A stretch of DNA of 64,000 nt from an uncultured Anaeromyxobacter sp. (GTDB taxonomy: Bacteria; Myxococcota; Myxococcia; Myxococcales; Anaeromyxobacteraceae): positions 1 to 64,000 of the forward strand of contig CAIQRS010000010.1 of assembly GCA_903874275.1 (NCBI GenBank). Direction: 5' to 3'. The notes under the pieces were generated by a model. The model was not told where the DNA came from and did not search any database. It worked only from the letters and a program-made list of their open reading frames with translations. Numbering within the stretch: position 1 is the first letter of the stretch; each line of letters opens with the position of its first letter. Below are positions 1 through 64,000 of this stretch, in pieces. The translations under genes were made by a program, and so were the position numbers.

Positions 1-125
1 CCCGACTGGGCCGGCTTCATGGCCCCCACGTCGATCCCGCGGGCGCGGGCGCCGGCCACGATCGCCACGGCGACCTCGGTCTTGCCCACGCCGGTGTCGG
101 TCCCGGTGACGAAGAGGCCGCGCAT
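1..125 (-). CDS. bioD: Dethiobiotin synthetase, N-terminal part (runs off window start)
   Basis: Reverse-strand translation MRGLFVTGTDTGVGKTEVAVAIVAGARARGIDVGAMKPAQSG with Walker A GTDTGVGKT; overlaps bioA stop by ATGA. Confidence 0.9.
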   Translation of the reverse strand, partial: MRGLFVTGTDTGVGKTEVAVAIVAGARARGIDVGAMKPAQS

Positions 126-1513
126 CAGAGCCGCGCCACCGCCGCCTCGATCGACGCGACGGTGATGCGCCCGAGGTCGCCCAGCTGCGCCTCGGTCATG
201 GCCAGCGGCGGCATGAGCACCACCACGTTTCCAAGCGGGCGGAGGATGGCCCCGCGCCGGCGCGCCTCGAGCGTCACCTGGTGCCCGGCGCGCAGCTCGA
301 AGGCGTACTCCTCCTTCGTCCCGCGCTCCCGCACCAGCTCGATCCCCACCATGAGGCCGCGCCGGCGGATCTCGCCGACGTGCGGGTGGGCGGCGAGCGG
401 CTCGAGCGCGCGGGCCAGGGCCGCCTCCTTCGCGGGCAGGCCCTCCAGGATCCGCCGGTCGCGGAGGAGTCGCATGCTGGCCGTGGCGGCGGCGCAGGCC
501 AGCGGATTGCCGGTGAAGGTGTGGCCGTGGAAGAAGGTCCTCCGGGACTCGAACGGCCCGAGGAAGGAGGCGAAGACCTCCTCGGTGGTCAGGGTGGCGG
601 CGAGCGGCAGGTAGCCGCCGGTGAGCCCCTTCCCGACGGTGAGGATGTCGGGGCGGACCCCCTCCTGCTCCACCGCGAACATCGTCCCGGTGCGGCCGAA
701 GCCGGTGGCCACCTCGTCGCAGACCAGGAGCGCCCCGTGCCGGTCGCAGATCTCCCGCATGCGGCGCAGGTAGCCCTCGGGCTGCACGATCATCCCGTCG
801 GCGCCCTGCACCAAGGGCTCGATGACCAGCGCCGCCACCTTTCCCGCGTGGGCCTCGAAGACCTTCTCGACCTCGTCGGCGCAGGCCATGGCGCAGTCCG
901 GCCAGGCCTTCCCGAGCGGGCAGCGGTAGCAATGGGGCTGCGGCGCGTGGCGAACCGGGAAGAGCAGCGGCTTGAAGGTGCGGTGGAAGAGGTCGATGCC
1001 GCCCACCGAGACCGAGCCGATGGTGTCGCCGTGGTAGCCGCCGCGGATGGCCACGAACTCCTTCCGCTCCACGTCGCCGCGCAGCTGGAAGTGCTGGTAG
1101 GCCATCTTGATGGCGATCTCGGCGGCGGTGGCCCCGGCGTCGGAGAAGAAGACCCGGGTGAGGCCGGCCGGCGCGATGCGGATCAGTTCCTCGGCGCACT
1201 CGATGGAGGCGGTGGAAGCCAGGCCGAGCAGGGTGGTGTGGGCGATCCTTCCGAGCTGGGCCACGATGGCCGCGTCGATCTCCGGCACCCGGTGGCCGTG
1301 CACGTTGCACCAGAGAGACGAGACGCCGTCGAGGGAACGACGCCCCAGGGTGTCCACGAGGAAGACCCCGTCGCCCGAGTCGACGACGATCGGGTCCTCG
1401 GCGAGCCACTCCTGCATCTGGGTGAAGGGGTGCCAGAGGTGGCGGTGGTCGGCGGCGGCGAGCCGCTCGTGCCGTGCGCGCGCCGCCGCGGTGGCGTCGG
1501 TGTCCTGGGCCAT
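125..1513 (-). CDS. bioA: Adenosylmethionine-8-amino-7-oxononanoate aminotransferase
   Basis: HPFTQM, SGDGVFLVDTLGRR, PLP-lysine region LTVGKGLTGGYLPLAATL, coupled to bioD; ATG at 1513 (upstream GTG at 1522 possible). Confidence 0.93.
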   Translation of the reverse strand: MAQDTDATAAARARHERLAAADHRHLWHPFTQMQEWLAEDPIVVDSGDGVFLVDTLGRRSLDGVSSLWCNVHGHRVPEIDAAIVAQLGRIAHTTLLGLASTASIECAEELIRIAPAGLTRVFFSDAGATAAEIAIKMAYQHFQLRGDVERKEFVAIRGGYHGDTIGSVSVGGIDLFHRTFKPLLFPVRHAPQPHCYRCPLGKAWPDCAMACADEVEKVFEAHAGKVAALVIEPLVQGADGMIVQPEGYLRRMREICDRHGALLVCDEVATGFGRTGTMFAVEQEGVRPDILTVGKGLTGGYLPLAATLTTEEVFASFLGPFESRRTFFHGHTFTGNPLACAAATASMRLLRDRRILEGLPAKEAALARALEPLAAHPHVGEIRRRGLMVGIELVRERGTKEEYAFELRAGHQVTLEARRRGAILRPLGNVVVLMPPLAMTEAQLGDLGRITVASIEAAVARL

Positions 1514-1566
1514 GGGGCGCACAAGCTAGCCCAGCGCGCCCCGGCGGGGAAGGCGGACGAGGGCCG

Positions 1567-2802
1567 TCAGCGGATCATGAGCTGGATCGCGTCGATCGAG
1601 CGGGACCTGGAGTCCATGACCAGCAGCAGTCGTTTTCCGTCCGTGAAATACGGATCCCCGGTGAGGTTGTGGCGCGGCGCGCTCCGGGGGGCTTCCCCCA
1701 CCCCGGGCAGGAAGGCCACCCGGGAGAGGTACCCGGTCATCACCAGGTCCTGGAGCAGGTAGTCGCGGCTCTCGTCGACGTCGGGGTCGATCTTGTGGGT
1801 GGTGAGGTACCAGGAGTGGGTGGTGAGGCGGACGCCGATGTCGCGGCTCACCTGCCCGACCCAGACCGACCTCCCCTCGAACGTGAATGGGGCGAGCCAC
1901 ATCCGGAGGTGGTTGCGCCGGTCGATGTCGTTCCTCGGCTTCTGGAGCGCGGCGTCCTGGGGGCGCCCGAAGAGGTGGAGCGGGCTCACCGGGGAGGTCC
2001 GGTAGGACGACCCGAAGAGGAACGCCCTGACGCTTCGCAAGGCAGACTGCACGTCGAAGGGCTCGGTGAGGTTCCATCCCCGCTGCACGAACGGGAAGGC
2101 GATCTCCCTCCGCTTCCCGACCAGGACCAGGTTGAGCGGGTCGGCGACCGGATTTCCCTTCTTGTCGGCGGCGCAGCAGGGGAGCTTCTCCAGCTCGGCG
2201 AGGAGCGACGGGAAGTCGAGGTCCCGCACCTTGGATTCCGGGTAGAGGGATTCGAAGTCCACCCGCTGGAAATCCCACTTCTCTCCCGGCACCCGCGAGA
2301 CGAAGCGGTACTCGTGGGCCTTGACGTCATCGACGATCTCGATCCGGACGTAGCCGGTTCCCTGGCCGTCGTGCGTGTAGACGAACCCCTTGGCCGTCCT
2401 CCGCGCCGGGACCTCGAGCGGCATGCCGTTTCCGATGAGGTGCTCCGAGATCCGCCGGTTCCGGTCGCTCGTCCACCAGTGGTGGAACATGTAGGCCACC
2501 TCGAAGGGCGCGAAGTAGGCCGGGTCGGTCCCGATGGGGAAGTACCAGGCGCCCTGGTCGGAACGGTTCTCGATCTCCACCCAGACCGGACGGATCCCCT
2601 TCTTCTCGAGATCGACCCCGAGGAAGCGGCGGGCCTCCCCGCCGGAGAGCGCGACCGCGGTCACGCGAAATTCGGCGTCCTCCTTGGTCTCGGCCCGCTC
2701 GTGGAACGAGGCGCCCTCGTGCCCCTCGGGCGCGAAGGAGCCACAGGCGGAGAGAAGTGCGGCGGCGAGGATCGCGGCGGGGGTCGAGCGTTCGGCGGAC
2801 AG
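1567..2802 (-). CDS. Putative lipoprotein with LssY-C-terminal-like domain
   Basis: ORF track starts at GTG 2664, but the in-frame upstream sequence encodes a lipoprotein signal (LSAERSTPAAILAAALLSAC) preceded by GGGAGG; the only start near it is CTG at 2802. C-terminal RNHLRMWLAPFTFEGRSVWVGQVSRDIGVRLTTHSWYLTTHKIDPDVDESRDYLLQDL matches my memory of LssY-C proteins. Confidence 0.7.
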   Translation of the reverse strand: MSAERSTPAAILAAALLSACGSFAPEGHEGASFHERAETKEDAEFRVTAVALSGGEARRFLGVDLEKKGIRPVWVEIENRSDQGAWYFPIGTDPAYFAPFEVAYMFHHWWTSDRNRRISEHLIGNGMPLEVPARRTAKGFVYTHDGQGTGYVRIEIVDDVKAHEYRFVSRVPGEKWDFQRVDFESLYPESKVRDLDFPSLLAELEKLPCCAADKKGNPVADPLNLVLVGKRREIAFPFVQRGWNLTEPFDVQSALRSVRAFLFGSSYRTSPVSPLHLFGRPQDAALQKPRNDIDRRNHLRMWLAPFTFEGRSVWVGQVSRDIGVRLTTHSWYLTTHKIDPDVDESRDYLLQDLVMTGYLSRVAFLPGVGEAPRSAPRHNLTGDPYFTDGKRLLLVMDSRSRSIDAIQLMIR

Positions 2803-3171
2803 GGCAGCCTCCCGGGGGCGACCCTAGCGCAGCCCGCGGCACTCGCGTCCGCCCATTGTTCCGGGCGCCGATCGGAGTCAATTGGGATTTAGCGACCGAA
2901 CCTCGTCGAGTTGCCGGTCCTCTCCCGGCTGGCCAGAAACCGCCAATCTGGCCGCGAATGCGTTTACTTGCCTCCTTTCAGGAACTTGAAGAGCGCTCGG
3001 TGTCCCTCGGCGACGGGACGCAGCCCCTTCTCGCAGCGGTGTGAGGAGCATTGTCGGCGGAAGTGGAGTGATCCGGTCCGTGTCTCTCCGGGCCGCGGAT
3101 CGGGTGGGGCGGGACTCGAGGGATTCGAGCACACGGAAGCGACCGGGGAGGCCCGGGGCTGGGGGGAAACC

Positions 3172-6100
3172 ATGAAGCTCGTCGGAACGCAGAGGATCGG
3201 AACGCGCGTCGCTCGCGGCGCCTTCAACTCGTTCATGGCGACGGCAGCGGCGGCGCTCGCGCTGGCGGCGCCGCTCACGGCGCGGGGCGCGGTCGATTGC
3301 GGCACGCGCACGGTGACCGCAGACGTCGTCGTCCTCGACCAGCCGCTCATGTACAACCGGCTCGGCGCGCAGAACGTGAACGGCATCATGTACGCGCTGC
3401 GGCGGGACGTGGTGAGCAAGGGCTCGCTCTCGCCCTGCGGTGGCAGCTGCGCCGCCGGCAACGTGACCCTGCGACCCGACAAGCGCCCTCGCCCGCTGGT
3501 CCTCCGCGTCCCCGCGGGAAATTGCCTCGAGGTGAAGTTCCAGAACCTGCTCTCCGCCCTGCCCAACCCCGCCCCGTTGACGCCCGGCTTCGATCTTCTC
3601 CCGGTGAACGACCAGGTGGCGAGCCGCAAGGCCGGCTTCCACGCCCAGGGCATGCAGCTCGTGAACGTCATCGGCGACGACTCGTCGTGGGTGGGCGCCG
3701 GCGGGTCGAGCATGGTGGCACCGGGCGAGCCGGCCATCTACAGGTACTTCGCCGAGAAGGAGGGGGCCTTCCTCGTCACCAGCCACGGCGCGACCTTCGG
3801 AAGCGACGGGTCGGCGGGCAACAGCGCCAACGGCATGTTCGCGGTGATCAACGTCGAGCCGCCCGGGGCGAGCTTCTACCGAAGCCAGGTCACCGAGGAG
3901 GAGATGCGCCTCTGCACCACCGGGACGACCGACGACGGCCAGCCCGTCCTGGACTACGAGGCGACCTACCCGGCCGTCGATGCCACCGGCGCGGCCACGG
4001 TGTGGGCGCTCGAGGGCAAGGCCGGCCTGCCCATCCTCAACATGCTGCAGGGCGCGACGCTCGTGCACTCCGACCTGAACGCCGTCATCGCGAACTCCGA
4101 CCCCGCGGTTCCCACCGGGAAGTTCCCCGCCTCCACCTACCCGCTCGAGAGCGTCGGCAAGGTGAACCCCACCCTTCCCAACCGGCTCGAGCCCTTCCGC
4201 GAGTACACGGTGGTCTTCCACGACGAGATGGCGGTCTCGAACGCCTTCCCCGAGTGGTACCTCCACCCGGTCCTCAAGCACACGCTGTCCGCCGTGGGCG
4301 ACGTCTTCCAGGTGAACTACGGATCGGGCGGCGTGGGCTCGGAGGTCATCGCCAACCGGCTCGGCGTCGGCCCCATGCACGACTGCCTCGACTGCGTGTA
4401 CGAGGAGTTCTTCCTGACCTCGCCGGCGGTCGGCGACCCGGCCATGGTGGTGGACACCCCGGCCAACCACGGTCTCGAGGCCTGCGGACCTCCGGGCACC
4501 GGGCCGAACTGCGCCGCCACCGGCCCCAAGGCGACGCTGGCGTACTACCCGGACGACCCGTCCAACGTGCACCACAGCTACATCAACGACTTCGTGAAGT
4601 TCCGGAACGTGCACACCGGCAAGGAACATCACATCTTCCACCTGCACAACCACCAGTGGCTCTTCAACCCGAACGACGACAACTCCAACTACCTGGACGC
4701 CCAGGGCATCGGCCCGGGCGGCGGCTACACCTACGAGATCAACTTCGGTGGCTCGGGCAACCGAAACAAGAGCGCCGGCGACGCCATCTTCCACTGCCAC
4801 TTCTACCCGCACTTCGCCCAGGGCATGTGGGAGCTCTGGCGCATCCACGACGTGCTCGAGTCGGGCACGCCGCTGCTCGTCTCGGGCGGGGCGTTCCACA
4901 CCTCCCCCTTCGCGCTGAAGAACGGAGAGCCGGCCGTCGTCTCCACGGCCACCATCCCCGATCCGGCCAACGCCGCGAACACCATCACCGTTCCGACGGC
5001 GCGGGCCCGCGCCCTCCCCGACGGGGAGATCGTGGCCGGGACCCCGATCCCCGCGCTGGTCCCGCTGCCGGGCAAGGCCATGGCGGTGATGCCCGGAAAG
5101 GTCACGGTGGTTCCGAAGGTCGCCGGGGGCATCACCCTGGGCAGCAATGCCAGGGTGGCCCGCCCGGTCGCCGACGCGACCGGCGTCGTCACCGGGTGTG
5201 ACTCGGGCGATCCCGCCACGGCCTGCTCCGATCCCGCGCAGACCCACCCGACGCTGAACCCCAACGGAATCCGCAATCCCGGCTTCCCCTTCTGGCTGGC
5301 CGGCCTCGAGAGCACGGTGGGGCAGCGCATGCCCTCTCCCCCGCTCGACATGGCCGTGTCGGCGGGCGGCTGGGACGGCGGCCTGCCGCGCCACGCGCTC
5401 GACGGCTACGCCGCCGCCGGCTGCGTGGGGGCGACCAGGGGCGACTGCGCCGTCTCCAACCAGAGCCCGTACGACATGACCAAGACGGTGCACAAGGCGG
5501 CCCCGGTCTGGTTCCCCGAGGACGGCACCGACCTCGAGAAGGCGGCCATGGCCTTCCATGCCGTGCGCAACCACGCCAGCACGGCGAACCTCCTGAACGG
5601 CCAGACCGTCCCGGGAAGCTTCGTGACCAACGGATCCGGCCGCCCGGTCCCGGGCGCTCCCTTCCACGATCCCTGCATCGATGACCGGGGCACCGTCCTC
5701 GGCGCAGGCGTGACCGGCGAGTTCTTCTCCGGCGACGGAAAGTTCGGGACCACGGGCTCCTCCCCCTTCAACGCCGACAGCCCGCGAATCTACAAGGGCG
5801 CGAACATCCAGTTCGACGTGGTGCTCAACAAGCTCGGCTACCACTTCCCGCAGGAGCGCATCATCACCCTCTGGGAGGACGCCCTCCCCACCATCAACAA
5901 GCAGCGCGCCCCCGAGCCGCTGGTGATGCGGATGAACACCTTCGACTGCGTCATGTACCAGCACACCAACCTGGTGCCGGCCGTCTACGAGATGGACGAC
6001 TACCAGATCAAGACCACCACCGACATCATCGGCCAGCACATCCACCTGCCCAAGTGGGACCTCACCACCACCGACGGCTCGGCCAACGGCTGGAACTACG

Positions 6101-9045
6101 AGGACGGCACCCTCTCCCCCGACTCGGTGCGCGAGCGCATCGAAGCGATCAACGCCTTCAACGGGGCCAACGTCGCCGGGAACCCGACCGACAGCAGCGG
6201 GCGCCCCCCCGGGACCAAGCTCGCCGCCGCCAAGCACCCCTTCTTCCCGGCCGTGAGCCCCGGCGGCCTCGACTGGATGGGGGCCCGCACCACGCTCCAG
6301 CGCTGGTTCTCGGATCCGGTGGTGAACGTGGACGGCCAGCACCGCGGCCTGGGCATCATCTTCACCCACGACCACTACGGCCCCTCCACCCACCAGCAGG
6401 TCGGTCTCTACGCCACCGTGCTGGTCGAGCCTCCCGGGTCCACCTGGCTCCACAACGAGACCGGGGTGCCCATGTACACCCGCCCCGACGGCGGCCCCAC
6501 CAGCTGGCAGGCGGCCATCCTCGACGGCCCCAACAGCTACCGCGAGTTCTACTTCGAGTACTCGGACTTCCAGCACGCCTACAGGCCCGGCGTCTACGTC
6601 GGCCGCGGCCAGTGGGGCGCCCTGGGCGCCGCGCCGAGCGCCAACAGCTTCCGCGACGCGGTGAACCCACCGGTGAAGGCCATGGCGGCGGTTCCCTTCC
6701 CCGACCTCCTGACCTTCCCGGCGATCTGCCCGGGCGGCGGCCCGCGCCCCTGCCCCGAGGCCATCTCGGCCGACGACCCTGGTTTCCTGGTGGTGAACTA
6801 CCGCAACGAGCCGGTCGGCTTCCGCGTCTTCGACCCGACCCGGAGAGGGCCCGACGGCAAGCTGGGATCGCAGGCCGAAGGCTTCCCGGGTGACCTGGCC
6901 TTCGCGCTGCAAAGCCGCGTGGACCGCAAGATGGCCGCGCTGAACGTGCAGCCCAGGGCCGGCGCCGCCAACGCCATCAACGGCACCCAGTTCCCGCCGC
7001 CGCTCAACGTGGGAGGCGTCACCCCCGGCGACCCCTTCACCCCGCTCATGCGCGCCTACTTCGGCGACCCGGTCCGCATCAAGATCCAGGCCGGTGGTGA
7101 CGAGGAGTCCCACAGCGCCACGGTCTACGGCATGAAGTGGCTGCAGGGTGGATCGGGCTACGGCTTCGCCCCCAACTCGGGATGGCGCAACTCCCAGCAC
7201 GCCGGCATCTCCGAGCAGTTCACCTTCGCCTCGCCCACCATCCCGGTGCTGAACGGCGGGGCCCGCGCCGACCATCTCTACTCCCTCAACCCCAGCATCG
7301 ACGGCTTCTGGAACGGCGTCTGGGGGCTCTTCCGGAACTACGGGACCGCGCAGGCGAACCTCAAGCAGCTCCCCAACGGCGCGGTCCTGCCCTTCAAGCT
7401 CACCAACGCCGCCGCCTTCACCGGGATCTGCCCGGCCACCGCGGTCCTCCGCAGCTACGACCTCTCGGCCGTGCTCGCCAACGACGTGCTCGCCAACACC
7501 GAGGGGGTCACCATCCTGCCCGGCGACGGCTCGGAGATCATGAACGTGGGCGGCAAGACCGGCACCGGCAAGTCGGCGCTGAACCCCAGCGGCGGAACCC
7601 TGGTCTACAACCCGCGCACCACCACGCTCTCCAACGGCAAGACGGGGCCCCTCCACGACCCGACCGCCCTGCTCTGGGTCAAGACCGTCGATCTGGTGGC
7701 CCGCAACCCCGCCGCCAAGGCCTGCCTGAACTCGAAGGGCAAGCTCGACCCGACGCTCTCCACCTGCCCGGTCATGCTCAGGCCCGGCGCTCCGCTCGAG
7801 CCCATCGTCCTGCGGGCCGCGGCCGGCGAGTGCATCGGCGTGAAGGTGCGCAACCGGCTTCCCGCGGCGGTGCCCGACCTGGCCGGCTACAAGCACCTGC
7901 CCGGCATCGTGCCCCGTGACACGGCCAATCTCGCCGGAACCACCACCTTCAACAACAACCTGATCCGTCCGTCGAGCTACGTCGGCCTGCACCCGGCGCT
8001 CGTCTCCTACGACGTGAACATCGACGACGGCATGGCCATCGGGGCGACCGGCCTGGGCAACAACGGCGCCGGCCTGATCGCCGGCCCCGGCCAGACCCAG
8101 TTCTACCGCTGGTACGCGGGCGACATCAGCCTGGTGCCCGCGGCGGGCGGCGCCTACACGGTCGTGGCCACGCCGGTGGAGTTCGGCGGCGCCAACATCA
8201 CGCCGTCCGACGTCATCAAGCAGGGGCCGAAGGGGCTCGTCGGAGCGCTCGTCATCGAGCCGGCCGGCACCACCTGGGCGGAGGCCGACACCGTGCCGGA
8301 CCACCAGACGGCGAACCCCGCCGCCCCCAGGCGCGGGACTCGCGCCAGCGCCACCCTGAGTCCCGGCGCCACGCGTGACTTCGTGACCGTGATCCAGAAG
8401 GGGCTCGGCCTCCGCTACAAGGACGGCACCGCCGCCGAGATGCTCGCCGCCGAGGAGGCCATCGCCGAGGACGCCGAGGACTCCGGCCACATGGCCATCA
8501 ACTACGGCGCCGAGCCGCTCTGGTTCCGCTTCGGCCTGCAGCCGAATGCGGCTCTCACGGGCGGCCACGGAACCGGCCCGTCCTTCATGGACGTGGCCAA
8601 CGCGGACGCGGCGTTCTCGAACACCATCGCCGGAGGAGGGGACCCGGTCACCCCGGTCTTCACGGCGGCGGCCGGCGCGCCGGTGCGGATGCACCTGCTC
8701 CTGCCCACCGGATCCCCCCGGGCCTCGAGCTTCACGCTCCACGGCCACCTCTGGCAGCGCGCACCGTACGTCTGCCCGGGCTCCGCGAAGGACGGACTGG
8801 AAGGCAAGTGCCTCGCCACCGGCTACTTCCCGACAATCGCCGGAGAGGTCTCGTCCCGCGCCCTGGGAGCGAGCCCGATCTCCGACTACACCGGGTCCCA
8901 GGATCTGGTCATGCCGGGCTCCCACTTCGACATCGTGCTCCCCAGCGCGGGCGGCGCGGGCAAGGTGGCCGGCGACTACCTGTTCATGGACCGGGCCGGC
9001 TTCGGGACCACCTCGGGCCTTTGGTCGCTTCTCCGGGTGCAGTGA
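3172..9045 (+). CDS. Giant secreted multicopper oxidase (about 1957 aa), permuted copper-site order
   Basis: ATG 3172 after GGGGGGAAAC; signal peptide; HIFHLH (4630-4647), HCHFYPHFAQGM (4792-4827), HIH (6037-6045), HDH (6367-6375), extra HGH (8740-8748). Confidence 0.9.
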   Translation: MKLVGTQRIGTRVARGAFNSFMATAAAALALAAPLTARGAVDCGTRTVTADVVVLDQPLMYNRLGAQNVNGIMYALRRDVVSKGSLSPCGGSCAAGNVTLRPDKRPRPLVLRVPAGNCLEVKFQNLLSALPNPAPLTPGFDLLPVNDQVASRKAGFHAQGMQLVNVIGDDSSWVGAGGSSMVAPGEPAIYRYFAEKEGAFLVTSHGATFGSDGSAGNSANGMFAVINVEPPGASFYRSQVTEEEMRLCTTGTTDDGQPVLDYEATYPAVDATGAATVWALEGKAGLPILNMLQGATLVHSDLNAVIANSDPAVPTGKFPASTYPLESVGKVNPTLPNRLEPFREYTVVFHDEMAVSNAFPEWYLHPVLKHTLSAVGDVFQVNYGSGGVGSEVIANRLGVGPMHDCLDCVYEEFFLTSPAVGDPAMVVDTPANHGLEACGPPGTGPNCAATGPKATLAYYPDDPSNVHHSYINDFVKFRNVHTGKEHHIFHLHNHQWLFNPNDDNSNYLDAQGIGPGGGYTYEINFGGSGNRNKSAGDAIFHCHFYPHFAQGMWELWRIHDVLESGTPLLVSGGAFHTSPFALKNGEPAVVSTATIPDPANAANTITVPTARARALPDGEIVAGTPIPALVPLPGKAMAVMPGKVTVVPKVAGGITLGSNARVARPVADATGVVTGCDSGDPATACSDPAQTHPTLNPNGIRNPGFPFWLAGLESTVGQRMPSPPLDMAVSAGGWDGGLPRHALDGYAAAGCVGATRGDCAVSNQSPYDMTKTVHKAAPVWFPEDGTDLEKAAMAFHAVRNHASTANLLNGQTVPGSFVTNGSGRPVPGAPFHDPCIDDRGTVLGAGVTGEFFSGDGKFGTTGSSPFNADSPRIYKGANIQFDVVLNKLGYHFPQERIITLWEDALPTINKQRAPEPLVMRMNTFDCVMYQHTNLVPAVYEMDDYQIKTTTDIIGQHIHLPKWDLTTTDGSANGWNYEDGTLSPDSVRERIEAINAFNGANVAGNPTDSSGRPPGTKLAAAKHPFFPAVSPGGLDWMGARTTLQRWFSDPVVNVDGQHRGLGIIFTHDHYGPSTHQQVGLYATVLVEPPGSTWLHNETGVPMYTRPDGGPTSWQAAILDGPNSYREFYFEYSDFQHAYRPGVYVGRGQWGALGAAPSANSFRDAVNPPVKAMAAVPFPDLLTFPAICPGGGPRPCPEAISADDPGFLVVNYRNEPVGFRVFDPTRRGPDGKLGSQAEGFPGDLAFALQSRVDRKMAALNVQPRAGAANAINGTQFPPPLNVGGVTPGDPFTPLMRAYFGDPVRIKIQAGGDEESHSATVYGMKWLQGGSGYGFAPNSGWRNSQHAGISEQFTFASPTIPVLNGGARADHLYSLNPSIDGFWNGVWGLFRNYGTAQANLKQLPNGAVLPFKLTNAAAFTGICPATAVLRSYDLSAVLANDVLANTEGVTILPGDGSEIMNVGGKTGTGKSALNPSGGTLVYNPRTTTLSNGKTGPLHDPTALLWVKTVDLVARNPAAKACLNSKGKLDPTLSTCPVMLRPGAPLEPIVLRAAAGECIGVKVRNRLPAAVPDLAGYKHLPGIVPRDTANLAGTTTFNNNLIRPSSYVGLHPALVSYDVNIDDGMAIGATGLGNNGAGLIAGPGQTQFYRWYAGDISLVPAAGGAYTVVATPVEFGGANITPSDVIKQGPKGLVGALVIEPAGTTWAEADTVPDHQTANPAAPRRGTRASATLSPGATRDFVTVIQKGLGLRYKDGTAAEMLAAEEAIAEDAEDSGHMAINYGAEPLWFRFGLQPNAALTGGHGTGPSFMDVANADAAFSNTIAGGGDPVTPVFTAAAGAPVRMHLLLPTGSPRASSFTLHGHLWQRAPYVCPGSAKDGLEGKCLATGYFPTIAGEVSSRALGASPISDYTGSQDLVMPGSHFDIVLPSAGGAGKVAGDYLFMDRAGFGTTSGLWSLLRVQ

Positions 9046-9047
9046 AC

Positions 9048-10991
9048 ATGAACCGGACCCTTTCACTGACGCTCTCCCTCGCGACGCTGCTCGCCGCGGG
9101 GGGAGCGGGGGCCGCACCCTCGACCTCCGACCCCGGAGACGCCGGCCGGGTCGTGCGCGACGGCGTGGTGGTGGACTTCTCCATCGGCCCTCCCGGCGCC
9201 GCTCCGGGCGCCCCGCTGGTCGAGGGAGAGTACGCCGACGTCCGGTTCCGGATGACCGACGCGGCGAGCGGGCGGGCCGTCCCGGGTCTCCGGCCGGCCG
9301 CCTGGATGGACATGTCCGGGGTGGTGGGCGGCAAGGGGGGCGAGCAGCGCGCCTGCAAGGACAAGGTCGCCCTCTATCTGCAGGGGAGCGTGGGCATCCG
9401 GCCCATGGTGGACCTGAACAGCTACTACCTGCTCGTCCTGAACCAGGACGCCAGCGTCTCGGTCATCGACCCGGTGGTGAGCATGACCGGGAACACCAGC
9501 CTCTTCACCACCATCGTCCTCAAGCGTCCCGCAGCCGACTGGACGAAGGGGCTCGATCAGAAGCGGCTCTACCTGTCCCTCCCCAAGGCCGGGGAGGTGA
9601 CGGTGGTGGACGCGGAGACCTTCAAGGTGGTGGCCACGATCCCGGCCGGGGTCGAGCCCATGCGGCTCGCCCTCCAGCCGGACGGTCGCCACCTCTGGAT
9701 CGGGGACGACGATCGGGCGCCCGGCAAGGGCGGCGTCAACGTCCTCGACACCGAGGCCCTGAAGGTCGTGGCCAGCATCCCCACCGGTGCAGGCCACCAC
9801 GAGATCGCCCTGGCGGGGGACCGGATGGCCTTCGTCACCAACCGGGACGCCGGCACGGTCACGGCGATCGACGCGCAGAAGCTGGAGAAGGTGAAGGACA
9901 TCGCCACCGGGCCGCTGCCCATCTCGGTGGCCTGGTCGCCGCTCTCCCGGTCGGTCTACGTCGCCGACGGGAAGACCGGGGTGATCGCGGTCATCGACCC
10001 CTCGCGGCTCGCGGTGACGGCCCGCATCGAGACCCGGCCGGGCCTCGGTCCGGTGCGCTTCACCCAGGACGGGCGCTGGGCGTTCGCCGTCAACCCGGCC
10101 GCGAAGACCGTCTTCGTGGTGGACGCCGCCGAGAACCGGCTTGCCCACGCCATTCCGCTGGACGGCCAGCCGTACCAGGTGAGCTTCACCCGCGCCTTCG
10201 CCTACGTTCGGCTGCTCGACTCGGAGCAGGTGAAGATGGTGAACCTGCTCTCCCTGGGAGCCGACAGGAAGCCCATTGTCCAGGGGTTCGGCGCCGGCAC
10301 CGGCGCTCCGAAGGTCGCCGGGGAGCTGTCGGTGGCCGACTCGGTGGCACAGGCCGCCAACGAGGCCGCGGTCTTCGTCGTCAACCCCGCCGACTCGAAC
10401 ACCTACTTCTACATGGAGGGGATGAACGCCCCCATGGGGAGCTTCGGCGGCTACGGCCACGCGGCGCGGGCCGTGGCGGTCGTCGATCGCAGCCTGAAGG
10501 AGATCGAGCCCGGCGTCTACGCGGGAAAGGTCCGGGTCCCCGTGGCCGGGCGGTACGACGTCGCCTTCCTGCTCGACAACCCGCGCATCCTCCACTGCTT
10601 CTCGGCCGAGGCCCAGGACAACCCGGCGCTGAGCAGGGACGGGCGCTCGCTCACCGCCGAGTTCATCGACCTCCCGCTGCGGACGCCGCGGGGCTCCGCC
10701 GTTCCGGTGCGCTTCCGGCTGCTCGACACGCGCAACCGAAAGCCGCGCGTCGGACTGGGGGACGTCCGGGTGCTCGTGAGCGCCGCGTCCGGCGGCCCGC
10801 GCGAGGAGGCGGCCGCCGTCGAGGTGGGCGACGGCGTCTACGAGGCGCGGATCGTCCCCGCCCAGGCGGGCGCCCACTACCTCTTCATCTCCATCCCATC
10901 CCAGCGGATGAAGCCGAACGAGCTGCCGTTCCGGGGAATCCTCGTCGAGGCCCCCGCCGGACGGAAGGTCGGCCGGGCCGGGCCCACCTAG
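9048..10991 (+). CDS. Secreted YncE/YVTN-type beta-propeller protein
   Basis: Signal peptide MNRTLSLTLSLATLLAAGGAGA; repeated motifs such as GEVTVVDAETFKVVATIPAGVEPMRLALQPDG; start 2 nt after the MCO stop. Confidence 0.85.
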   Translation: MNRTLSLTLSLATLLAAGGAGAAPSTSDPGDAGRVVRDGVVVDFSIGPPGAAPGAPLVEGEYADVRFRMTDAASGRAVPGLRPAAWMDMSGVVGGKGGEQRACKDKVALYLQGSVGIRPMVDLNSYYLLVLNQDASVSVIDPVVSMTGNTSLFTTIVLKRPAADWTKGLDQKRLYLSLPKAGEVTVVDAETFKVVATIPAGVEPMRLALQPDGRHLWIGDDDRAPGKGGVNVLDTEALKVVASIPTGAGHHEIALAGDRMAFVTNRDAGTVTAIDAQKLEKVKDIATGPLPISVAWSPLSRSVYVADGKTGVIAVIDPSRLAVTARIETRPGLGPVRFTQDGRWAFAVNPAAKTVFVVDAAENRLAHAIPLDGQPYQVSFTRAFAYVRLLDSEQVKMVNLLSLGADRKPIVQGFGAGTGAPKVAGELSVADSVAQAANEAAVFVVNPADSNTYFYMEGMNAPMGSFGGYGHAARAVAVVDRSLKEIEPGVYAGKVRVPVAGRYDVAFLLDNPRILHCFSAEAQDNPALSRDGRSLTAEFIDLPLRTPRGSAVPVRFRLLDTRNRKPRVGLGDVRVLVSAASGGPREEAAAVEVGDGVYEARIVPAQAGAHYLFISIPSQRMKPNELPFRGILVEAPAGRKVGRAGPT

Positions 10992-11011
10992 CTTTCCCCG
11001 AGGACACCCAG

Positions 11012-11659
11012 ATGGCTCCCATGCGCTCCATCCTTCCCGCGGCGCTCGCCGCCCTCGTCCTGGCCGGGCCGGCCCGGGCGGAGGACGCACCACCCTGCCA
11101 CGGCCCCGGCGCCTCCGCCGACGCCGCGCCCCCTGCCGACGCCGGCGCGCGGGTCGAGGTTCCGGACGTCGAGCTCGTGGACCAGGACGGGAAGACCGTC
11201 CGGATCCGGTCGCTCCTCCAGTCGGGAAAGCCGGTGGTGGTGAGCTTCATCTTCACCACCTGCACCACCATCTGCCCGATGCTCTCCACCATCGTGTCGC
11301 GGGTGCAGGAGAAGCTGGGCGACCGGGTCGGCCAGGAGGTCTCCCTGGTCTCGATCTCGGTGGACCCGGCCCGCGACACGCCGGCCCGGCTCAAGGCCTA
11401 CGCCGCCCGCCACCACGCGAAGCAGGGCTGGACCTGGCTCACCGGCGGGCGTGGGACCGTCGAGCAGGTGCTGCGGGGCATGGGCGCCTACACGCCGAGC
11501 TTCGCGGACCATCCACCGATGGTGCTTGTCGGGGATGGCGCAGGCGGATGGACCCGCCTGAACGGCTTCCCCAGCCAGGCGACCATCGTGGCCCAGGTCG
11601 ATGCCTACGCGGCCCGGCCGGGAACCGACCCGGTCGCGACGACGGCGCAGGGGCACTGA
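11012..11659 (+). CDS. SCO1/SenC family copper chaperone (copy 1)
   Basis: Signal peptide; FTTCTTICPML CxxxCP motif, SISVDPARDTPARLKAYA, downstream His in SFADHPP. Confidence 0.92.
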   Translation: MAPMRSILPAALAALVLAGPARAEDAPPCHGPGASADAAPPADAGARVEVPDVELVDQDGKTVRIRSLLQSGKPVVVSFIFTTCTTICPMLSTIVSRVQEKLGDRVGQEVSLVSISVDPARDTPARLKAYAARHHAKQGWTWLTGGRGTVEQVLRGMGAYTPSFADHPPMVLVGDGAGGWTRLNGFPSQATIVAQVDAYAARPGTDPVATTAQGH

Positions 11660-11660
11660 C

Positions 11661-12299
11661 ATGATCCTTCGCATCCTCGTTGCCCTCCTCGTCCTCGCTC
11701 TCGCCCAGCCGGGGCGGGCGGACGATCCGGCCGCGCCGGCCGTGCCGAAGCCCCTGTCCCGCGAGGAGAAGGCCCGGGCCTACTTCACCGACTCGGTCCT
11801 CCTCGACCAGGACGGCCGCGCGGTCCGCTTCTACTCCGACGTCCTGGCCGGAAACGTCGTGGTGGTGAACTTCATCTTCACCCGCTGCACGGAGGCCTGC
11901 CCACTCCTCACCCGGCGCATGAACGCGGTCCGCCGCGCGCTGGGCGACCGGTTCGCTCGCGACGTCCGCTTCGTCTCCATCAGCGTGGACCCCGAGTTCG
12001 ACACGCCCCAGGAACTGCGCCGTTTCTCGGCCACGCAGGAGGCCACCTTCTCGGGCTGGTCCTGGCTCACCGGGAAGAAGGAGGACGTGGACCGGGTGAA
12101 GAGGCGCCTCGGCGAGGTGGGGGAGAACCCGGGCGATCACGGGACCGGCTTTCTCGCCGCGAACGTCCGGACGGGGCACTGGATCAAGATCCGGCCCGAC
12201 GCCTCGCCCGCGATCGCCGCGGAGCAGGTTCGTGAACTGGCCGACGAGGACGGAATCCGGGGGGCGCCTGGCACGGCCGGTCCGACCGCGGCTCGCTGA
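11661..12299 (+). CDS. SCO1/SenC family copper chaperone (copy 2)
   Basis: FTRCTEACPLLTRRM CxxxCP motif, SISVDPEFDTPQEL; signal peptide; 1 nt after the previous gene. Confidence 0.92.
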   Translation: MILRILVALLVLALAQPGRADDPAAPAVPKPLSREEKARAYFTDSVLLDQDGRAVRFYSDVLAGNVVVVNFIFTRCTEACPLLTRRMNAVRRALGDRFARDVRFVSISVDPEFDTPQELRRFSATQEATFSGWSWLTGKKEDVDRVKRRLGEVGENPGDHGTGFLAANVRTGHWIKIRPDASPAIAAEQVRELADEDGIRGAPGTAGPTAAR

Positions 12300-13077
12300 G
12301 CCATCCCCACCCCGGCGCGGCCGGTGGGTGCTCCTCGCAGGAGCGACCCTGCTGGCGGCGATCGCAGCGTGGTTCCTCCTGCGCGACCCGGAGGCCCAGG
12401 ACGGCGGCGTCGTGACGGAGATCGCCGCTCCCCCTCCGGTGGTTCGGACCCGGGAGCCCATGCCGAGCGAGGTCGCCGATCCCGGGGAGGCCAGGGCGCT
12501 GGCCGAACGGCAGGAGAGGCGCGCCCGGTTCGAGGCGATGCGCGCCGCCTTCGCCGCGGCCGCGGGCGAAGCGGCGGTCTCCCGCGCCCGGCTCGATCCG
12601 GCGCTCCAGGCCCTCTGGCCGGGCCGGCCGGCACCCTACCTCCTCGCCTGCCGCGGCGCCCTCTGCCGCGTCGAGGTCCCGGCGCCGGTTCGGCCGGCCC
12701 AGGCGGCGCTCGCCGCCGACGCCGGGGTGCGCGTCCTGGCCGAGGGGGTCTTCCTCGATCCGGACGGCATCGACCCCGTCGCCTACGTCCTGCTCGCCCC
12801 GCCGAACGCGCCTCCGGGCGACGACCTGCTGGCCGTCGTGGAGCGGGAGTTCTTCCAGGAGGGCGATGCCCGGGACTGCCTCTCCCGCGTCGGAGCCACC
12901 GGCTCGGTGGAATACGAGCTCCGGATCGACACCTCCGGGTTCACCTACCGCTCCCGCACCGACCTGCCCCGGCCGGTGCTCGAGTGCGTGGACGACGTGC
13001 TGAACGGGATCGTCGCCACCACCCAGGTGCCGAGCGACGTGAAGGCCTCCACCCGCACGTTCACGCTCCGTCGATGA
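12232..13077 (+). CDS. Membrane-anchored hypothetical protein
   Basis: One TM segment RWVLLAGATLLAAIAAWFLL then a periplasmic region with paired cysteines (LACRGALCRVE); GTG start overlaps SCO2, exact start uncertain. Confidence 0.65.
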   Translation: MNWPTRTESGGRLARPVRPRLAEPSPPRRGRWVLLAGATLLAAIAAWFLLRDPEAQDGGVVTEIAAPPPVVRTREPMPSEVADPGEARALAERQERRARFEAMRAAFAAAAGEAAVSRARLDPALQALWPGRPAPYLLACRGALCRVEVPAPVRPAQAALAADAGVRVLAEGVFLDPDGIDPVAYVLLAPPNAPPGDDLLAVVEREFFQEGDARDCLSRVGATGSVEYELRIDTSGFTYRSRTDLPRPVLECVDDVLNGIVATTQVPSDVKASTRTFTLRR

Positions 13078-14654
13078 TGGTCTTCGTTTCCCGCCCCGGG
13101 CTCCAGGCGATCCTGGCCGTCGTCGCCCTCTTCGCGGCGGCGCCCGCGTCGGCCCTCGAGTTGACGGCGCGTGAACTGGCGGGAAAGCGCATCTACCTCG
13201 CCGGCGAGAGCCCCTCGGGAGGCGACGTCGTGGTCAAGCTCGGTCGGGACGGCTCGACCCTGCCCGGCACCGCCGCCCCCTGCGGCAGCTGCCACGGCGC
13301 CGACGGCCTGGGGCGACCCGAGGGAGGGGTGCGCCCGTCCGCCGTCGTCTGGTCGGAGCTCGCGAAGCCCTACGGCCACGCCCATCCCGGAGGGCGCAAG
13401 CACCCGCCGTTCACCGACGCGACGCTGGCCCGGACGCTGCGGGACGGCCTGGATCCGGCCGGCAATCCGCTCGACGTCTCCATGCCCCGGTATGGCCTCT
13501 CGGACGACGACCTGGGCAGCCTCGCGGCCTACCTCCGCAGGCTGGAGGAGGACCTCGACCCGGGCATCGCCCCGGACGCGCTCCGCATCGGGACGGTCCT
13601 GCCCACCGCCGGCACGCTCGCCGACGTGGGCCTCCCCATGCGAGCGGTGCTCACCGGGTGGTTCGACGCGCTCAACCGCCGCGGCGGCATCCACGGCCGC
13701 AGGGTGGAGCTCGTGGTGGCCTGCTACGACTCCGACCGGGCCGACGGGGTGGATGCCGCCCGCGCCCTGCTCCGGAGGGACGACCTCTTCGCGCTCGTCT
13801 CCGGCCTCTTCCCCGCCGCCGAGACCGAGGTTGCGGCGCTCGTCGGCGAGGCCCGCGTCCCCATGATCGGACCCTTCAGCCTGTTCGCCCGGAACGACGA
13901 CGCCGCCGGCGCCTGGATCTTCCACCCGTCCGGTGGGCTCGGAGAGCAGGCCCGGGTCCTCGGCGCCTTCGCGATGCGGGACCTCGGGGCCGGCGCCAGG
14001 AGGATCGCGGTGGTCCACGCTCCCGAGCCTCCCTACGCCGAGGCGGCCCGGGGGGCGGCCGAGGAGCTGCGGAAGCGGGGCGGACCCGCTCCGGAGATGC
14101 TGGTGCTCCGCTCCGAGCCGAAGGAGCTTGCCGATCGGCTGGCGAAGGGCGGCTTCGGCGCGGTCCTCGTCCTGGCCGGCGACGGCGCGCTGGAGGGGCT
14201 CGCCCGCCTGCTCGCGGGTGGGAAGGCTGCTCCCGCGCTGCTCGCCTCGGGGACGCTTGCCGGCCGCGCTGCCACGGAGCTGGCCGGCCGATACCCCGGA
14301 GCGGTCTTCCTCGCCTTCCCGAGCTCCCCTTCCGACGAGTCCCCGGCCGCCACGCAGGAGCTCGCCCGCCTTCGCGAGGCCGCCGGCTCCCCCCGACGTT
14401 CGCGCGCCTCCCAGGCATCCGCCGTGGTGGATGCGATCGTCCTGGTGGAGGGGCTCAAGCGGTCGGGACGCGCCCTCAGCCGCGAGCGGCTCGTCGCCAG
14501 CCTGGAGGCCCTCTACGCCTTCGAGACCGGCCTCTCGCCGCCGGTCACCTTCGGCCCCGACCGGCGCGTGGGGGCGCTGGGTGCCCACGTGGTCCGGGTG
14601 GACGCGGCCGGCAAGGCCTTCGTGCCGGTGGGCGGCTGGATTCCCCTCGAGTAG
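13074..14654 (+). CDS. c-type cytochrome fused to ABC-type periplasmic ligand-binding domain
   Basis: CGSCHGADGLGR heme motif with distal MPRYGLSDDDLGSLAAYLRRL, then RIGTVLPTAGTLADVGLPMRAVLTGWFDALNRRGGIHGRRVELVV typical of Peripla_BP_6; ATGA overlap with upstream gene. Confidence 0.88.
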   Translation: MMVFVSRPGLQAILAVVALFAAAPASALELTARELAGKRIYLAGESPSGGDVVVKLGRDGSTLPGTAAPCGSCHGADGLGRPEGGVRPSAVVWSELAKPYGHAHPGGRKHPPFTDATLARTLRDGLDPAGNPLDVSMPRYGLSDDDLGSLAAYLRRLEEDLDPGIAPDALRIGTVLPTAGTLADVGLPMRAVLTGWFDALNRRGGIHGRRVELVVACYDSDRADGVDAARALLRRDDLFALVSGLFPAAETEVAALVGEARVPMIGPFSLFARNDDAAGAWIFHPSGGLGEQARVLGAFAMRDLGAGARRIAVVHAPEPPYAEAARGAAEELRKRGGPAPEMLVLRSEPKELADRLAKGGFGAVLVLAGDGALEGLARLLAGGKAAPALLASGTLAGRAATELAGRYPGAVFLAFPSSPSDESPAATQELARLREAAGSPRRSRASQASAVVDAIVLVEGLKRSGRALSRERLVASLEALYAFETGLSPPVTFGPDRRVGALGAHVVRVDAAGKAFVPVGGWIPLE

Positions 14655-14667
14655 GGCGCACCCCTCC

Positions 14668-16527
14668 CTATCGAAGGCTCCAGCGCCGCCGGCCGGTGGC
14701 CGGGCGCATCCCGGCATCGAGCCGCTGCCCGGGCTCGAGCCGTCCGGTGCGGCGCAGCGCCTCCTCGATGAGCGGTCGGCTCTTGGGATCGCCCCAGCGG
14801 ATGAGCGCCTTCTGGGTCCGCTTCTCCCGCATGTCGCGCACCACGTGCACCGGCTTCCCGCTCATGGGGTGGAAGCCGGACCACTGGATGTCGGAGGCCA
14901 GCGTCATGGGCGTGGGCATGAAGTCCTGCACCTGCTGGGGCTTCCAGCGGTTCTTCTGGAGGTACTCCATGAGCTGGACGGCGTGCTCGGTGGTGGCCCC
15001 GGGGTGGGAGGAGATGAAGTAGGGCACCAGGTACTGCTCCTTGCCGGCCTTCTTCGAGTAGCGCTCGAACTCGCCGCGGAACTGCTCGAACTCGGCCGGG
15101 CCGGGCTTCTTCATGACCTTGAGGACGTCGTCGCAGACGTGTTCGGGCGCGACCTTGAGCTGGCCCGAGACGTGGTGGCCGATGAGCTCCTCGAGGTAGG
15201 CCTGCCCGTTCTTCTTGTCGTGGTGGGCCAGGTCGTAGCGCAGCCCCGATCCCACGAAGGCGTGTTTCACGCCCTTCACGGCCCGTGCACCACGGTAGAG
15301 CTCCACGAGCGGCCCGTGGTCCACCGCGAAGAACTGGCAGACGGTGGGGTAGACGCAGGAGGCCCGCCGGCAGGCGGCGTGGGCCTCGGCGCTGGTGCAG
15401 CCCATCTGCCACATGTTGGCGGTGGCCCCGCCCAGGTCGGTGATGGTGCCGCGGAACTTCGGGTCCCTGGTGATGGTCTCGATCTCCCGGATCACGCTCC
15501 CGTGGCTGCGCGAGGAGACGTCGCGCCCCTGGTGCTCGGTGATGCAGCAGAAGGCGCACCCGGCGGCGCAGCCGCGCAGGATGGCCACGCTCCAGCGGAT
15601 CTGCTCGAGCGCCGGGATGTGGGCCCCGCCGTAGGAGGGGTGGGCGTCGCGCGCGAAGGGGAGCTCGTACACCGCGTCGAGTTCCTCGGTGGAAGGCGGC
15701 GGCATGGGCTCGTTCACCACCACGTGCCGCTCGGCCCTGCCGCGGCCGTGTCGCTGCACCATCACCCGGGCGTTCTCGTGGTTGTGCTCGAGGTGGTAGA
15801 GCTTCGAGAAGTGCGCGAAGGACCGCTTGTCCTGGGCCACCTCCTCGAAGGCGGGGAGCACGAGCGTCTTGCGAGCGCGATCGTCCAGGCCGGCCATGGC
15901 CAGGTCGGCGACGGCGATCGCCGTACCCGGAACGTCCACGAGGCCGCAGAGGTCCTCCCCGGAGGCGAGCCGCCGGGCGATCTCGACGATGGGTTTCTCC
16001 CCCTGCCCGTAGACCAGGAGGTCGGCGCCGCTGTCCACCAGGACCGACGGCCGCACCCGGTCCTCCCAGTAGTCGTAGTGGGCGATGCGCCGCAGCGAGG
16101 CCTCGACCCCGCCGATCACGATGGGCATGGTCGGCCCGAAGGCCTGGCGCGCCAGCCGGGCATACACCGTCACCGCCCGGTCGGGGCGGCGTCCGGCCTC
16201 CCCACCGGGTGTGTAGGCGTCGTCGGAGCGGGGACGCTTGTGGGCCGTGTAGTGGTTGACGAGGGAGTCCATCGCACCCGCGGTGATGCCCACGAAGAGG
16301 CGGGGCCTCCCCAGGCGCAGCAGGTCCTCCGGCGTGTCCCAGCGCGGCTGGGCGATGATTCCGACCCGGAAGCCCCGCGCCTCGAGTACCCGGCCGACCA
16401 CCGAGGCCCCAAAGGCGGGATGGTCCACGTAGGCGTCCCCGGTGACGAGGATCACGTCGAGGGCGTCCCAGTCGCGGGCGGCGACCTCGTCGGGGAACAT
16501 GGGGAGGAACCTTGGGGGCATGTCCAC
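14668..16527 (-). CDS. ygiQ: YgiQ family radical SAM protein
   Basis: [66 protein letters not shown]. Confidence 0.93.
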
Positions 16528-16575
16528 GGGACATACATGGCCCCACGTCGCCCCGCGATCAAGCGTCCACGCTTT

Positions 16576-16603
16576 TTGACCGTTTGACGGGGGGCGGTAT
16601 CAT
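16576..16603 (+). promoter_or_regulatory. Candidate sigma70-type promoter for the 16631 gene
   Basis: TTGACC (16576-16581), 16-nt spacer, TATCAT (16598-16603), about 28 nt before the ATG. Confidence 0.45.
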
Positions 16604-16630
16604 CGATGGGTTGGTGCGGCGCCCACACCC

Positions 16631-17530
16631 ATGATCGACATCCAGGAATCCAGCCGGGAGTTTCGCGAGCTCGACGAGAAGCTCCGCGGCGGCGGGCTCT
16701 CGCCGGAGGAGCGGGCGCGCCTGGAGGAGCTCCGCGCGGCCGGCGGACCCGATCCCCTGGCCGAGGAGCCGCCCGGGGTGCACTGGGACGATGGGCCCGT
16801 GGAGTCACCGCTCGAGCTTCCCGAGGAGCCCGGCTCGCCGTCCATCCCGCCGCCCGACCCGGCCTTCGCGGCGGTGGTCGTGGAGTTGGCCGAGGACGCC
16901 GACGAGGTCATCCCCGAGGTTGCGGCCGAGGACGTGGAGGAGGTCCTCCCGGAGTCCGACGCCCCCGCCTCGCTGGCCGCGGTCTCCTGGGTGGACGAGG
17001 ACGGTCCCGGCGGCGAGGTCGTATCCCTGGACGCGCTGCTCGCAACGCCCCCTCCTCCTCACGCCGAGTCGCTCGCGCCCCCGCTCCCGCCCCCCTTGCC
17101 CTCCCCGCCGCCGCCCTGGCCCGTCCGGGCAGCCGCACCCGATCCCTTCGCCCCCTCCCCGTCGTTCGTCGGCGGCGACCACCGCGTCGTGCTCCACACG
17201 GTCGAGGGGCAGGTCCTGCGCGGGTCGCTCGCCAACGCCGACCTCGCCGACCTGGAGCTCCCGCTCATCCAGCCCAACGGGGCGGTGGCGCGGATCCCGG
17301 CCGGGCAGGTGAAGGCCATCTTCTTCATGCTCGAGTCCGGCGAGCGTCCCGCCGCGGCCGCCGGCACGCGGGTGCGGGTCACCTTCGGCGACGGCCGGCA
17401 GATCTCCGGCCTCTCCCCCGACTACTCCCCCGACTCCTCCGGCTTCTTCGTCCTGCCGCTCGACAGCCGGACCCACACGGCGCGGGTCTGGGTCTACCGG
17501 GCCTCCGTCCGGCAGATCGCGATCGGATAG
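16631..17530 (+). CDS. Hypothetical protein with acidic and Pro-rich linker and C-terminal PilZ-like beta domain
   Basis: Open frame with linker TPPPPHAESLAPPLPPPLPSPPPPWP and C-terminal VVLHTVEGQVLRGSLANADLADLELPLIQPNG. Confidence 0.75.
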   Translation: MIDIQESSREFRELDEKLRGGGLSPEERARLEELRAAGGPDPLAEEPPGVHWDDGPVESPLELPEEPGSPSIPPPDPAFAAVVVELAEDADEVIPEVAAEDVEEVLPESDAPASLAAVSWVDEDGPGGEVVSLDALLATPPPPHAESLAPPLPPPLPSPPPPWPVRAAAPDPFAPSPSFVGGDHRVVLHTVEGQVLRGSLANADLADLELPLIQPNGAVARIPAGQVKAIFFMLESGERPAAAAGTRVRVTFGDGRQISGLSPDYSPDSSGFFVLPLDSRTHTARVWVYRASVRQIAIG

Positions 17531-17541
17531 CGCGGCGCCGT

Positions 17542-18252
17542 TCAGTTGAGCCAGCGCCGGTCCGGATCCCGGTCGGCGTGGATCACCTCGAAGCGCCCGC
17601 GTCCCTTCCTGCGCGGCAGGCGGATGCGGCGCAGCCATTGCCCCGGTCCCTTCCCGCTCACGTGCGCCCAGGCGATCCCCTCGGCCAGGAGGTGGGGGAC
17701 GAAGGCGACCACGTCTGGCAGGGAGAACAATGCGAAGAAGACCGTTCCGCCAATCGTGACCCAAACGAGCGCCTTGCCGGAGACCGGGACGGCGAAGAAG
17801 AGCAGGATCTGCCGGAACGGGTGGTTGAGCCCCCAGGCGATGACGACCGCGTTGAGCGCCACCCAGAAGCCTCTGAAGGGGTAGCCATCGAGCCCCGGCC
17901 AGGCGAGCGCGAGGAGCGATGCCACGGCGCCCGCCACCGCCGGGACGGCGAAGTAGGTGAGGAGGAAGCGCCGCTCTCCCCAGGCCTCCACGAGGTCCCG
18001 GCCGAACCAGTAGAGCACCAGGCCGCCGAAGAGCAGGTTGAGCGGATTGTCCTCGACGAGCACCCAGGTGACGAGCCGCCAGACCTCGCCACGCCAGATC
18101 TCTCCGGGGTACAGCACGAGGAGCTCCGTCAGGTGCGCCCCGCCCACCTTCGCCGCCAGGCTCACCACCACCGTCGCCACGATGAGCCCTCCCACCGAGG
18201 TGGGGACCCGCCCGCCGAAGGAGAGGAGGTTTCCGGGGCGGCCGGACGACAA
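17542..18252 (-). CDS. Rhomboid-like integral membrane protein
   Basis: IWRGEVWRLVTWVLVEDNPLNLLFGGLVLYWFGRDLVEAWGERRFLLTYF resembles the rhomboid N-terminal half; several TM segments. Confidence 0.75.
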   Translation of the reverse strand: MSSGRPGNLLSFGGRVPTSVGGLIVATVVVSLAAKVGGAHLTELLVLYPGEIWRGEVWRLVTWVLVEDNPLNLLFGGLVLYWFGRDLVEAWGERRFLLTYFAVPAVAGAVASLLALAWPGLDGYPFRGFWVALNAVVIAWGLNHPFRQILLFFAVPVSGKALVWVTIGGTVFFALFSLPDVVAFVPHLLAEGIAWAHVSGKGPGQWLRRIRLPRRKGRGRFEVIHADRDPDRRWLN

Positions 18253-18255
18253 TGG

Positions 18256-18450
18256 TCAGGCTCCTGCCGGCTTGTAGAAGAGGATGATCGTCAGGCAGTG
18301 GAACTGGTTGTCCGACGAGAGCGTGACCGACTTGTCCACGATCTCCAGCTCGGGGTGCTTGCCGAGCCAGTTGTTGATGGTGTCGCTCATGGCGTCCCGA
18401 TCGCGGGCCAGCGTCGCCGAGAACACCTTGCACCCCGTGAACTTCTCCAT
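18256..18450 (-). CDS. Small conserved-type protein (64 aa)
   Basis: MEKFTGCKVFSATLARDRDAMSDTINNWLGKHPELEIVDKSVTLSSDNQFHCLTIILFYKPAGA; ATG at 18450, start inside the longer track ORF. Confidence 0.6.
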   Translation of the reverse strand: MEKFTGCKVFSATLARDRDAMSDTINNWLGKHPELEIVDKSVTLSSDNQFHCLTIILFYKPAGA

Positions 18451-18479
18451 GGTTTCCCCCTCGCCCCTCAGCCTCAAGC

Positions 18480-19676
18480 CTACAGCGCCTCGACGATGAC
18501 CGCGATACCCTGTCCACCGCCGATGCAGGCCCCGGCCAGGCCGAAGCGCCCGCCCCGCTGCCGCAGCGCCTGGATGGTGTGCAGCGTGAGCCGGGCCCCG
18601 CTCGCCCCGAGTGGGTGGCCGACCGCGATGGCGCCCCCGTCCACGTTGGTGCGGTCCCGCGGCAGCCCCAGCTCCTTCTCCACGGCCAGGTACTGCGGCG
18701 CGAAGGCCTCGTTCACCTCGAAGAGGTCGAAATCGGAGAGCTTCGCCTCGGCCCTGGCCATGGCGTTCCGGAAGGCCGGGGCCGGCCCGATGCCCATGAC
18801 CGTGGGGTCCACCCCTGCCACTCCCCAGTTGACGAGCCGGGCCAGCGGCGCGAGCCCGCGCCGGTCGGCCGCCGCCCGGGTCATGACCACCATCATGGCG
18901 GCCCCGTCGGCCACGCCGCTCGCCGCACCCGCGTGGATGACGCCGTCCTTCTTGAAGATGCGGGGGAGCTTGCGGAGCCCCTCGACCGTGGTCTCGGGGC
19001 GGGGGTGCTCGTCCCTGTCGAAGGTCACCTTGCCCTTGCGGGTCTCGATCTCCACCGGCGCGATCTCGTCCTTGAAGCGTCCGGCGGCCTGGGCCTCGGC
19101 GGTGCGGCGCTGGGAGAGGACGCTGAACTCGTCCACCTCGTCCTGGGTGATCCGGTACTGCTCGGCGAGCTTCTCGGCGGTGAGCGCCATGGGCATCTTG
19201 GCCTGGGAGTCGGTGAGCGCGGTCCAGAGGGCGTCCTCGATGGCCGGGGTCTTGCCCAGCGGCACGCCGAACCTCCCCCCGCGCAGCACGTAGGGTGCCT
19301 GGCTCATCGACTCGGTCCCGCCCACCAGCACCGCCTCGGCCTGGCCGGTGGCGATCTGGAAGGCGCCCTGGATCACCGCCTCGAACCCGGATCCGCACAG
19401 CCTGTTCACGATCAGTGCGGGCGTCTCGACCGGGACCCCGACCCGGAGCCCGACATGGCGGGCCAGGTAGATGGCGTCGGCGGAGGTCTGGAGCACGTTG
19501 CCCACCACCACGTGGCCGATCTCCGCGGGCGGGAGCCCGGCGTCGCGAAGGGCCGCGCCGGCCGCGTGGACGGCCAGGTCGGTGGCCGTGAAGTCCTTGA
19601 GCGTGCCACCGAAGGTTCCGAAGGGGGTGCGGCGGCCGGCGACGAAGACGATCTCCTGCGGTGTGGCGGAACGCAT
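18480..19676 (-). CDS. Acetyl-CoA acetyltransferase / thiolase
   Basis: VNRLCGSGFEAV active Cys, GGTESMSQAPY, AVGHPLGASGARL, GGQGIAV C-terminus. Confidence 0.95.
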   Translation of the reverse strand: MRSATPQEIVFVAGRRTPFGTFGGTLKDFTATDLAVHAAGAALRDAGLPPAEIGHVVVGNVLQTSADAIYLARHVGLRVGVPVETPALIVNRLCGSGFEAVIQGAFQIATGQAEAVLVGGTESMSQAPYVLRGGRFGVPLGKTPAIEDALWTALTDSQAKMPMALTAEKLAEQYRITQDEVDEFSVLSQRRTAEAQAAGRFKDEIAPVEIETRKGKVTFDRDEHPRPETTVEGLRKLPRIFKKDGVIHAGAASGVADGAAMMVVMTRAAADRRGLAPLARLVNWGVAGVDPTVMGIGPAPAFRNAMARAEAKLSDFDLFEVNEAFAPQYLAVEKELGLPRDRTNVDGGAIAVGHPLGASGARLTLHTIQALRQRGGRFGLAGACIGGGQGIAVIVEAL

Positions 19677-19690
19677 GCAGACCTCCAGCT

Positions 19691-20353
19691 TCAGGGTGCG
19701 GAGCGCGAACGGACGATCGAGGTGACGCAGAAGGCGAGGACGGCGGCGGCGAAGAGGGTGTTGCCCAGGTAGACGGCGAAGCGGCGGCGGATCTCCTGGC
19801 CGCCGATCCCCCGGTACCAGGCGCGGGCCGCGGCGTCGCGGCCGGCCAGGTCGCGGGCCGGAAGGGGCGCCCCGTGCGCGCTGGCGAGGCGGGCCATCGC
19901 ACGCCGGTGGATCTCGAGCACCTGCACGAGCGCCACCCCGGGGAGGCCGCTCACCTCGCCGAGCCTCCCCGACCTCGCCGCGCGCGCGTGGTTGGCGGTG
20001 AGGGCGGCGGCGCCGTCCGGGAAGGTGGAGAGGAGCTGGACCCGCGCGACGGCGCCAGGGTGGGGCGCCAGCTCGAAGACGTCGGCGAAGACCAGCCCGT
20101 CGGCGTCGGCGAAGGTCTCGGAGCGGAGCCCCAGCCCCCGGAGCGGCCCGTCCTCGGCGTGGCTTCCCAGGAGCCGGAATCCGAGCGGCAGGAGCAGCTC
20201 GGCGGCGGCCCGCTGCGCCTCGGTCGGGGCGGGCGCATCCGGCGTGGAGCGGGAGGAGACGAGCGACGGCGCCACGGCCAGGAGGCCCCGCCTCCCGTAC
20301 CGCAGGATCATCATCGCGGCGTAGAAGCCCGCCAGCGCGAGGAGGATGGTCAC
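19691..20353 (-). CDS. Hypothetical membrane protein with N- and C-terminal TM segments
   Basis: GTG start at 20353 overlaps the tatC stop (GTGA); N-terminal TM ILLALAGFYAAMMIL, C-terminal TM LFAAAVLAFCVTSIV. Confidence 0.7.
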   Translation of the reverse strand: MTILLALAGFYAAMMILRYGRRGLLAVAPSLVSSRSTPDAPAPTEAQRAAAELLLPLGFRLLGSHAEDGPLRGLGLRSETFADADGLVFADVFELAPHPGAVARVQLLSTFPDGAAALTANHARAARSGRLGEVSGLPGVALVQVLEIHRRAMARLASAHGAPLPARDLAGRDAAARAWYRGIGGQEIRRRFAVYLGNTLFAAAVLAFCVTSIVRSRSAP

Positions 20354-21156
20354 GACGCGGTGGCGGCCTCGGCCGCCTTCCTCTTCTTTCCCACGATGCG
20401 GGCCGCGATGATGCCCACCTCGTAGAAGACGATCATGGGCGCCGCCATGAGGAACAGGTTGAGCGGGTCGCCGGTGGGGGTGAGGATCGCGGCCAGGATC
20501 ACGTTCACGATGGCGGCGTGGCGTCGGTACTTGGACAGGAACTCGGGCGTGACGAGCCCGATCATCGACAGGAAGGCGATGATGACGGGGATCTCGAAGA
20601 CCACGCCGAAGCCGAGCATCATGGCGAGCACCAGGGTGAGCTGCTCGCGCATGGTGAGGATGGGCTTCATGTCCGGCCCCGCGATGGAGGCCAGCGCCGG
20701 GAAGGCGAAGGGCATCACCACGAAGTAGGTGAAGGCCACCCCGCAGTAGAAGAGCAGCGTCCCGATGGCGACGAAGGGGATGACGAGCGTCTTCTCCTTC
20801 TTGTAGAGGCCTGGGGCGATGAAGAGCCAGAGCTGGAAGAGCACCCAGGGTGCGGCCAGGAAGAGCCCGCCGTAGAGCGCGACCTTGAGGTACACCATGA
20901 AGGGCTCGAGGGAGCTCGTGTAGTTGAGGGCCCGCTGCCCCTCCGGGAGCGAGTCGAGCACCGGCTGCATCACCCAGCGGAAGAGCCGCTCGGAGAACCA
21001 GCCGGCCACGGCCACGCCGACGGCCACGCCGAGGAGCGCCCGGACCAGCCGGATGCGCAACTCCTTCAGGTGGTCGAAGAAGGTGGCCCGGACCTCGCCC
21101 TCCGGGGGAGGAGGGTCGGTCCCCTCGGCCGCGGCGGTCTCGGCGGGTTCGCTCAT
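20350..21156 (-). CDS. tatC: Sec-independent protein translocase TatC
   Basis: FFDHLKELRIRLVRALLGV; SLEPFMVYLKVALYGGLFLAAPWVLFQLWLFIAPGLYKKEK; FGVVFEIPVIIAFLSMIGLV. Confidence 0.96.
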   Translation of the reverse strand: MSEPAETAAAEGTDPPPPEGEVRATFFDHLKELRIRLVRALLGVAVGVAVAGWFSERLFRWVMQPVLDSLPEGQRALNYTSSLEPFMVYLKVALYGGLFLAAPWVLFQLWLFIAPGLYKKEKTLVIPFVAIGTLLFYCGVAFTYFVVMPFAFPALASIAGPDMKPILTMREQLTLVLAMMLGFGVVFEIPVIIAFLSMIGLVTPEFLSKYRRHAAIVNVILAAILTPTGDPLNLFLMAAPMIVFYEVGIIAARIVGKKRKAAEAATAS

Positions 21157-21578
21157 GACAGCAGGGTCGGTCCGTCGTCGGGCTTCTCCGGCTCGGCGGC
21201 CGGCTTCGTCCCGGCGGCCGGGTCGGCCTGGGCGAGCGGCGCCGCAACTGGCGCGGCCGCAGCGGGCGGCGGGGCAGGCTCGGCCAGCGCCGCGTCGAGC
21301 CCCGGAACGTTGTCCACGCTGGCCGGGGGCACCGGCTGGGGCGCCGTTGCGGGAACGGGGGCGGCCGCGGTGGGGGGGGCGATGCGGGCGCGCGCCGCCT
21401 TGCGCTCGTCGGCGTAGAGCTCCTGCTCGAACTGCCCCTTCAGGTCGTCGCTGGCCTTCTTGAAGTCGCGCAGCCCCTTGCCGAGTTGCTTCGCCACCTC
21501 GGGCAACTTCTGCGGCCCGAGCAGCACGAGCGCGAGCACGAGGATGATGACGATCTCACCGAAGCCGAGGCCGAACAT
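21153..21578 (-). CDS. tatA: Twin-arginine translocase TatA/TatB-type subunit
   Basis: MFGLGFGEIVIILVLALVLLGPQKLPEVAKQLGKGLRDFKKASDDLKGQ followed by Pro/Ala-rich tail; ATGA overlap with tatC. Confidence 0.92.
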   Translation of the reverse strand: MFGLGFGEIVIILVLALVLLGPQKLPEVAKQLGKGLRDFKKASDDLKGQFEQELYADERKAARARIAPPTAAAPVPATAPQPVPPASVDNVPGLDAALAEPAPPPAAAAPVAAPLAQADPAAGTKPAAEPEKPDDGPTLLS

Positions 21579-21601
21579 GGGAGGGGCGTTTATACCACGG
21601 C

Positions 21602-22012
21602 ATGCCCTTCTGGCTCGTCAAGACCGAACCCTCGACCTACGCGTTCCAGGATCTGCTGCGCGATCGGAAGACGCGCTGGGACGGCGTTTCCAACGCGCAG
21701 GCCCAGGCCAACCTCCGCGCCATGCGCGAGGGGGACGAGGTCGTCGTGTACCACTCGGGTGAGAAGGCGGCTGTGGGGCTGGCGCGCGTGGCGCGGGGGG
21801 CGTATCCGGATCCGGGGGATCCGGCGGGAAAGCGGGTGGCGGTGGATCTGGCCGCGGGGAGGGCGCTCGAGAAGCCGGTGACGCTCGGGGTGCTGCGGGG
21901 GGCTGACGTCTTCGATGGATCGCCGCTCTTGAGGCAGGGGAGGTTGTCGGTGGTGCCGCTGTCGGCCGCGCAGTGGAGGGTGCTGCTCGGGCTGGGTGGA
22001 GTGCGGAGGTAG
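21602..22012 (+). CDS. EVE domain protein
   Basis: MPFWLVKTEPSTYAFQDLLRDRKTRWDGVSNAQAQANLRAMREGDEVVVYHSG. Confidence 0.92.
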   Translation: MPFWLVKTEPSTYAFQDLLRDRKTRWDGVSNAQAQANLRAMREGDEVVVYHSGEKAAVGLARVARGAYPDPGDPAGKRVAVDLAAGRALEKPVTLGVLRGADVFDGSPLLRQGRLSVVPLSAAQWRVLLGLGGVRR

Positions 22013-22061
22013 AATGCTCAGGATCGGCGGAGTGCGGAGGTGAGGGGGTTGGTGGATCCTT

Positions 22062-22086
22062 GCGACGTCTACTGCGTAGACGTCGC
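22062..22086. terminator. Perfect 11-bp stem / 3-nt loop between convergent genes; terminator candidate
   Basis: GCGACGTCTAC-TGC-GTAGACGTCGC; no U-tract on either side. Confidence 0.45.
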
Positions 22087-22088
22087 TG

Positions 22089-24638
22089 TTAGTCAGAAAA
22101 CAGGTCGTGCACGTCCACCTTCGTGGCGCCGGCCTGGCCCGGTTCCTTCTGGACCGGCTCGGTGCCCTCCAGGTAGGGCTCGAGCACACCGGGCTGGAAG
22201 GGCTCCACCGCCTCGCCCGTCTTCGGGTCGATGCGGACGAAGATGATCCCCTCCGGGATGGGGAAGTCGGGCTGGGGCCGGTCGCGGAGCGCCGCCTGCA
22301 TGAAGGCGAGCCAGATGGGGAGCGCGGCCCGGCCCCCGGTCTCGGCGCGCCCCAGCGGCTGCTCGTTGTGGTCGAACCCGAGCCAGACCCCGGCCACCTG
22401 GTCGGCGGTGTAGCCCAGGAACCAGGTGTCGAAGGAGTCGTTGGTGGTGCCGGTCTTCCCGGCCACCGGCTTCCCGAGCTTGGCCGCCTGCGCCCCGGTG
22501 CCCACCGTGGCCACCTCCTGCATGAGGTGCTGGAGCACGAAGGCGGCCCGCCGATCGACGACGCGCACCGGCTCCTCCCGCACCTCGGCGTATCCCCCGG
22601 CGAGCCGCTCGGAGAGCGGCGCCCAGGGGTCGGTGGGGGCGATGCGGTCCTCGAGCAGCCGCCCGTCCCGGTCGAGCACCCTTTTCACTAGGAGTGACGG
22701 TCGCTTCAGCCCCTGACGCTCCAGCACCGCGTAGACGTCCACCAGGTCGATGAGGGTCGCGCAGGAGCTCCCCAGGGCGCTCCCCAGCTCGGGCTTCACC
22801 GGCGAGCCGATGCCCAGCGAGGCCGCCCACTGCCCCAGGAAGGGCGCGCCCATCTTGCGGGCCAGCGCCTCGGCGGTCTTCACCGCCGGGATGTTCATCG
22901 AGGAGATCACCGCCGAGCGCAGCGGCACCTCCCCCTTGAAGTCCTCCCCGAAGTTCTGGGGCTTCCAGGAGCGCTCGTCGTCCCGGAAGACCACCGGCGC
23001 GTCGGTGATCAGGGTGGAGGGGGTGAAGGAGAGCTTCTCGATGGCCGCGGCGTAGAGGATGGGCTTGAAGGCGCTCCCGGGCTGGCGGCAGGCCTGGAAG
23101 GCCCGGTTGAACTCGGAGGCCTCGAAGTCGTAGCCCCCCACCATGGCCCCCACGTAGCCGGTGCCCGGGTCCTGCGCGACCAGCGCACCCTGGAGCCTGG
23201 GCTCCTGCTCCAGCGCGAGCAGCAGCGGTGCGGACGGGACGTCGGCGGGCTTGCCGGCCTTCCACGCCTTCTCCAGCGCGACGAGCTCCTCCCGCTCCAC
23301 CCGGCGCACCAGCACCACGTCGCCGGCCTTGAGCGCCGTGGAGGGGCGGTCGACCATTGCGTACTCCCAGTGAACCTGGGAATTGGGGACGCGGGCCCAG
23401 CGCATCCCCGAGACCGGGAGGATCCCCTGCTCCTCCCCCACCTCGACCGTGGCCCGCCTGGCGGCGTCGTTCACCCCCGTGACGATGCCCACCGCGAAGT
23501 CGCCGGGGCGGAGCGAGCCCACCGGCCAGGCGCGGGAGAGGCGCCGCTGCAGCGCCTCGCGCTCGGCCCCCTGGACGCGGGCCACCGGTCCCCAGAAGCC
23601 CTGGCGCCGATCCACGTCGAGCAGCCCGCGCAGCATGGCCTGCTGGGCGGCCCTCTGGGCGTCGAGGTCCATGGCCGACTCGACCCGCAGCCCGTCCCGC
23701 AGCACGCGGGGGTTGCCGTGCCGCTCGACGACGCGGCGGCGCACCGCCTCGGCGTAGAAGGGCGCCACCTCCCGGAACGGGTCGTCGATGGCGTGGACCC
23801 GGACCGGCGCGTCGTCGGCGCCCCGCCGCTCCTCCTCGGTGATGGCGCCGTCCTCGCGCATGCGCCGCAGCACGTAGCTGCGCCGCTTGCGGGCCGCCTC
23901 GGGGTGGAGCACCGGCGAGTAGCGACTGGGCGCCTGCGGGAGCCCGGCCAGCAGCGCCGCCTCGGCGACGGTGAGCTCGCCCACGGTCTTGCGGAAGTAG
24001 TTCTCCGACGCCGACTCGATTCCGTAGCTGTGGTGCCCCAGGTAGACGCCGTTCAGGTAGAGCCAGAGCAGCTCCTCCTTGCCGAAGGCCTTCTCCAGCC
24101 GCGCCGCCAGGATGGCCTCGCGGGCCTTGCGCCGGAGGTTCTTGCGCGTCCCCTCGGCGAACCCCTCGGAGGAGACCAGCAGCGCCTTGGCGGTCTGCTG
24201 GGTGATGGTGGAGCCCCCCTGGATCTTCTTCTTGAGGACGTAGGTGTTCACGCCGGCGCGCAGCGTCCCCAGCCAGTCGACGCCCCCGTGCTGGAAGAAG
24301 TTCTTGTCCTCGGCGGCCAGGAAGGCCTGCACCACGTGGCGGGGGATCCGCTCGTAGGGGACCATCCGGCGCCGCTCCTCGAAGAGCTCGCCGACCACCT
24401 GGCCGTCGGAGCTGACGATCTCCGACACCACCGGCGGCCGGTAGGTCTCGAGCGACTCCACCGACGGCAGCCCCCCGGAGAGCCAGAAGAAGCCCGCCAC
24501 CCCGGCGACGAGCCCGGCGTTGGCCAGGCCCAGGAGGAGGAAGACCGTCCAGCGCAGGACCGAGCGCCACCAGGGGCGCCGTGGCGGCACCCCGTCGAGC
24601 ACCATCTTCTGCGAGGGGAGTTCGGGCTGTTCGGCCAT
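22089..24638 (-). CDS. mrcA: Class A penicillin-binding protein (PBP1A family)
   Basis: EDKNFFQHGGVDWLGTLRA, GGSTITQQTAK (transglycosylase); QPGSAFKP, VAGKTGTTNDSFDTWFLGY (transpeptidase). Confidence 0.93.
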   Translation of the reverse strand: MAEQPELPSQKMVLDGVPPRRPWWRSVLRWTVFLLLGLANAGLVAGVAGFFWLSGGLPSVESLETYRPPVVSEIVSSDGQVVGELFEERRRMVPYERIPRHVVQAFLAAEDKNFFQHGGVDWLGTLRAGVNTYVLKKKIQGGSTITQQTAKALLVSSEGFAEGTRKNLRRKAREAILAARLEKAFGKEELLWLYLNGVYLGHHSYGIESASENYFRKTVGELTVAEAALLAGLPQAPSRYSPVLHPEAARKRRSYVLRRMREDGAITEEERRGADDAPVRVHAIDDPFREVAPFYAEAVRRRVVERHGNPRVLRDGLRVESAMDLDAQRAAQQAMLRGLLDVDRRQGFWGPVARVQGAEREALQRRLSRAWPVGSLRPGDFAVGIVTGVNDAARRATVEVGEEQGILPVSGMRWARVPNSQVHWEYAMVDRPSTALKAGDVVLVRRVEREELVALEKAWKAGKPADVPSAPLLLALEQEPRLQGALVAQDPGTGYVGAMVGGYDFEASEFNRAFQACRQPGSAFKPILYAAAIEKLSFTPSTLITDAPVVFRDDERSWKPQNFGEDFKGEVPLRSAVISSMNIPAVKTAEALARKMGAPFLGQWAASLGIGSPVKPELGSALGSSCATLIDLVDVYAVLERQGLKRPSLLVKRVLDRDGRLLEDRIAPTDPWAPLSERLAGGYAEVREEPVRVVDRRAAFVLQHLMQEVATVGTGAQAAKLGKPVAGKTGTTNDSFDTWFLGYTADQVAGVWLGFDHNEQPLGRAETGGRAALPIWLAFMQAALRDRPQPDFPIPEGIIFVRIDPKTGEAVEPFQPGVLEPYLEGTEPVQKEPGQAGATKVDVHDLFSD

Positions 24639-24671
24639 CCGGGAGGACTGTAGGCAGGCCCCGGCGGCGGA

Positions 24672-25676
24672 TCAATGGCGCTTCGCGCCCGGGACGACCC
24701 GGGGAGCGGCGCCGGGGGGCGCATCGAGGTTGGCGCGCCCCAGCACCTCGAGCAACTCGGGCGGGAGCGGGGCCTCCAGCCTGAGCGGCGCCCCGGTGAC
24801 CGGGTGGGGGACCTCGAGCCTCCAGGCGTGGAGGAACATGCGCCGCAGGCCCCAGCGGGCGCGGGCCTCGCGGTTGAAGGCGAAGTCGCCGTAGCGCCGG
24901 TCCCCGGCCACCGGGTGGCCGAAGGCCTGCAGGTGGCGCCGGATCTGGTGGGTGCGCCCGGTCTCGATGTGCACCCGGAGCAGGGAGGCGTCGTGGTTCG
25001 CCGAGATCACCTGCCAGCGGGTCAGCGCCTCCTGGAACTTCACTCCGCGCTGGTCCTTGGAGCGGCTGGTCTGCTCGTGCTCGGAGAGCGGCAGGTCGAT
25101 CAGGCCCGAGACCTTGGCGAACTTCCCCTTGGCCAGCCCCAGGTAGGCCTTGCGCACCTCGTCACCCTCGGTGAACAGCTCGCCGAGCCGGACCATGGCC
25201 TTGCGGGTCTTGGCCACCAGCACCACGCCGCTGGTGTCCCGGTCGAGCCGGTGGGCCGGGCTGGCGCGGTACTCCCCGGGGGGCAGGTCGGCGGGGACGC
25301 GCAGGTAGGCGCGGACCTCGTCCACCAGCGTGGCCCCCTCGATGCCGCTCCCCGGGTGGGCGGCCAGGCCGGCCGGCTTGTCCACCACGAGCAGGTGCTG
25401 GTCCTCGTGGAGAATGCCGAAGGTGCGCCGTGCGGCGCGGGGCCCCTTCGCCGCCCCCTCGGCGGGAACGAGCAGCCGCTCCTCGTCGCCGCGGATGGCG
25501 ATCTTGTCCCCGTCGGCCAGCAACTGCTCGGCGCGCCCGCGCAGCCCGTTGACCCGGATCTTCTTGGTGCGGAACATCTTGTAGACGTGGGAGAGAGGCA
25601 CGCCGTTCAGCGCACGGCGCACGTACTTGTCGAGACGCTGCCCGGCGGCGTCGGCGCTGACGGTGAGCTCGATCAC
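24672..25676 (-). CDS. rluD: RluD/RluA-family pseudouridine synthase with S4 domain
   Basis: GQRLDKYVRRALNGVPLSHVYKMFRTKKIRVNG (S4) and ASPAHRLDRDTSGVVLVAKTRKA, GRTHQIRRHLQAFGHPVAGDRRYG. Confidence 0.92.
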   Translation of the reverse strand: MIELTVSADAAGQRLDKYVRRALNGVPLSHVYKMFRTKKIRVNGLRGRAEQLLADGDKIAIRGDEERLLVPAEGAAKGPRAARRTFGILHEDQHLLVVDKPAGLAAHPGSGIEGATLVDEVRAYLRVPADLPPGEYRASPAHRLDRDTSGVVLVAKTRKAMVRLGELFTEGDEVRKAYLGLAKGKFAKVSGLIDLPLSEHEQTSRSKDQRGVKFQEALTRWQVISANHDASLLRVHIETGRTHQIRRHLQAFGHPVAGDRRYGDFAFNREARARWGLRRMFLHAWRLEVPHPVTGAPLRLEAPLPPELLEVLGRANLDAPPGAAPRVVPGAKRH

Positions 25677-26662
25677 CAGAGCTCCATCTGGGGGGATTCC
25701 TCGAGCGGCTCGGCCTGGATGCCCTCGCGCCGCAGCGACTGGGCGAACTCGGCGGCGTGGCCGTGCATGGTGAAGACGCGGGACGCTCCGGTGCCCTTCG
25801 CGTAGCGCAGCAGCGACGGGAAGTCGGCGTGGTCGGAGAGCGGGAAGGAGGCGTCCACGTTGCCGTACCAGCGGGCCCCGTCGAGCGCCCAGCCGGTGAG
25901 CACCGCCGTGCGCCGCGGGCGGATCCGGGCGACGGCTGCCGAGCGCGCCAGCTGCGGCGGCACCACCACGACCTCGCCCGGCGCCACCCCCTCCGGCCCG
26001 AGCAGCCGGACGTTGGGGAGCGGGACCCCCTGCTCCTCGTAGACCTGGTTCACCGCGTGGATGGTGGCATGGGCGCGGCAGGGGTAGCCGAGCTCGCCGA
26101 AGTGCTTGAGCACCTCCTGGGCCTTGCCGAGCGAGTAGCCGAGCAGCACCGGCGTGGCGCCGTCGGCGAGCGCGTCGTCCACGAAGCGGCGGACCGCCGC
26201 CAGGACCTCCTCCTTGGGCGGGAAGACGTACTTCGGCAACCCGAAGGTGGACTCCATGAGCAGCACGTCGCAGGGCATCACCTCGACCGGCTCGGCGGTG
26301 CGGGTGGGCTCGGTGCAGAGGTCGCCGGTGTAGCCCACGGCGAGGCCGCCGGGCAGCGTGATGCGGATCTGGGCCGAGCCGAGGACGTGGCCGGCGGAGA
26401 AGAGCTCGAGGGTCAGCTCCCCCAGGCCGAAGGGGGAGCGGTAGTCGGCGGGCAGCACCTCGCTGCCCTTGCGGTCGCCCAGCCGGTGGCGGGCCAGGGC
26501 GGCGGTGGCGCGGGTGGCGATGGTGCGCTCGTGACGTCCCAGGTGGTCGGAGTGGGCGTGGGAGACGAAGCCGCAGGGGCGCTTGCGCCGGGCGTCGAGG
26601 TAGAGCCCGGTTCCGCGCACGCGGAGCTCACCGGCGACCAGCTCGATGGGGGAACGCTTCAC
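25673..26662 (-). CDS. MBL-fold exonuclease-like protein (beta-CASP/RMMBL type)
   Basis: CGFVSHAHSDHLGRHE, SAGHVLGSAQI, GDLCTEPTRTAEPVE, PLSDHADFPSLL; GTG start at 26662. Confidence 0.85.
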   Translation of the reverse strand: MKRSPIELVAGELRVRGTGLYLDARRKRPCGFVSHAHSDHLGRHERTIATRATAALARHRLGDRKGSEVLPADYRSPFGLGELTLELFSAGHVLGSAQIRITLPGGLAVGYTGDLCTEPTRTAEPVEVMPCDVLLMESTFGLPKYVFPPKEEVLAAVRRFVDDALADGATPVLLGYSLGKAQEVLKHFGELGYPCRAHATIHAVNQVYEEQGVPLPNVRLLGPEGVAPGEVVVVPPQLARSAAVARIRPRRTAVLTGWALDGARWYGNVDASFPLSDHADFPSLLRYAKGTGASRVFTMHGHAAEFAQSLRREGIQAEPLEESPQMELW

Positions 26663-26791
26663 GGGGAATGTGTAACAGGGGGGGCTGTCGCTGGCCCGGA
26701 CGATCGGGGCCGGGGGGCGGACCTCGACGGGACGGGGACCTCCGGATTCCGGGGCAGGATGCTGGCCCGCCCGCTGCTCTCGGGCGGGAGC

Positions 26792-27052
26792 GTGCCCACC
26801 ATCAGCCAGTTCTTCGGGATCGTCATCCAGATGTACTTCAAGGATCACGCGCCGCCACATTTCCACGCAGCGTACGGGGGCGCGTGGGCCACGGTCCGCA
26901 TCGATCCGGTCGGGTTGCTCAAGGGTGAACTCCCGCCCCGAGCGCTGGGGCTCGTGACCGAGTGGGCACGTCTACACCGGGCGGAGCTCCTCGAAGACTG
27001 GGAGCGCGCTCGTAGATTGCAGGCCCTGGATCCCATTCCCCCTCTGGAATAA
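26792..27052 (+). CDS. DUF4160 family protein
   Basis: VPTISQFFGIVIQMYFKDHAPPHFHAAYGGAWATVRIDPVGLLKGELPPRALGLVTEWARLHRAELLEDWERARR. Confidence 0.9.
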   Translation: MPTISQFFGIVIQMYFKDHAPPHFHAAYGGAWATVRIDPVGLLKGELPPRALGLVTEWARLHRAELLEDWERARRLQALDPIPPLE

Positions 27053-27061
27053 CAATGGGGC

Positions 27062-27328
27062 ATGCGTCTCGTCGCGGTCGTCTCCGTGAAGCTGCTGGGC
27101 GGCTTCGAGGTCGAACTCGGGTTCGACGATGGCTTCGTCCGCCGGATCGACCTCGACCCGTACCTGCACGGACCGATCTTCCAGCCTCTTCGGGACGATC
27201 CGGCCTACTTCCGCCTGGTTCGCGTCGATCCAGAGCTCCGCACGATCTGCTGGCCCAACGGCGCCGACATCGACCCGGAGGTGCTGCGCTACCTCCTCAC
27301 CCCCGCCTCCTGGGAGTCGCCCAGCTGA
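27062..27328 (+). CDS. DUF2442 family protein
   Basis: GGFEVELGFDDGFVRRIDLDPYLHGPIFQPLRDDPAYFRLVRVDPELRTICWPNGADIDPEVLR. Confidence 0.9.
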   Translation: MRLVAVVSVKLLGGFEVELGFDDGFVRRIDLDPYLHGPIFQPLRDDPAYFRLVRVDPELRTICWPNGADIDPEVLRYLLTPASWESPS

Positions 27329-27329
27329 C

Positions 27330-28205
27330 TCACCCCGCAGCGCCCCGCCTGGCCTGCAGCGCCCCTCCCACCTCGGCCACCACGATCCCCACCAGGATGA
27401 GCGCTCCTCCGGCGAGGCCCAGGGGCGGCAGCACCTCGCCGGTGACGAAGTGGGAGAAGACCGCCGCGGCGGGGGGCTCGAGGGCGTAGATGATGGCGGC
27501 CCGGACCGCGGTGGTGTGGCGCTGCGCCCAGTTCATGACGAAGAAGGCGCCCACCGTCATCACCAGGCTCGTGAAGAGGACCGTTCCGACCAGCTCCGGC
27601 GAGGGCGCGAGGCGCACCGGCTCGAAGGCGAGCAGCACGAGGCTCCCCAGGAAGCTCACCGCGATCTGCACGAAGGTGAGCGCCACGAGCGGGTGGCGCG
27701 GGGAGAACTCGCTCGTCCAGACGATCTGGAAGGCATAGGCGAAGGCGCAGCCGAGCGTGAGCAGGTCACCGAGCTGGACGGTGGCCGTCGAATCCCCGCC
27801 GAGCGGCCGGGTGAGCATGGCGAGCCCCACCACCGCCAGCGTCACCCCCGCCCATGCCGGCCCCCCGACCCGCCGCCCCTGCAGAAACTTTGCAATGAGC
27901 GGGACGATGACCACGGCGAGCCCGGTGATGAAGCCGGAGCGGGCCGGGGTGGTGAAGCGCAGCCCGAAGGTCTGGAGCGCGAAGCCGGCGAACATGGCGA
28001 GGCCGAGCAGTCCGCCGTCCCGCAGCAGGCCGGGGGAGGGGCGCTGCCGGCGCAGGAGCCAGATGGCCCCCAGCACCGCGGTCGCGATCCCGAAGCGGAG
28101 CGAGAGGAAGGCCCCCGGGCTCGTCCCGGCGTCGAGGACGCGCTTCACGAGCGTGAAGGTCGTCCCCCAGACGAGCGTGAGCAGGAGGAGTGCGAGGTCG
28201 GCCAC
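27330..28205 (-). CDS. EamA/DMT-family transporter
   Basis: Ten hydrophobic segments; LVWGTTFTLVKRVLD and duplicated EamA halves; GTG at 28205. Confidence 0.88.
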   Translation of the reverse strand: MADLALLLLTLVWGTTFTLVKRVLDAGTSPGAFLSLRFGIATAVLGAIWLLRRQRPSPGLLRDGGLLGLAMFAGFALQTFGLRFTTPARSGFITGLAVVIVPLIAKFLQGRRVGGPAWAGVTLAVVGLAMLTRPLGGDSTATVQLGDLLTLGCAFAYAFQIVWTSEFSPRHPLVALTFVQIAVSFLGSLVLLAFEPVRLAPSPELVGTVLFTSLVMTVGAFFVMNWAQRHTTAVRAAIIYALEPPAAAVFSHFVTGEVLPPLGLAGGALILVGIVVAEVGGALQARRGAAG

Positions 28206-28255
28206 GGCGGCGCGGTTGTAGCAGAGGGTGCCCCGGTGGACTAGGTTGCCACCCC

Positions 28256-30412
28256 ATGGCCCGCTTCCCGACCCGGCTCGCGTCCGTCGCCTCCTCGCTC
28301 GTCGCCGCCTCCCTCCTCGCCGCCTGCGCCACCACCCCCGGAGGGGCCCCCGCGCCCGGACCCTCGATGACCACTCCCCTGGCCTACCCCGCCGCGCCCC
28401 GCGAGGAGGTCGTGGACGTGATCCACGGCGTCCCGGTGGCCGATCCCTACCGATGGCTGGAGGATGCGAAGTCCACACGGACGGAGGCCTGGGTGAAGGC
28501 CGAGGACCGGCTTTCCCGCGATTTCCTGGCCGGGCTGCCGGAGCGGGGCGCGCTCGCGAAGCGGATCGAGGAACTGGTGCGGGTCGAGGCGGTGCAGGGG
28601 CTCCCGGTGAAGCGGGGCGGTCGCCTCTTCTACGAGCGGCGCGGCGCGGCGCAGGAGAAGGCGGTCCTCTACTGGAGGGAGGGGGCCGGTCCGGAGAAGG
28701 TCCTCCTCGACCCGAACGGCTGGTCGAAGGACGGGAGCACCTCGCTGGGCGCGTGGTCGCCCTCCTGGGACGGAAAGACGCTCGCCTTCCAGGTGAAGCA
28801 GAACAACTCGGACGAGGCGGTTCTGGAGGTGCTCGACGTCGACCGCGGCCAGCGCTCGGCGGTGGACCGGATCGAAGGGGGCCGGGAGGCTTACCCGTCG
28901 TGGACCCCCGACTCGAAGGGCTTCTACTACTCGCTCTACCCGACCGATCCGAAGATCCCGGAGGCGGACAGGCCGGGACGCATCGAGGGCCGGTTCCACC
29001 GGCTGGGCACCCCGTCGTCGGGGGACGCGCTCGTCCATCCCGCCACCGGGAATCCGAGCATCTCGCTCACGCTGTCGGTGTCGCGGGACGGCCACTACCT
29101 GCTCGCCTCGCTCGACTTCGGCTGGACCTCCAACGACGTCTACTTCCGCGATGCCCGCAAGGACGGCCCCTGGATCCCGCTCGTCACGGGGCGCAAGGCG
29201 CTGTTCCGGGCCTCCTCCTGGAATGACCGGTTCTACGTCCTGACCAACGACGCGGCCCCGATGTGGAAGGTCGTCTCGGTGGACCCGGCCGCGCCGGACC
29301 CGGCTGGCTGGACCACGGTCGTCGCAGAGCGTCCCGACGCCGCGCTGGAGAGCGCCGACGTCCTGGGGGGCCGGCTCGTCCTCCGGTACATGAGGAACGC
29401 CACGAGCCGGCTCGAGGTCCGGGACCTCGACGGCGGGGGAGCCGTCGAGATCGCCTTGCCCTCACCGGGTGCGGTGGCGGGCCTGTCAGGCGATCCGCTC
29501 GATCCGGAGACCTTCTTCGGGTTCGAGTCGTTCACCCATCCCCTGGAGATCCGCTCCCTCCGGGTGGCCACCGGGGCGACCGACCTCTGGTACCGGACCC
29601 GCGTCCCTGCCGACACGTCGCCCTACCTGGTCGAGCAGGTCTTCTACCCATCGAAGGACGGAACGAAGGTGTCGATGTTCGTCGTGCGGCGGCGCGAACA
29701 GAAGCTCGACGGTTCGGCACGGCTGATCCTCACCGGGTACGGCGGGTTCCAGCAACCGATGCTCCCCTACTTCAGCGGTTCCCGCTTTGCCTGGCTGGAG
29801 CGCGGCGGGATCCTCGCGGTCCCCAACCTCCGCGGAGGGAACGAGTACGGGGAGCGCTGGCACGAGGAGGGCATGCTCGCGAAGAAGCAGAACGTCTTCG
29901 ACGACTTCGTCGCCGCCGCCGAGTGGCTCGTCGCGAAGGGGTACACGCGGCCCGAACGGCTCGTCATCTCCGGGGGCTCGAATGGCGGGCTCCTCGTGGG
30001 CGCGGCGATGACCCAGCGTCCCGACCTCTTCGGCGCGGTGATCTGCGTGGTTCCGCTCCTCGACATGGTCCGCTACCACCTGCACGGCTCCGGGAAAACC
30101 TGGATCTCCGAGTACGGGTCGACGGACGATCCGGCCCTCTTCCCGGCGCTCCACGGCTATTCCCCCTATCACCACGTGAAGAAGGGGACGCGCTACCCGC
30201 CCACGCTGCTGCTCTCGGCCGACTCCGACGACCGGGTCGATCCGCTGCACGCCCGGAAGTTCGGCGCGGCGCTCCAGTGGGCCACCACCGGCGGGCCGGT
30301 GCTGCTCCGGGTCGAGAAGAACGCCGGCCACGGCGGGGCAGACCAGGTGAAGCAGGCGATCGAGCAGGGCGCCGACGCCTACGCCTTCACGCTCTGGGCC
30401 ACCGGGCGGTGA
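28256..30412 (+). CDS. Prolyl oligopeptidase family serine peptidase, lipoprotein
   Basis: Lipobox SLLAACATT; VADPYRWLED; catalytic SGGSNGGLLVGA; ADSDDRVDPLHARKF; KNAGHGGADQVKQ. Confidence 0.94.
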   Translation: MARFPTRLASVASSLVAASLLAACATTPGGAPAPGPSMTTPLAYPAAPREEVVDVIHGVPVADPYRWLEDAKSTRTEAWVKAEDRLSRDFLAGLPERGALAKRIEELVRVEAVQGLPVKRGGRLFYERRGAAQEKAVLYWREGAGPEKVLLDPNGWSKDGSTSLGAWSPSWDGKTLAFQVKQNNSDEAVLEVLDVDRGQRSAVDRIEGGREAYPSWTPDSKGFYYSLYPTDPKIPEADRPGRIEGRFHRLGTPSSGDALVHPATGNPSISLTLSVSRDGHYLLASLDFGWTSNDVYFRDARKDGPWIPLVTGRKALFRASSWNDRFYVLTNDAAPMWKVVSVDPAAPDPAGWTTVVAERPDAALESADVLGGRLVLRYMRNATSRLEVRDLDGGGAVEIALPSPGAVAGLSGDPLDPETFFGFESFTHPLEIRSLRVATGATDLWYRTRVPADTSPYLVEQVFYPSKDGTKVSMFVVRRREQKLDGSARLILTGYGGFQQPMLPYFSGSRFAWLERGGILAVPNLRGGNEYGERWHEEGMLAKKQNVFDDFVAAAEWLVAKGYTRPERLVISGGSNGGLLVGAAMTQRPDLFGAVICVVPLLDMVRYHLHGSGKTWISEYGSTDDPALFPALHGYSPYHHVKKGTRYPPTLLLSADSDDRVDPLHARKFGAALQWATTGGPVLLRVEKNAGHGGADQVKQAIEQGADAYAFTLWATGR

Positions 30413-30442
30413 CGCCGGCAGCTCAGCTCCTCCTCCGAGGCG

Positions 30443-32161
30443 CTACGCCGGCGCAGGCAGCCCGAGTCGATGGCGCAGCCGATCGAGGCGCGCATCGCCG
30501 CGGATCGGGTCGAACGCCGGCTCGGCTTCCAGGAAGACCACCTGGCCGTTTCCCTTCTCGATGGCCTGGTTGATCCACGTGAAGGCGCCCTCCACGTCGC
30601 CGAGCGCCACGTGGACCTGCGCCACCTCCCAGGCCTGGGTGCGGGCGAGGTCGAACCGGTCGCCGAGACGGCCCACGAGTTCCCGCGCCTCACCGTTCCG
30701 GCCCAGCATCGCGAGGACGTAGGCCTCGTCGGCTCCCTGCCCCACCGGACCGGCGAGCGCCGTCGCGGCCTCGAGCGCGGCGGAGGCCTCCGCCATCCTC
30801 CCTGCCTGGGCGCAGGCCCGGGCCAGCCGCTGGTGTCCCCGGCGGAACCCCGGCTCCATCTCCACCGTTCGCCGGTGCTGCGCGATGCCCTCTTCCCATC
30901 GACGCGCGAAGATCAGGTGGTCGCCCAGGTTCATGTTGAGCCCGACGTCGTGCGGGCCGAGTGCCCGGCCGATCTCCATCTCGGCCACCGCCTCGGCGCG
31001 CCGGCCGGTGATCGTGAGCAGGTCGGCGAGCGCCAGCCGGGCCACGGGAAGGCTGGGAGAGAGCGCGATGGAGCGACGGATCTGCCGCTCCGCCGCCGGG
31101 TAGTCGTACTCGGCGAAGATCTTCGGTCCCGCCGCGACGGCATGCGCCTCGGCCAGCTCCTCGTCGAGCTCGATGGCCTTCCGGGCCGCCTCCGCGCAGG
31201 ACGCGAAGGCCTCGCGGGCGGGGAGGATCCCGTAGACGCCCTGAACGAGGAAGACGAGACCCATCCCTGCGTAGGGAAGCGCCTCGGCCGGATCGATCTC
31301 GATCGCCTCCTGGAAGCATCGCAGCGCGGCGTTGAGCCCTTCCGGGGTCCTCCGGCTCCAGCCGTAGAGTCCGCGGAGGTAGGCGTCGTGGCCCCGGGCG
31401 TCGACCTGCTTGCGCCGGGAGAGGCGGCGCTCCTCCTCCGGCGTGACCTCGGCCTCGATCTCGCGAGCGATCGCGCGGGCCACGTCCCCCTGGATGGAGA
31501 GGACGTCCCGGAAGGCACGTCGGTACTCGCCGGCCCAGAGGTGGGTGTCGGTGGCCGCGTCGATGAGCTGCGCCACCACCTGGACGTCGGGGCCGTCCCG
31601 GATCACCGAGCCCTCGACGACGAACTCCGCCCCCAGCTCCCGCGCGATCTCCGGCAGGGACCGCGCACCCCCGCGGTGACGCGCCGCGGAAGTGCGGGAG
31701 ATGACGCGCAGCGACCGGATCCGCGACAGGCTGGCGATGGTGAGCTCGGTGAACCCGTCGGCGAGGTACTCCTGGTCCCTCTCGCCGGAGAGGATCTGGA
31801 AGGGCAGCACGGCGACGGTGCACGGGCGGGACCGGGTCGCCGGGGAGCGCGCGCGCTCCACCGGGCCCACGAGCCGGTACCCCTTCTTCGGAATGGTCTC
31901 GATCCGGCAAGGCGCTCCCGGCTCGTCCCCGATCGTCCTGCGGAGCAGCGAGACCGCCCGGGTGAGGACCGCCTCGCCGACGTGGGTGCGGGCCCAGACC
32001 TCTTCGAGGAGTTGCTGCCTCGTCACGACCTGGCCAGGGTGGTTCGCCAGGTGCACCAGCACGGCCATGACCTTCGGCTCGAGGCGGGTCTCGCATCCAC
32101 GACCGACGATGGTTCCCCGGGCCGGATCTGCAATCCAGTCCCCCAGGCGAATGGCCGACAC
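30443..32161 (-). CDS. OmpR-type winged-helix DNA-binding / TPR regulator (CadC-like architecture)
   Basis: N-terminal RLEPKVMAVLVHLANHPGQVVTRQQLLEEVW..YIETIPKKGYRLVGPV-like wHTH, then TolB-like and TPR repeats. Confidence 0.88.
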   Translation of the reverse strand: MSAIRLGDWIADPARGTIVGRGCETRLEPKVMAVLVHLANHPGQVVTRQQLLEEVWARTHVGEAVLTRAVSLLRRTIGDEPGAPCRIETIPKKGYRLVGPVERARSPATRSRPCTVAVLPFQILSGERDQEYLADGFTELTIASLSRIRSLRVISRTSAARHRGGARSLPEIARELGAEFVVEGSVIRDGPDVQVVAQLIDAATDTHLWAGEYRRAFRDVLSIQGDVARAIAREIEAEVTPEEERRLSRRKQVDARGHDAYLRGLYGWSRRTPEGLNAALRCFQEAIEIDPAEALPYAGMGLVFLVQGVYGILPAREAFASCAEAARKAIELDEELAEAHAVAAGPKIFAEYDYPAAERQIRRSIALSPSLPVARLALADLLTITGRRAEAVAEMEIGRALGPHDVGLNMNLGDHLIFARRWEEGIAQHRRTVEMEPGFRRGHQRLARACAQAGRMAEASAALEAATALAGPVGQGADEAYVLAMLGRNGEARELVGRLGDRFDLARTQAWEVAQVHVALGDVEGAFTWINQAIEKGNGQVVFLEAEPAFDPIRGDARLDRLRHRLGLPAPA

Positions 32162-32284
32162 GCTCTCTCCCGTTCGAGGCCTTCGAAAAACCTTACCACT
32201 CCATCAGGACGCCCCACAATCCGCAGCGCTAACGTGCGGTTTCACCCAACGTTTCGAGCGCCTGGACGGCGCGGAGGAGATCGG

Positions 32285-32917
32285 ATGGCACGCAAGCAAC
32301 GGGCTGGTCGTGGGCGCTGGATTCGCGGAGTGGTCTTCACCCTGGCGATGGCGGCAGGGCTGTCCGGCTGCGGAGCGGCGGCTCCCGATTCGGAGCCGGC
32401 GCCGTCCGCGGCGCCGCTGGCCGTCGGCAGCGCCGGGTCCCGTTCGGCCCCGGGGCGACCGATCGCGCTCGTCGCCGAGGGAACGGGCGACGCCGCCTGG
32501 GTCCTTCCCCCTGCCGTCCCCCCGCTGCCGCCCGGTCTCGAGTTCCGGGCCCGGTACACCTACCCGGCCGCGGACGACGACGACCTCCTGGACCTTCAGG
32601 TCTTCCTGACCTGGACGGGGGCGCCGACGGGCCTGCCGATCGCACCGGGGTTCCTCATCACCCACCTCCGCATCCAGGTCGACCGGTTCCAGGTCTCCCG
32701 CCTGCCGGAGCCGAACCTGCTCATCACCGGGACCGTGAGGTCGGTTCCGGTGCCGTCGCCTTTCGGCGCGACGGTCGGGCGGCTCGTCGCCATCACCGGT
32801 GGATTCGCCGAGGGGGCGACGACGACGTTCACGATGCTGGGCGGCCCGGTGGCGGGATCCCACTCCACGACCCTGCCCTCCGCGACGGGCTCCATCACCT
32901 TCGCTCGAAGGGACTGA
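32285..32917 (+). CDS. Hypothetical lipoprotein
   Basis: ATG 32285; signal with lipobox AAGLSGCGAA; divergent from the regulator. Confidence 0.7.
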   Translation: MARKQRAGRGRWIRGVVFTLAMAAGLSGCGAAAPDSEPAPSAAPLAVGSAGSRSAPGRPIALVAEGTGDAAWVLPPAVPPLPPGLEFRARYTYPAADDDDLLDLQVFLTWTGAPTGLPIAPGFLITHLRIQVDRFQVSRLPEPNLLITGTVRSVPVPSPFGATVGRLVAITGGFAEGATTTFTMLGGPVAGSHSTTLPSATGSITFARRD

Positions 32918-32934
32918 GTCCGAACGGAACGCGA

Positions 32935-33207
32935 CTACTCCGAGGTCGTCGGGTCGATGACGGCCCGCACCTCGGAGACGCGATTGGCCGGAAATCCACC
33001 CATCTGGGCGTGCTTCCTCACGGTGGCCTCGTCCGGAGCGATGTAGACGCAGTACACCTTGTCGTCCACGACGTAGCTCTGGACCCACTGGATCTTCGGC
33101 CCCATCTCGCCGAGGACGGCGCAGGACTTCTGGGAGATCCCCTTCAGCTCGATGGGCGTGAGCTTCCCGGCTCCGGGGATCTCCCGCTCGATCACGTATC
33201 GCGGCAT
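32935..33207 (-). CDS. DUF4242 (SCO4226-like) small protein
   Basis: MPRYVIEREIPGAGKLTPIELKGISQKSCAVLGEMGPKIQWVQSYVVDDKVYCVYIAPDEATVRKHAQMGGFP; AAGGAGGG upstream of ATG 33207. Confidence 0.85.
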   Translation of the reverse strand: MPRYVIEREIPGAGKLTPIELKGISQKSCAVLGEMGPKIQWVQSYVVDDKVYCVYIAPDEATVRKHAQMGGFPANRVSEVRAVIDPTTSE

Positions 33208-33300
33208 GTGTGCCCTCCTTTTCTCCGTATTCGCGGGGAAGGACTCGCCAGCCCGCACCTGTGGGGGCGTAAACGGCCGATGACGGCCTCCTCGCCCGCC

Positions 33301-33711
33301 TCACTTCCCGGCGGCGCGCGCGGCCCGGAACTCGAGCGCCGTCCCGACGGGGAGCCGCTCGATGCGCTCCACCCGGAGCCGGGGCTCCTTCCAGTCCATC
33401 GAGAACCGGACCTCCACCTTGTCGCCGACGGCGAGCCCTCGGGGCACGAGCGTCGTCGCCACCTCGAAGGGCATGACCATGGCGTCCATGCCCACCACCT
33501 TGCCGGTGGCGTCGACGAAGTCGTCGATGGCCTCGTGCCGCACCAGCACCTGCGTCCCCGCGACGACCGTCGAGGGTGGCTGCACGATCTCCCCGCGCAC
33601 GACGTAGACGGGTACCCCGGCCGGCGCCGGAGGTGGCGGCGCGCTGCAGGCCGCGAGCAGGAGCAGCAGCGTCGCGGGCCGGAAGGCGCGATGGACCGGC
33701 CGGCCCTTCAC
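33301..33711 (-). CDS. Lipoprotein with CusF-like copper-binding domain
   Basis: Lipobox LLLLAACSAP; VRHEAIDDFVDATGKVVGMDAMVMPFEV resembles CusF-like metal-binding segment. Confidence 0.75.
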   Translation of the reverse strand: MKGRPVHRAFRPATLLLLLAACSAPPPPAPAGVPVYVVRGEIVQPPSTVVAGTQVLVRHEAIDDFVDATGKVVGMDAMVMPFEVATTLVPRGLAVGDKVEVRFSMDWKEPRLRVERIERLPVGTALEFRAARAAGK

Positions 33712-34064
33712 TTGCCGTCCTCCCCGTCGTTCTCGGCATGGAAGGCGTGGAGCACGTGGGTCATGAAGGGGGCGAGGACGACCGCCGTGCTCGCGATGAG
33801 GACCAGCCCCGAGTAGAGCGCGTAGAGCCCGGCGAAGATCTTGGCCTGGTCCGACGGGAGCGGCTCGGTTGGACCCATCCCGCCCAGGATCATCGCAGCG
33901 CTGTAGAAGGAATCGACCCAGCCGAGCCCGGCGAAGTGGTGGTAGCCGAGGATCCCGACGAGGAGCGAGATCCCGACCAGCGCCCCGGCGATGAGGCCGG
34001 CGCGCAGGAGGCCGTGCCGGAAGACCTGCCGGCGGTGGGCCGGCCCGTGCCTCTTGCTCGCCAT
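33708..34064 (-). CDS. Small two-TM protein with K+-channel-like pore topology
   Basis: TM1 LIAGALVGISLLVGILGYHHF, re-entrant-like WVDSFYSAAMILGGMGPTEP, TM2 GLYALYSGLVLIASTAVVLAPFMTHVLHAF. Confidence 0.65.
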   Translation of the reverse strand: MASKRHGPAHRRQVFRHGLLRAGLIAGALVGISLLVGILGYHHFAGLGWVDSFYSAAMILGGMGPTEPLPSDQAKIFAGLYALYSGLVLIASTAVVLAPFMTHVLHAFHAENDGEDGK

Positions 34065-34086
34065 GGCGCCTCGGCTCCCCTCCCGA

Positions 34087-34881
34087 TCAGATGTCGAACT
34101 CCAGCTGCGCCTTCACCGTGGCCTTGGCCTGCGCGTCCTCGTCGTACCTGTGGCGCAGGTGCACCGGCTTCTCGGCCTTCCGCCGCAGCCGGAGGTTCAG
34201 CATCTCCACGGCCAGCGAGAAGGCCATGGCGAAGTAGACGTAGCCGCGCGGGATGTGCTGGTCGAGGGCCTCGGCCACCAGCATCACGCCGATGAGGATG
34301 AGGAAGGACAGCGCCAGCATCTTCACGGTGGGGTGGTCCTCGACGAACTTCCCGATGGGGCCGGCGAAGACCAGCATCACCCCCACCGCGAGCACCATGG
34401 CCACCACCATCACCTGGATGTGCTGGGCCATGCCCACGGCGGTGATCACCGAGTCGAGCGAGAAGACGATGTCGAGGAGGGCGATCTGCAGGATGGTCCA
34501 GCCGAAGGAGGCCTTGCCGCCCTTCGCGCCCTGTGCCTCGTGGCCGGCCTCGAGCTTGTCGTGGATCTCGAAGGTGGCCTTGCCGATGAGGAAGAGCCCG
34601 CCGACACCCAGGATGAGGTCGCGCCCGGAGAACCCCTGCCCGAGCAGCGCGAAGAGGTCGGCGGTGAGCCCCATGAGCCAGGTGATGGCGAGCAGCAGGG
34701 CCAGCCGGGTGCCCAGCGCCGCGCCCAGGCCGAGCCGTCGGGCCAGCGGCTGCTGCGCCGCGGGCAGCTTCCCGGCCAGGATGGTCAGGAAGACGATGTT
34801 GTCCACGCCGAGGACGATCTCCATCGCCGCCAGGGTGGCGAGGGAGATCCAGGTCTCCGGGTGGGTCCAGATGGCGAGCAT
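34087..34881 (-). CDS. TerC family integral membrane protein
   Basis: AAMEIVLGVDNIVFLTILAGKLP; FGWTILQIALLDIVFSLDSVITAVGM; VLVFAGPIGKFVEDHPTVKMLALSFLILIG. Confidence 0.93.
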   Translation of the reverse strand: MLAIWTHPETWISLATLAAMEIVLGVDNIVFLTILAGKLPAAQQPLARRLGLGAALGTRLALLLAITWLMGLTADLFALLGQGFSGRDLILGVGGLFLIGKATFEIHDKLEAGHEAQGAKGGKASFGWTILQIALLDIVFSLDSVITAVGMAQHIQVMVVAMVLAVGVMLVFAGPIGKFVEDHPTVKMLALSFLILIGVMLVAEALDQHIPRGYVYFAMAFSLAVEMLNLRLRRKAEKPVHLRHRYDEDAQAKATVKAQLEFDI

Positions 34882-34890
34882 CCGGAGCTT

Positions 34891-35892
34891 TTACCCCAGA
34901 CGGAACCGCAGGACATCCCCGTCGTCCGCGCGCACCACCTCGTCGCCCGCCTCCAGGACCTCGAGGTTGGCGAGCGTCTCCGACACGGTGAGGAACATGG
35001 CCGCGGCCGGCGCGCGGGGGAAGAGGCGGCCGGTCACCTCCCAGCCGGTGAGCGGCCCCCCTCGCAGCTCGTCGCGGATCTTCCGCTGCCGCTTCCCGTA
35101 GAAGGCCAGCAGCCGGTCGATCACCGCGCGGTGGTCGCCGAAGGGAGTGGCGTGGCCGGGCAGGACGGTGTCCACCTCGAGCGCGTGCAGCCGCCCCACC
35201 GACTCGAGGTAGGCGACCAGCGGGCACCAGTCCTCCTGCCCGTCGGGCCCGAGCTCGATGAGCGGGTTCGGAGAGACGTGCTCGAGGAGGTGGTCGTCGG
35301 AGAGGAAGAGCCGGTGCTCCCGTTCGTACAGGCAGAGGAGCCCGGGGGTGTGCCCGGGCATGTGCATCGGCTCGAAGGTGACGTGCTTCATCCGCAGGGG
35401 CTCGGCGAGGTCGAGCGGCTCGACCTGCGGGACGCGGCGGGCCTTGGTGAAGCCTTCCCTCACCTGGCGCCAGGCCTCCTCCATCACCTCGAGCGGCACC
35501 CCCAGCCGCACGAAGAAGGCCCCGTAGAGGCCGACCTGGTCCATCCAGCGCGGGAACCCCTCCGCCATCTTGGGGATGTCGCGCGGGTGGGCGTGGACCG
35601 GGACGGGATGGCCGGCCTGCTCGAGCAGCGCCGCCGCGCCGCCGTAGTGGTCGATGTGGCCGTGGGAGACGATGATCCGGGTGACGTCGCGGGGCGAGCG
35701 GCCGATGCGCGCCAGCCCCTCCATCATGGCGGCTGAGGCCTGCGGCGAGCCCAGCCCGGAGTCGAAGAGCAGCAGCCCGCCGTCCCGGTCCTCGATGGCG
35801 TAGCCGTTCACCGGCCCGCCCGCCTCCAGGAAAGGGATGGGCATGGAGATCCGGTGGATCCCCAGCGCGGCGAGCTCCGCCTCCGCGATCAC
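34891..35892 (-). CDS. MBL-fold metallohydrolase
   Basis: IIVSHGHIDHYGGAAAL; MPGHTPGLLCLY; VLPGHATPFGDHRAVI; GTG at 35892 overlapping the etfA stop. Confidence 0.9.
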   Translation of the reverse strand: MIAEAELAALGIHRISMPIPFLEAGGPVNGYAIEDRDGGLLLFDSGLGSPQASAAMMEGLARIGRSPRDVTRIIVSHGHIDHYGGAAALLEQAGHPVPVHAHPRDIPKMAEGFPRWMDQVGLYGAFFVRLGVPLEVMEEAWRQVREGFTKARRVPQVEPLDLAEPLRMKHVTFEPMHMPGHTPGLLCLYEREHRLFLSDDHLLEHVSPNPLIELGPDGQEDWCPLVAYLESVGRLHALEVDTVLPGHATPFGDHRAVIDRLLAFYGKRQRKIRDELRGGPLTGWEVTGRLFPRAPAAAMFLTVSETLANLEVLEAGDEVVRADDGDVLRFRLG

Positions 35893-36854
35893 GATCCCTT
35901 GCCGGCCTTGATCTTCTCGCGCAGCTCGGGGACGGCCTTGAAGAGGTCGGCGACGAGCCCGTAGTCGGCCAGCTGGAAGATGGGGGCCTCGGGGTCCTTG
36001 TTGATGGCCACGATGACCTTGGAGCCCTTCATGCCGGCCAGGTGCTGGATGGCGCCGGAGATGCCGGCGGCGATGTAGAGCTCGGGCGCGACCACCTTGC
36101 CGGTCTGCCCCACCTGCAGGTCGTTGGCGACCCAGCCTGCGTCCACCGCGGCGCGGGTGGCGCCCACGGCGGCGCCCAGGTCGTCGGCCAGGGCTTCCAG
36201 CTCCTTGAAGTCGCCCTTGGTTCCGCGGCCGCCGGAGACGACGACGCGGGCCTCGGTGAGCTCGGGGCGCGCGCTCTTCACCTCCTTGAACTCGACGAAG
36301 CGGACGGGCAGCGCGGCCAGGTCCACGGCGGCGGCGACGCCCTTCACCTCGCCCCCGGCGGCCTTGGCGGCGGGCGGGAACTCGGTGGGACGGATGGTGA
36401 ACGCCTTGACCGGCGTGGCCAGGTCCACCTCGGCGAGCACGTTGCCGGCCCACATGGGGCGATGGAAGGTGATGGCCGGGCCGGCCCCGCCGAAGCCCAG
36501 CACCTCGGTGGCGGTGGCGGCGCCCATGCGGGCGGCCACGCGGGGAATGAGGTCCTTGCCGAAGGCGGTGGCGGCCGCGCCCACGAAGGTGGCGCCCACC
36601 CCCTTGGCGATCTCGACGACCACCGGCGCGAAGGCCTCGGCCAGGTAGTGCTCGAGGCCGTCGGCTTCGGCGGCGTGCACGGTGACGCCATAGGCGGCGA
36701 TCTCGGCGGCGACGGCGCCCACCCCCTTGCCGAGGACGGCGACGTGGACCTTCCCGCCGGTGCGGCCGGCGATGGCCTGGCCGGCGGCGACGGCGTGGAG
36801 GGTGGCCTTCTTGAGGTGACCGCCCGACTGCTCCGCGACGATGAGGACGTTCAT
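35889..36854 (-). CDS. etfA: Electron transfer flavoprotein alpha subunit
   Basis: [94 protein letters not shown]. Confidence 0.97.
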
Positions 36855-36863
36855 GGCGTTCTC

Positions 36864-37667
36864 CTAGAGGACCTTGGCCTCGCCCTTCAGCTTGGCGTAG
36901 AGCTCGGGGACGTCGGCGACCTTGAGACCGCCCTGCCGCTTGGGGGGCTCCGAGAGCTTCTTCACGACCACCTTGGGCGCGAGGTCGATGCCCAGGGAGG
37001 CGCCGGCGATCTCCTCCACCGGCTTCTTCTTCGCCTTCATGATGCCGGGGAGCGAGGCGAAGCGGGGCTTGTTGAGCCGCAGGTCGCAGGTGACGATGGC
37101 CGGCAGGTTCACGTCCACGAAGATCAGGCCTCCGTCCACCTCGCGCACCACCCGCACCGACTTGCCGTCGGCGGCGAGCACGATGCCCGGCACCTTCTTC
37201 TGCTCGGCCTCGCTCTCCAGGCTCTCGACCTTGGAGGCGAAGGTCCCCTGGCCGAGACCGCGCCGCTCGGCCAGGTACTGGCCGACCTGGTTCTGGTCGT
37301 CGTCGATCGACTGCTTGCCGAGGAGGACGACGTCCGGCTTCTCCTTCTCGAGCACCTTGTCGAGGATGGCCGAGACCACCACCGGGTCGAGCGGGCCCTC
37401 GTGCTTCACCAGGATCCCCCGGTCGGCGCCCATGGCCAGGGCGGCGCGGATCTCGGTCATCGACTTGTCGCCGCCGATGCTGGCGACGATCACCTCGCCG
37501 CCGTGCTTCTCCTTGAGCCGGAGCCCCTCCTCGACGGCGATCTCGTCGAAGGGGTTCATCTTGTAGTTCACGCCTTCGGTGACGATGCCCGTTCCGTCGG
37601 GCTTCACCTTGATCTTCGACTCGGGGTCCTCGACGCGCTTGGCCGTGACCAGGATCTTGAGGGGCAT
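36864..37667 (-). CDS. etfB: Electron transfer flavoprotein beta subunit
   Basis: MPLKILVTAKRVEDPESKIKVKPDGTGI; YKMNPFDEIAVEEGLRLKEKHGGEV; LLGKQSIDDDQNQVGQYLAE. Confidence 0.97.
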   Translation of the reverse strand: MPLKILVTAKRVEDPESKIKVKPDGTGIVTEGVNYKMNPFDEIAVEEGLRLKEKHGGEVIVASIGGDKSMTEIRAALAMGADRGILVKHEGPLDPVVVSAILDKVLEKEKPDVVLLGKQSIDDDQNQVGQYLAERRGLGQGTFASKVESLESEAEQKKVPGIVLAADGKSVRVVREVDGGLIFVDVNLPAIVTCDLRLNKPRFASLPGIMKAKKKPVEEIAGASLGIDLAPKVVVKKLSEPPKRQGGLKVADVPELYAKLKGEAKVL

Positions 37668-37753
37668 GGGGACTCCTTGACTCTAGAATCAACCAGGGAC
37701 GCCCGATCTAGCCCGGTCCCTTCGAATGTTGCAACAACCTTCGACACGGGGCG

Positions 37754-40357
37754 TCACCGGGGCTCGATGTAGCCCACCGCCTCCTGCCGGACGCAGTCGC
37801 AGTTGAGCCAGAGCAACCCGCCGTCCTCGCTGGTGAAATCGACGACGTGGACCACCCCCTCCATGCGGGCGTCGTCGGGCAGCAGCCCGGCGAGCAGGTT
37901 CGGAGCGGCCCGAAGCCGGGGCTCGTCGAGGAGATGTCCGGGGTGGGCCGGGTAGAGGGCGACGTAGAGCATCGACTCCTCCACCAGGTCGTTGAAGAAG
38001 TGGGAGCCGAGCGAGACGTCCGGCACCACGTCGCCGATGCGCATGATCTCGCAGAGCACCGAGACCCGCTGGATCTCGGCGAAGGAGACCGGGACCCCGA
38101 GGGCCACCGTGGTCGTCCCCCAGCGCCCCGGGCCGAGCAGCATGACCTTCCGGTCCACGTCGGGGTCGAGCCGCATGAGGCGCCCGATGACCCGCGCCAC
38201 CTCGTGCCGGTCGCCGGTGCCGAGGTTCACGTAGGCGTCCGGGTCCACGTAGACCACCCGGTCGATGGGGGTGTGGGCGCTCGGCCCCACGATGGGGCCG
38301 CGGGAGCGGAGCAGCACCCGGTCCTCGGGGAGCGCGGACGGCGCCGGCACGATGGCCCCCCCCTCGCGCACCTGAAGCGGGCGGCACTGCACCAGGTTGA
38401 GGCGAAGCTCCCCGTCGGCGAGGAAGTTGCCGGTGAACTCCACGTCCACCGGGTAGCGATAGGCGTCGCGCAGCATCCCGAGCAGCCCACGCATCCGCTC
38501 GACCAGCGGCGATCCCCAGAGAAGCTCGTCGAAGGTGAGTACCCAGCCGCCGTCGGGGCGCCTGGTCCCGAAGAGCTTGAGCGGAAGCCCGGGGGCGGAC
38601 CGGGCCGCCTCGGCGAAGGGCACGGAGGTGATGGTGCGGGCCCGCAGGTCGAGCACGTCCACCCGGTGCTGCGCGTACTCGGTCTTCTCGTCGAGCGTGG
38701 ACTCGGGGCGGAGCGACGGCGCGTTGAGCGCCACCAGCCGGGTGTAGTCGTCGTCGGAGCGGTCCACCGCGCGGGTGCCCAGGCCGAAGACGAGCCGCAT
38801 CACGCCGGCCTGCGGGTCGATCCCGGCGTTCCAGACGTACGGGTTGTAGGAGAGGGCCACCCCCGCCACCTGCGGGAAGTAGAGGTCGCCGTGGACCGCG
38901 CCGGAGACCCGCTGCACCAGCACCGCCATCTGCTCGTCCCGGTCGAGGAGCCCGCGCCGCTCCCGGTAGCGCAGCGCCTCCTCGCTCATGCTGCTCGCGT
39001 AGACCTGCCGGAGCGCGGCGAGGAAGTCGCGGAGCCGCTCCTCCGGCGTGCCCTGGTTCGGGCAGAAGACGCTCTCGTACTTGCCGGTGAAGGCGTTGCC
39101 GAAGCCGTCCTCGAGCAGGCTCGACGACCGCACGATGATGGGCGACTGGCCGTAGTACTCGAGCATGGCCACGAAGCGGCGCAGCACGAAGTCGGGGAAC
39201 TTCCCTTCCTCGACCCGGCGGCGGGCCTCGGCGGCCCCGTCGAGGAAGGAGGCGCGCCGGCGCTGCTCGCGGCGGGCAGGCCAGCAGCCGTTGCGCACCA
39301 GGTAGGTGTAGAAGACGTCGGAGCCGATGAACCAGGAGTCGTGGGGCTCGAGCATCCGGCCCCAGGCCGGGTCGCCGTTGGCGATGATGGCGCGGGCCAC
39401 CAGCATGCCCGCCGCCTTCCCTCCCACGAGCCCGGTGCCCACCATCCGGCGGCGGATGGCGAGCAGGTCGTCGAGGGTGAGGTGGCGCCCGGCCATCTCG
39501 GCGAAGCGGTCGTCGCGGGTCAGCATCATGCGCAGCAGCGACTCGAAGGCGGCCCGCTCCTCCTGCGGGCGGCGCCGCCCCTCCCGGACCCCGTCGCGGA
39601 TCTCGCGCGCCGCGTCCACCCGCCGGTCCCACACGTCGGCCCGCTCCACCGCGTCGAGCCGCCGGTCGGCCACGTCCACCAGGGCCTCGGAGAGCTCCGC
39701 ACTCTCGGTGAGGGGGCGCAGCCGCTCCCCCTCGCGGACGTGGGGCAGGTACATGGTGGGGGAGTGGCGGCCGTCCACCTTGAGCGGGTGGAAGTAGACG
39801 TCGCGGCGGCGGCGGAAGACGTCCACCAGGATCTGGGTGGTGCTGCGCACCGCGTCCACCGCCTCGGCGGCGTGGTGGCCGGCCTGCAGGGCGAAGTAGG
39901 TCACCGTGTCGAGCTCGTAGAGGTACGGGCAGGTGACCATGAAGAAGTTGCCCAGCATGAGGTCGCTGTACCAGTCGGCCGCGAGATCGGAGAGGCAGTC
40001 GAAGACGTGGAAGGCTCCCGGGCCGGCCTCCTCGATGACCCGGTGGATCCCGTCGGTGAAGCCCTCGAAGCCCAGCGCCGGCGAGATCTCGTGGATCTCG
40101 GCGCCCGACGAGGCGTCGAGGAGCGGCTCGTGCCGGGCGAAGCGGAAGTAGACGACGCGGCGCCCCTCGGCACGGGCCAGGGCCACGAAGGGCCTGACCA
40201 GGGGCGGGTAATCCTCCAGGTCCTCCACCTGCCAGACCACGTTGTCGCCCGGACGCAGTCCCTGGAGGATCGCGTCGAAGGCGGGGAGACCGGTCCCGGG
40301 CGGATTGACCGGGATCATCGCTGGGTCGTGATCGGGCACGAAGTCACCTTCGCCCAT
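37754..40357 (-). CDS. PEP/pyruvate-binding (PPDK N-domain) protein with N-terminal RecA/KaiC-like region
   Basis: N-terminal LPAFDAILQGLRPGDNVVWQVEDLEDYPPLVRPFVALARAEGRRVVYFRFA; PPDK-like IIVRSSSLLEDGFGNAFTGKYESVF and LVQRV..GDLYFPQVAGVALSYNPY. Confidence 0.85.
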   Translation of the reverse strand: MGEGDFVPDHDPAMIPVNPPGTGLPAFDAILQGLRPGDNVVWQVEDLEDYPPLVRPFVALARAEGRRVVYFRFARHEPLLDASSGAEIHEISPALGFEGFTDGIHRVIEEAGPGAFHVFDCLSDLAADWYSDLMLGNFFMVTCPYLYELDTVTYFALQAGHHAAEAVDAVRSTTQILVDVFRRRRDVYFHPLKVDGRHSPTMYLPHVREGERLRPLTESAELSEALVDVADRRLDAVERADVWDRRVDAAREIRDGVREGRRRPQEERAAFESLLRMMLTRDDRFAEMAGRHLTLDDLLAIRRRMVGTGLVGGKAAGMLVARAIIANGDPAWGRMLEPHDSWFIGSDVFYTYLVRNGCWPARREQRRRASFLDGAAEARRRVEEGKFPDFVLRRFVAMLEYYGQSPIIVRSSSLLEDGFGNAFTGKYESVFCPNQGTPEERLRDFLAALRQVYASSMSEEALRYRERRGLLDRDEQMAVLVQRVSGAVHGDLYFPQVAGVALSYNPYVWNAGIDPQAGVMRLVFGLGTRAVDRSDDDYTRLVALNAPSLRPESTLDEKTEYAQHRVDVLDLRARTITSVPFAEAARSAPGLPLKLFGTRRPDGGWVLTFDELLWGSPLVERMRGLLGMLRDAYRYPVDVEFTGNFLADGELRLNLVQCRPLQVREGGAIVPAPSALPEDRVLLRSRGPIVGPSAHTPIDRVVYVDPDAYVNLGTGDRHEVARVIGRLMRLDPDVDRKVMLLGPGRWGTTTVALGVPVSFAEIQRVSVLCEIMRIGDVVPDVSLGSHFFNDLVEESMLYVALYPAHPGHLLDEPRLRAAPNLLAGLLPDDARMEGVVHVVDFTSEDGGLLWLNCDCVRQEAVGYIEPR

Positions 40358-40364
40358 TGCGGGG

Positions 40365-41790
<1,426 letters not shown>

Positions 41791-41801
41791 CCGCCTCCCG
41801 A

Positions 41802-42890
41802 TCAGCGTCCGGACGGGGGCGGCGCGTAATCGCGCGCCGCCTCCTCCCCGGTGAGGACCCGAAGCACCCCTTCCGCCAGCGCCGCGAGCTCGTCCTCCCC
41901 GGGCAGGAGCGCCACCGGCGCGATCCACTCCACGCGGCGGCGGATGGGGCCGACCACCCCCTCCTGCCACGCCATCCCGCCGGTCAGGATCACCGCGTCC
42001 ACCCGGCCGTCGAGCGCCACCGCCATGGCCCCGATCGACTTCGCCACCTGGTAGGCCATGGCCTCGACCGCCAGCACCGCGGCGGCGTCCCCGGCGGCGG
42101 CGCGGGCCACCGCCTCCCGCGCGTCGCGCGTGCCGAGCAGCGCCCAGAGCCCCCCGTCGCCGAAGAGGCGGCGGCGCACCGCGCCCCGCTCGGCCCCCGG
42201 CGCGAAGCACAGGTCCACCACCGCGGTGACGGGCACCCCTCCGGCCCGGTCGCCGGCGAAGGGCCCCTCGTCCTGCGGGTTCACCACGTCCACCATCCGC
42301 CCCTCCCGCAGGGCGGCCAGCGAGACCCCGGTGCCCAGGTGGGCGACGACCAGGCGAAGCTCCTCGAGCGCGCGCCCCGTCTCCCGGGCGTGGCGCCGGG
42401 CCACCGCCCGGATGTTCAAGGCGTGGGCGAAGCTGTGCCGCTCCACCCCGGCCAGGCCGGTGGGGCGGGCCTCGGGAACGAGCTCGTCCACGCTGACCGG
42501 GTCCACGGTGAAGGCCGGGCAGCCGTGGTCGGCGGCCACGGCCAGCGCGATGGGAACGCCCAGGTTGGAGGCGTGCTCGCCGCGCGGGCCGCGCAGGAGC
42601 TCGTCGGCCATCTCCGGGGTGGCCCGCAGGGTCCCGGCCGGCACCGGCCCGAGCAGCCCGCCGCGGCCCACCACCGCGTCGAGCCGGGCCCCCGGCGCCG
42701 CGCGGGCCAGGAACTCCCGGACGGCGGAGAGGCGCATGGGGAGCTGGTCGGCCATGCGCGGTGAGGCGATCGCCTCGGGGGAATGGCGCAGCACCTCCTC
42801 GGCGAGGAGCGACGCCCCGCGGAAGAGGCCGAGCTTGGTGGACCCCGCCCCGGGATTCACCACCAGTATAAGTAGCCCGGCCTGGCTCAC
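41802..42890 (-). CDS. buk: Butyrate kinase (acetokinase family)
   Basis: LILVVNPGAGSTKLGLF; LVVAHLGTGVSLAALREGRMVDVVNPQDEGPFAGDRAG; ILTGGMAWQ; GTG 42890 overlaps ptb stop. Confidence 0.92.
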   Translation of the reverse strand: MSQAGLLILVVNPGAGSTKLGLFRGASLLAEEVLRHSPEAIASPRMADQLPMRLSAVREFLARAAPGARLDAVVGRGGLLGPVPAGTLRATPEMADELLRGPRGEHASNLGVPIALAVAADHGCPAFTVDPVSVDELVPEARPTGLAGVERHSFAHALNIRAVARRHARETGRALEELRLVVAHLGTGVSLAALREGRMVDVVNPQDEGPFAGDRAGGVPVTAVVDLCFAPGAERGAVRRRLFGDGGLWALLGTRDAREAVARAAAGDAAAVLAVEAMAYQVAKSIGAMAVALDGRVDAVILTGGMAWQEGVVGPIRRRVEWIAPVALLPGEDELAALAEGVLRVLTGEEAARDYAPPPSGR

Positions 42891-43888
42891 GCGCCCCCCT
42901 CGGCCGAGAGGACGCCCAGCGCGATGGAGAGGAGCTTGTCGTCGGTCCGCTCGACGCGCGAGGGGATGAGCACCGGCGCCCGCGCCCCCTCGATGACGTG
43001 GGCCACGGGCTTGCCGGCCAGCCAGGAGAAGGCCTTGCCCAGGATGTTTCCGGCCTCGATGGTGGGGACCAGCAGCACGTCGGCGCGCCCGGCCAGCGGG
43101 TGGTCGATTCCCTTGGCCCGGGCCGCCCAGGGGAGCAGCGCGTTGTCGAGGGCCAGCGGCCCGACCACGTGGCAGCCGGTGATCTCGCCCCGCTCGGCCA
43201 TCTCCACGAGGGCCCGGGCGTCCTGGGTGTGGGGCATGGCCGGGGACGGGGTCTCCACCGCGCAGAGCACCGCCACGATGGGGCTCGGGAAGCCCAGCCG
43301 GTGGAAGACCCGCACCGCGTTCTCGAGGATGGCCTGCTTCTCGGAGAGGCGCGGGGCCACGTTCACGCCGCCGTCGGTGATGCCCACGATGCGCCGGGGC
43401 GGCGCGGTGGGGTGCTCGCTCACCATCACGTCGGAGAGGATGCGGCCGGTGCGCAGGCCGTGTTCGCGGTCGAGCACGGCGCGGAGCAGGTCGCCGGTGG
43501 GCAGCCGCCCCTTGAGGATCAGCGAGGCCTCCCCGGCCCGCACCCGCTCGACCGCGAGTGAAGCGGCCCGGCGGTCGTCGGTCTCCTGGACGATCTCGTG
43601 GTGGGAGGGGTCCTCCGAAAGCTTCCAGAGCATGTCCTCGAGCCGCTCCCGGTCGCCGATGAGCAGGCCGCGGGCGATCCCGCGCCGCCGCGCCTCCACC
43701 ACGGCGCCGAGCGCCGTCTCGCTCTCCGCCGCCGGGACGGCGACCACGCGGGGGCCCAGCGCGCGGGCGCGCAGGACCAGCTCGTCGAGGGAATGGACCG
43801 GATCCACCGGCCGGGGGTTTGCCACGGCCGGGCCGGCCCCGCCAGCCCTTGCCGCACGGACCCCGAAAGGGGAGAATCGCCGACCCAT
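42887..43888 (-). CDS. ptb: Phosphate butyryltransferase
   Basis: GLLIGDRERLEDML; ASLILKGRLPTGDLLRAVLDREHGLRTGRILSDVMV; LLVPTIEAGNILGKAFSWLAG; start may instead be GTG at about 43825. Confidence 0.9.
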   Translation of the reverse strand: MGRRFSPFGVRAARAGGAGPAVANPRPVDPVHSLDELVLRARALGPRVVAVPAAESETALGAVVEARRRGIARGLLIGDRERLEDMLWKLSEDPSHHEIVQETDDRRAASLAVERVRAGEASLILKGRLPTGDLLRAVLDREHGLRTGRILSDVMVSEHPTAPPRRIVGITDGGVNVAPRLSEKQAILENAVRVFHRLGFPSPIVAVLCAVETPSPAMPHTQDARALVEMAERGEITGCHVVGPLALDNALLPWAARAKGIDHPLAGRADVLLVPTIEAGNILGKAFSWLAGKPVAHVIEGARAPVLIPSRVERTDDKLLSIALGVLSAEGGA

Positions 43889-43911
43889 TTCCGAGTGAGG
43901 CAGGATCGATC

Positions 43912-45573
43912 GTGGAGACGGCAGCGACGAAGGCGCCCGCTCGCGGGCTGTGGAGCGGAGACGAGGCGGTGGCCATGGCCGCCCTGGACGGCGAGGTGGC
44001 CCTCGGCACCGGCTACCCCGGCACGCCCTCCACCGAGATCCTGGAGGCCTTCTCCGCCCTGGGAGGGCGCGCCCAGTGGGCCCCCAACGAGAAGGTGGCC
44101 CTCGAGGTGGGGCTGGGGGCGGCCTTCGCCGGCGCGCGCGTGCTCGTCACCATGAAGCACGTGGGGGTGAACGTGGCCGCCGATCCGCTCTTCACCGCGG
44201 CCTACACCGGCGTGGACGGGGCGCTCGTGCTGGTCTCGGCCGACGACCCGGGCATGTCCTCCTCGCAGAACGAGCAGGACAACCGGCGCTACGCGGTGGC
44301 CGCCGGCATCCCCATGCTCGAGCCGGCCTCGTCGCAGGAGGCCTACGACTTCACCCTGGCCTCCCTCGAGCTCTCGGCCCGCTGGAAGATCCCGGTCATC
44401 CTGCGCATGACCACCCGGGTCTGCCACTCCAAGTCCGTGGTCCACCGGCGCGATCACCCGCTGCCGCCGGCGCCGGCGCCCAGCTTCGTGCGCGACATCC
44501 GCGGCCGGGTCATGGTCCCCGCCTTCGCGCGCCCCGCCCATCACAAGCTCAGGAAGAAGCTCGACGAGATCCGCGCCTGGGCCGAGACCTCCCCCCTGAA
44601 CGCCGTGCACGAGGGGAGCCTGGCGCTGGGCGTCGTCACCGCCGGCATCTCCTTCCAGCACGTGCGCGAGGCCGCCCCCGAGGCCAGCATCTTCAAGCTG
44701 GGCGTGGTCTACCCGCTCCCGCTCGAGGCCCTGCGCCGCTTCGCGGCCGGGGTGGAGCGCTGCGTGGTCGTGGAGGAGGGCGACCCGGTCGTGGCCGACG
44801 CCCTGCTGGCCGCCGGCATCCGGGTCGAGGGGAAGCCGGAGATGTTCCGCTTCGGCGAGCTCTCGGTGTCGCGGGTGCGCCGCATCCTGGCCCGGGACGA
44901 GTCCCCCGAGCCGCCCGAGCCGAAGGCCAAGCCCCCCGAACTCTGCGATGCCTGCCCCTACCACCCGGTCTACGGAGCCCTGCAGCGCATGGGCTGCATC
45001 GTGGCCGGCGACATCGGCTGCTACACCCTGGGTGTCATGGAGCCCTACCAGGCCATGGACACCTGCGTGGCCATGGGGGCCTCGGTGGGCGTGGGGCTGG
45101 GCTTGCGCCACGTGCTGCCCGAGGCCCAGGCCCGCAAGGTGGTGAGCGTCATCGGCGACTCCACCTTCATCCACAGCGGCCTGAACGGCCTGGTGGAGAT
45201 GGTCTACAACCCGCCCGCCACCGGCCACGTCCTGCTCGTGCTCGACAACGGCACCACCGCCATGACCGGGCAGCAGGAGCACCCGGGCACCGGCCGCACC
45301 ATGTCGCACGACGCCACCGGCCACGTCTCCATCGAGGGGATGGCCCGCGCCGCCGGGGTGAAGAACGTGGACGTGGTGGACCCGGTCAAGGATCCCAAGG
45401 GCTTCGAGGAGTTGCTCACGAGGCGGCTGGCCTCGAACGACCTCTCGGTCATCGTCTCGCGGCGCCCCTGCATCCTGGCCGCCGCCGACATCCGCGCCTT
45501 CGAGAAGACCAACGCCGCCAAGGCCGCCGCCGCCTCGCCCTGCGCCGGCTGCGGGAGCGACGATGCCGCATAG
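43912..45573 (+). CDS. iorA: Indolepyruvate ferredoxin oxidoreductase alpha subunit, short form lacking C-terminal ferredoxin domain
   Basis: GDEAVAMAALDGEVALGTGYPGTPSTEILE; CDACPYHPVYGALQRMGCIVAGDIGCYTLG; GDSTFIHSGLNGLVEMVYN (TPP); ends at [10 protein letters not shown]. Confidence 0.93.
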   Translation: METAATKAPARGLWSGDEAVAMAALDGEVALGTGYPGTPSTEILEAFSALGGRAQWAPNEKVALEVGLGAAFAGARVLVTMKHVGVNVAADPLFTAAYTGVDGALVLVSADDPGMSSSQNEQDNRRYAVAAGIPMLEPASSQEAYDFTLASLELSARWKIPVILRMTTRVCHSKSVVHRRDHPLPPAPAPSFVRDIRGRVMVPAFARPAHHKLRKKLDEIRAWAETSPLNAVHEGSLALGVVTAGISFQHVREAAPEASIFKLGVVYPLPLEALRRFAAGVERCVVVEEGDPVVADALLAAGIRVEGKPEMFRFGELSVSRVRRILARDESPEPPEPKAKPPELCDACPYHPVYGALQRMGCIVAGDIGCYTLGVMEPYQAMDTCVAMGASVGVGLGLRHVLPEAQARKVVSVIGDSTFIHSGLNGLVEMVYNPPATGHVLLVLDNGTTAMTGQQEHPGTGRTMSHDATGHVSIEGMARAAGVKNVDVVDPVKDPKGFEELLTRRLASNDLSVIVSRRPCILAAADIRAFEKTNAAKAAAASPCAGCGSDDAA

Positions 45574-46087
45574 CCTGTCACCAGTGGTGAACGTGGTCTT
45601 CGCCGGGCTGGGCGGGCAGGGGGTCATCAAGGCCTCCGACGTGCTCGCCGACGCGGCCTTCCGCGCCGGGCACGACGTGAAGAAGGCCGAGATCCACGGG
45701 ATGAGCCAGCGGGGCGGGTCGGTCACCTCCGACGTCCGCTTCGGCCCCCAGGTCCACTCCCCCATGATCCCCGACGGCCACGCCGACTTCCTGGTGGTTC
45801 TGGCCCCCACCCAGGTGGAGAACAACCTCCACCAGCTGCGCAAGACGGGCGTGCTCTTCCCGCCCGACCTGGTCCCCGAGGAGAGCCTGAAGAACAGGCG
45901 CAGCCTCAACGTGGCGCTGCTGGGCGCGCTCTCCACCCACCTCTCCATCGCCGAGGAGCACTGGCGGGCGGCCATCCAGGACGCCCTGCCGGAGCGCCTG
46001 CTGCAAGTGAACCTGGAGGCCTTCGAGGCCGGACGGGCCGCCGAGCGGGCCCGCCCCCCCGGAAAGGGACGACATGCCGCCCCCTGA
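45563..46087 (+). CDS. iorB: Indolepyruvate ferredoxin oxidoreductase beta subunit
   Basis: [51 protein letters not shown]. Confidence 0.95.
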
Positions 46088-47393
46088 TCCCTCGCGCCGG
46101 TTCCACCCGGTCAGCGCCCCCGACTACGTCCCGGCCGAGCAGCTGCGCGGCCTCCAGCTGGAGCGGCTCCAGCGCATCGTGCGGCGGGCCCACGAGCGGG
46201 TCCCGCTCTTCCGCACCCGCTGCCAGGAACGGCAGGTGGCGCCCGCGGATCTGAAGAGCCTGGAGGACCTGGCGCGCTTCCCCTTCACCCTGAAGACCGA
46301 CCTGCGCGACACCTATCCCTTCGGCCTCTTCGCCAGCCCCATGGAGGAGATCGTGCGCCTGCACGCCTCCTCCGGCACCACCGGCAAGCCCACCGTGGTG
46401 GCGTACACCCAGGGTGACCTGGACGTCTGGACCGAGGTGATGGTGCGGGCCTTCGCGGCCTGCGGCCTGCACCGGGGCGACGTGGTCCAGAACGCCTACG
46501 GCTACGGCCTCTTCACCGGCGGCCTGGGGGCCCACTACGGCGCCGAGGCGCTGGGCGCCACCGTCATCCCCATCTCCGGCGGCAACACCGAGCGGCAGAT
46601 CATGGTGCTCCAGGACTTCGCGGTGACCGCCATCTGCTGCACCCCCAGCTACTTCCTGCACCTCACCGAGCGGGCCAAGGAGCTGGGGACCGACTTCTCG
46701 AAGCTGCGGGCCGGGATCTTCGGGGCCGAGCCCTGGAGCGAGGCCATGCGCCGGCGCATCGAGGCCGACACCGGGGTGAAGGCCTACGACATCTACGGGC
46801 TCTCCGAGATCATCGGGCCGGGCGTGGGCATCGAGTGCTTCGCCCAGTCCGGGCTGCACGTCTTCGAGGACCACTTCTATCCGGAGGTGGTGGACCCGGC
46901 CTCGGGCGAGGTGCTCCCCGACGGCGCCGAGGGGGAGCTGGTGCTCACCACCCTCTCCAAGGACGCCATGCCCATGATCCGCTACCGGACCCGGGACGTG
47001 ACGAGCCTCATCCCCGAGCCCTGCGCCTGCGGCCGCACCATCCGGCGCATCCGCCGCATCGGCCGGCGCTCCGACGACATGTTCATCATCCGCGGGGTGA
47101 ACGTCTTCCCCAGCCAGGTGGAGACGGCGCTTCTGGCGGTGGAGGGAACCCTGCCGCACTACCAGATCGTGCTCACGCGCGAGAAGGGGCTCGACGAGAT
47201 GGAGGTGAAGGTCGAGGTGACCCCCGAGGTCTTCTCCGACCAGATCCGCGCGCTCGAGGCCCTGCAGCACAAGCTCGAGCAGTCCCTCGACCACACGCTG
47301 GGCATCCGCGCCCGCGTCACCCTGGTCGGCCCCCGCACCATCCCGCGCAGCGAGGGCAAGGCGAAGCGCGTCGACGACAAGCGGCAGATCTGA
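46074..47393 (+). CDS. paaK: Phenylacetate-CoA ligase family (copy 1)
   Basis: [69 protein letters not shown]. Confidence 0.96.
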
Positions 47394-47411
47394 CGTCCGG
47401 GAGGAACCCAC

Positions 47412-47855
47412 ATGAAGCTCCGCCAGCTCTCGCTCTTCCTCGAGAACCGCCCCGGCGCGCTGCGCCTGCCCTGCCAGGTGCTGGGCGCCGCCGGAATCGA
47501 CATCCTCACCATGTCGCTCGCCGACACCCAGCAGTTCGGGATCCTCCGGCTGGTCGTGAAGGACGCCGACCGGGCCAGCAAGGTGCTCGAGGAGGCCGGC
47601 TGCGTGGTCAAGGCCACCGACGTGCTGGCCGTCGAGGTGCCCGACCGGGCCGGCGGCCTGGCCGACATGCTCGGGACGTTCGAGGGCACCGGGCTGTCCA
47701 TCGAGTACATCTACCCGCTGGTGGCCGGCCACCGCGGCAAGACCGCGGTGCTGATCCTGCGGGTCGAGGACCCCGACCGGGCCGCCGGACTCCTCGCGGG
47801 GCGCAAGGTCCGCGTCCTCACCCGCGAGGAGGCCTTCGAGGCCGTCGGGGCCTGA
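47412..47855 (+). CDS. Tandem ACT-domain protein
   Basis: MKLRQLSLFLENRPGALRLPCQVLGAAGIDI and second half VEVPDRAGGLADMLGTFEGTGLSIEYIY. Confidence 0.92.
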   Translation: MKLRQLSLFLENRPGALRLPCQVLGAAGIDILTMSLADTQQFGILRLVVKDADRASKVLEEAGCVVKATDVLAVEVPDRAGGLADMLGTFEGTGLSIEYIYPLVAGHRGKTAVLILRVEDPDRAAGLLAGRKVRVLTREEAFEAVGA

Positions 47856-47864
47856 CGGTCGGCC

Positions 47865-49193
47865 ATGGCGCCTCCCGCCGAGAGCCGCGTCTGGGATCCG
47901 GCGGAGCTCCTGCCCCGCGACCGGCTGGCCGGGCTCCAGCTCGACCGGCTGCGCGAGACGCTGGTGCGGGCCGCGGGCACGCCCTTTCACGCCTCGGCCT
48001 TCGCCCGCGCCGGCATGGCCCCCGCGGACGTCCGCTCGCTCGACGACCTGCGCCGGATCCCGGTCACCACCAAGGACGACCTCCGGGCCCACTACCCGCT
48101 CGGCATGCTGGCCGTCCCGCGCGCGGAGATCGCCCGCATCCACGGCTCCTCGGGCACCACCGGCAAGCCCACCTTCGTGGCCTACAGCCGGGCCGACATG
48201 CAGGTCTGGTCGGGGCTGTGCGCCCGCTTCCTGGTGGCCGGGGGGCTCCGGCCCGACCACCTCGTGCACGTGGCCTTCGGCTACGGCCTCTTCACCGGCG
48301 GCTTCGGGCTCCACCAGGGCATCGAGCGGGTGGGGGCCGGCATCGTGCCGGTGGCCGGCGGGAACACTCCCCGTCAAGTGACGCTGCTCTCCGACCTCCG
48401 CCCCGACGTGCTGGTCTGCACCCCCAGCTACGCGCTGCACATCGCCGAGGTGGCCCGCGCCGTGGGCTTCGACCCGCGCGACCTGGGCCTCACCTCCGGA
48501 CACTTCGGCGGCGAGCCCTGGACCGAGGAGATGCGCCTGGAGATCGAGCGCGAGCTCGGGATCCAGGCCTTCAACAACTACGGACTCTCCGAGGTCATCG
48601 GCCCGGGCGTCTCGGGCGAGTGCGGCGCGCGGGCCGGCATGCACGTGGCCGAGGACCACTTCATCGTCGAGTGCCTCCACCCGGCCACGCTCCTGCCGGT
48701 CCCGGACGGCACCGTGGGTGAACTGGTCTTCACCAGCCTCACCAAGGAGGCCATGCCGGTGGTGCGCTACCGCACCCGCGACCTGGCCTCGCTCGACCGC
48801 AGCCCCTGCCCCTGCGGGCGCACCGGGGCGCGCATGAGCCGGGTGGTGGGGCGCTCCGACGACATGTTCATCGTGCGCGGGGTGAACGTCTTCCCCTCCC
48901 AGATCGAGGAGGCGCTGCTGCGCGTCGAGGGGGCCGCGCCCCACTACGTCATCGAGATCGCCCGCCCCGGCACGCTCGACGAGGCGGTGGTGCGGGTGGA
49001 GATCCGGCCCCGCGACTTCTCCGACGAGATGCGCCAGATGGTGGCCCTGCGCGACCGCATCGACCACGAGATCCACTCCATCACCGGGATCCGCATGACC
49101 ATCGAGCTGGTGGCCCCGAACGCGCTGGGGCGCAGCGAGGGAAAGGCGCGGCGCGTCATCGACCACCGCAAGGGCGGGGGCTCCGGAGGCTGA
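47865..49193 (+). CDS. paaK: Phenylacetate-CoA ligase family (copy 2)
   Basis: [85 protein letters not shown]. Confidence 0.96.
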   Translation: MAPPAESRVWDPAELLPRDRLAGLQLDRLRETLVRAAGTPFHASAFARAGMAPADVRSLDDLRRIPVTTKDDLRAHYPLGMLAVPRAEIARIHGSSGTTGKPTFVAYSRADMQVWSGLCARFLVAGGLRPDHLVHVAFGYGLFTGGFGLHQGIERVGAGIVPVAGGNTPRQVTLLSDLRPDVLVCTPSYALHIAEVARAVGFDPRDLGLTSGHFGGEPWTEEMRLEIERELGIQAFNNYGLSEVIGPGVSGECGARAGMHVAEDHFIVECLHPATLLPVPDGTVGELVFTSLTKEAMPVVRYRTRDLASLDRSPCPCGRTGARMSRVVGRSDDMFIVRGVNVFPSQIEEALLRVEGAAPHYVIEIARPGTLDEAVVRVEIRPRDFSDEMRQMVALRDRIDHEIHSITGIRMTIELVAPNALGRSEGKARRVIDHRKGGGSGG

Positions 49194-49288
49194 CCCGCCC
49201 CGGGGAGGCGCCGGCACTCGGGTGCTGCGGAGGGGGCTCCCGATCGGGTATCCTGCCCGGTCCCGCTTCCCCCATCGCCGGAGGATCC

Positions 49289-50428
49289 ATGCGCCTTGCC
49301 GTCCTCGCCCTCGTCGCCGTCGCCCTCGCCGCGCCCGCCACCCCCGCCGGGGCCGCCGAGGAGCTCAAGATCGGCGCGCTCCTCTCCGTCACCGGCCCGG
49401 CCGCCTTCCTGGGCGCGCCGGAGGCCCGCACGCTGGAGATGCTCACCGAGCAGGTGAACGCCAGGGGCGGGATCGCCGGCCACAAGGTGAAGCTCATCGT
49501 CAAGGACACCGGCGCCTCTCCCGAGAAGGCGGTCTCCTTCGCGCGCCAGCTCATCGACGAGGAGAAGGTCTTCGCCATCATCGGGCCCTCCACCTCCGGG
49601 GAGACCATGGCGGTGAAGGGCATCGCAGAGGAGGCGAAGACGCTCCTCATCTCGCTGGCCGCCGCCGAGGTGATCGTGAACCCGGTGGCCTCCCATGTCT
49701 TCAAGACCGCCCAGAAGGACAGCCACGCGGCGGCGCTCATCTTCCAGGACATGAAGAAGCGGGGCATCACCCGCATCGCCGTCTTCTCCTCCAACACCGG
49801 CTTCGGCAAGGCCGGCAAGGAGCAGATCGCGAAGCTGGCCCCCGAGTACGGGATCCAGATCGTCCTCGACGAGGTCTACGACAAGGCCGCCACCGACCTC
49901 TCCGCCGAGGCCACCAAGCTGAAGGGCGCGAACGCCCAGGCGGTCCTCAACTGGTCCATCGAGCCGGCCCAGTCGATCCTGGTGAAGAACATCCGCCAGC
50001 TCGGGCTCACCATCCCCATCTACCAGAGCCACGGCTTCGGGAACCTGGCCTACGCCAAGGCGGCCGGCTCCGCCGCCGAGGGCGTGATCTTCCCGCTCGG
50101 GCGGCTGGCCGTGGCCGACGCGCTCCCGGCCGGGAATCCACAGAAGCCGGTGCTCGTCGCCTACCGCGACGCCTACCAGAAGCGGTACGGCGAGGAGGTG
50201 AGCGGCTTCGGCGGTTACGCCTGGGACGCCTTCCAGCTGCTCGCCGCCGCGGTGGAGAAGGTCGGGCTCGACCGGGCCAAGGTCCGCGCCGCGCTGGAGA
50301 ACACCCAGGGCTTCGTGGGGCAGAGCGGCGTCTTCCGCTTCTCCGCCGCCGACCACAACGGCCTGGGGCTCGACTCCTTCGAGATGCTCACCGTGAAGGA
50401 CGGCAAGTTCGTCCCGCTGGCCAAGTGA
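49289..50428 (+). CDS. Branched-chain-type ABC transporter substrate-binding protein (copy 1)
   Basis: Signal peptide; LKIGALLSVTGPAAFLGAPEARTLEMLTEQVNARGGIAGHKVKLIVKDTGASPEKAV. Confidence 0.93.
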   Translation: MRLAVLALVAVALAAPATPAGAAEELKIGALLSVTGPAAFLGAPEARTLEMLTEQVNARGGIAGHKVKLIVKDTGASPEKAVSFARQLIDEEKVFAIIGPSTSGETMAVKGIAEEAKTLLISLAAAEVIVNPVASHVFKTAQKDSHAAALIFQDMKKRGITRIAVFSSNTGFGKAGKEQIAKLAPEYGIQIVLDEVYDKAATDLSAEATKLKGANAQAVLNWSIEPAQSILVKNIRQLGLTIPIYQSHGFGNLAYAKAAGSAAEGVIFPLGRLAVADALPAGNPQKPVLVAYRDAYQKRYGEEVSGFGGYAWDAFQLLAAAVEKVGLDRAKVRAALENTQGFVGQSGVFRFSAADHNGLGLDSFEMLTVKDGKFVPLAK

Positions 50429-50439
50429 GGGATCGTCCC

Positions 50440-51576
50440 ATGACCCGCCCCTTCCCGGTCGCAGCCCTCCTCGCCCTCGTCCCCGCGCTGGCGCTGGCCG
50501 CGCCCGAGCCCATCAAGGTGGGGGCGCTCCTCGCCGTCACCGGCCCGGCCTCCTTCCTGGGCGCCCCGGAGGCCCGCACGCTGGAGATGCGCGTCCAGGA
50601 GCTGAACGCCCGGGGCGGGATCGGCGGCCGCCCGATCCAGCTCGTGCTCAAGGACACCGGTGCCTCCCCGGAGAAGGCGGTCTCCTTCGCCCGGCAGCTC
50701 ATCGAGGAGGAGAAGGTCTTCGCCATCCTCGGCCCCTCCACCTCGGGCGAGTCGATGGCGGTGAAGGGGCTCTGCGAGGAGGGCAAGACGCTGCTCCTCT
50801 CCATGGCGGCGGCCGAGGCCATCGTGAACCCGGTCCTCCCCCACGTCTTCAAGGTGGCGCCCCGCGACAGCTTCGCCGTCGAGGTGATCTTCCAGCGCAT
50901 GAAGAAGATGGGGATCACCCGCATCGGCTTCCTCTCCTCCAACACCGGCTTCGGCAAGGGGGGCAAGGAGCAGGTGGAGAAGCTGGCGGCGCAGTACGGC
51001 ATCACGCTGGCGGTGAACGACGTCTACGACAAGGCCGCCACCGACCTGACCGCCGAGGTGACCAAGCTCAAGGCCGCCAACGTCCAGGCCATCCTCAACT
51101 GGTCCATCGAGCCGGCCCAGTCCATCGTGGTGAAGAACGCCCGGCAGCTCGGCCTCACCGTCCCCATCTTCCAGAGCCACGGCTTCGCCAACTTGCAGTA
51201 CGTGAAGGCCGCCGGCAGCGCCGCCGAGGGAGTGATCTTCCCGGCCAGCCGCATCGTGGTGTCGGGCGAGCTCGCCGCCGGCAATCCGCAGAAGCCGGTG
51301 GTCGAGGCCTACCGCAAGGGCTACGAGGCCCGCTACGGCGAGGAGGTCTCCACCTTCGGCGGCCACGCCTGGGACGCCTTCGGCATCCTGGTGGCGGCCC
51401 TCGAGCAGGTGGGGCCCGATCGGGCGAAGGTCCGCGCCGCGGTGGAGAACATGAAGGGGTACGTGGGGACGGCCGGGGTCTTCAACTTCTCGCCCACCGA
51501 CCACAACGGCCTCGACATCGGCGCCTTCGAGCTCTGCACGGTGAAGAACGGGCGCTTCGCCCCGCTCGGCAACTGA
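50440..51576 (+). CDS. Branched-chain-type ABC transporter substrate-binding protein (copy 2)
   Basis: Signal peptide; IKVGALLAVTGPASFLGAPEARTLEMRVQELNARGGIGGRPIQLVLKDTGASPEKAV; paralogue of copy 1. Confidence 0.93.
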   Translation: MTRPFPVAALLALVPALALAAPEPIKVGALLAVTGPASFLGAPEARTLEMRVQELNARGGIGGRPIQLVLKDTGASPEKAVSFARQLIEEEKVFAILGPSTSGESMAVKGLCEEGKTLLLSMAAAEAIVNPVLPHVFKVAPRDSFAVEVIFQRMKKMGITRIGFLSSNTGFGKGGKEQVEKLAAQYGITLAVNDVYDKAATDLTAEVTKLKAANVQAILNWSIEPAQSIVVKNARQLGLTVPIFQSHGFANLQYVKAAGSAAEGVIFPASRIVVSGELAAGNPQKPVVEAYRKGYEARYGEEVSTFGGHAWDAFGILVAALEQVGPDRAKVRAAVENMKGYVGTAGVFNFSPTDHNGLDIGAFELCTVKNGRFAPLGN

Positions 51577-51599
51577 GCGGCGGCGGCGAAGCTTTCGGA

Positions 51600-52490
51600 A
51601 TGACCCTCGACCTCGCGCTCCAGTACCTCGTCGCGGGGCTGACCTACGGGGCGATCTACGCCGTCGTCGCCATCGGCTTCAACATCGTCTACAGCGCCAC
51701 CGGGATCATCAACTTCGCCCAGGGCGAGTTCGTCATGCTGGGCGGCATGCTGGCGGTGCAGCTCTCCCGCTCCATGCCGCTCCCGGCGGCGGTGGCGCTC
51801 TCCGTGGCCATCACCGCCGCGGTGGGCGCGGTGGTCGAGGTGGCCTTCATCCGCTGGCTCGGCAAGCCCACCGTGCTGCGCATGGTGGTCATCACCATCG
51901 GCGTCTCGATCCTGCTCCGCGAGGGGGCGCTCTTCCTGTGGGGCGAGGGGGTCCGCTCGCTCCCCTACTTCACCGGCGACGAGGTCTCCTCGGTGGGGAT
52001 CCTGGGGGCGCGCATCTCGCCCCAGGTCTTCTGGGTGCTCGGCACGGTGGCCCTCATCGTGGCGGTGCTGGAGTGGTTCTACCGGCGCACGCTGCTCGGA
52101 TGGGAGATGCAGGCCTGCGCCGCCAACAAGGACGCCGCGGCGCTCTGCGGCGTGCCGGTGCGAAGGCTCGTCACCCTCTCCTTCGCCATGGCCGCGGCCA
52201 TCGGCGCGCTGGCCGGGGCGGTGGTCTCCCCCATCACCTACACCTCGTACGCGGCCGGGGGTCCGCTCGCCATCAAGGGCTTCACGGTGGCCATCCTGGG
52301 CGGCCTGGGCAACTCGGGCGGCGCGGTGGCGGCCGGGCTCGCGCTCGGGGTGGTCGAGTCCTTCGCGGTCTCGGTGCTCCCGGCCGCCTACAAGGACGTG
52401 GTCACCCTCTCCCTCCTGCTCGCCGTGCTGGTGGTCCGCCCGAGCGGCCTCTTCGCGAGCGGCGAGGCCGCCCGCCTGAAGGAGTTCTAG
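51600..52490 (+). CDS. livH: Branched-chain ABC transporter permease LivH-like
   Basis: LVAGLTYGAIYAVVAIGFNIVYSATGIINFAQGEFVMLGGMLA; CAANKDAAALCGVPVRRL. Confidence 0.95.
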   Translation: MTLDLALQYLVAGLTYGAIYAVVAIGFNIVYSATGIINFAQGEFVMLGGMLAVQLSRSMPLPAAVALSVAITAAVGAVVEVAFIRWLGKPTVLRMVVITIGVSILLREGALFLWGEGVRSLPYFTGDEVSSVGILGARISPQVFWVLGTVALIVAVLEWFYRRTLLGWEMQACAANKDAAALCGVPVRRLVTLSFAMAAAIGALAGAVVSPITYTSYAAGGPLAIKGFTVAILGGLGNSGGAVAAGLALGVVESFAVSVLPAAYKDVVTLSLLLAVLVVRPSGLFASGEAARLKEF

Positions 52491-52493
52491 GCC

Positions 52494-53573
52494 GTGCGCC
52501 TCCCCGCACCGGCACGGGTGGCCCTCCTCGCCGCGGCGGTGGTGGCGGTCCAGCTCGCCACCCAGGCCTCCGGCAAGGGCTTCTACCTCACCCAGCTCAC
52601 CATGACCGCCTACTACGCGCTGGTCGTGGTGGGGCTCTCGCTCCTCATGGGATACGCCGGGCAGATCTCGCTCGGGCAGGCCGGGTTCTTCGCCATCGGC
52701 GGCTACACGGCGGCGTTCGTCTCCACGGTGGACCTCTCGGCCCAGGCGTCGCTCCCGGCGCTCGCGCTCCTCGCCCGGCTCGGGGTCCTGGTGGCCCGGC
52801 CCGATCTCTACGGCGGACAGATACTCGGGGTGAACCCGTGGGCGGGACTGGTGCTGGGGGTCTCGCTCGCCTCCGGGGTGGCCTTCGCGGTGGGGGTGCC
52901 GGTGCTGCGGCTGCGCGGCCACTACCTGGCCATGGCCACGCTGGCCTTCGGGACCATCGTGTCGGCGGTGGTGGTGGGCACCCAGCGGCTCGGGGCGGCC
53001 GACGGCATCTCCGGCGTGCCCCCCTTCCCGGTCCTCCCCGGGGTCCGCATCGGCGGCGGCTCGGCCGACCGGGTGGTGAACTACTACCTGGCCTGGGGGC
53101 TTGTGGCGCTCTCCATGCTGCTCCTGGGAAACCTGGTCGGCTCCCGCACCGGGCGGGCCCTGCGGGCCATCCACGGCGCCGAGGACGCGGCCCGGGCCAT
53201 GGGGGTGGACGCCGCCCGGCTCAAGGTCCGCGTCTTCGTCCTGGCGGCGGCCATGGCGTCGGCCGCCGGCGTGCTCCTCACCCACTACGTGGGCGGCATC
53301 GGCCCCTCCGAGACCTCGGCCATGAAGTCGGTCCGCTACGTGGCCATGGTGGCGGTGGGCGGCATGGGGAGCCTGTGGGGCGCGCTCTCGGCCGCGGCGG
53401 TGCTCGAGTTCCTCTCCCTGCGCGGCGTCTTCGGCGCCCACGACGACGCGGTCTTCGGCGGGATCCTGCTCCTCGTCATGCTCTTCGCGCCCGACGGGAT
53501 CCTCAACTTCAGGGCCCGCGGGCTCCTCGCGCGGCTGCGCGGCCGGCCGGCCGGATCCGGGGAGGGCGCGTGA
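52494..53573 (+). CDS. livM: Branched-chain ABC transporter permease LivM-like
   Basis: YYALVVVGLSLLMGYAGQISLGQAGFFAIGGYTAAF; GRALRAIHGAEDAARAMGVDAARLKVRVF. Confidence 0.95.
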   Translation: MRLPAPARVALLAAAVVAVQLATQASGKGFYLTQLTMTAYYALVVVGLSLLMGYAGQISLGQAGFFAIGGYTAAFVSTVDLSAQASLPALALLARLGVLVARPDLYGGQILGVNPWAGLVLGVSLASGVAFAVGVPVLRLRGHYLAMATLAFGTIVSAVVVGTQRLGAADGISGVPPFPVLPGVRIGGGSADRVVNYYLAWGLVALSMLLLGNLVGSRTGRALRAIHGAEDAARAMGVDAARLKVRVFVLAAAMASAAGVLLTHYVGGIGPSETSAMKSVRYVAMVAVGGMGSLWGALSAAAVLEFLSLRGVFGAHDDAVFGGILLLVMLFAPDGILNFRARGLLARLRGRPAGSGEGA

Positions 53574-54327
53574 ACCTCCTCGAGGTGAGCGGCATCTCCA
53601 AGCGGTTCGGGGGGGTGCAGGCGGTGAAGGGGGTCTCCTTCCGCGTCCGCAAGGGGGCGGTCAAGGCGGTCATCGGCCCGAACGGCGCCGGCAAGACCAC
53701 CCTCTTCGACCTGCTCTCCGGCTTCCGCGCCCCCGACGAGGGCACCGTCCGCTTCCAGGACCGGGAGATCCAGGGCAGCGCCCCGCACGAGGTGGCCGCG
53801 CTCGGCATCTCCCGCACCTTCCAGAATCTGAAGCTGTTCGGCCACATGACGGCGCTGGAGAACGTGATGGTGGGGCGCCACGTGCGCAGCCGGGCCGGGA
53901 TGCTGGCCGGGATGTTCCAGCCCCCCTCGGCGCGCCGCGAGGAGCGGGCGATCGAGGAGCGGGCCCGCGCCGAGATGCGCTTCCTGGGGGTGGAGCCCCT
54001 GGCCCACTCCCCGGCGGGAAGCCTGGCCTACGGCCAGCAGCGGGCCGTCGAGTTGGCGCGCGCCCTCTGCGCCGAGCCCACGCTCCTGCTCCTCGACGAG
54101 CCGGCGGCGGGCTTGAACATGCGGGAGACCGGCGAGCTGGCCGACCAGGTGCTGCGCATCCGCGAGAGGGGCGTCACCGTGCTCCTCGTCGAGCACGACA
54201 TGTCGCTCGTCATGCGCATCTCCGACGAGGTGGCCGTGCTCTGCTTCGGGCAGAAGATCGCCGACGCCGACCCGCGCTCGGTGCAGCGCAACCCGGAGGT
54301 CGTCCGGGTCTACCTGGGTGAAGACTG

Positions 54328-54328
<1 letters not shown>
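53570..54328 (+). CDS. livG: ABC transporter ATPase LivG-like
   Basis: GPNGAGKTTLFDLLSGF Walker A; SLAYGQQRAVELARALCAEPTLLLLDEPAAGLN; GTG 53570 overlapping livM. Confidence 0.95.
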
Positions 54329-55049
<721 letters not shown>

Positions 55050-55053
<4 letters not shown>

Positions 55054-56336
55054 CCGGACAGCCGGACCGCGAGGCGATGGACCGCGAGGAGATCGTGCAG
55101 CTCCAGCTGGAGCGGCTCGAGGCCACCCTCAACCGGGCGCAGAGGAGCGTGCCCTTCTACCAGCGCCGCTTCGCCGAGGCGGGCTTCGACGCCGAGGGGC
55201 TGCGCTCCCTCGACGACCTGCGCCGGCTCCCCTTCACCACGAAGCGCGACCTGCGCGACAACCACCCCTACGGCATGTTCGCCGTGCCGCTGCGGGACGT
55301 GGTCCGGGTGCACGCCTCCTCGGGGACGACCGGGCTCGCCACCGCGGTGGGCTACACCCGAAACGACCTGAAAACCTGGTCCGACCTGGTGGCCCGGATC
55401 CTGGTGGCCGGTGGCGTGGGCAAGGACGACGTGGTGCAGGTGGCCTTCGACTACGGCCTCTTCACCGGCGCCTTCGGCTTCCACCAGGGGGCGGAGCGGC
55501 TGGGCGCGTCGGTGATCCCGGTCTCCTCGGCGAGCGCCCGGCGCCAGCTGGGGATCATGAAGGACTACCGGAGCACCGCGCTCGTCTGCACCCCCAGCCA
55601 CGCCATGACGCTGGCCGACGCCGCCATCGAGGCCGGCCTGAAGCCCGGGACGCTCTCCTTGCGCCACGGGCTCTTCGGTGCCGAGCCCTGGTCCGAGTCG
55701 ATGCGGGCCGACCTGCAGGCGAAGCTCAAGCTCGTGGCCACCGACAACTACGGCCTCTCCGAGGTGGGCGGTCCCGGGCTGGCCGGCGAGTGCCTGGACC
55801 GGCGCGGGCTCCACGTGGCCGAGGACCACTTCCTCGTCGAGGTGGTGGACCCCGAGACCCTGGCCCCGGTTCCCGACGGAACGGTGGGGGAGCTCATCGT
55901 CACCACCCTCACCCGGGAGGCCATGCCGGTGGTCCGCTTCCGGACCCACGACCTGGCCTCGCTCACCCGCGTGCCCTGCGCCTGCGGCCGGACCATGGCC
56001 CGGATGAGCCGCGTGAAGGGGCGCACCGACGACCTGATCCTGGTGAAGGGAGCCCGGGTCTTCCCCTCGGAGATCGAGGCGGTCCTCCTCGAGGTGGAGG
56101 GGACCGAGCCCCACTACGAGATCGTGCTGGAGCGGCGGCACGGGGGGGACGAGGCGCTGGTCCGCGTGGAGGCCGCCACCCCGGGCGACGAGAACCTGCG
56201 CGGGGCGGTCGAGCGCAGGCTCGCGTCCGAGCTGGGAGTGGCCGTCGCGGTCGAGCTCGTCGCCCCGCGGACGCTCCCGCGGTCGGAGGGCAAGGCCCGG
56301 CGGGTGATCGACCGGCGCCGGCCCGACGCTCCCTGA
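55050..56336 (+). CDS. paaK: Phenylacetate-CoA ligase family (copy 3)
   Basis: [94 protein letters not shown] overlaps livF. Confidence 0.95.
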
Positions 56337-56490
56337 CGCGAGGCGTCGAATGACGCGCTCCGCCGTGCGAATCCGGCGAAAGCGGCCCCTCGTCGCCTTG
56401 ACAGGGGGGCGCTTCCCGACAAACAACAAGCGCTTACGCGTCGCGCCCTCGCGCCGACACCGGGATTCACCCACCGTAACTGGAGGCAGC

Positions 56491-59481
56491 ATGACGCTTC
56501 GCCACCTCGCGCCCGCGGCGCTTCTCGCGCTCGCGGTCCTTGCCTGCACGCCATCCGTCCCGTCGAACCCGAACACCGTCATCGTGACGGCCGAGTTCGA
56601 CCCCTCCACCGGCACGATCCCGCAGCCCAACTCGCTGGCGATCAACCCCGCGCTGAACCCGAACCTGCTCGCCCCGCGCAACGCGCAGGAGGAGTTGCTG
56701 GCCTACTTCGCGCAGCAGGGCGGCTTCCCGCCCGACCAGGTGCTCTCGCTCGGGTTCCCCGTCGCGACGCTCACGGTGAACGGGCCGGGCGACGTGACCT
56801 CGGCGGCGCCCGACATCGACGTCAGGACCATCGTCCCCTGCACCAGCGCGCGGGCACCGGCCAACTGCAACTTCTTCGTGTTCGACGCGCTGGCGCCGGT
56901 GGACCAGCAGTTTCCCCCGTTCGCCCCCTCGTACCCCACGCCGGCCCTGGGAGCGCGCAGCGGGACGATCAAGGCGACGCCGGGCCCCGCGAACGCTCCC
57001 ACCACCTGGCGCCCCGGCGGCCTCTTCTTCTACGCGCTGCGCGGCGGCGCGAGCGGCATCAAGACCAGGGCCGCCGTCCCGCTGCAGCCGTCCTCCACCA
57101 CCTACACCCTCATCTTCGGCCGGCCGAGCGACTTCACCTGCCCCTCCACCGCTCCCAACTGCGCGCTGAAGACGCTGAAGACGTTGCAGACCCAGTACCA
57201 GCCGGTCTTCGCCACCATCGAGAACAAGGGCTTCCCGCTCGACGAGGTGGTGGTGGTGGGAACCTTCTCGGTCGCCCCGGCGACGACGTGGGTCATCGCC
57301 GATCCCGGCACCGGGGCGGTACCGGTCCCCTCCAACTTCCTGCTCGACCCGCTCACCAACAAGGTCTCGTCGGCGGTCGACGAACGCTTCTTCGGCCTCC
57401 CGTTCAGCTCTCTCGACGGCTTCAGCACCACCGGCATGGACATCGCCCAGACCTCCGGTCCGATCAGCGCGGCGAGCGTCCGCGCGTCGGAGGGGAAGGG
57501 CGTCTTCATCTACAAGGCGGGCGCGACGACGGCGACCGAGCTGACCGGGGCGACCGGCGTCTACGCCCAGCCGCCGCCGATCACCATCGACATGTCCACC
57601 GGGCGCCCCTGCTCCCCGGTGAACGCCCAGGGGGACTACGGCCCCACCTGCGTCTCCAAGATCATCGGCCTCCAGCCCGCCCTGACCGTCCCCACCCCTC
57701 TTGGCCCGCTCGTCCTCCCGCCGTACGAGGAGACGACCGAGTACGCGGTGATCGTCACCAGCAGGGTCACCGACCCCTCGGGCATCCCGCTCTCCAACAC
57801 CACGCTCGGGCAGATGCTCCTCTTCACCCATCCCCTCTGCACGCCGTCGCCGGGTTGCGTGGCCTCGCCTTCCACGGCGACCTCGGAGCTCCCGGGTGTC
57901 TCCGGACCGCTGGCTTCCCTCCTCGAGAGCATGCGGCTCCGGCTCCAGCCGGTGGTCTCCCAGCTGGCGACCGACCACGGCATCGCCAAGGCCGACATCG
58001 TCATGCCCTACACGTTCCGCACCCAGACCATCACGGCGCCCGCGGTCCAGCTCGGGGTAGGCCCCTACGCGAGGCTGCCGGGGGGGAGCACGGACGCGTT
58101 CCCCGACGCGCCCTACTTCAACCCCGCGGTCCCGGGTGACCCTCTCAACCCCAGGCCGGTGACCCCTGCCGCGATGGCCGCCAGGTGGGGCGTTCCCCCC
58201 GAGGTCCTGGCCACGGGCATCTCCACCTTCGTGGAGGCGACCATCATCACGAAGGACCTGCTCGATCCGGCCACGGGCGCCTTCAGCCCGAACCCGGCTG
58301 CCGGTCCGATCGGCTTCCTCCCCGCGATCGTCGCCATCCCCCAGGGGACGGCCCCCGACGGCGGCTGGCCGCTCGTGGTCTTCCACCACGGCCTCGGCCG
58401 CAGCCGCGGCGATTCGCTCTTCATCGCCTCCGCCCTCTCCGGAAGCGGGATGGTCGTGGCCGCCATCGACACCGTCAAGCACGGGGCCCGCTCCTGGTGC
58501 TCGGTCGATACCACCGTCACGCCCAGCGTCGCGACGGGCTGCGCGACCGGGGTGACCTGCGACATCACGGTGTTCCAGCGGCAGCAGGGCGATCCGGCGA
58601 CCGCCAGGCCGGGGCTCTGCACCGGAGCCCTCCAGCTCGCTCCCATCGGCCCGGGCCCCTGGGACCAGACCGGCGGCGCCGGCGTCACCTCGGGCTCCTT
58701 CTTCGTGGGGCCGAACTTCTTCCGGTGGCGCGATTCGGTCCGGCAGGACATCTTCGACCAGTCGATGCTGGTCCGCGTCCTGACCACCGCCAACGGCACG
58801 GCGCTCCTGTCGGCCGCAGCCGGGAGCGTGGTCGCGATCGATCCCTCCAAGGTCTACTACGTCGGCCAGTCGCTCGGGGCCATCAACGGGACGCTCGACG
58901 TCGCGGCCAATCCGCGCATCTCGCGCACCGTGCTCAGCGTGGGCGGCGCCACCTGGGTCGACATCGCGACCACCTCGCCCAGCTTCGAGGGGCTCTATCG
59001 CGGCGTCCTCGAGTTCCTGGGAATCACGCCCGGCTCCACCGAGAACCTGCTCTTCCTCATCGCCGGCCACTGGATCCTCGACCCGGCCGACCCGGCCAAT
59101 TTCGCCGCGAACCTGGTCCACTCCCCCCTGCCCAACTTCCTCGTCGATCCCACCGGAGCGACGCCTCAGGCGCCCAAGGCCGTCCTTGGCCAGGGAGCCC
59201 GCTGCGACGGCACGGTTCCAAATCCCACCAACGAGCTCCTCTTCGGGCTCATCGGCCTCGCGCCGCTCGAGCCCACGGCATCCTCCACCACTCCAGGCCT
59301 CCAGTGGTTCATGAACTCCACGGGCGGCACCTGCCCGACCGACGGCTCGGTCGGTCCAGGCGCCAATCACGGCTTCCTCCTCGACTGGACCAACCCGGCC
59401 CTGGCCACGGCCGCGCAGCAGAACGTGGTCTCCTACCTCCTCGGCGGCCCCGTCTCCCCCACCCCCGTCGTCGTTCCCTGA
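56491..59481 (+). CDS. Large lipoprotein with alpha/beta-hydrolase (lipase-like) domain
   Basis: ATG 56491 with upstream TGGAGG; lipobox AVLACTPS; VFHHGLGRSRGDSLFIASALSGSGMVVAAIDTVKHG; nucleophile elbow YYVGQSLGAINGT; C-terminal GPGANHGFLLD. Confidence 0.82.
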   Translation: MTLRHLAPAALLALAVLACTPSVPSNPNTVIVTAEFDPSTGTIPQPNSLAINPALNPNLLAPRNAQEELLAYFAQQGGFPPDQVLSLGFPVATLTVNGPGDVTSAAPDIDVRTIVPCTSARAPANCNFFVFDALAPVDQQFPPFAPSYPTPALGARSGTIKATPGPANAPTTWRPGGLFFYALRGGASGIKTRAAVPLQPSSTTYTLIFGRPSDFTCPSTAPNCALKTLKTLQTQYQPVFATIENKGFPLDEVVVVGTFSVAPATTWVIADPGTGAVPVPSNFLLDPLTNKVSSAVDERFFGLPFSSLDGFSTTGMDIAQTSGPISAASVRASEGKGVFIYKAGATTATELTGATGVYAQPPPITIDMSTGRPCSPVNAQGDYGPTCVSKIIGLQPALTVPTPLGPLVLPPYEETTEYAVIVTSRVTDPSGIPLSNTTLGQMLLFTHPLCTPSPGCVASPSTATSELPGVSGPLASLLESMRLRLQPVVSQLATDHGIAKADIVMPYTFRTQTITAPAVQLGVGPYARLPGGSTDAFPDAPYFNPAVPGDPLNPRPVTPAAMAARWGVPPEVLATGISTFVEATIITKDLLDPATGAFSPNPAAGPIGFLPAIVAIPQGTAPDGGWPLVVFHHGLGRSRGDSLFIASALSGSGMVVAAIDTVKHGARSWCSVDTTVTPSVATGCATGVTCDITVFQRQQGDPATARPGLCTGALQLAPIGPGPWDQTGGAGVTSGSFFVGPNFFRWRDSVRQDIFDQSMLVRVLTTANGTALLSAAAGSVVAIDPSKVYYVGQSLGAINGTLDVAANPRISRTVLSVGGATWVDIATTSPSFEGLYRGVLEFLGITPGSTENLLFLIAGHWILDPADPANFAANLVHSPLPNFLVDPTGATPQAPKAVLGQGARCDGTVPNPTNELLFGLIGLAPLEPTASSTTPGLQWFMNSTGGTCPTDGSVGPGANHGFLLDWTNPALATAAQQNVVSYLLGGPVSPTPVVVP

Positions 59482-59489
59482 GGACCACC

Positions 59490-60782
59490 ATGCGCAAGCT
59501 CCTGCTCGCCCTCCTCCTGGTCCCGGCCCTCGCCTCCGCGGGCGGCTACTCCATCCCCAGCGTCGTCTCCCGCGACCTCGCCATGAGCGACTCTCTGGTC
59601 GCCGACCAGACCGGCGCCGGCGCGGTCTTCCGCAACCCGGCGGCGCTCTCCCGCCTCTCCGGGCTCGACCTGACGCTGAACGGCGGCATCATCGGCAACG
59701 GGTCCACCTGGACCAACACCACGAGCTACTACCCGTCCCCGGTCACCACCGACTTCAAGGCGGCGACCCCGCTGGCCTTCTTCGTCTCCTGGTCGGGAAA
59801 GATCTCCGGCCACGGCTACGGCGTCGGTGCCGGCGTGAACGTGCCCGGAGGTGGCAACGTCTTCTGGCCGTCGGACTGGGCCGGGCGCCACTCCTTCATC
59901 TCGGTGGACCGCAAGCTCTTCGGGGCCTACCTCACGGCGGGCTTCGAGATCATCCCGCAGATCCGGGTGGGAGGCGGCTTCGTCTACTACTACGCCACCG
60001 AGAAGCTCTCCGTGGCCAAGGCGCTCCCGGGCGGAAGCGACGGGCTCGTCACCGTGGCCGACTCGGGCGGCGCTCCCAGCTGGGACGCCTCGCTGGAGAT
60101 CCAGCCCCTGCTGGACGTCCCGTTCCGCATCGGCCTCGACTACAAGCAGCAGGTCTTCATGAAGCTCAAGGGGCCGGCCAACTTCGACTTCCCCCCGGCC
60201 TTCGGCGCCGTCTACCCGAACCAGGAGTTCAACCACGTGCTCCCCTACCCGAGCACCTTCAACGTGGGCGTGGCCTGGCGCCCGGTCCCCACCGTGGACC
60301 TCACCGCCGGCTACACCTACGAGCACTACAGCGTCTACACCTCGGACACCTTCGTGGGGCAGACCATCGACCCGTCCACCGGCCAGCCCCTCGAGCTCTC
60401 GGTGTGGCGCAACTACGGCAACGCCAGCATCTTCCGGCTGGGCGGGGCCTGGCAGGTCCTGCCGGAGCTCGAGCTGCGCGCCGGCTTCCTCTACGACGCC
60501 TCGGGCGTGAACCCGGCTTACTTCAACCCGTCCCTGCCCGACGGCAAGGCCTGGGCCGGATCGCTGGGGCTGGGCTGGGAGGTCGTGAAGGACCTCTCCA
60601 TCAACGCCGCCTTCTTCAACGCCTGGTTCGAGACCCTGAACTCGGTTCCGGCCGCCAGCACGCCGACCCTCGACAACGCGTCGTCCTTCCCGGGCCAGTA
60701 CAAGAACTTCGCGTGGGTCGCCAGCCTGGGCGTGAACTGGAAGTGGGACCCCCAGGCCAGCAAGCCGGCCACGGCGAACTGA
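59490..60782 (+). CDS. fadL: FadL/OmpP1/TodX-family outer-membrane transporter
   Basis: Signal peptide then GGYSIPSVVSRDLAMSDSLVADQTGAGAVFRNPAALSRLSGLDLTLNGGI; beta-barrel alternation; FNVGVAWRPVPTVDLTAGYTYEHYS. Confidence 0.92.
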   Translation: MRKLLLALLLVPALASAGGYSIPSVVSRDLAMSDSLVADQTGAGAVFRNPAALSRLSGLDLTLNGGIIGNGSTWTNTTSYYPSPVTTDFKAATPLAFFVSWSGKISGHGYGVGAGVNVPGGGNVFWPSDWAGRHSFISVDRKLFGAYLTAGFEIIPQIRVGGGFVYYYATEKLSVAKALPGGSDGLVTVADSGGAPSWDASLEIQPLLDVPFRIGLDYKQQVFMKLKGPANFDFPPAFGAVYPNQEFNHVLPYPSTFNVGVAWRPVPTVDLTAGYTYEHYSVYTSDTFVGQTIDPSTGQPLELSVWRNYGNASIFRLGGAWQVLPELELRAGFLYDASGVNPAYFNPSLPDGKAWAGSLGLGWEVVKDLSINAAFFNAWFETLNSVPAASTPTLDNASSFPGQYKNFAWVASLGVNWKWDPQASKPATAN

Positions 60783-60810
60783 TCCGCATCCGCGACTGGA
60801 GTGAACACGG

Positions 60811-60830
60811 GCGCGCCCTCCGGGGCGCGC
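60811..60830. terminator. GC-rich hairpin after fadL; terminator candidate
   Basis: GCGCGCCC-TCCG-GGGCGCGC, 8-bp perfect stem, then TCGCCGTTTC; convergent gene pair. Confidence 0.5.
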
Positions 60831-60864
60831 TCGCCGTTTCATGGCGCCGCCCGCTCTCAGCCCG

Positions 60865-61584
60865 CTACGGAAGGACGCAGTAGCGGGGCGAGAGCGCGCC
60901 GACCGAGAGCTGGATCTGGAGCCCGTCGTAGAAACCCTGGAGCCAGTTGGTGAGCTTCTCCGGCTCGGGCGAGTGGCCATTGGTGTTGATCTGGCGGACC
61001 AGATCCATGCGCGTCCAGCCCGGATGGACCGGGTCCGCGGTGAAGACCATGGAGCCGAGGATCTTCGGGACCTCGGTGGTGCCGGAGGTCTTCCCGTAGA
61101 GCATCTTCACCTCGCTGGGCGCGGTGTCCGTGCCCTGGGTCACGCCGGCGCGCCAGGTCACCTCGAAGGTGTAGTGGCTCTGGATCCCACCGTGCGGGAT
61201 CTCCTTGGTGACGAAGTTGACGGGGTACTGGGAGTCGGTGACGAGCCAGGCCTCGCAGTCGGTCTCGGTTCGCTCCGGCCAGAAGGCGACGTCCACGCCG
61301 GTGGGGACCTGGAGCACCTGCCACACCTGGGCGAGGGAGAAGGGCACGCAGCCGCGGGCCTTGCGCTCGTTGTAGCTCGGGTTCGCGAGCACGGCGCGGG
61401 CCGGACCGATGGAGAAGGCTCCCGGGCCGGTGGCGGCCTCGCACTCGGCGGGCAGCGCCACGTCGGTGACGAGCGCCAGGGGCCCCAGGCCAGGCGGGAG
61501 TTCCGTGTTCTCGGTCCCGCAGGCACCCAGGAGGAGGGGCGCGAGCAGGACGGCCGGGAGGATGGCTCGGAGGGGTCGATTCAT
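60865..61584 (-). CDS. Hypothetical lipoprotein
   Basis: MNRPLRAILPAVLLAPLLLGACGTE lipobox; full-length frame with normal codon bias. Confidence 0.78.
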   Translation of the reverse strand: MNRPLRAILPAVLLAPLLLGACGTENTELPPGLGPLALVTDVALPAECEAATGPGAFSIGPARAVLANPSYNERKARGCVPFSLAQVWQVLQVPTGVDVAFWPERTETDCEAWLVTDSQYPVNFVTKEIPHGGIQSHYTFEVTWRAGVTQGTDTAPSEVKMLYGKTSGTTEVPKILGSMVFTADPVHPGWTRMDLVRQINTNGHSPEPEKLTNWLQGFYDGLQIQLSVGALSPRYCVLP

Positions 61585-61619
61585 GGCTCACATTCTAACC
61601 GGCTTCATCTCGAAGCGCT

Positions 61620-61670
61620 GCTTCCTGAATAATCTAAGAAATTCAATATGATATAGTCGGTAACCCGACT
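61620..61670. promoter_or_regulatory. AT-rich divergent intergenic segment with promoter-like and dyad elements
   Basis: AATAATCTAAGAAATTCAATATGATATAGTCGG; TATGAT-like hexamer; AGTCGG-TAAC-CCGACT dyad (61655-61670). Confidence 0.45.
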
Positions 61671-61775
61671 TTCGCTCCGGAGGGCGACCGGGGCCACGGC
61701 GAGAAGTCGCATCATTGCTCGCATTCGGTCGTCCTGGCGTCGACACCGGCCCCGCACCGTGCTCCACTCGAACGG

Positions 61776-62213
61776 ATGCGCAAGCCGGCCTCCATCCGCC
61801 TCGGACTGCTCCTCGCAGTCTCGGCGCTGCTCCTTTCCTGCGACGGCGAGAAGCCCCAGGAGAAGCGCTGCGTGGACGACGACGGGCGCTACGTGGACGA
61901 CGCGCTCTGCACGACCGCCGCACCGGGCGCCCCGGCTGCCGACGGGGGCGTCGCCTCGTCGGCCACCGGTGGCTGGGACCAGCCGGACGGAGGCACGGCT
62001 GCGCCCCGGAGCGGCGGCTACCACTTCATCTGGATCCCGTACGGCATGTTCGGGGGGATGGGGAGCTACGCCCCCGGCTACGTCCGCACCGGGCCGGGCG
62101 GAGCCGCCACCTCCGGAGCGGCCACCTCGACCCCGGTGAGCCGGGGCGGCTTCGGCGCCACCGGCGCGACCCACGCCGGGTCCTCCTCGTCCGCGGCCAC
62201 CGCCGGGAGCTGA
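61776..62213 (+). CDS. Short lipoprotein, YgiB (DUF1190)-like C-terminus
   Basis: Lipobox SALLLSCDGE; KRCVDDDGRYVDDALC; SRGGFGATGATHAG tail; immediately upstream of a YgiC-like gene. Confidence 0.7.
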   Translation: MRKPASIRLGLLLAVSALLLSCDGEKPQEKRCVDDDGRYVDDALCTTAAPGAPAADGGVASSATGGWDQPDGGTAAPRSGGYHFIWIPYGMFGGMGSYAPGYVRTGPGGAATSGAATSTPVSRGGFGATGATHAGSSSSAATAGS

Positions 62214-62220
62214 CCCGCCG

Positions 62221-63423
62221 ATGGAACGCCGGGAGCGGGAGCCACGGCAGGACTGGCGTCGCCGGGTGGAGGAGGTGGGCTTCCCCATCCACACCGCCGA
62301 CACCCCGTACTGGGACGAGTCGGCATTCTGGGCGTTCACTCCGGGTGACGTGGAGATCCTCGAGCGGGCCACCGCGGGACTTCAAGAATTGGTGCTCGCC
62401 GCGGTCGGCCACGTCGTCGAGACCGGACGCTACTGGGAGCGGCTCGCCATCCCCCGGGAGATGGCGCCGCTCGTGGCCCGCTCCTGGGAGGGGGTGGACG
62501 GGGACGGCGATCCCTCCATCTACGGCCGGATGGACCTGGCCTGGGACGGCCTGGGGACCCCGCGCCTCCTCGAGTACAACGCAGACACCCCCACCGGGCT
62601 GGTCGAGGCCGCGGTGGTCCAGTGGCACTGGCTGCAGGACGTGGACCCCGCCGCCGACCAGTGGAACTCGATCCACGAGCGGCTGGTGGCGGGCTGGAAG
62701 GAGCTCGCACCCTGGCTCCCGGTGGGACCGCTCCACTTCGCGAGCCTCCCCGTCCCCGAGGACGCCCTCACCACCACCTACCTCCAGGACACCGCCGCCC
62801 AGGGTGGCCTGCGCACCTCCTTCGTGGAGATGGGGGCCATCGGCTGGGACGAGGGGAAGCGGGCCTTCGTGGACGGCGACGGCGTCGAGATGCGGGCCTG
62901 CTTCAAGCTCTACCCCTGGGAGTGGATGGCCCGGGAGACCTTCGGCGCCATGCTGCCGCGGGCCCACACCCGCTGGATCGAGCCGGCCTGGAAGATGGTG
63001 GCCTCGAACAAGGGGATCCTGGCGGTGCTCTGGGAACTCAACCCCGGCCACCCGAACCTCCTGCCCGCCTTCCTCGAGCCGGGCGACCTCCGGAGCTACG
63101 CGCGCAAGCCGCTGCTCTCCCGCGAGGGGGCCAACGTGACCCTGGTCCGCGACGGCGAGGTGCTCGCCGAGGGGACGGACGACGGCTACGGCAAGGAGGG
63201 GCACGTCTGGCAGGCGCTCTGGGAACCATCCGTCCCCATGCCCCGCTCCCTCTCCATCGGAAGCTGGCTGGTGCGGGGCGTGCCGGCCGGCGCCGGGCTC
63301 CGGGAATCGGAGGGCCCCATCACCGGGAACCTCTCGCGCTTCGTTCCCCACCTGGTCTCCGAGGACGCCGGCGGCGACCCCCGGTTGCGCGCCCGCTTCC
63401 GGGCCATCGGCGAAGGGCGCTAA
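62221..63423 (+). CDS. ygiC: Glutathionylspermidine-synthase-like pre-ATP-grasp protein (YgiC/YjfC family)
   Basis: YGRMDLAWDGLGTPRLLEYNADTPTGLVEAAVVQW; FKLYPWEWM; IEPAWKMVASNKGILAVLWELNPGHPNLLPAF. Confidence 0.93.
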   Translation: MERREREPRQDWRRRVEEVGFPIHTADTPYWDESAFWAFTPGDVEILERATAGLQELVLAAVGHVVETGRYWERLAIPREMAPLVARSWEGVDGDGDPSIYGRMDLAWDGLGTPRLLEYNADTPTGLVEAAVVQWHWLQDVDPAADQWNSIHERLVAGWKELAPWLPVGPLHFASLPVPEDALTTTYLQDTAAQGGLRTSFVEMGAIGWDEGKRAFVDGDGVEMRACFKLYPWEWMARETFGAMLPRAHTRWIEPAWKMVASNKGILAVLWELNPGHPNLLPAFLEPGDLRSYARKPLLSREGANVTLVRDGEVLAEGTDDGYGKEGHVWQALWEPSVPMPRSLSIGSWLVRGVPAGAGLRESEGPITGNLSRFVPHLVSEDAGGDPRLRARFRAIGEGR

Positions 63424-63432
63424 GCTTCCTCC

Positions 63433-64000
63433 ATGGACGTCACCCCGGGACGAAGCTGGCCGCTCGGCGCCACCCTGGACGGCGGCGGGGTGAACTTCAG
63501 CATCTGGTCCCGCCACGCCACCGCGGCCGAGCTCTGCCTCTTCGACTCCCCCGAGAGCGCCCGGCCGTCCCGCTCCATCCGGCTCGACCCGTCCGCCCAC
63601 CGCACCTACCACTACTGGCACGTGCACGTGGCCGGCCTCGCCCCCGGGCAGCTCTACGGCTGGCGCATCCACGGCCCGTTCGACCCGGCCCACGGCTACC
63701 GCTTCGACGGGCAGAAGCTGCTCCTCGACCCCTACGCGCGTGCGGTGGCCGTGCCCACCACCTACGACCGGCAGGCCGCCGTCGGGCGCGGAGACAACGC
63801 GGGCAAGGCCATGAAGGGCGTGGTGGCCGACCTCTCCCGCTACGACTGGGAGGGGGACCGGCCCCTGCGCCGCCGCTCGCCCCACGCGGTGGTCTACGAG
63901 ATGCACGTGAAAGGATTCACCTTCCACGAGAGCTCCGGCGTCGCCGCCCCGCGGCGCGGGACGTTCGCCGGGATGGTGGAGAAGATCCCCTACCTGCGCG
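63433..64000 (+). CDS. glgX: Glycogen debranching enzyme, N-terminal part (runs off window end)
   Basis: MDVTPGRSWPLGATLDGGGVNFSIWSRHATAAELCLFDSPES..GYRFDGQKLLLDPYARAV..VVYEMHVKGFTFHESSGV. Confidence 0.92.
   Translation, partial: MDVTPGRSWPLGATLDGGGVNFSIWSRHATAAELCLFDSPESARPSRSIRLDPSAHRTYHYWHVHVAGLAPGQLYGWRIHGPFDPAHGYRFDGQKLLLDPYARAVAVPTTYDRQAAVGRGDNAGKAMKGVVADLSRYDWEGDRPLRRRSPHAVVYEMHVKGFTFHESSGVAAPRRGTFAGMVEKIPYLR

Follow-up and report, generated by a model that had tools for sequence, protein, structure and literature searches.

The six genes at positions 3172 to 14654 of the window, by which we mean the whole stretch of 64,000 nucleotides of Anaeromyxobacter sp. DNA that was analysed, are an mnxG operon, a known set of genes. 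Judged from its sequence, the operon quite probably directs the extracytoplasmic oxidation of Mn(II) by O2, carried out by a giant multicopper oxidase (MCO) that would be secreted or attached to the envelope, with SCO, beta-propeller, cytochrome and membrane proteins as accessories. An earlier note on this DNA had proposed an extracytoplasmic copper-dependent oxidation module, possibly acting on a metal, and this part of its interpretation stands, while its views that the cytochrome accepts the electrons and that the partners fit no system it could name are not supported.

The densely packed open reading frames all lie on the plus strand, and both their coordinates and their junctions, which had been described before, were confirmed. 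The MCO gene (3172-9045, 1957 aa; identified by NCBIfam NF041487, PDB 9bxa and ligand alignment) is followed by genes for a YVTN beta-propeller protein with a C-terminal beta-sandwich region (9048-10991, 647 aa; domain search), two SCO1/SenC proteins (11012-11659, 215 aa, and 11661-12299, 212 aa; Pfam), a membrane-anchored protein of no family (12232-13077, 281 aa; GTG start uncertain, four invariant Cys), and a fusion of a class I cytochrome c with a periplasmic binding-protein domain, Peripla_BP_6 (13074-14654, 526 aa; Pfam). The Pfam and NCBIfam domains agree with the gene types assigned earlier (giant MCO, beta-propeller, two SCO proteins and cytochrome fusion). The junctions are, in order, gaps of 2, 20 and 1 nt and overlaps of 68 and 4 nt, and we infer that the six genes are co-transcribed. 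An mnxG operon would be expected to be under the control of MnxS1/MnxS2/MnxR and sigma-54. In the region 5' of the operon (2784-3171, plus strand), scans for sigma-70 and sigma-54 promoters found nothing above chance, and no convincing promoter of either type was recognized there.

The putative mnxG operon of Pseudomonas putida GB-1 (PputGB1_2447 onward) consists of genes for mnxG, a YVTN beta-propeller protein, two SCO1/SenC proteins, a protein combining an ABC substrate-binding domain with cytochrome c, and SurA (PMC11409713 Table 4), and it has also been depicted with these partners elsewhere (PMC8218464 Fig. 2); the P. putida mnxG is described as a Mn oxidase gene (PMC11409713). The first five of these gene types are matched in order and orientation by the window, which differs in having the membrane protein gene between the second SCO gene and the cytochrome fusion and in lacking the terminal surA. 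Since the propeller and the binding-domain fusion both belong to this published operon, they are standard partners of mnxG, and the earlier opinion that they lie outside any nameable system is not supported. With a Pseudomonas MnxG-type protein the MCO shares about 50% identity, and in the genome of Pseudomonas schmalbachii the mnxG, propeller, SCO, SCO and cytochrome fusion genes are collinear with those of the window, with identities of 49, 45, 46, 45 and 39%, respectively, the first SCO pairing best with the first and the second with the second. Three tandem full-length mnxG copies are located 5' of a single set of propeller, SCO, SCO, cytochrome fusion and surA genes in L009 (P. schmalbachii, 9875-25717) and L090 (11568-17471). 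The mof operon of Leptothrix discophora and Rubrivivax A210 (mofA, mofB, mofC; PMC8218464), compared here by published gene descriptions only, likewise combines a large MCO with a cytochrome c protein and has MofB, which is macrophage infectivity potentiator-like, as well as a putative copper metallochaperone in A210 (PMC8218464), but unlike for the window no propeller or binding-protein fusion is described for it.

The relationship of the MCO to MnxG, which the earlier note had listed among its possible relatives, extends over the full length of the protein: residues 45-1956 align to positions 2-1893 of the 1894 positions of the NCBIfam MnxG model NF041487 (2231 bits, E=0). The equivalog cut-off of this model is strict (3100 bits), the MCO scores below it, and it is passed by none of the 195 Myxococcota genomes; therefore, we do not claim the strict NCBI name for the MCO, only the homology and the operon type. 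Pfam barely detects the protein. Its best sequence match in the PDB is the solved MnxG (9bxa, 6.8e-66), which from its name and sequence we take to be the Bacillus protein; the cupredoxin stretches of the two proteins are homologous, including an HCHxxP...GM motif, although the solved chain has 1227 residues compared with 1957 in the MCO. The MCO is the sole MnxG-like copy in its genome; a second one was looked for there, and the other MCO (G000:C28) is of the Cu-oxidase_2/3 type.

All four copper motifs of MCOs are present, namely HxxHxH (H487-H492), HCHxxxHxxxxM (H541-M552), HxH (H956-H958) and HxH (H1066-H1068). The type 1 ligands (H487, C542, H547, M552) and the type 2/type 3 ligands (H490, H492, H541, H543, H956, H958, H1066, H1068), assigned to their sites on the basis of general MCO motifs, are invariant (1.00) across 78 aligned sequences. 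Because the trinuclear site is complete, the MCO should reduce O2 itself, and O2 rather than the cytochrome is the expected electron acceptor. Use of O2 is plausible since the genome encodes three haem-copper oxidase subunits I. A separate stretch, CLDCVYEE (residues 405-412; 4384-4407 of the window), contains a CxxC with two acidic residues after it that are invariant or nearly so in the 78 MCOs, is aligned with CPDCDSEE in the solved MnxG, and is a candidate metal site or disulfide.

The partner proteins also retain their characteristic residues. Both SCO1/SenC proteins keep the CxxxCP motif and the distal histidine (C84, C88 and H167 in the first; C76, C80 and H160 in the second), and the cytochrome fusion keeps its haem motif C70-x2-C73-H74 and M137. 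In the beta-propeller protein, C103 and C517 are invariant and an EGM..PM motif is conserved; a NosZ-like copper site was considered for this protein and rejected, the NosZ fold matches being generic (TM ~0.4, rmsd 13-18). The membrane-anchored protein is confined to four Anaeromyxobacteraceae operons (that of the window, L002, L012 and L011), and its C-terminal region weakly resembles TonB C-terminal domains.

Five of the six genes recur jointly and in order across many phyla. Within 7 kb downstream of 48 homologous MCO loci, a propeller gene was found in 41, an SCO gene in 33 and a cytochrome fusion in 30, with all three in 28, compared with 3, 4 and 2, respectively, upstream of 47 such loci. 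A lack of co-conservation of the partners with the MCO had been put forward as a ground for refuting the idea of a functional module, and this check did not refute it. The MCO is found in 4 of 24 Anaeromyxobacteraceae genomes, and some MnxG match, in many cases far weaker, in 39 of the 195 Myxococcota genomes. A cultured carrier is Anaeromyxobacter oryzae Red232, with a homologue of 67% identity. Many genomes of a Myxococcaceae-like family (f6) have a distant MnxG relative of ~1800 aa, and in three of them the copies score nearer to the Pseudomonas MnxG model than does the MCO of the window. In the MCO tree the phyla are mixed, and the Anaeromyxobacter sequences are followed most closely by those of a Methylococcaceae bin (with the isolate name MnB_9) and of a Geobacteraceae bin, which fits horizontal transfer but does not prove it. 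Vertical inheritance within the family, modelled as a single clade of all four Anaeromyxobacteraceae MCOs, was mildly rejected (p-AU 0.027), which is weak evidence for transfer.

Within the genus the operon is a discrete cassette that is either cleanly present or cleanly absent. In a genome of the same genus without mnxG (G015), the LssY_C and YgiQ-type genes that flank the operon lie next to each other, and 2784-14679 of the window is replaced by ~24 bp with both flanks collinear (blastn). In another congener (G016) the operon is present at the same site as in the window, and there a PpiC/SurA gene follows the cytochrome fusion. This terminal gene, which is also present in L011 but is not universal among other MCO loci, was not found after 14654 in the window. 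When 14654-14698 of the window was compared with the congener (L126, 4533-5565), no remnant of the gene was seen in the interval that separates the cytochrome fusion from the YgiQ-type gene. Because the congener has the operon with the gene at the same site, the genome of the window appears to have lost surA. Far from the cassette, at 62221-63423, the window encodes a glutathionylspermidine synthase-like ATP-grasp protein (PF03738).

From these similarities we infer Mn(II) as the substrate and the roles of the partners. Electrons would be taken from Mn(II) by the type 1 copper and passed to O2 at the trinuclear cluster, and a Mn(III)/Mn(IV) oxide would form outside the cytoplasm. Copper loading, or keeping the cysteines of the copper site reduced, is the most likely task of the two SCO proteins. 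The beta-propeller and the cytochrome fusion are conserved accessories that probably serve maturation, help in attachment or take part in side electron transfer, and the Anaeromyxobacteraceae-specific membrane protein may be an added one. The substrate is taken here from sequence, however, and could differ, because the MCO scores below the equivalog cut-off and shares only 49% identity with its P. schmalbachii homologue. The missing surA also counts against the preferred reading. The same operon and enzyme class could have a physiological substrate other than Mn(II), such as Fe(II), Cu(I) or a phenolic compound, and the versatility of MCOs, the NF041487 score and the spread of homologues over about ten phyla, with identities as low as ~30% and few tested activities, all point in this direction. 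Yet the full accessory set and gene order of the Mn-oxidizing Pseudomonas operon are retained, and one of the nearest homologues, 61% identical, comes from the bin labelled MnB_9/Mn-Methylococcaceae, a hint of Mn that lies in the name alone, so we regard a different substrate as unlikely.

It is still less likely that the cytochrome/binding-protein fusion passes electrons from the MCO into the respiratory chain, which would make metal oxidation energy-yielding. Its haem motif does not vary among 38 aligned sequences and its gene is close to the MCO in most loci, but some MCO loci have no such fusion within 7 kb, and an enzyme with a complete O2-reducing site would not need an external acceptor. 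That six envelope genes merely happen to lie side by side here, without forming a functional unit, has a negligible probability, contradicted as it is by their co-conservation and order, the clean cassette and the published operon. Mn(II) oxidation by O2 is the preferred function. The wide co-conservation of the propeller and the cytochrome fusion suggests that MnxG needs these partners, whose roles are putative.

These results place an almost complete mnxG operon in the Anaeromyxobacteraceae, an unexpected lineage for this known operon type. The family is known for the reduction of Mn(IV) and Fe(III), and the genome of the window encodes proteins with 16 and 26 CxxCH motifs, that is, multihaem cytochromes. 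One paper counts Anaeromyxobacter as a Mn reducer (PMC12569786), and we found no paper naming mnxG in this genus in the literature searched, which leaves out most subscription journals. It is conceivable, though rather doubtful, that a single bacterium uses MnxG to make Mn oxide under oxic conditions and its multihaem cytochromes to respire that oxide once oxygen is gone, so that the oxide around the cell would be a store of electron acceptor. If the operon is active, Mn oxidation and Mn reduction could both be open to study in a single organism.
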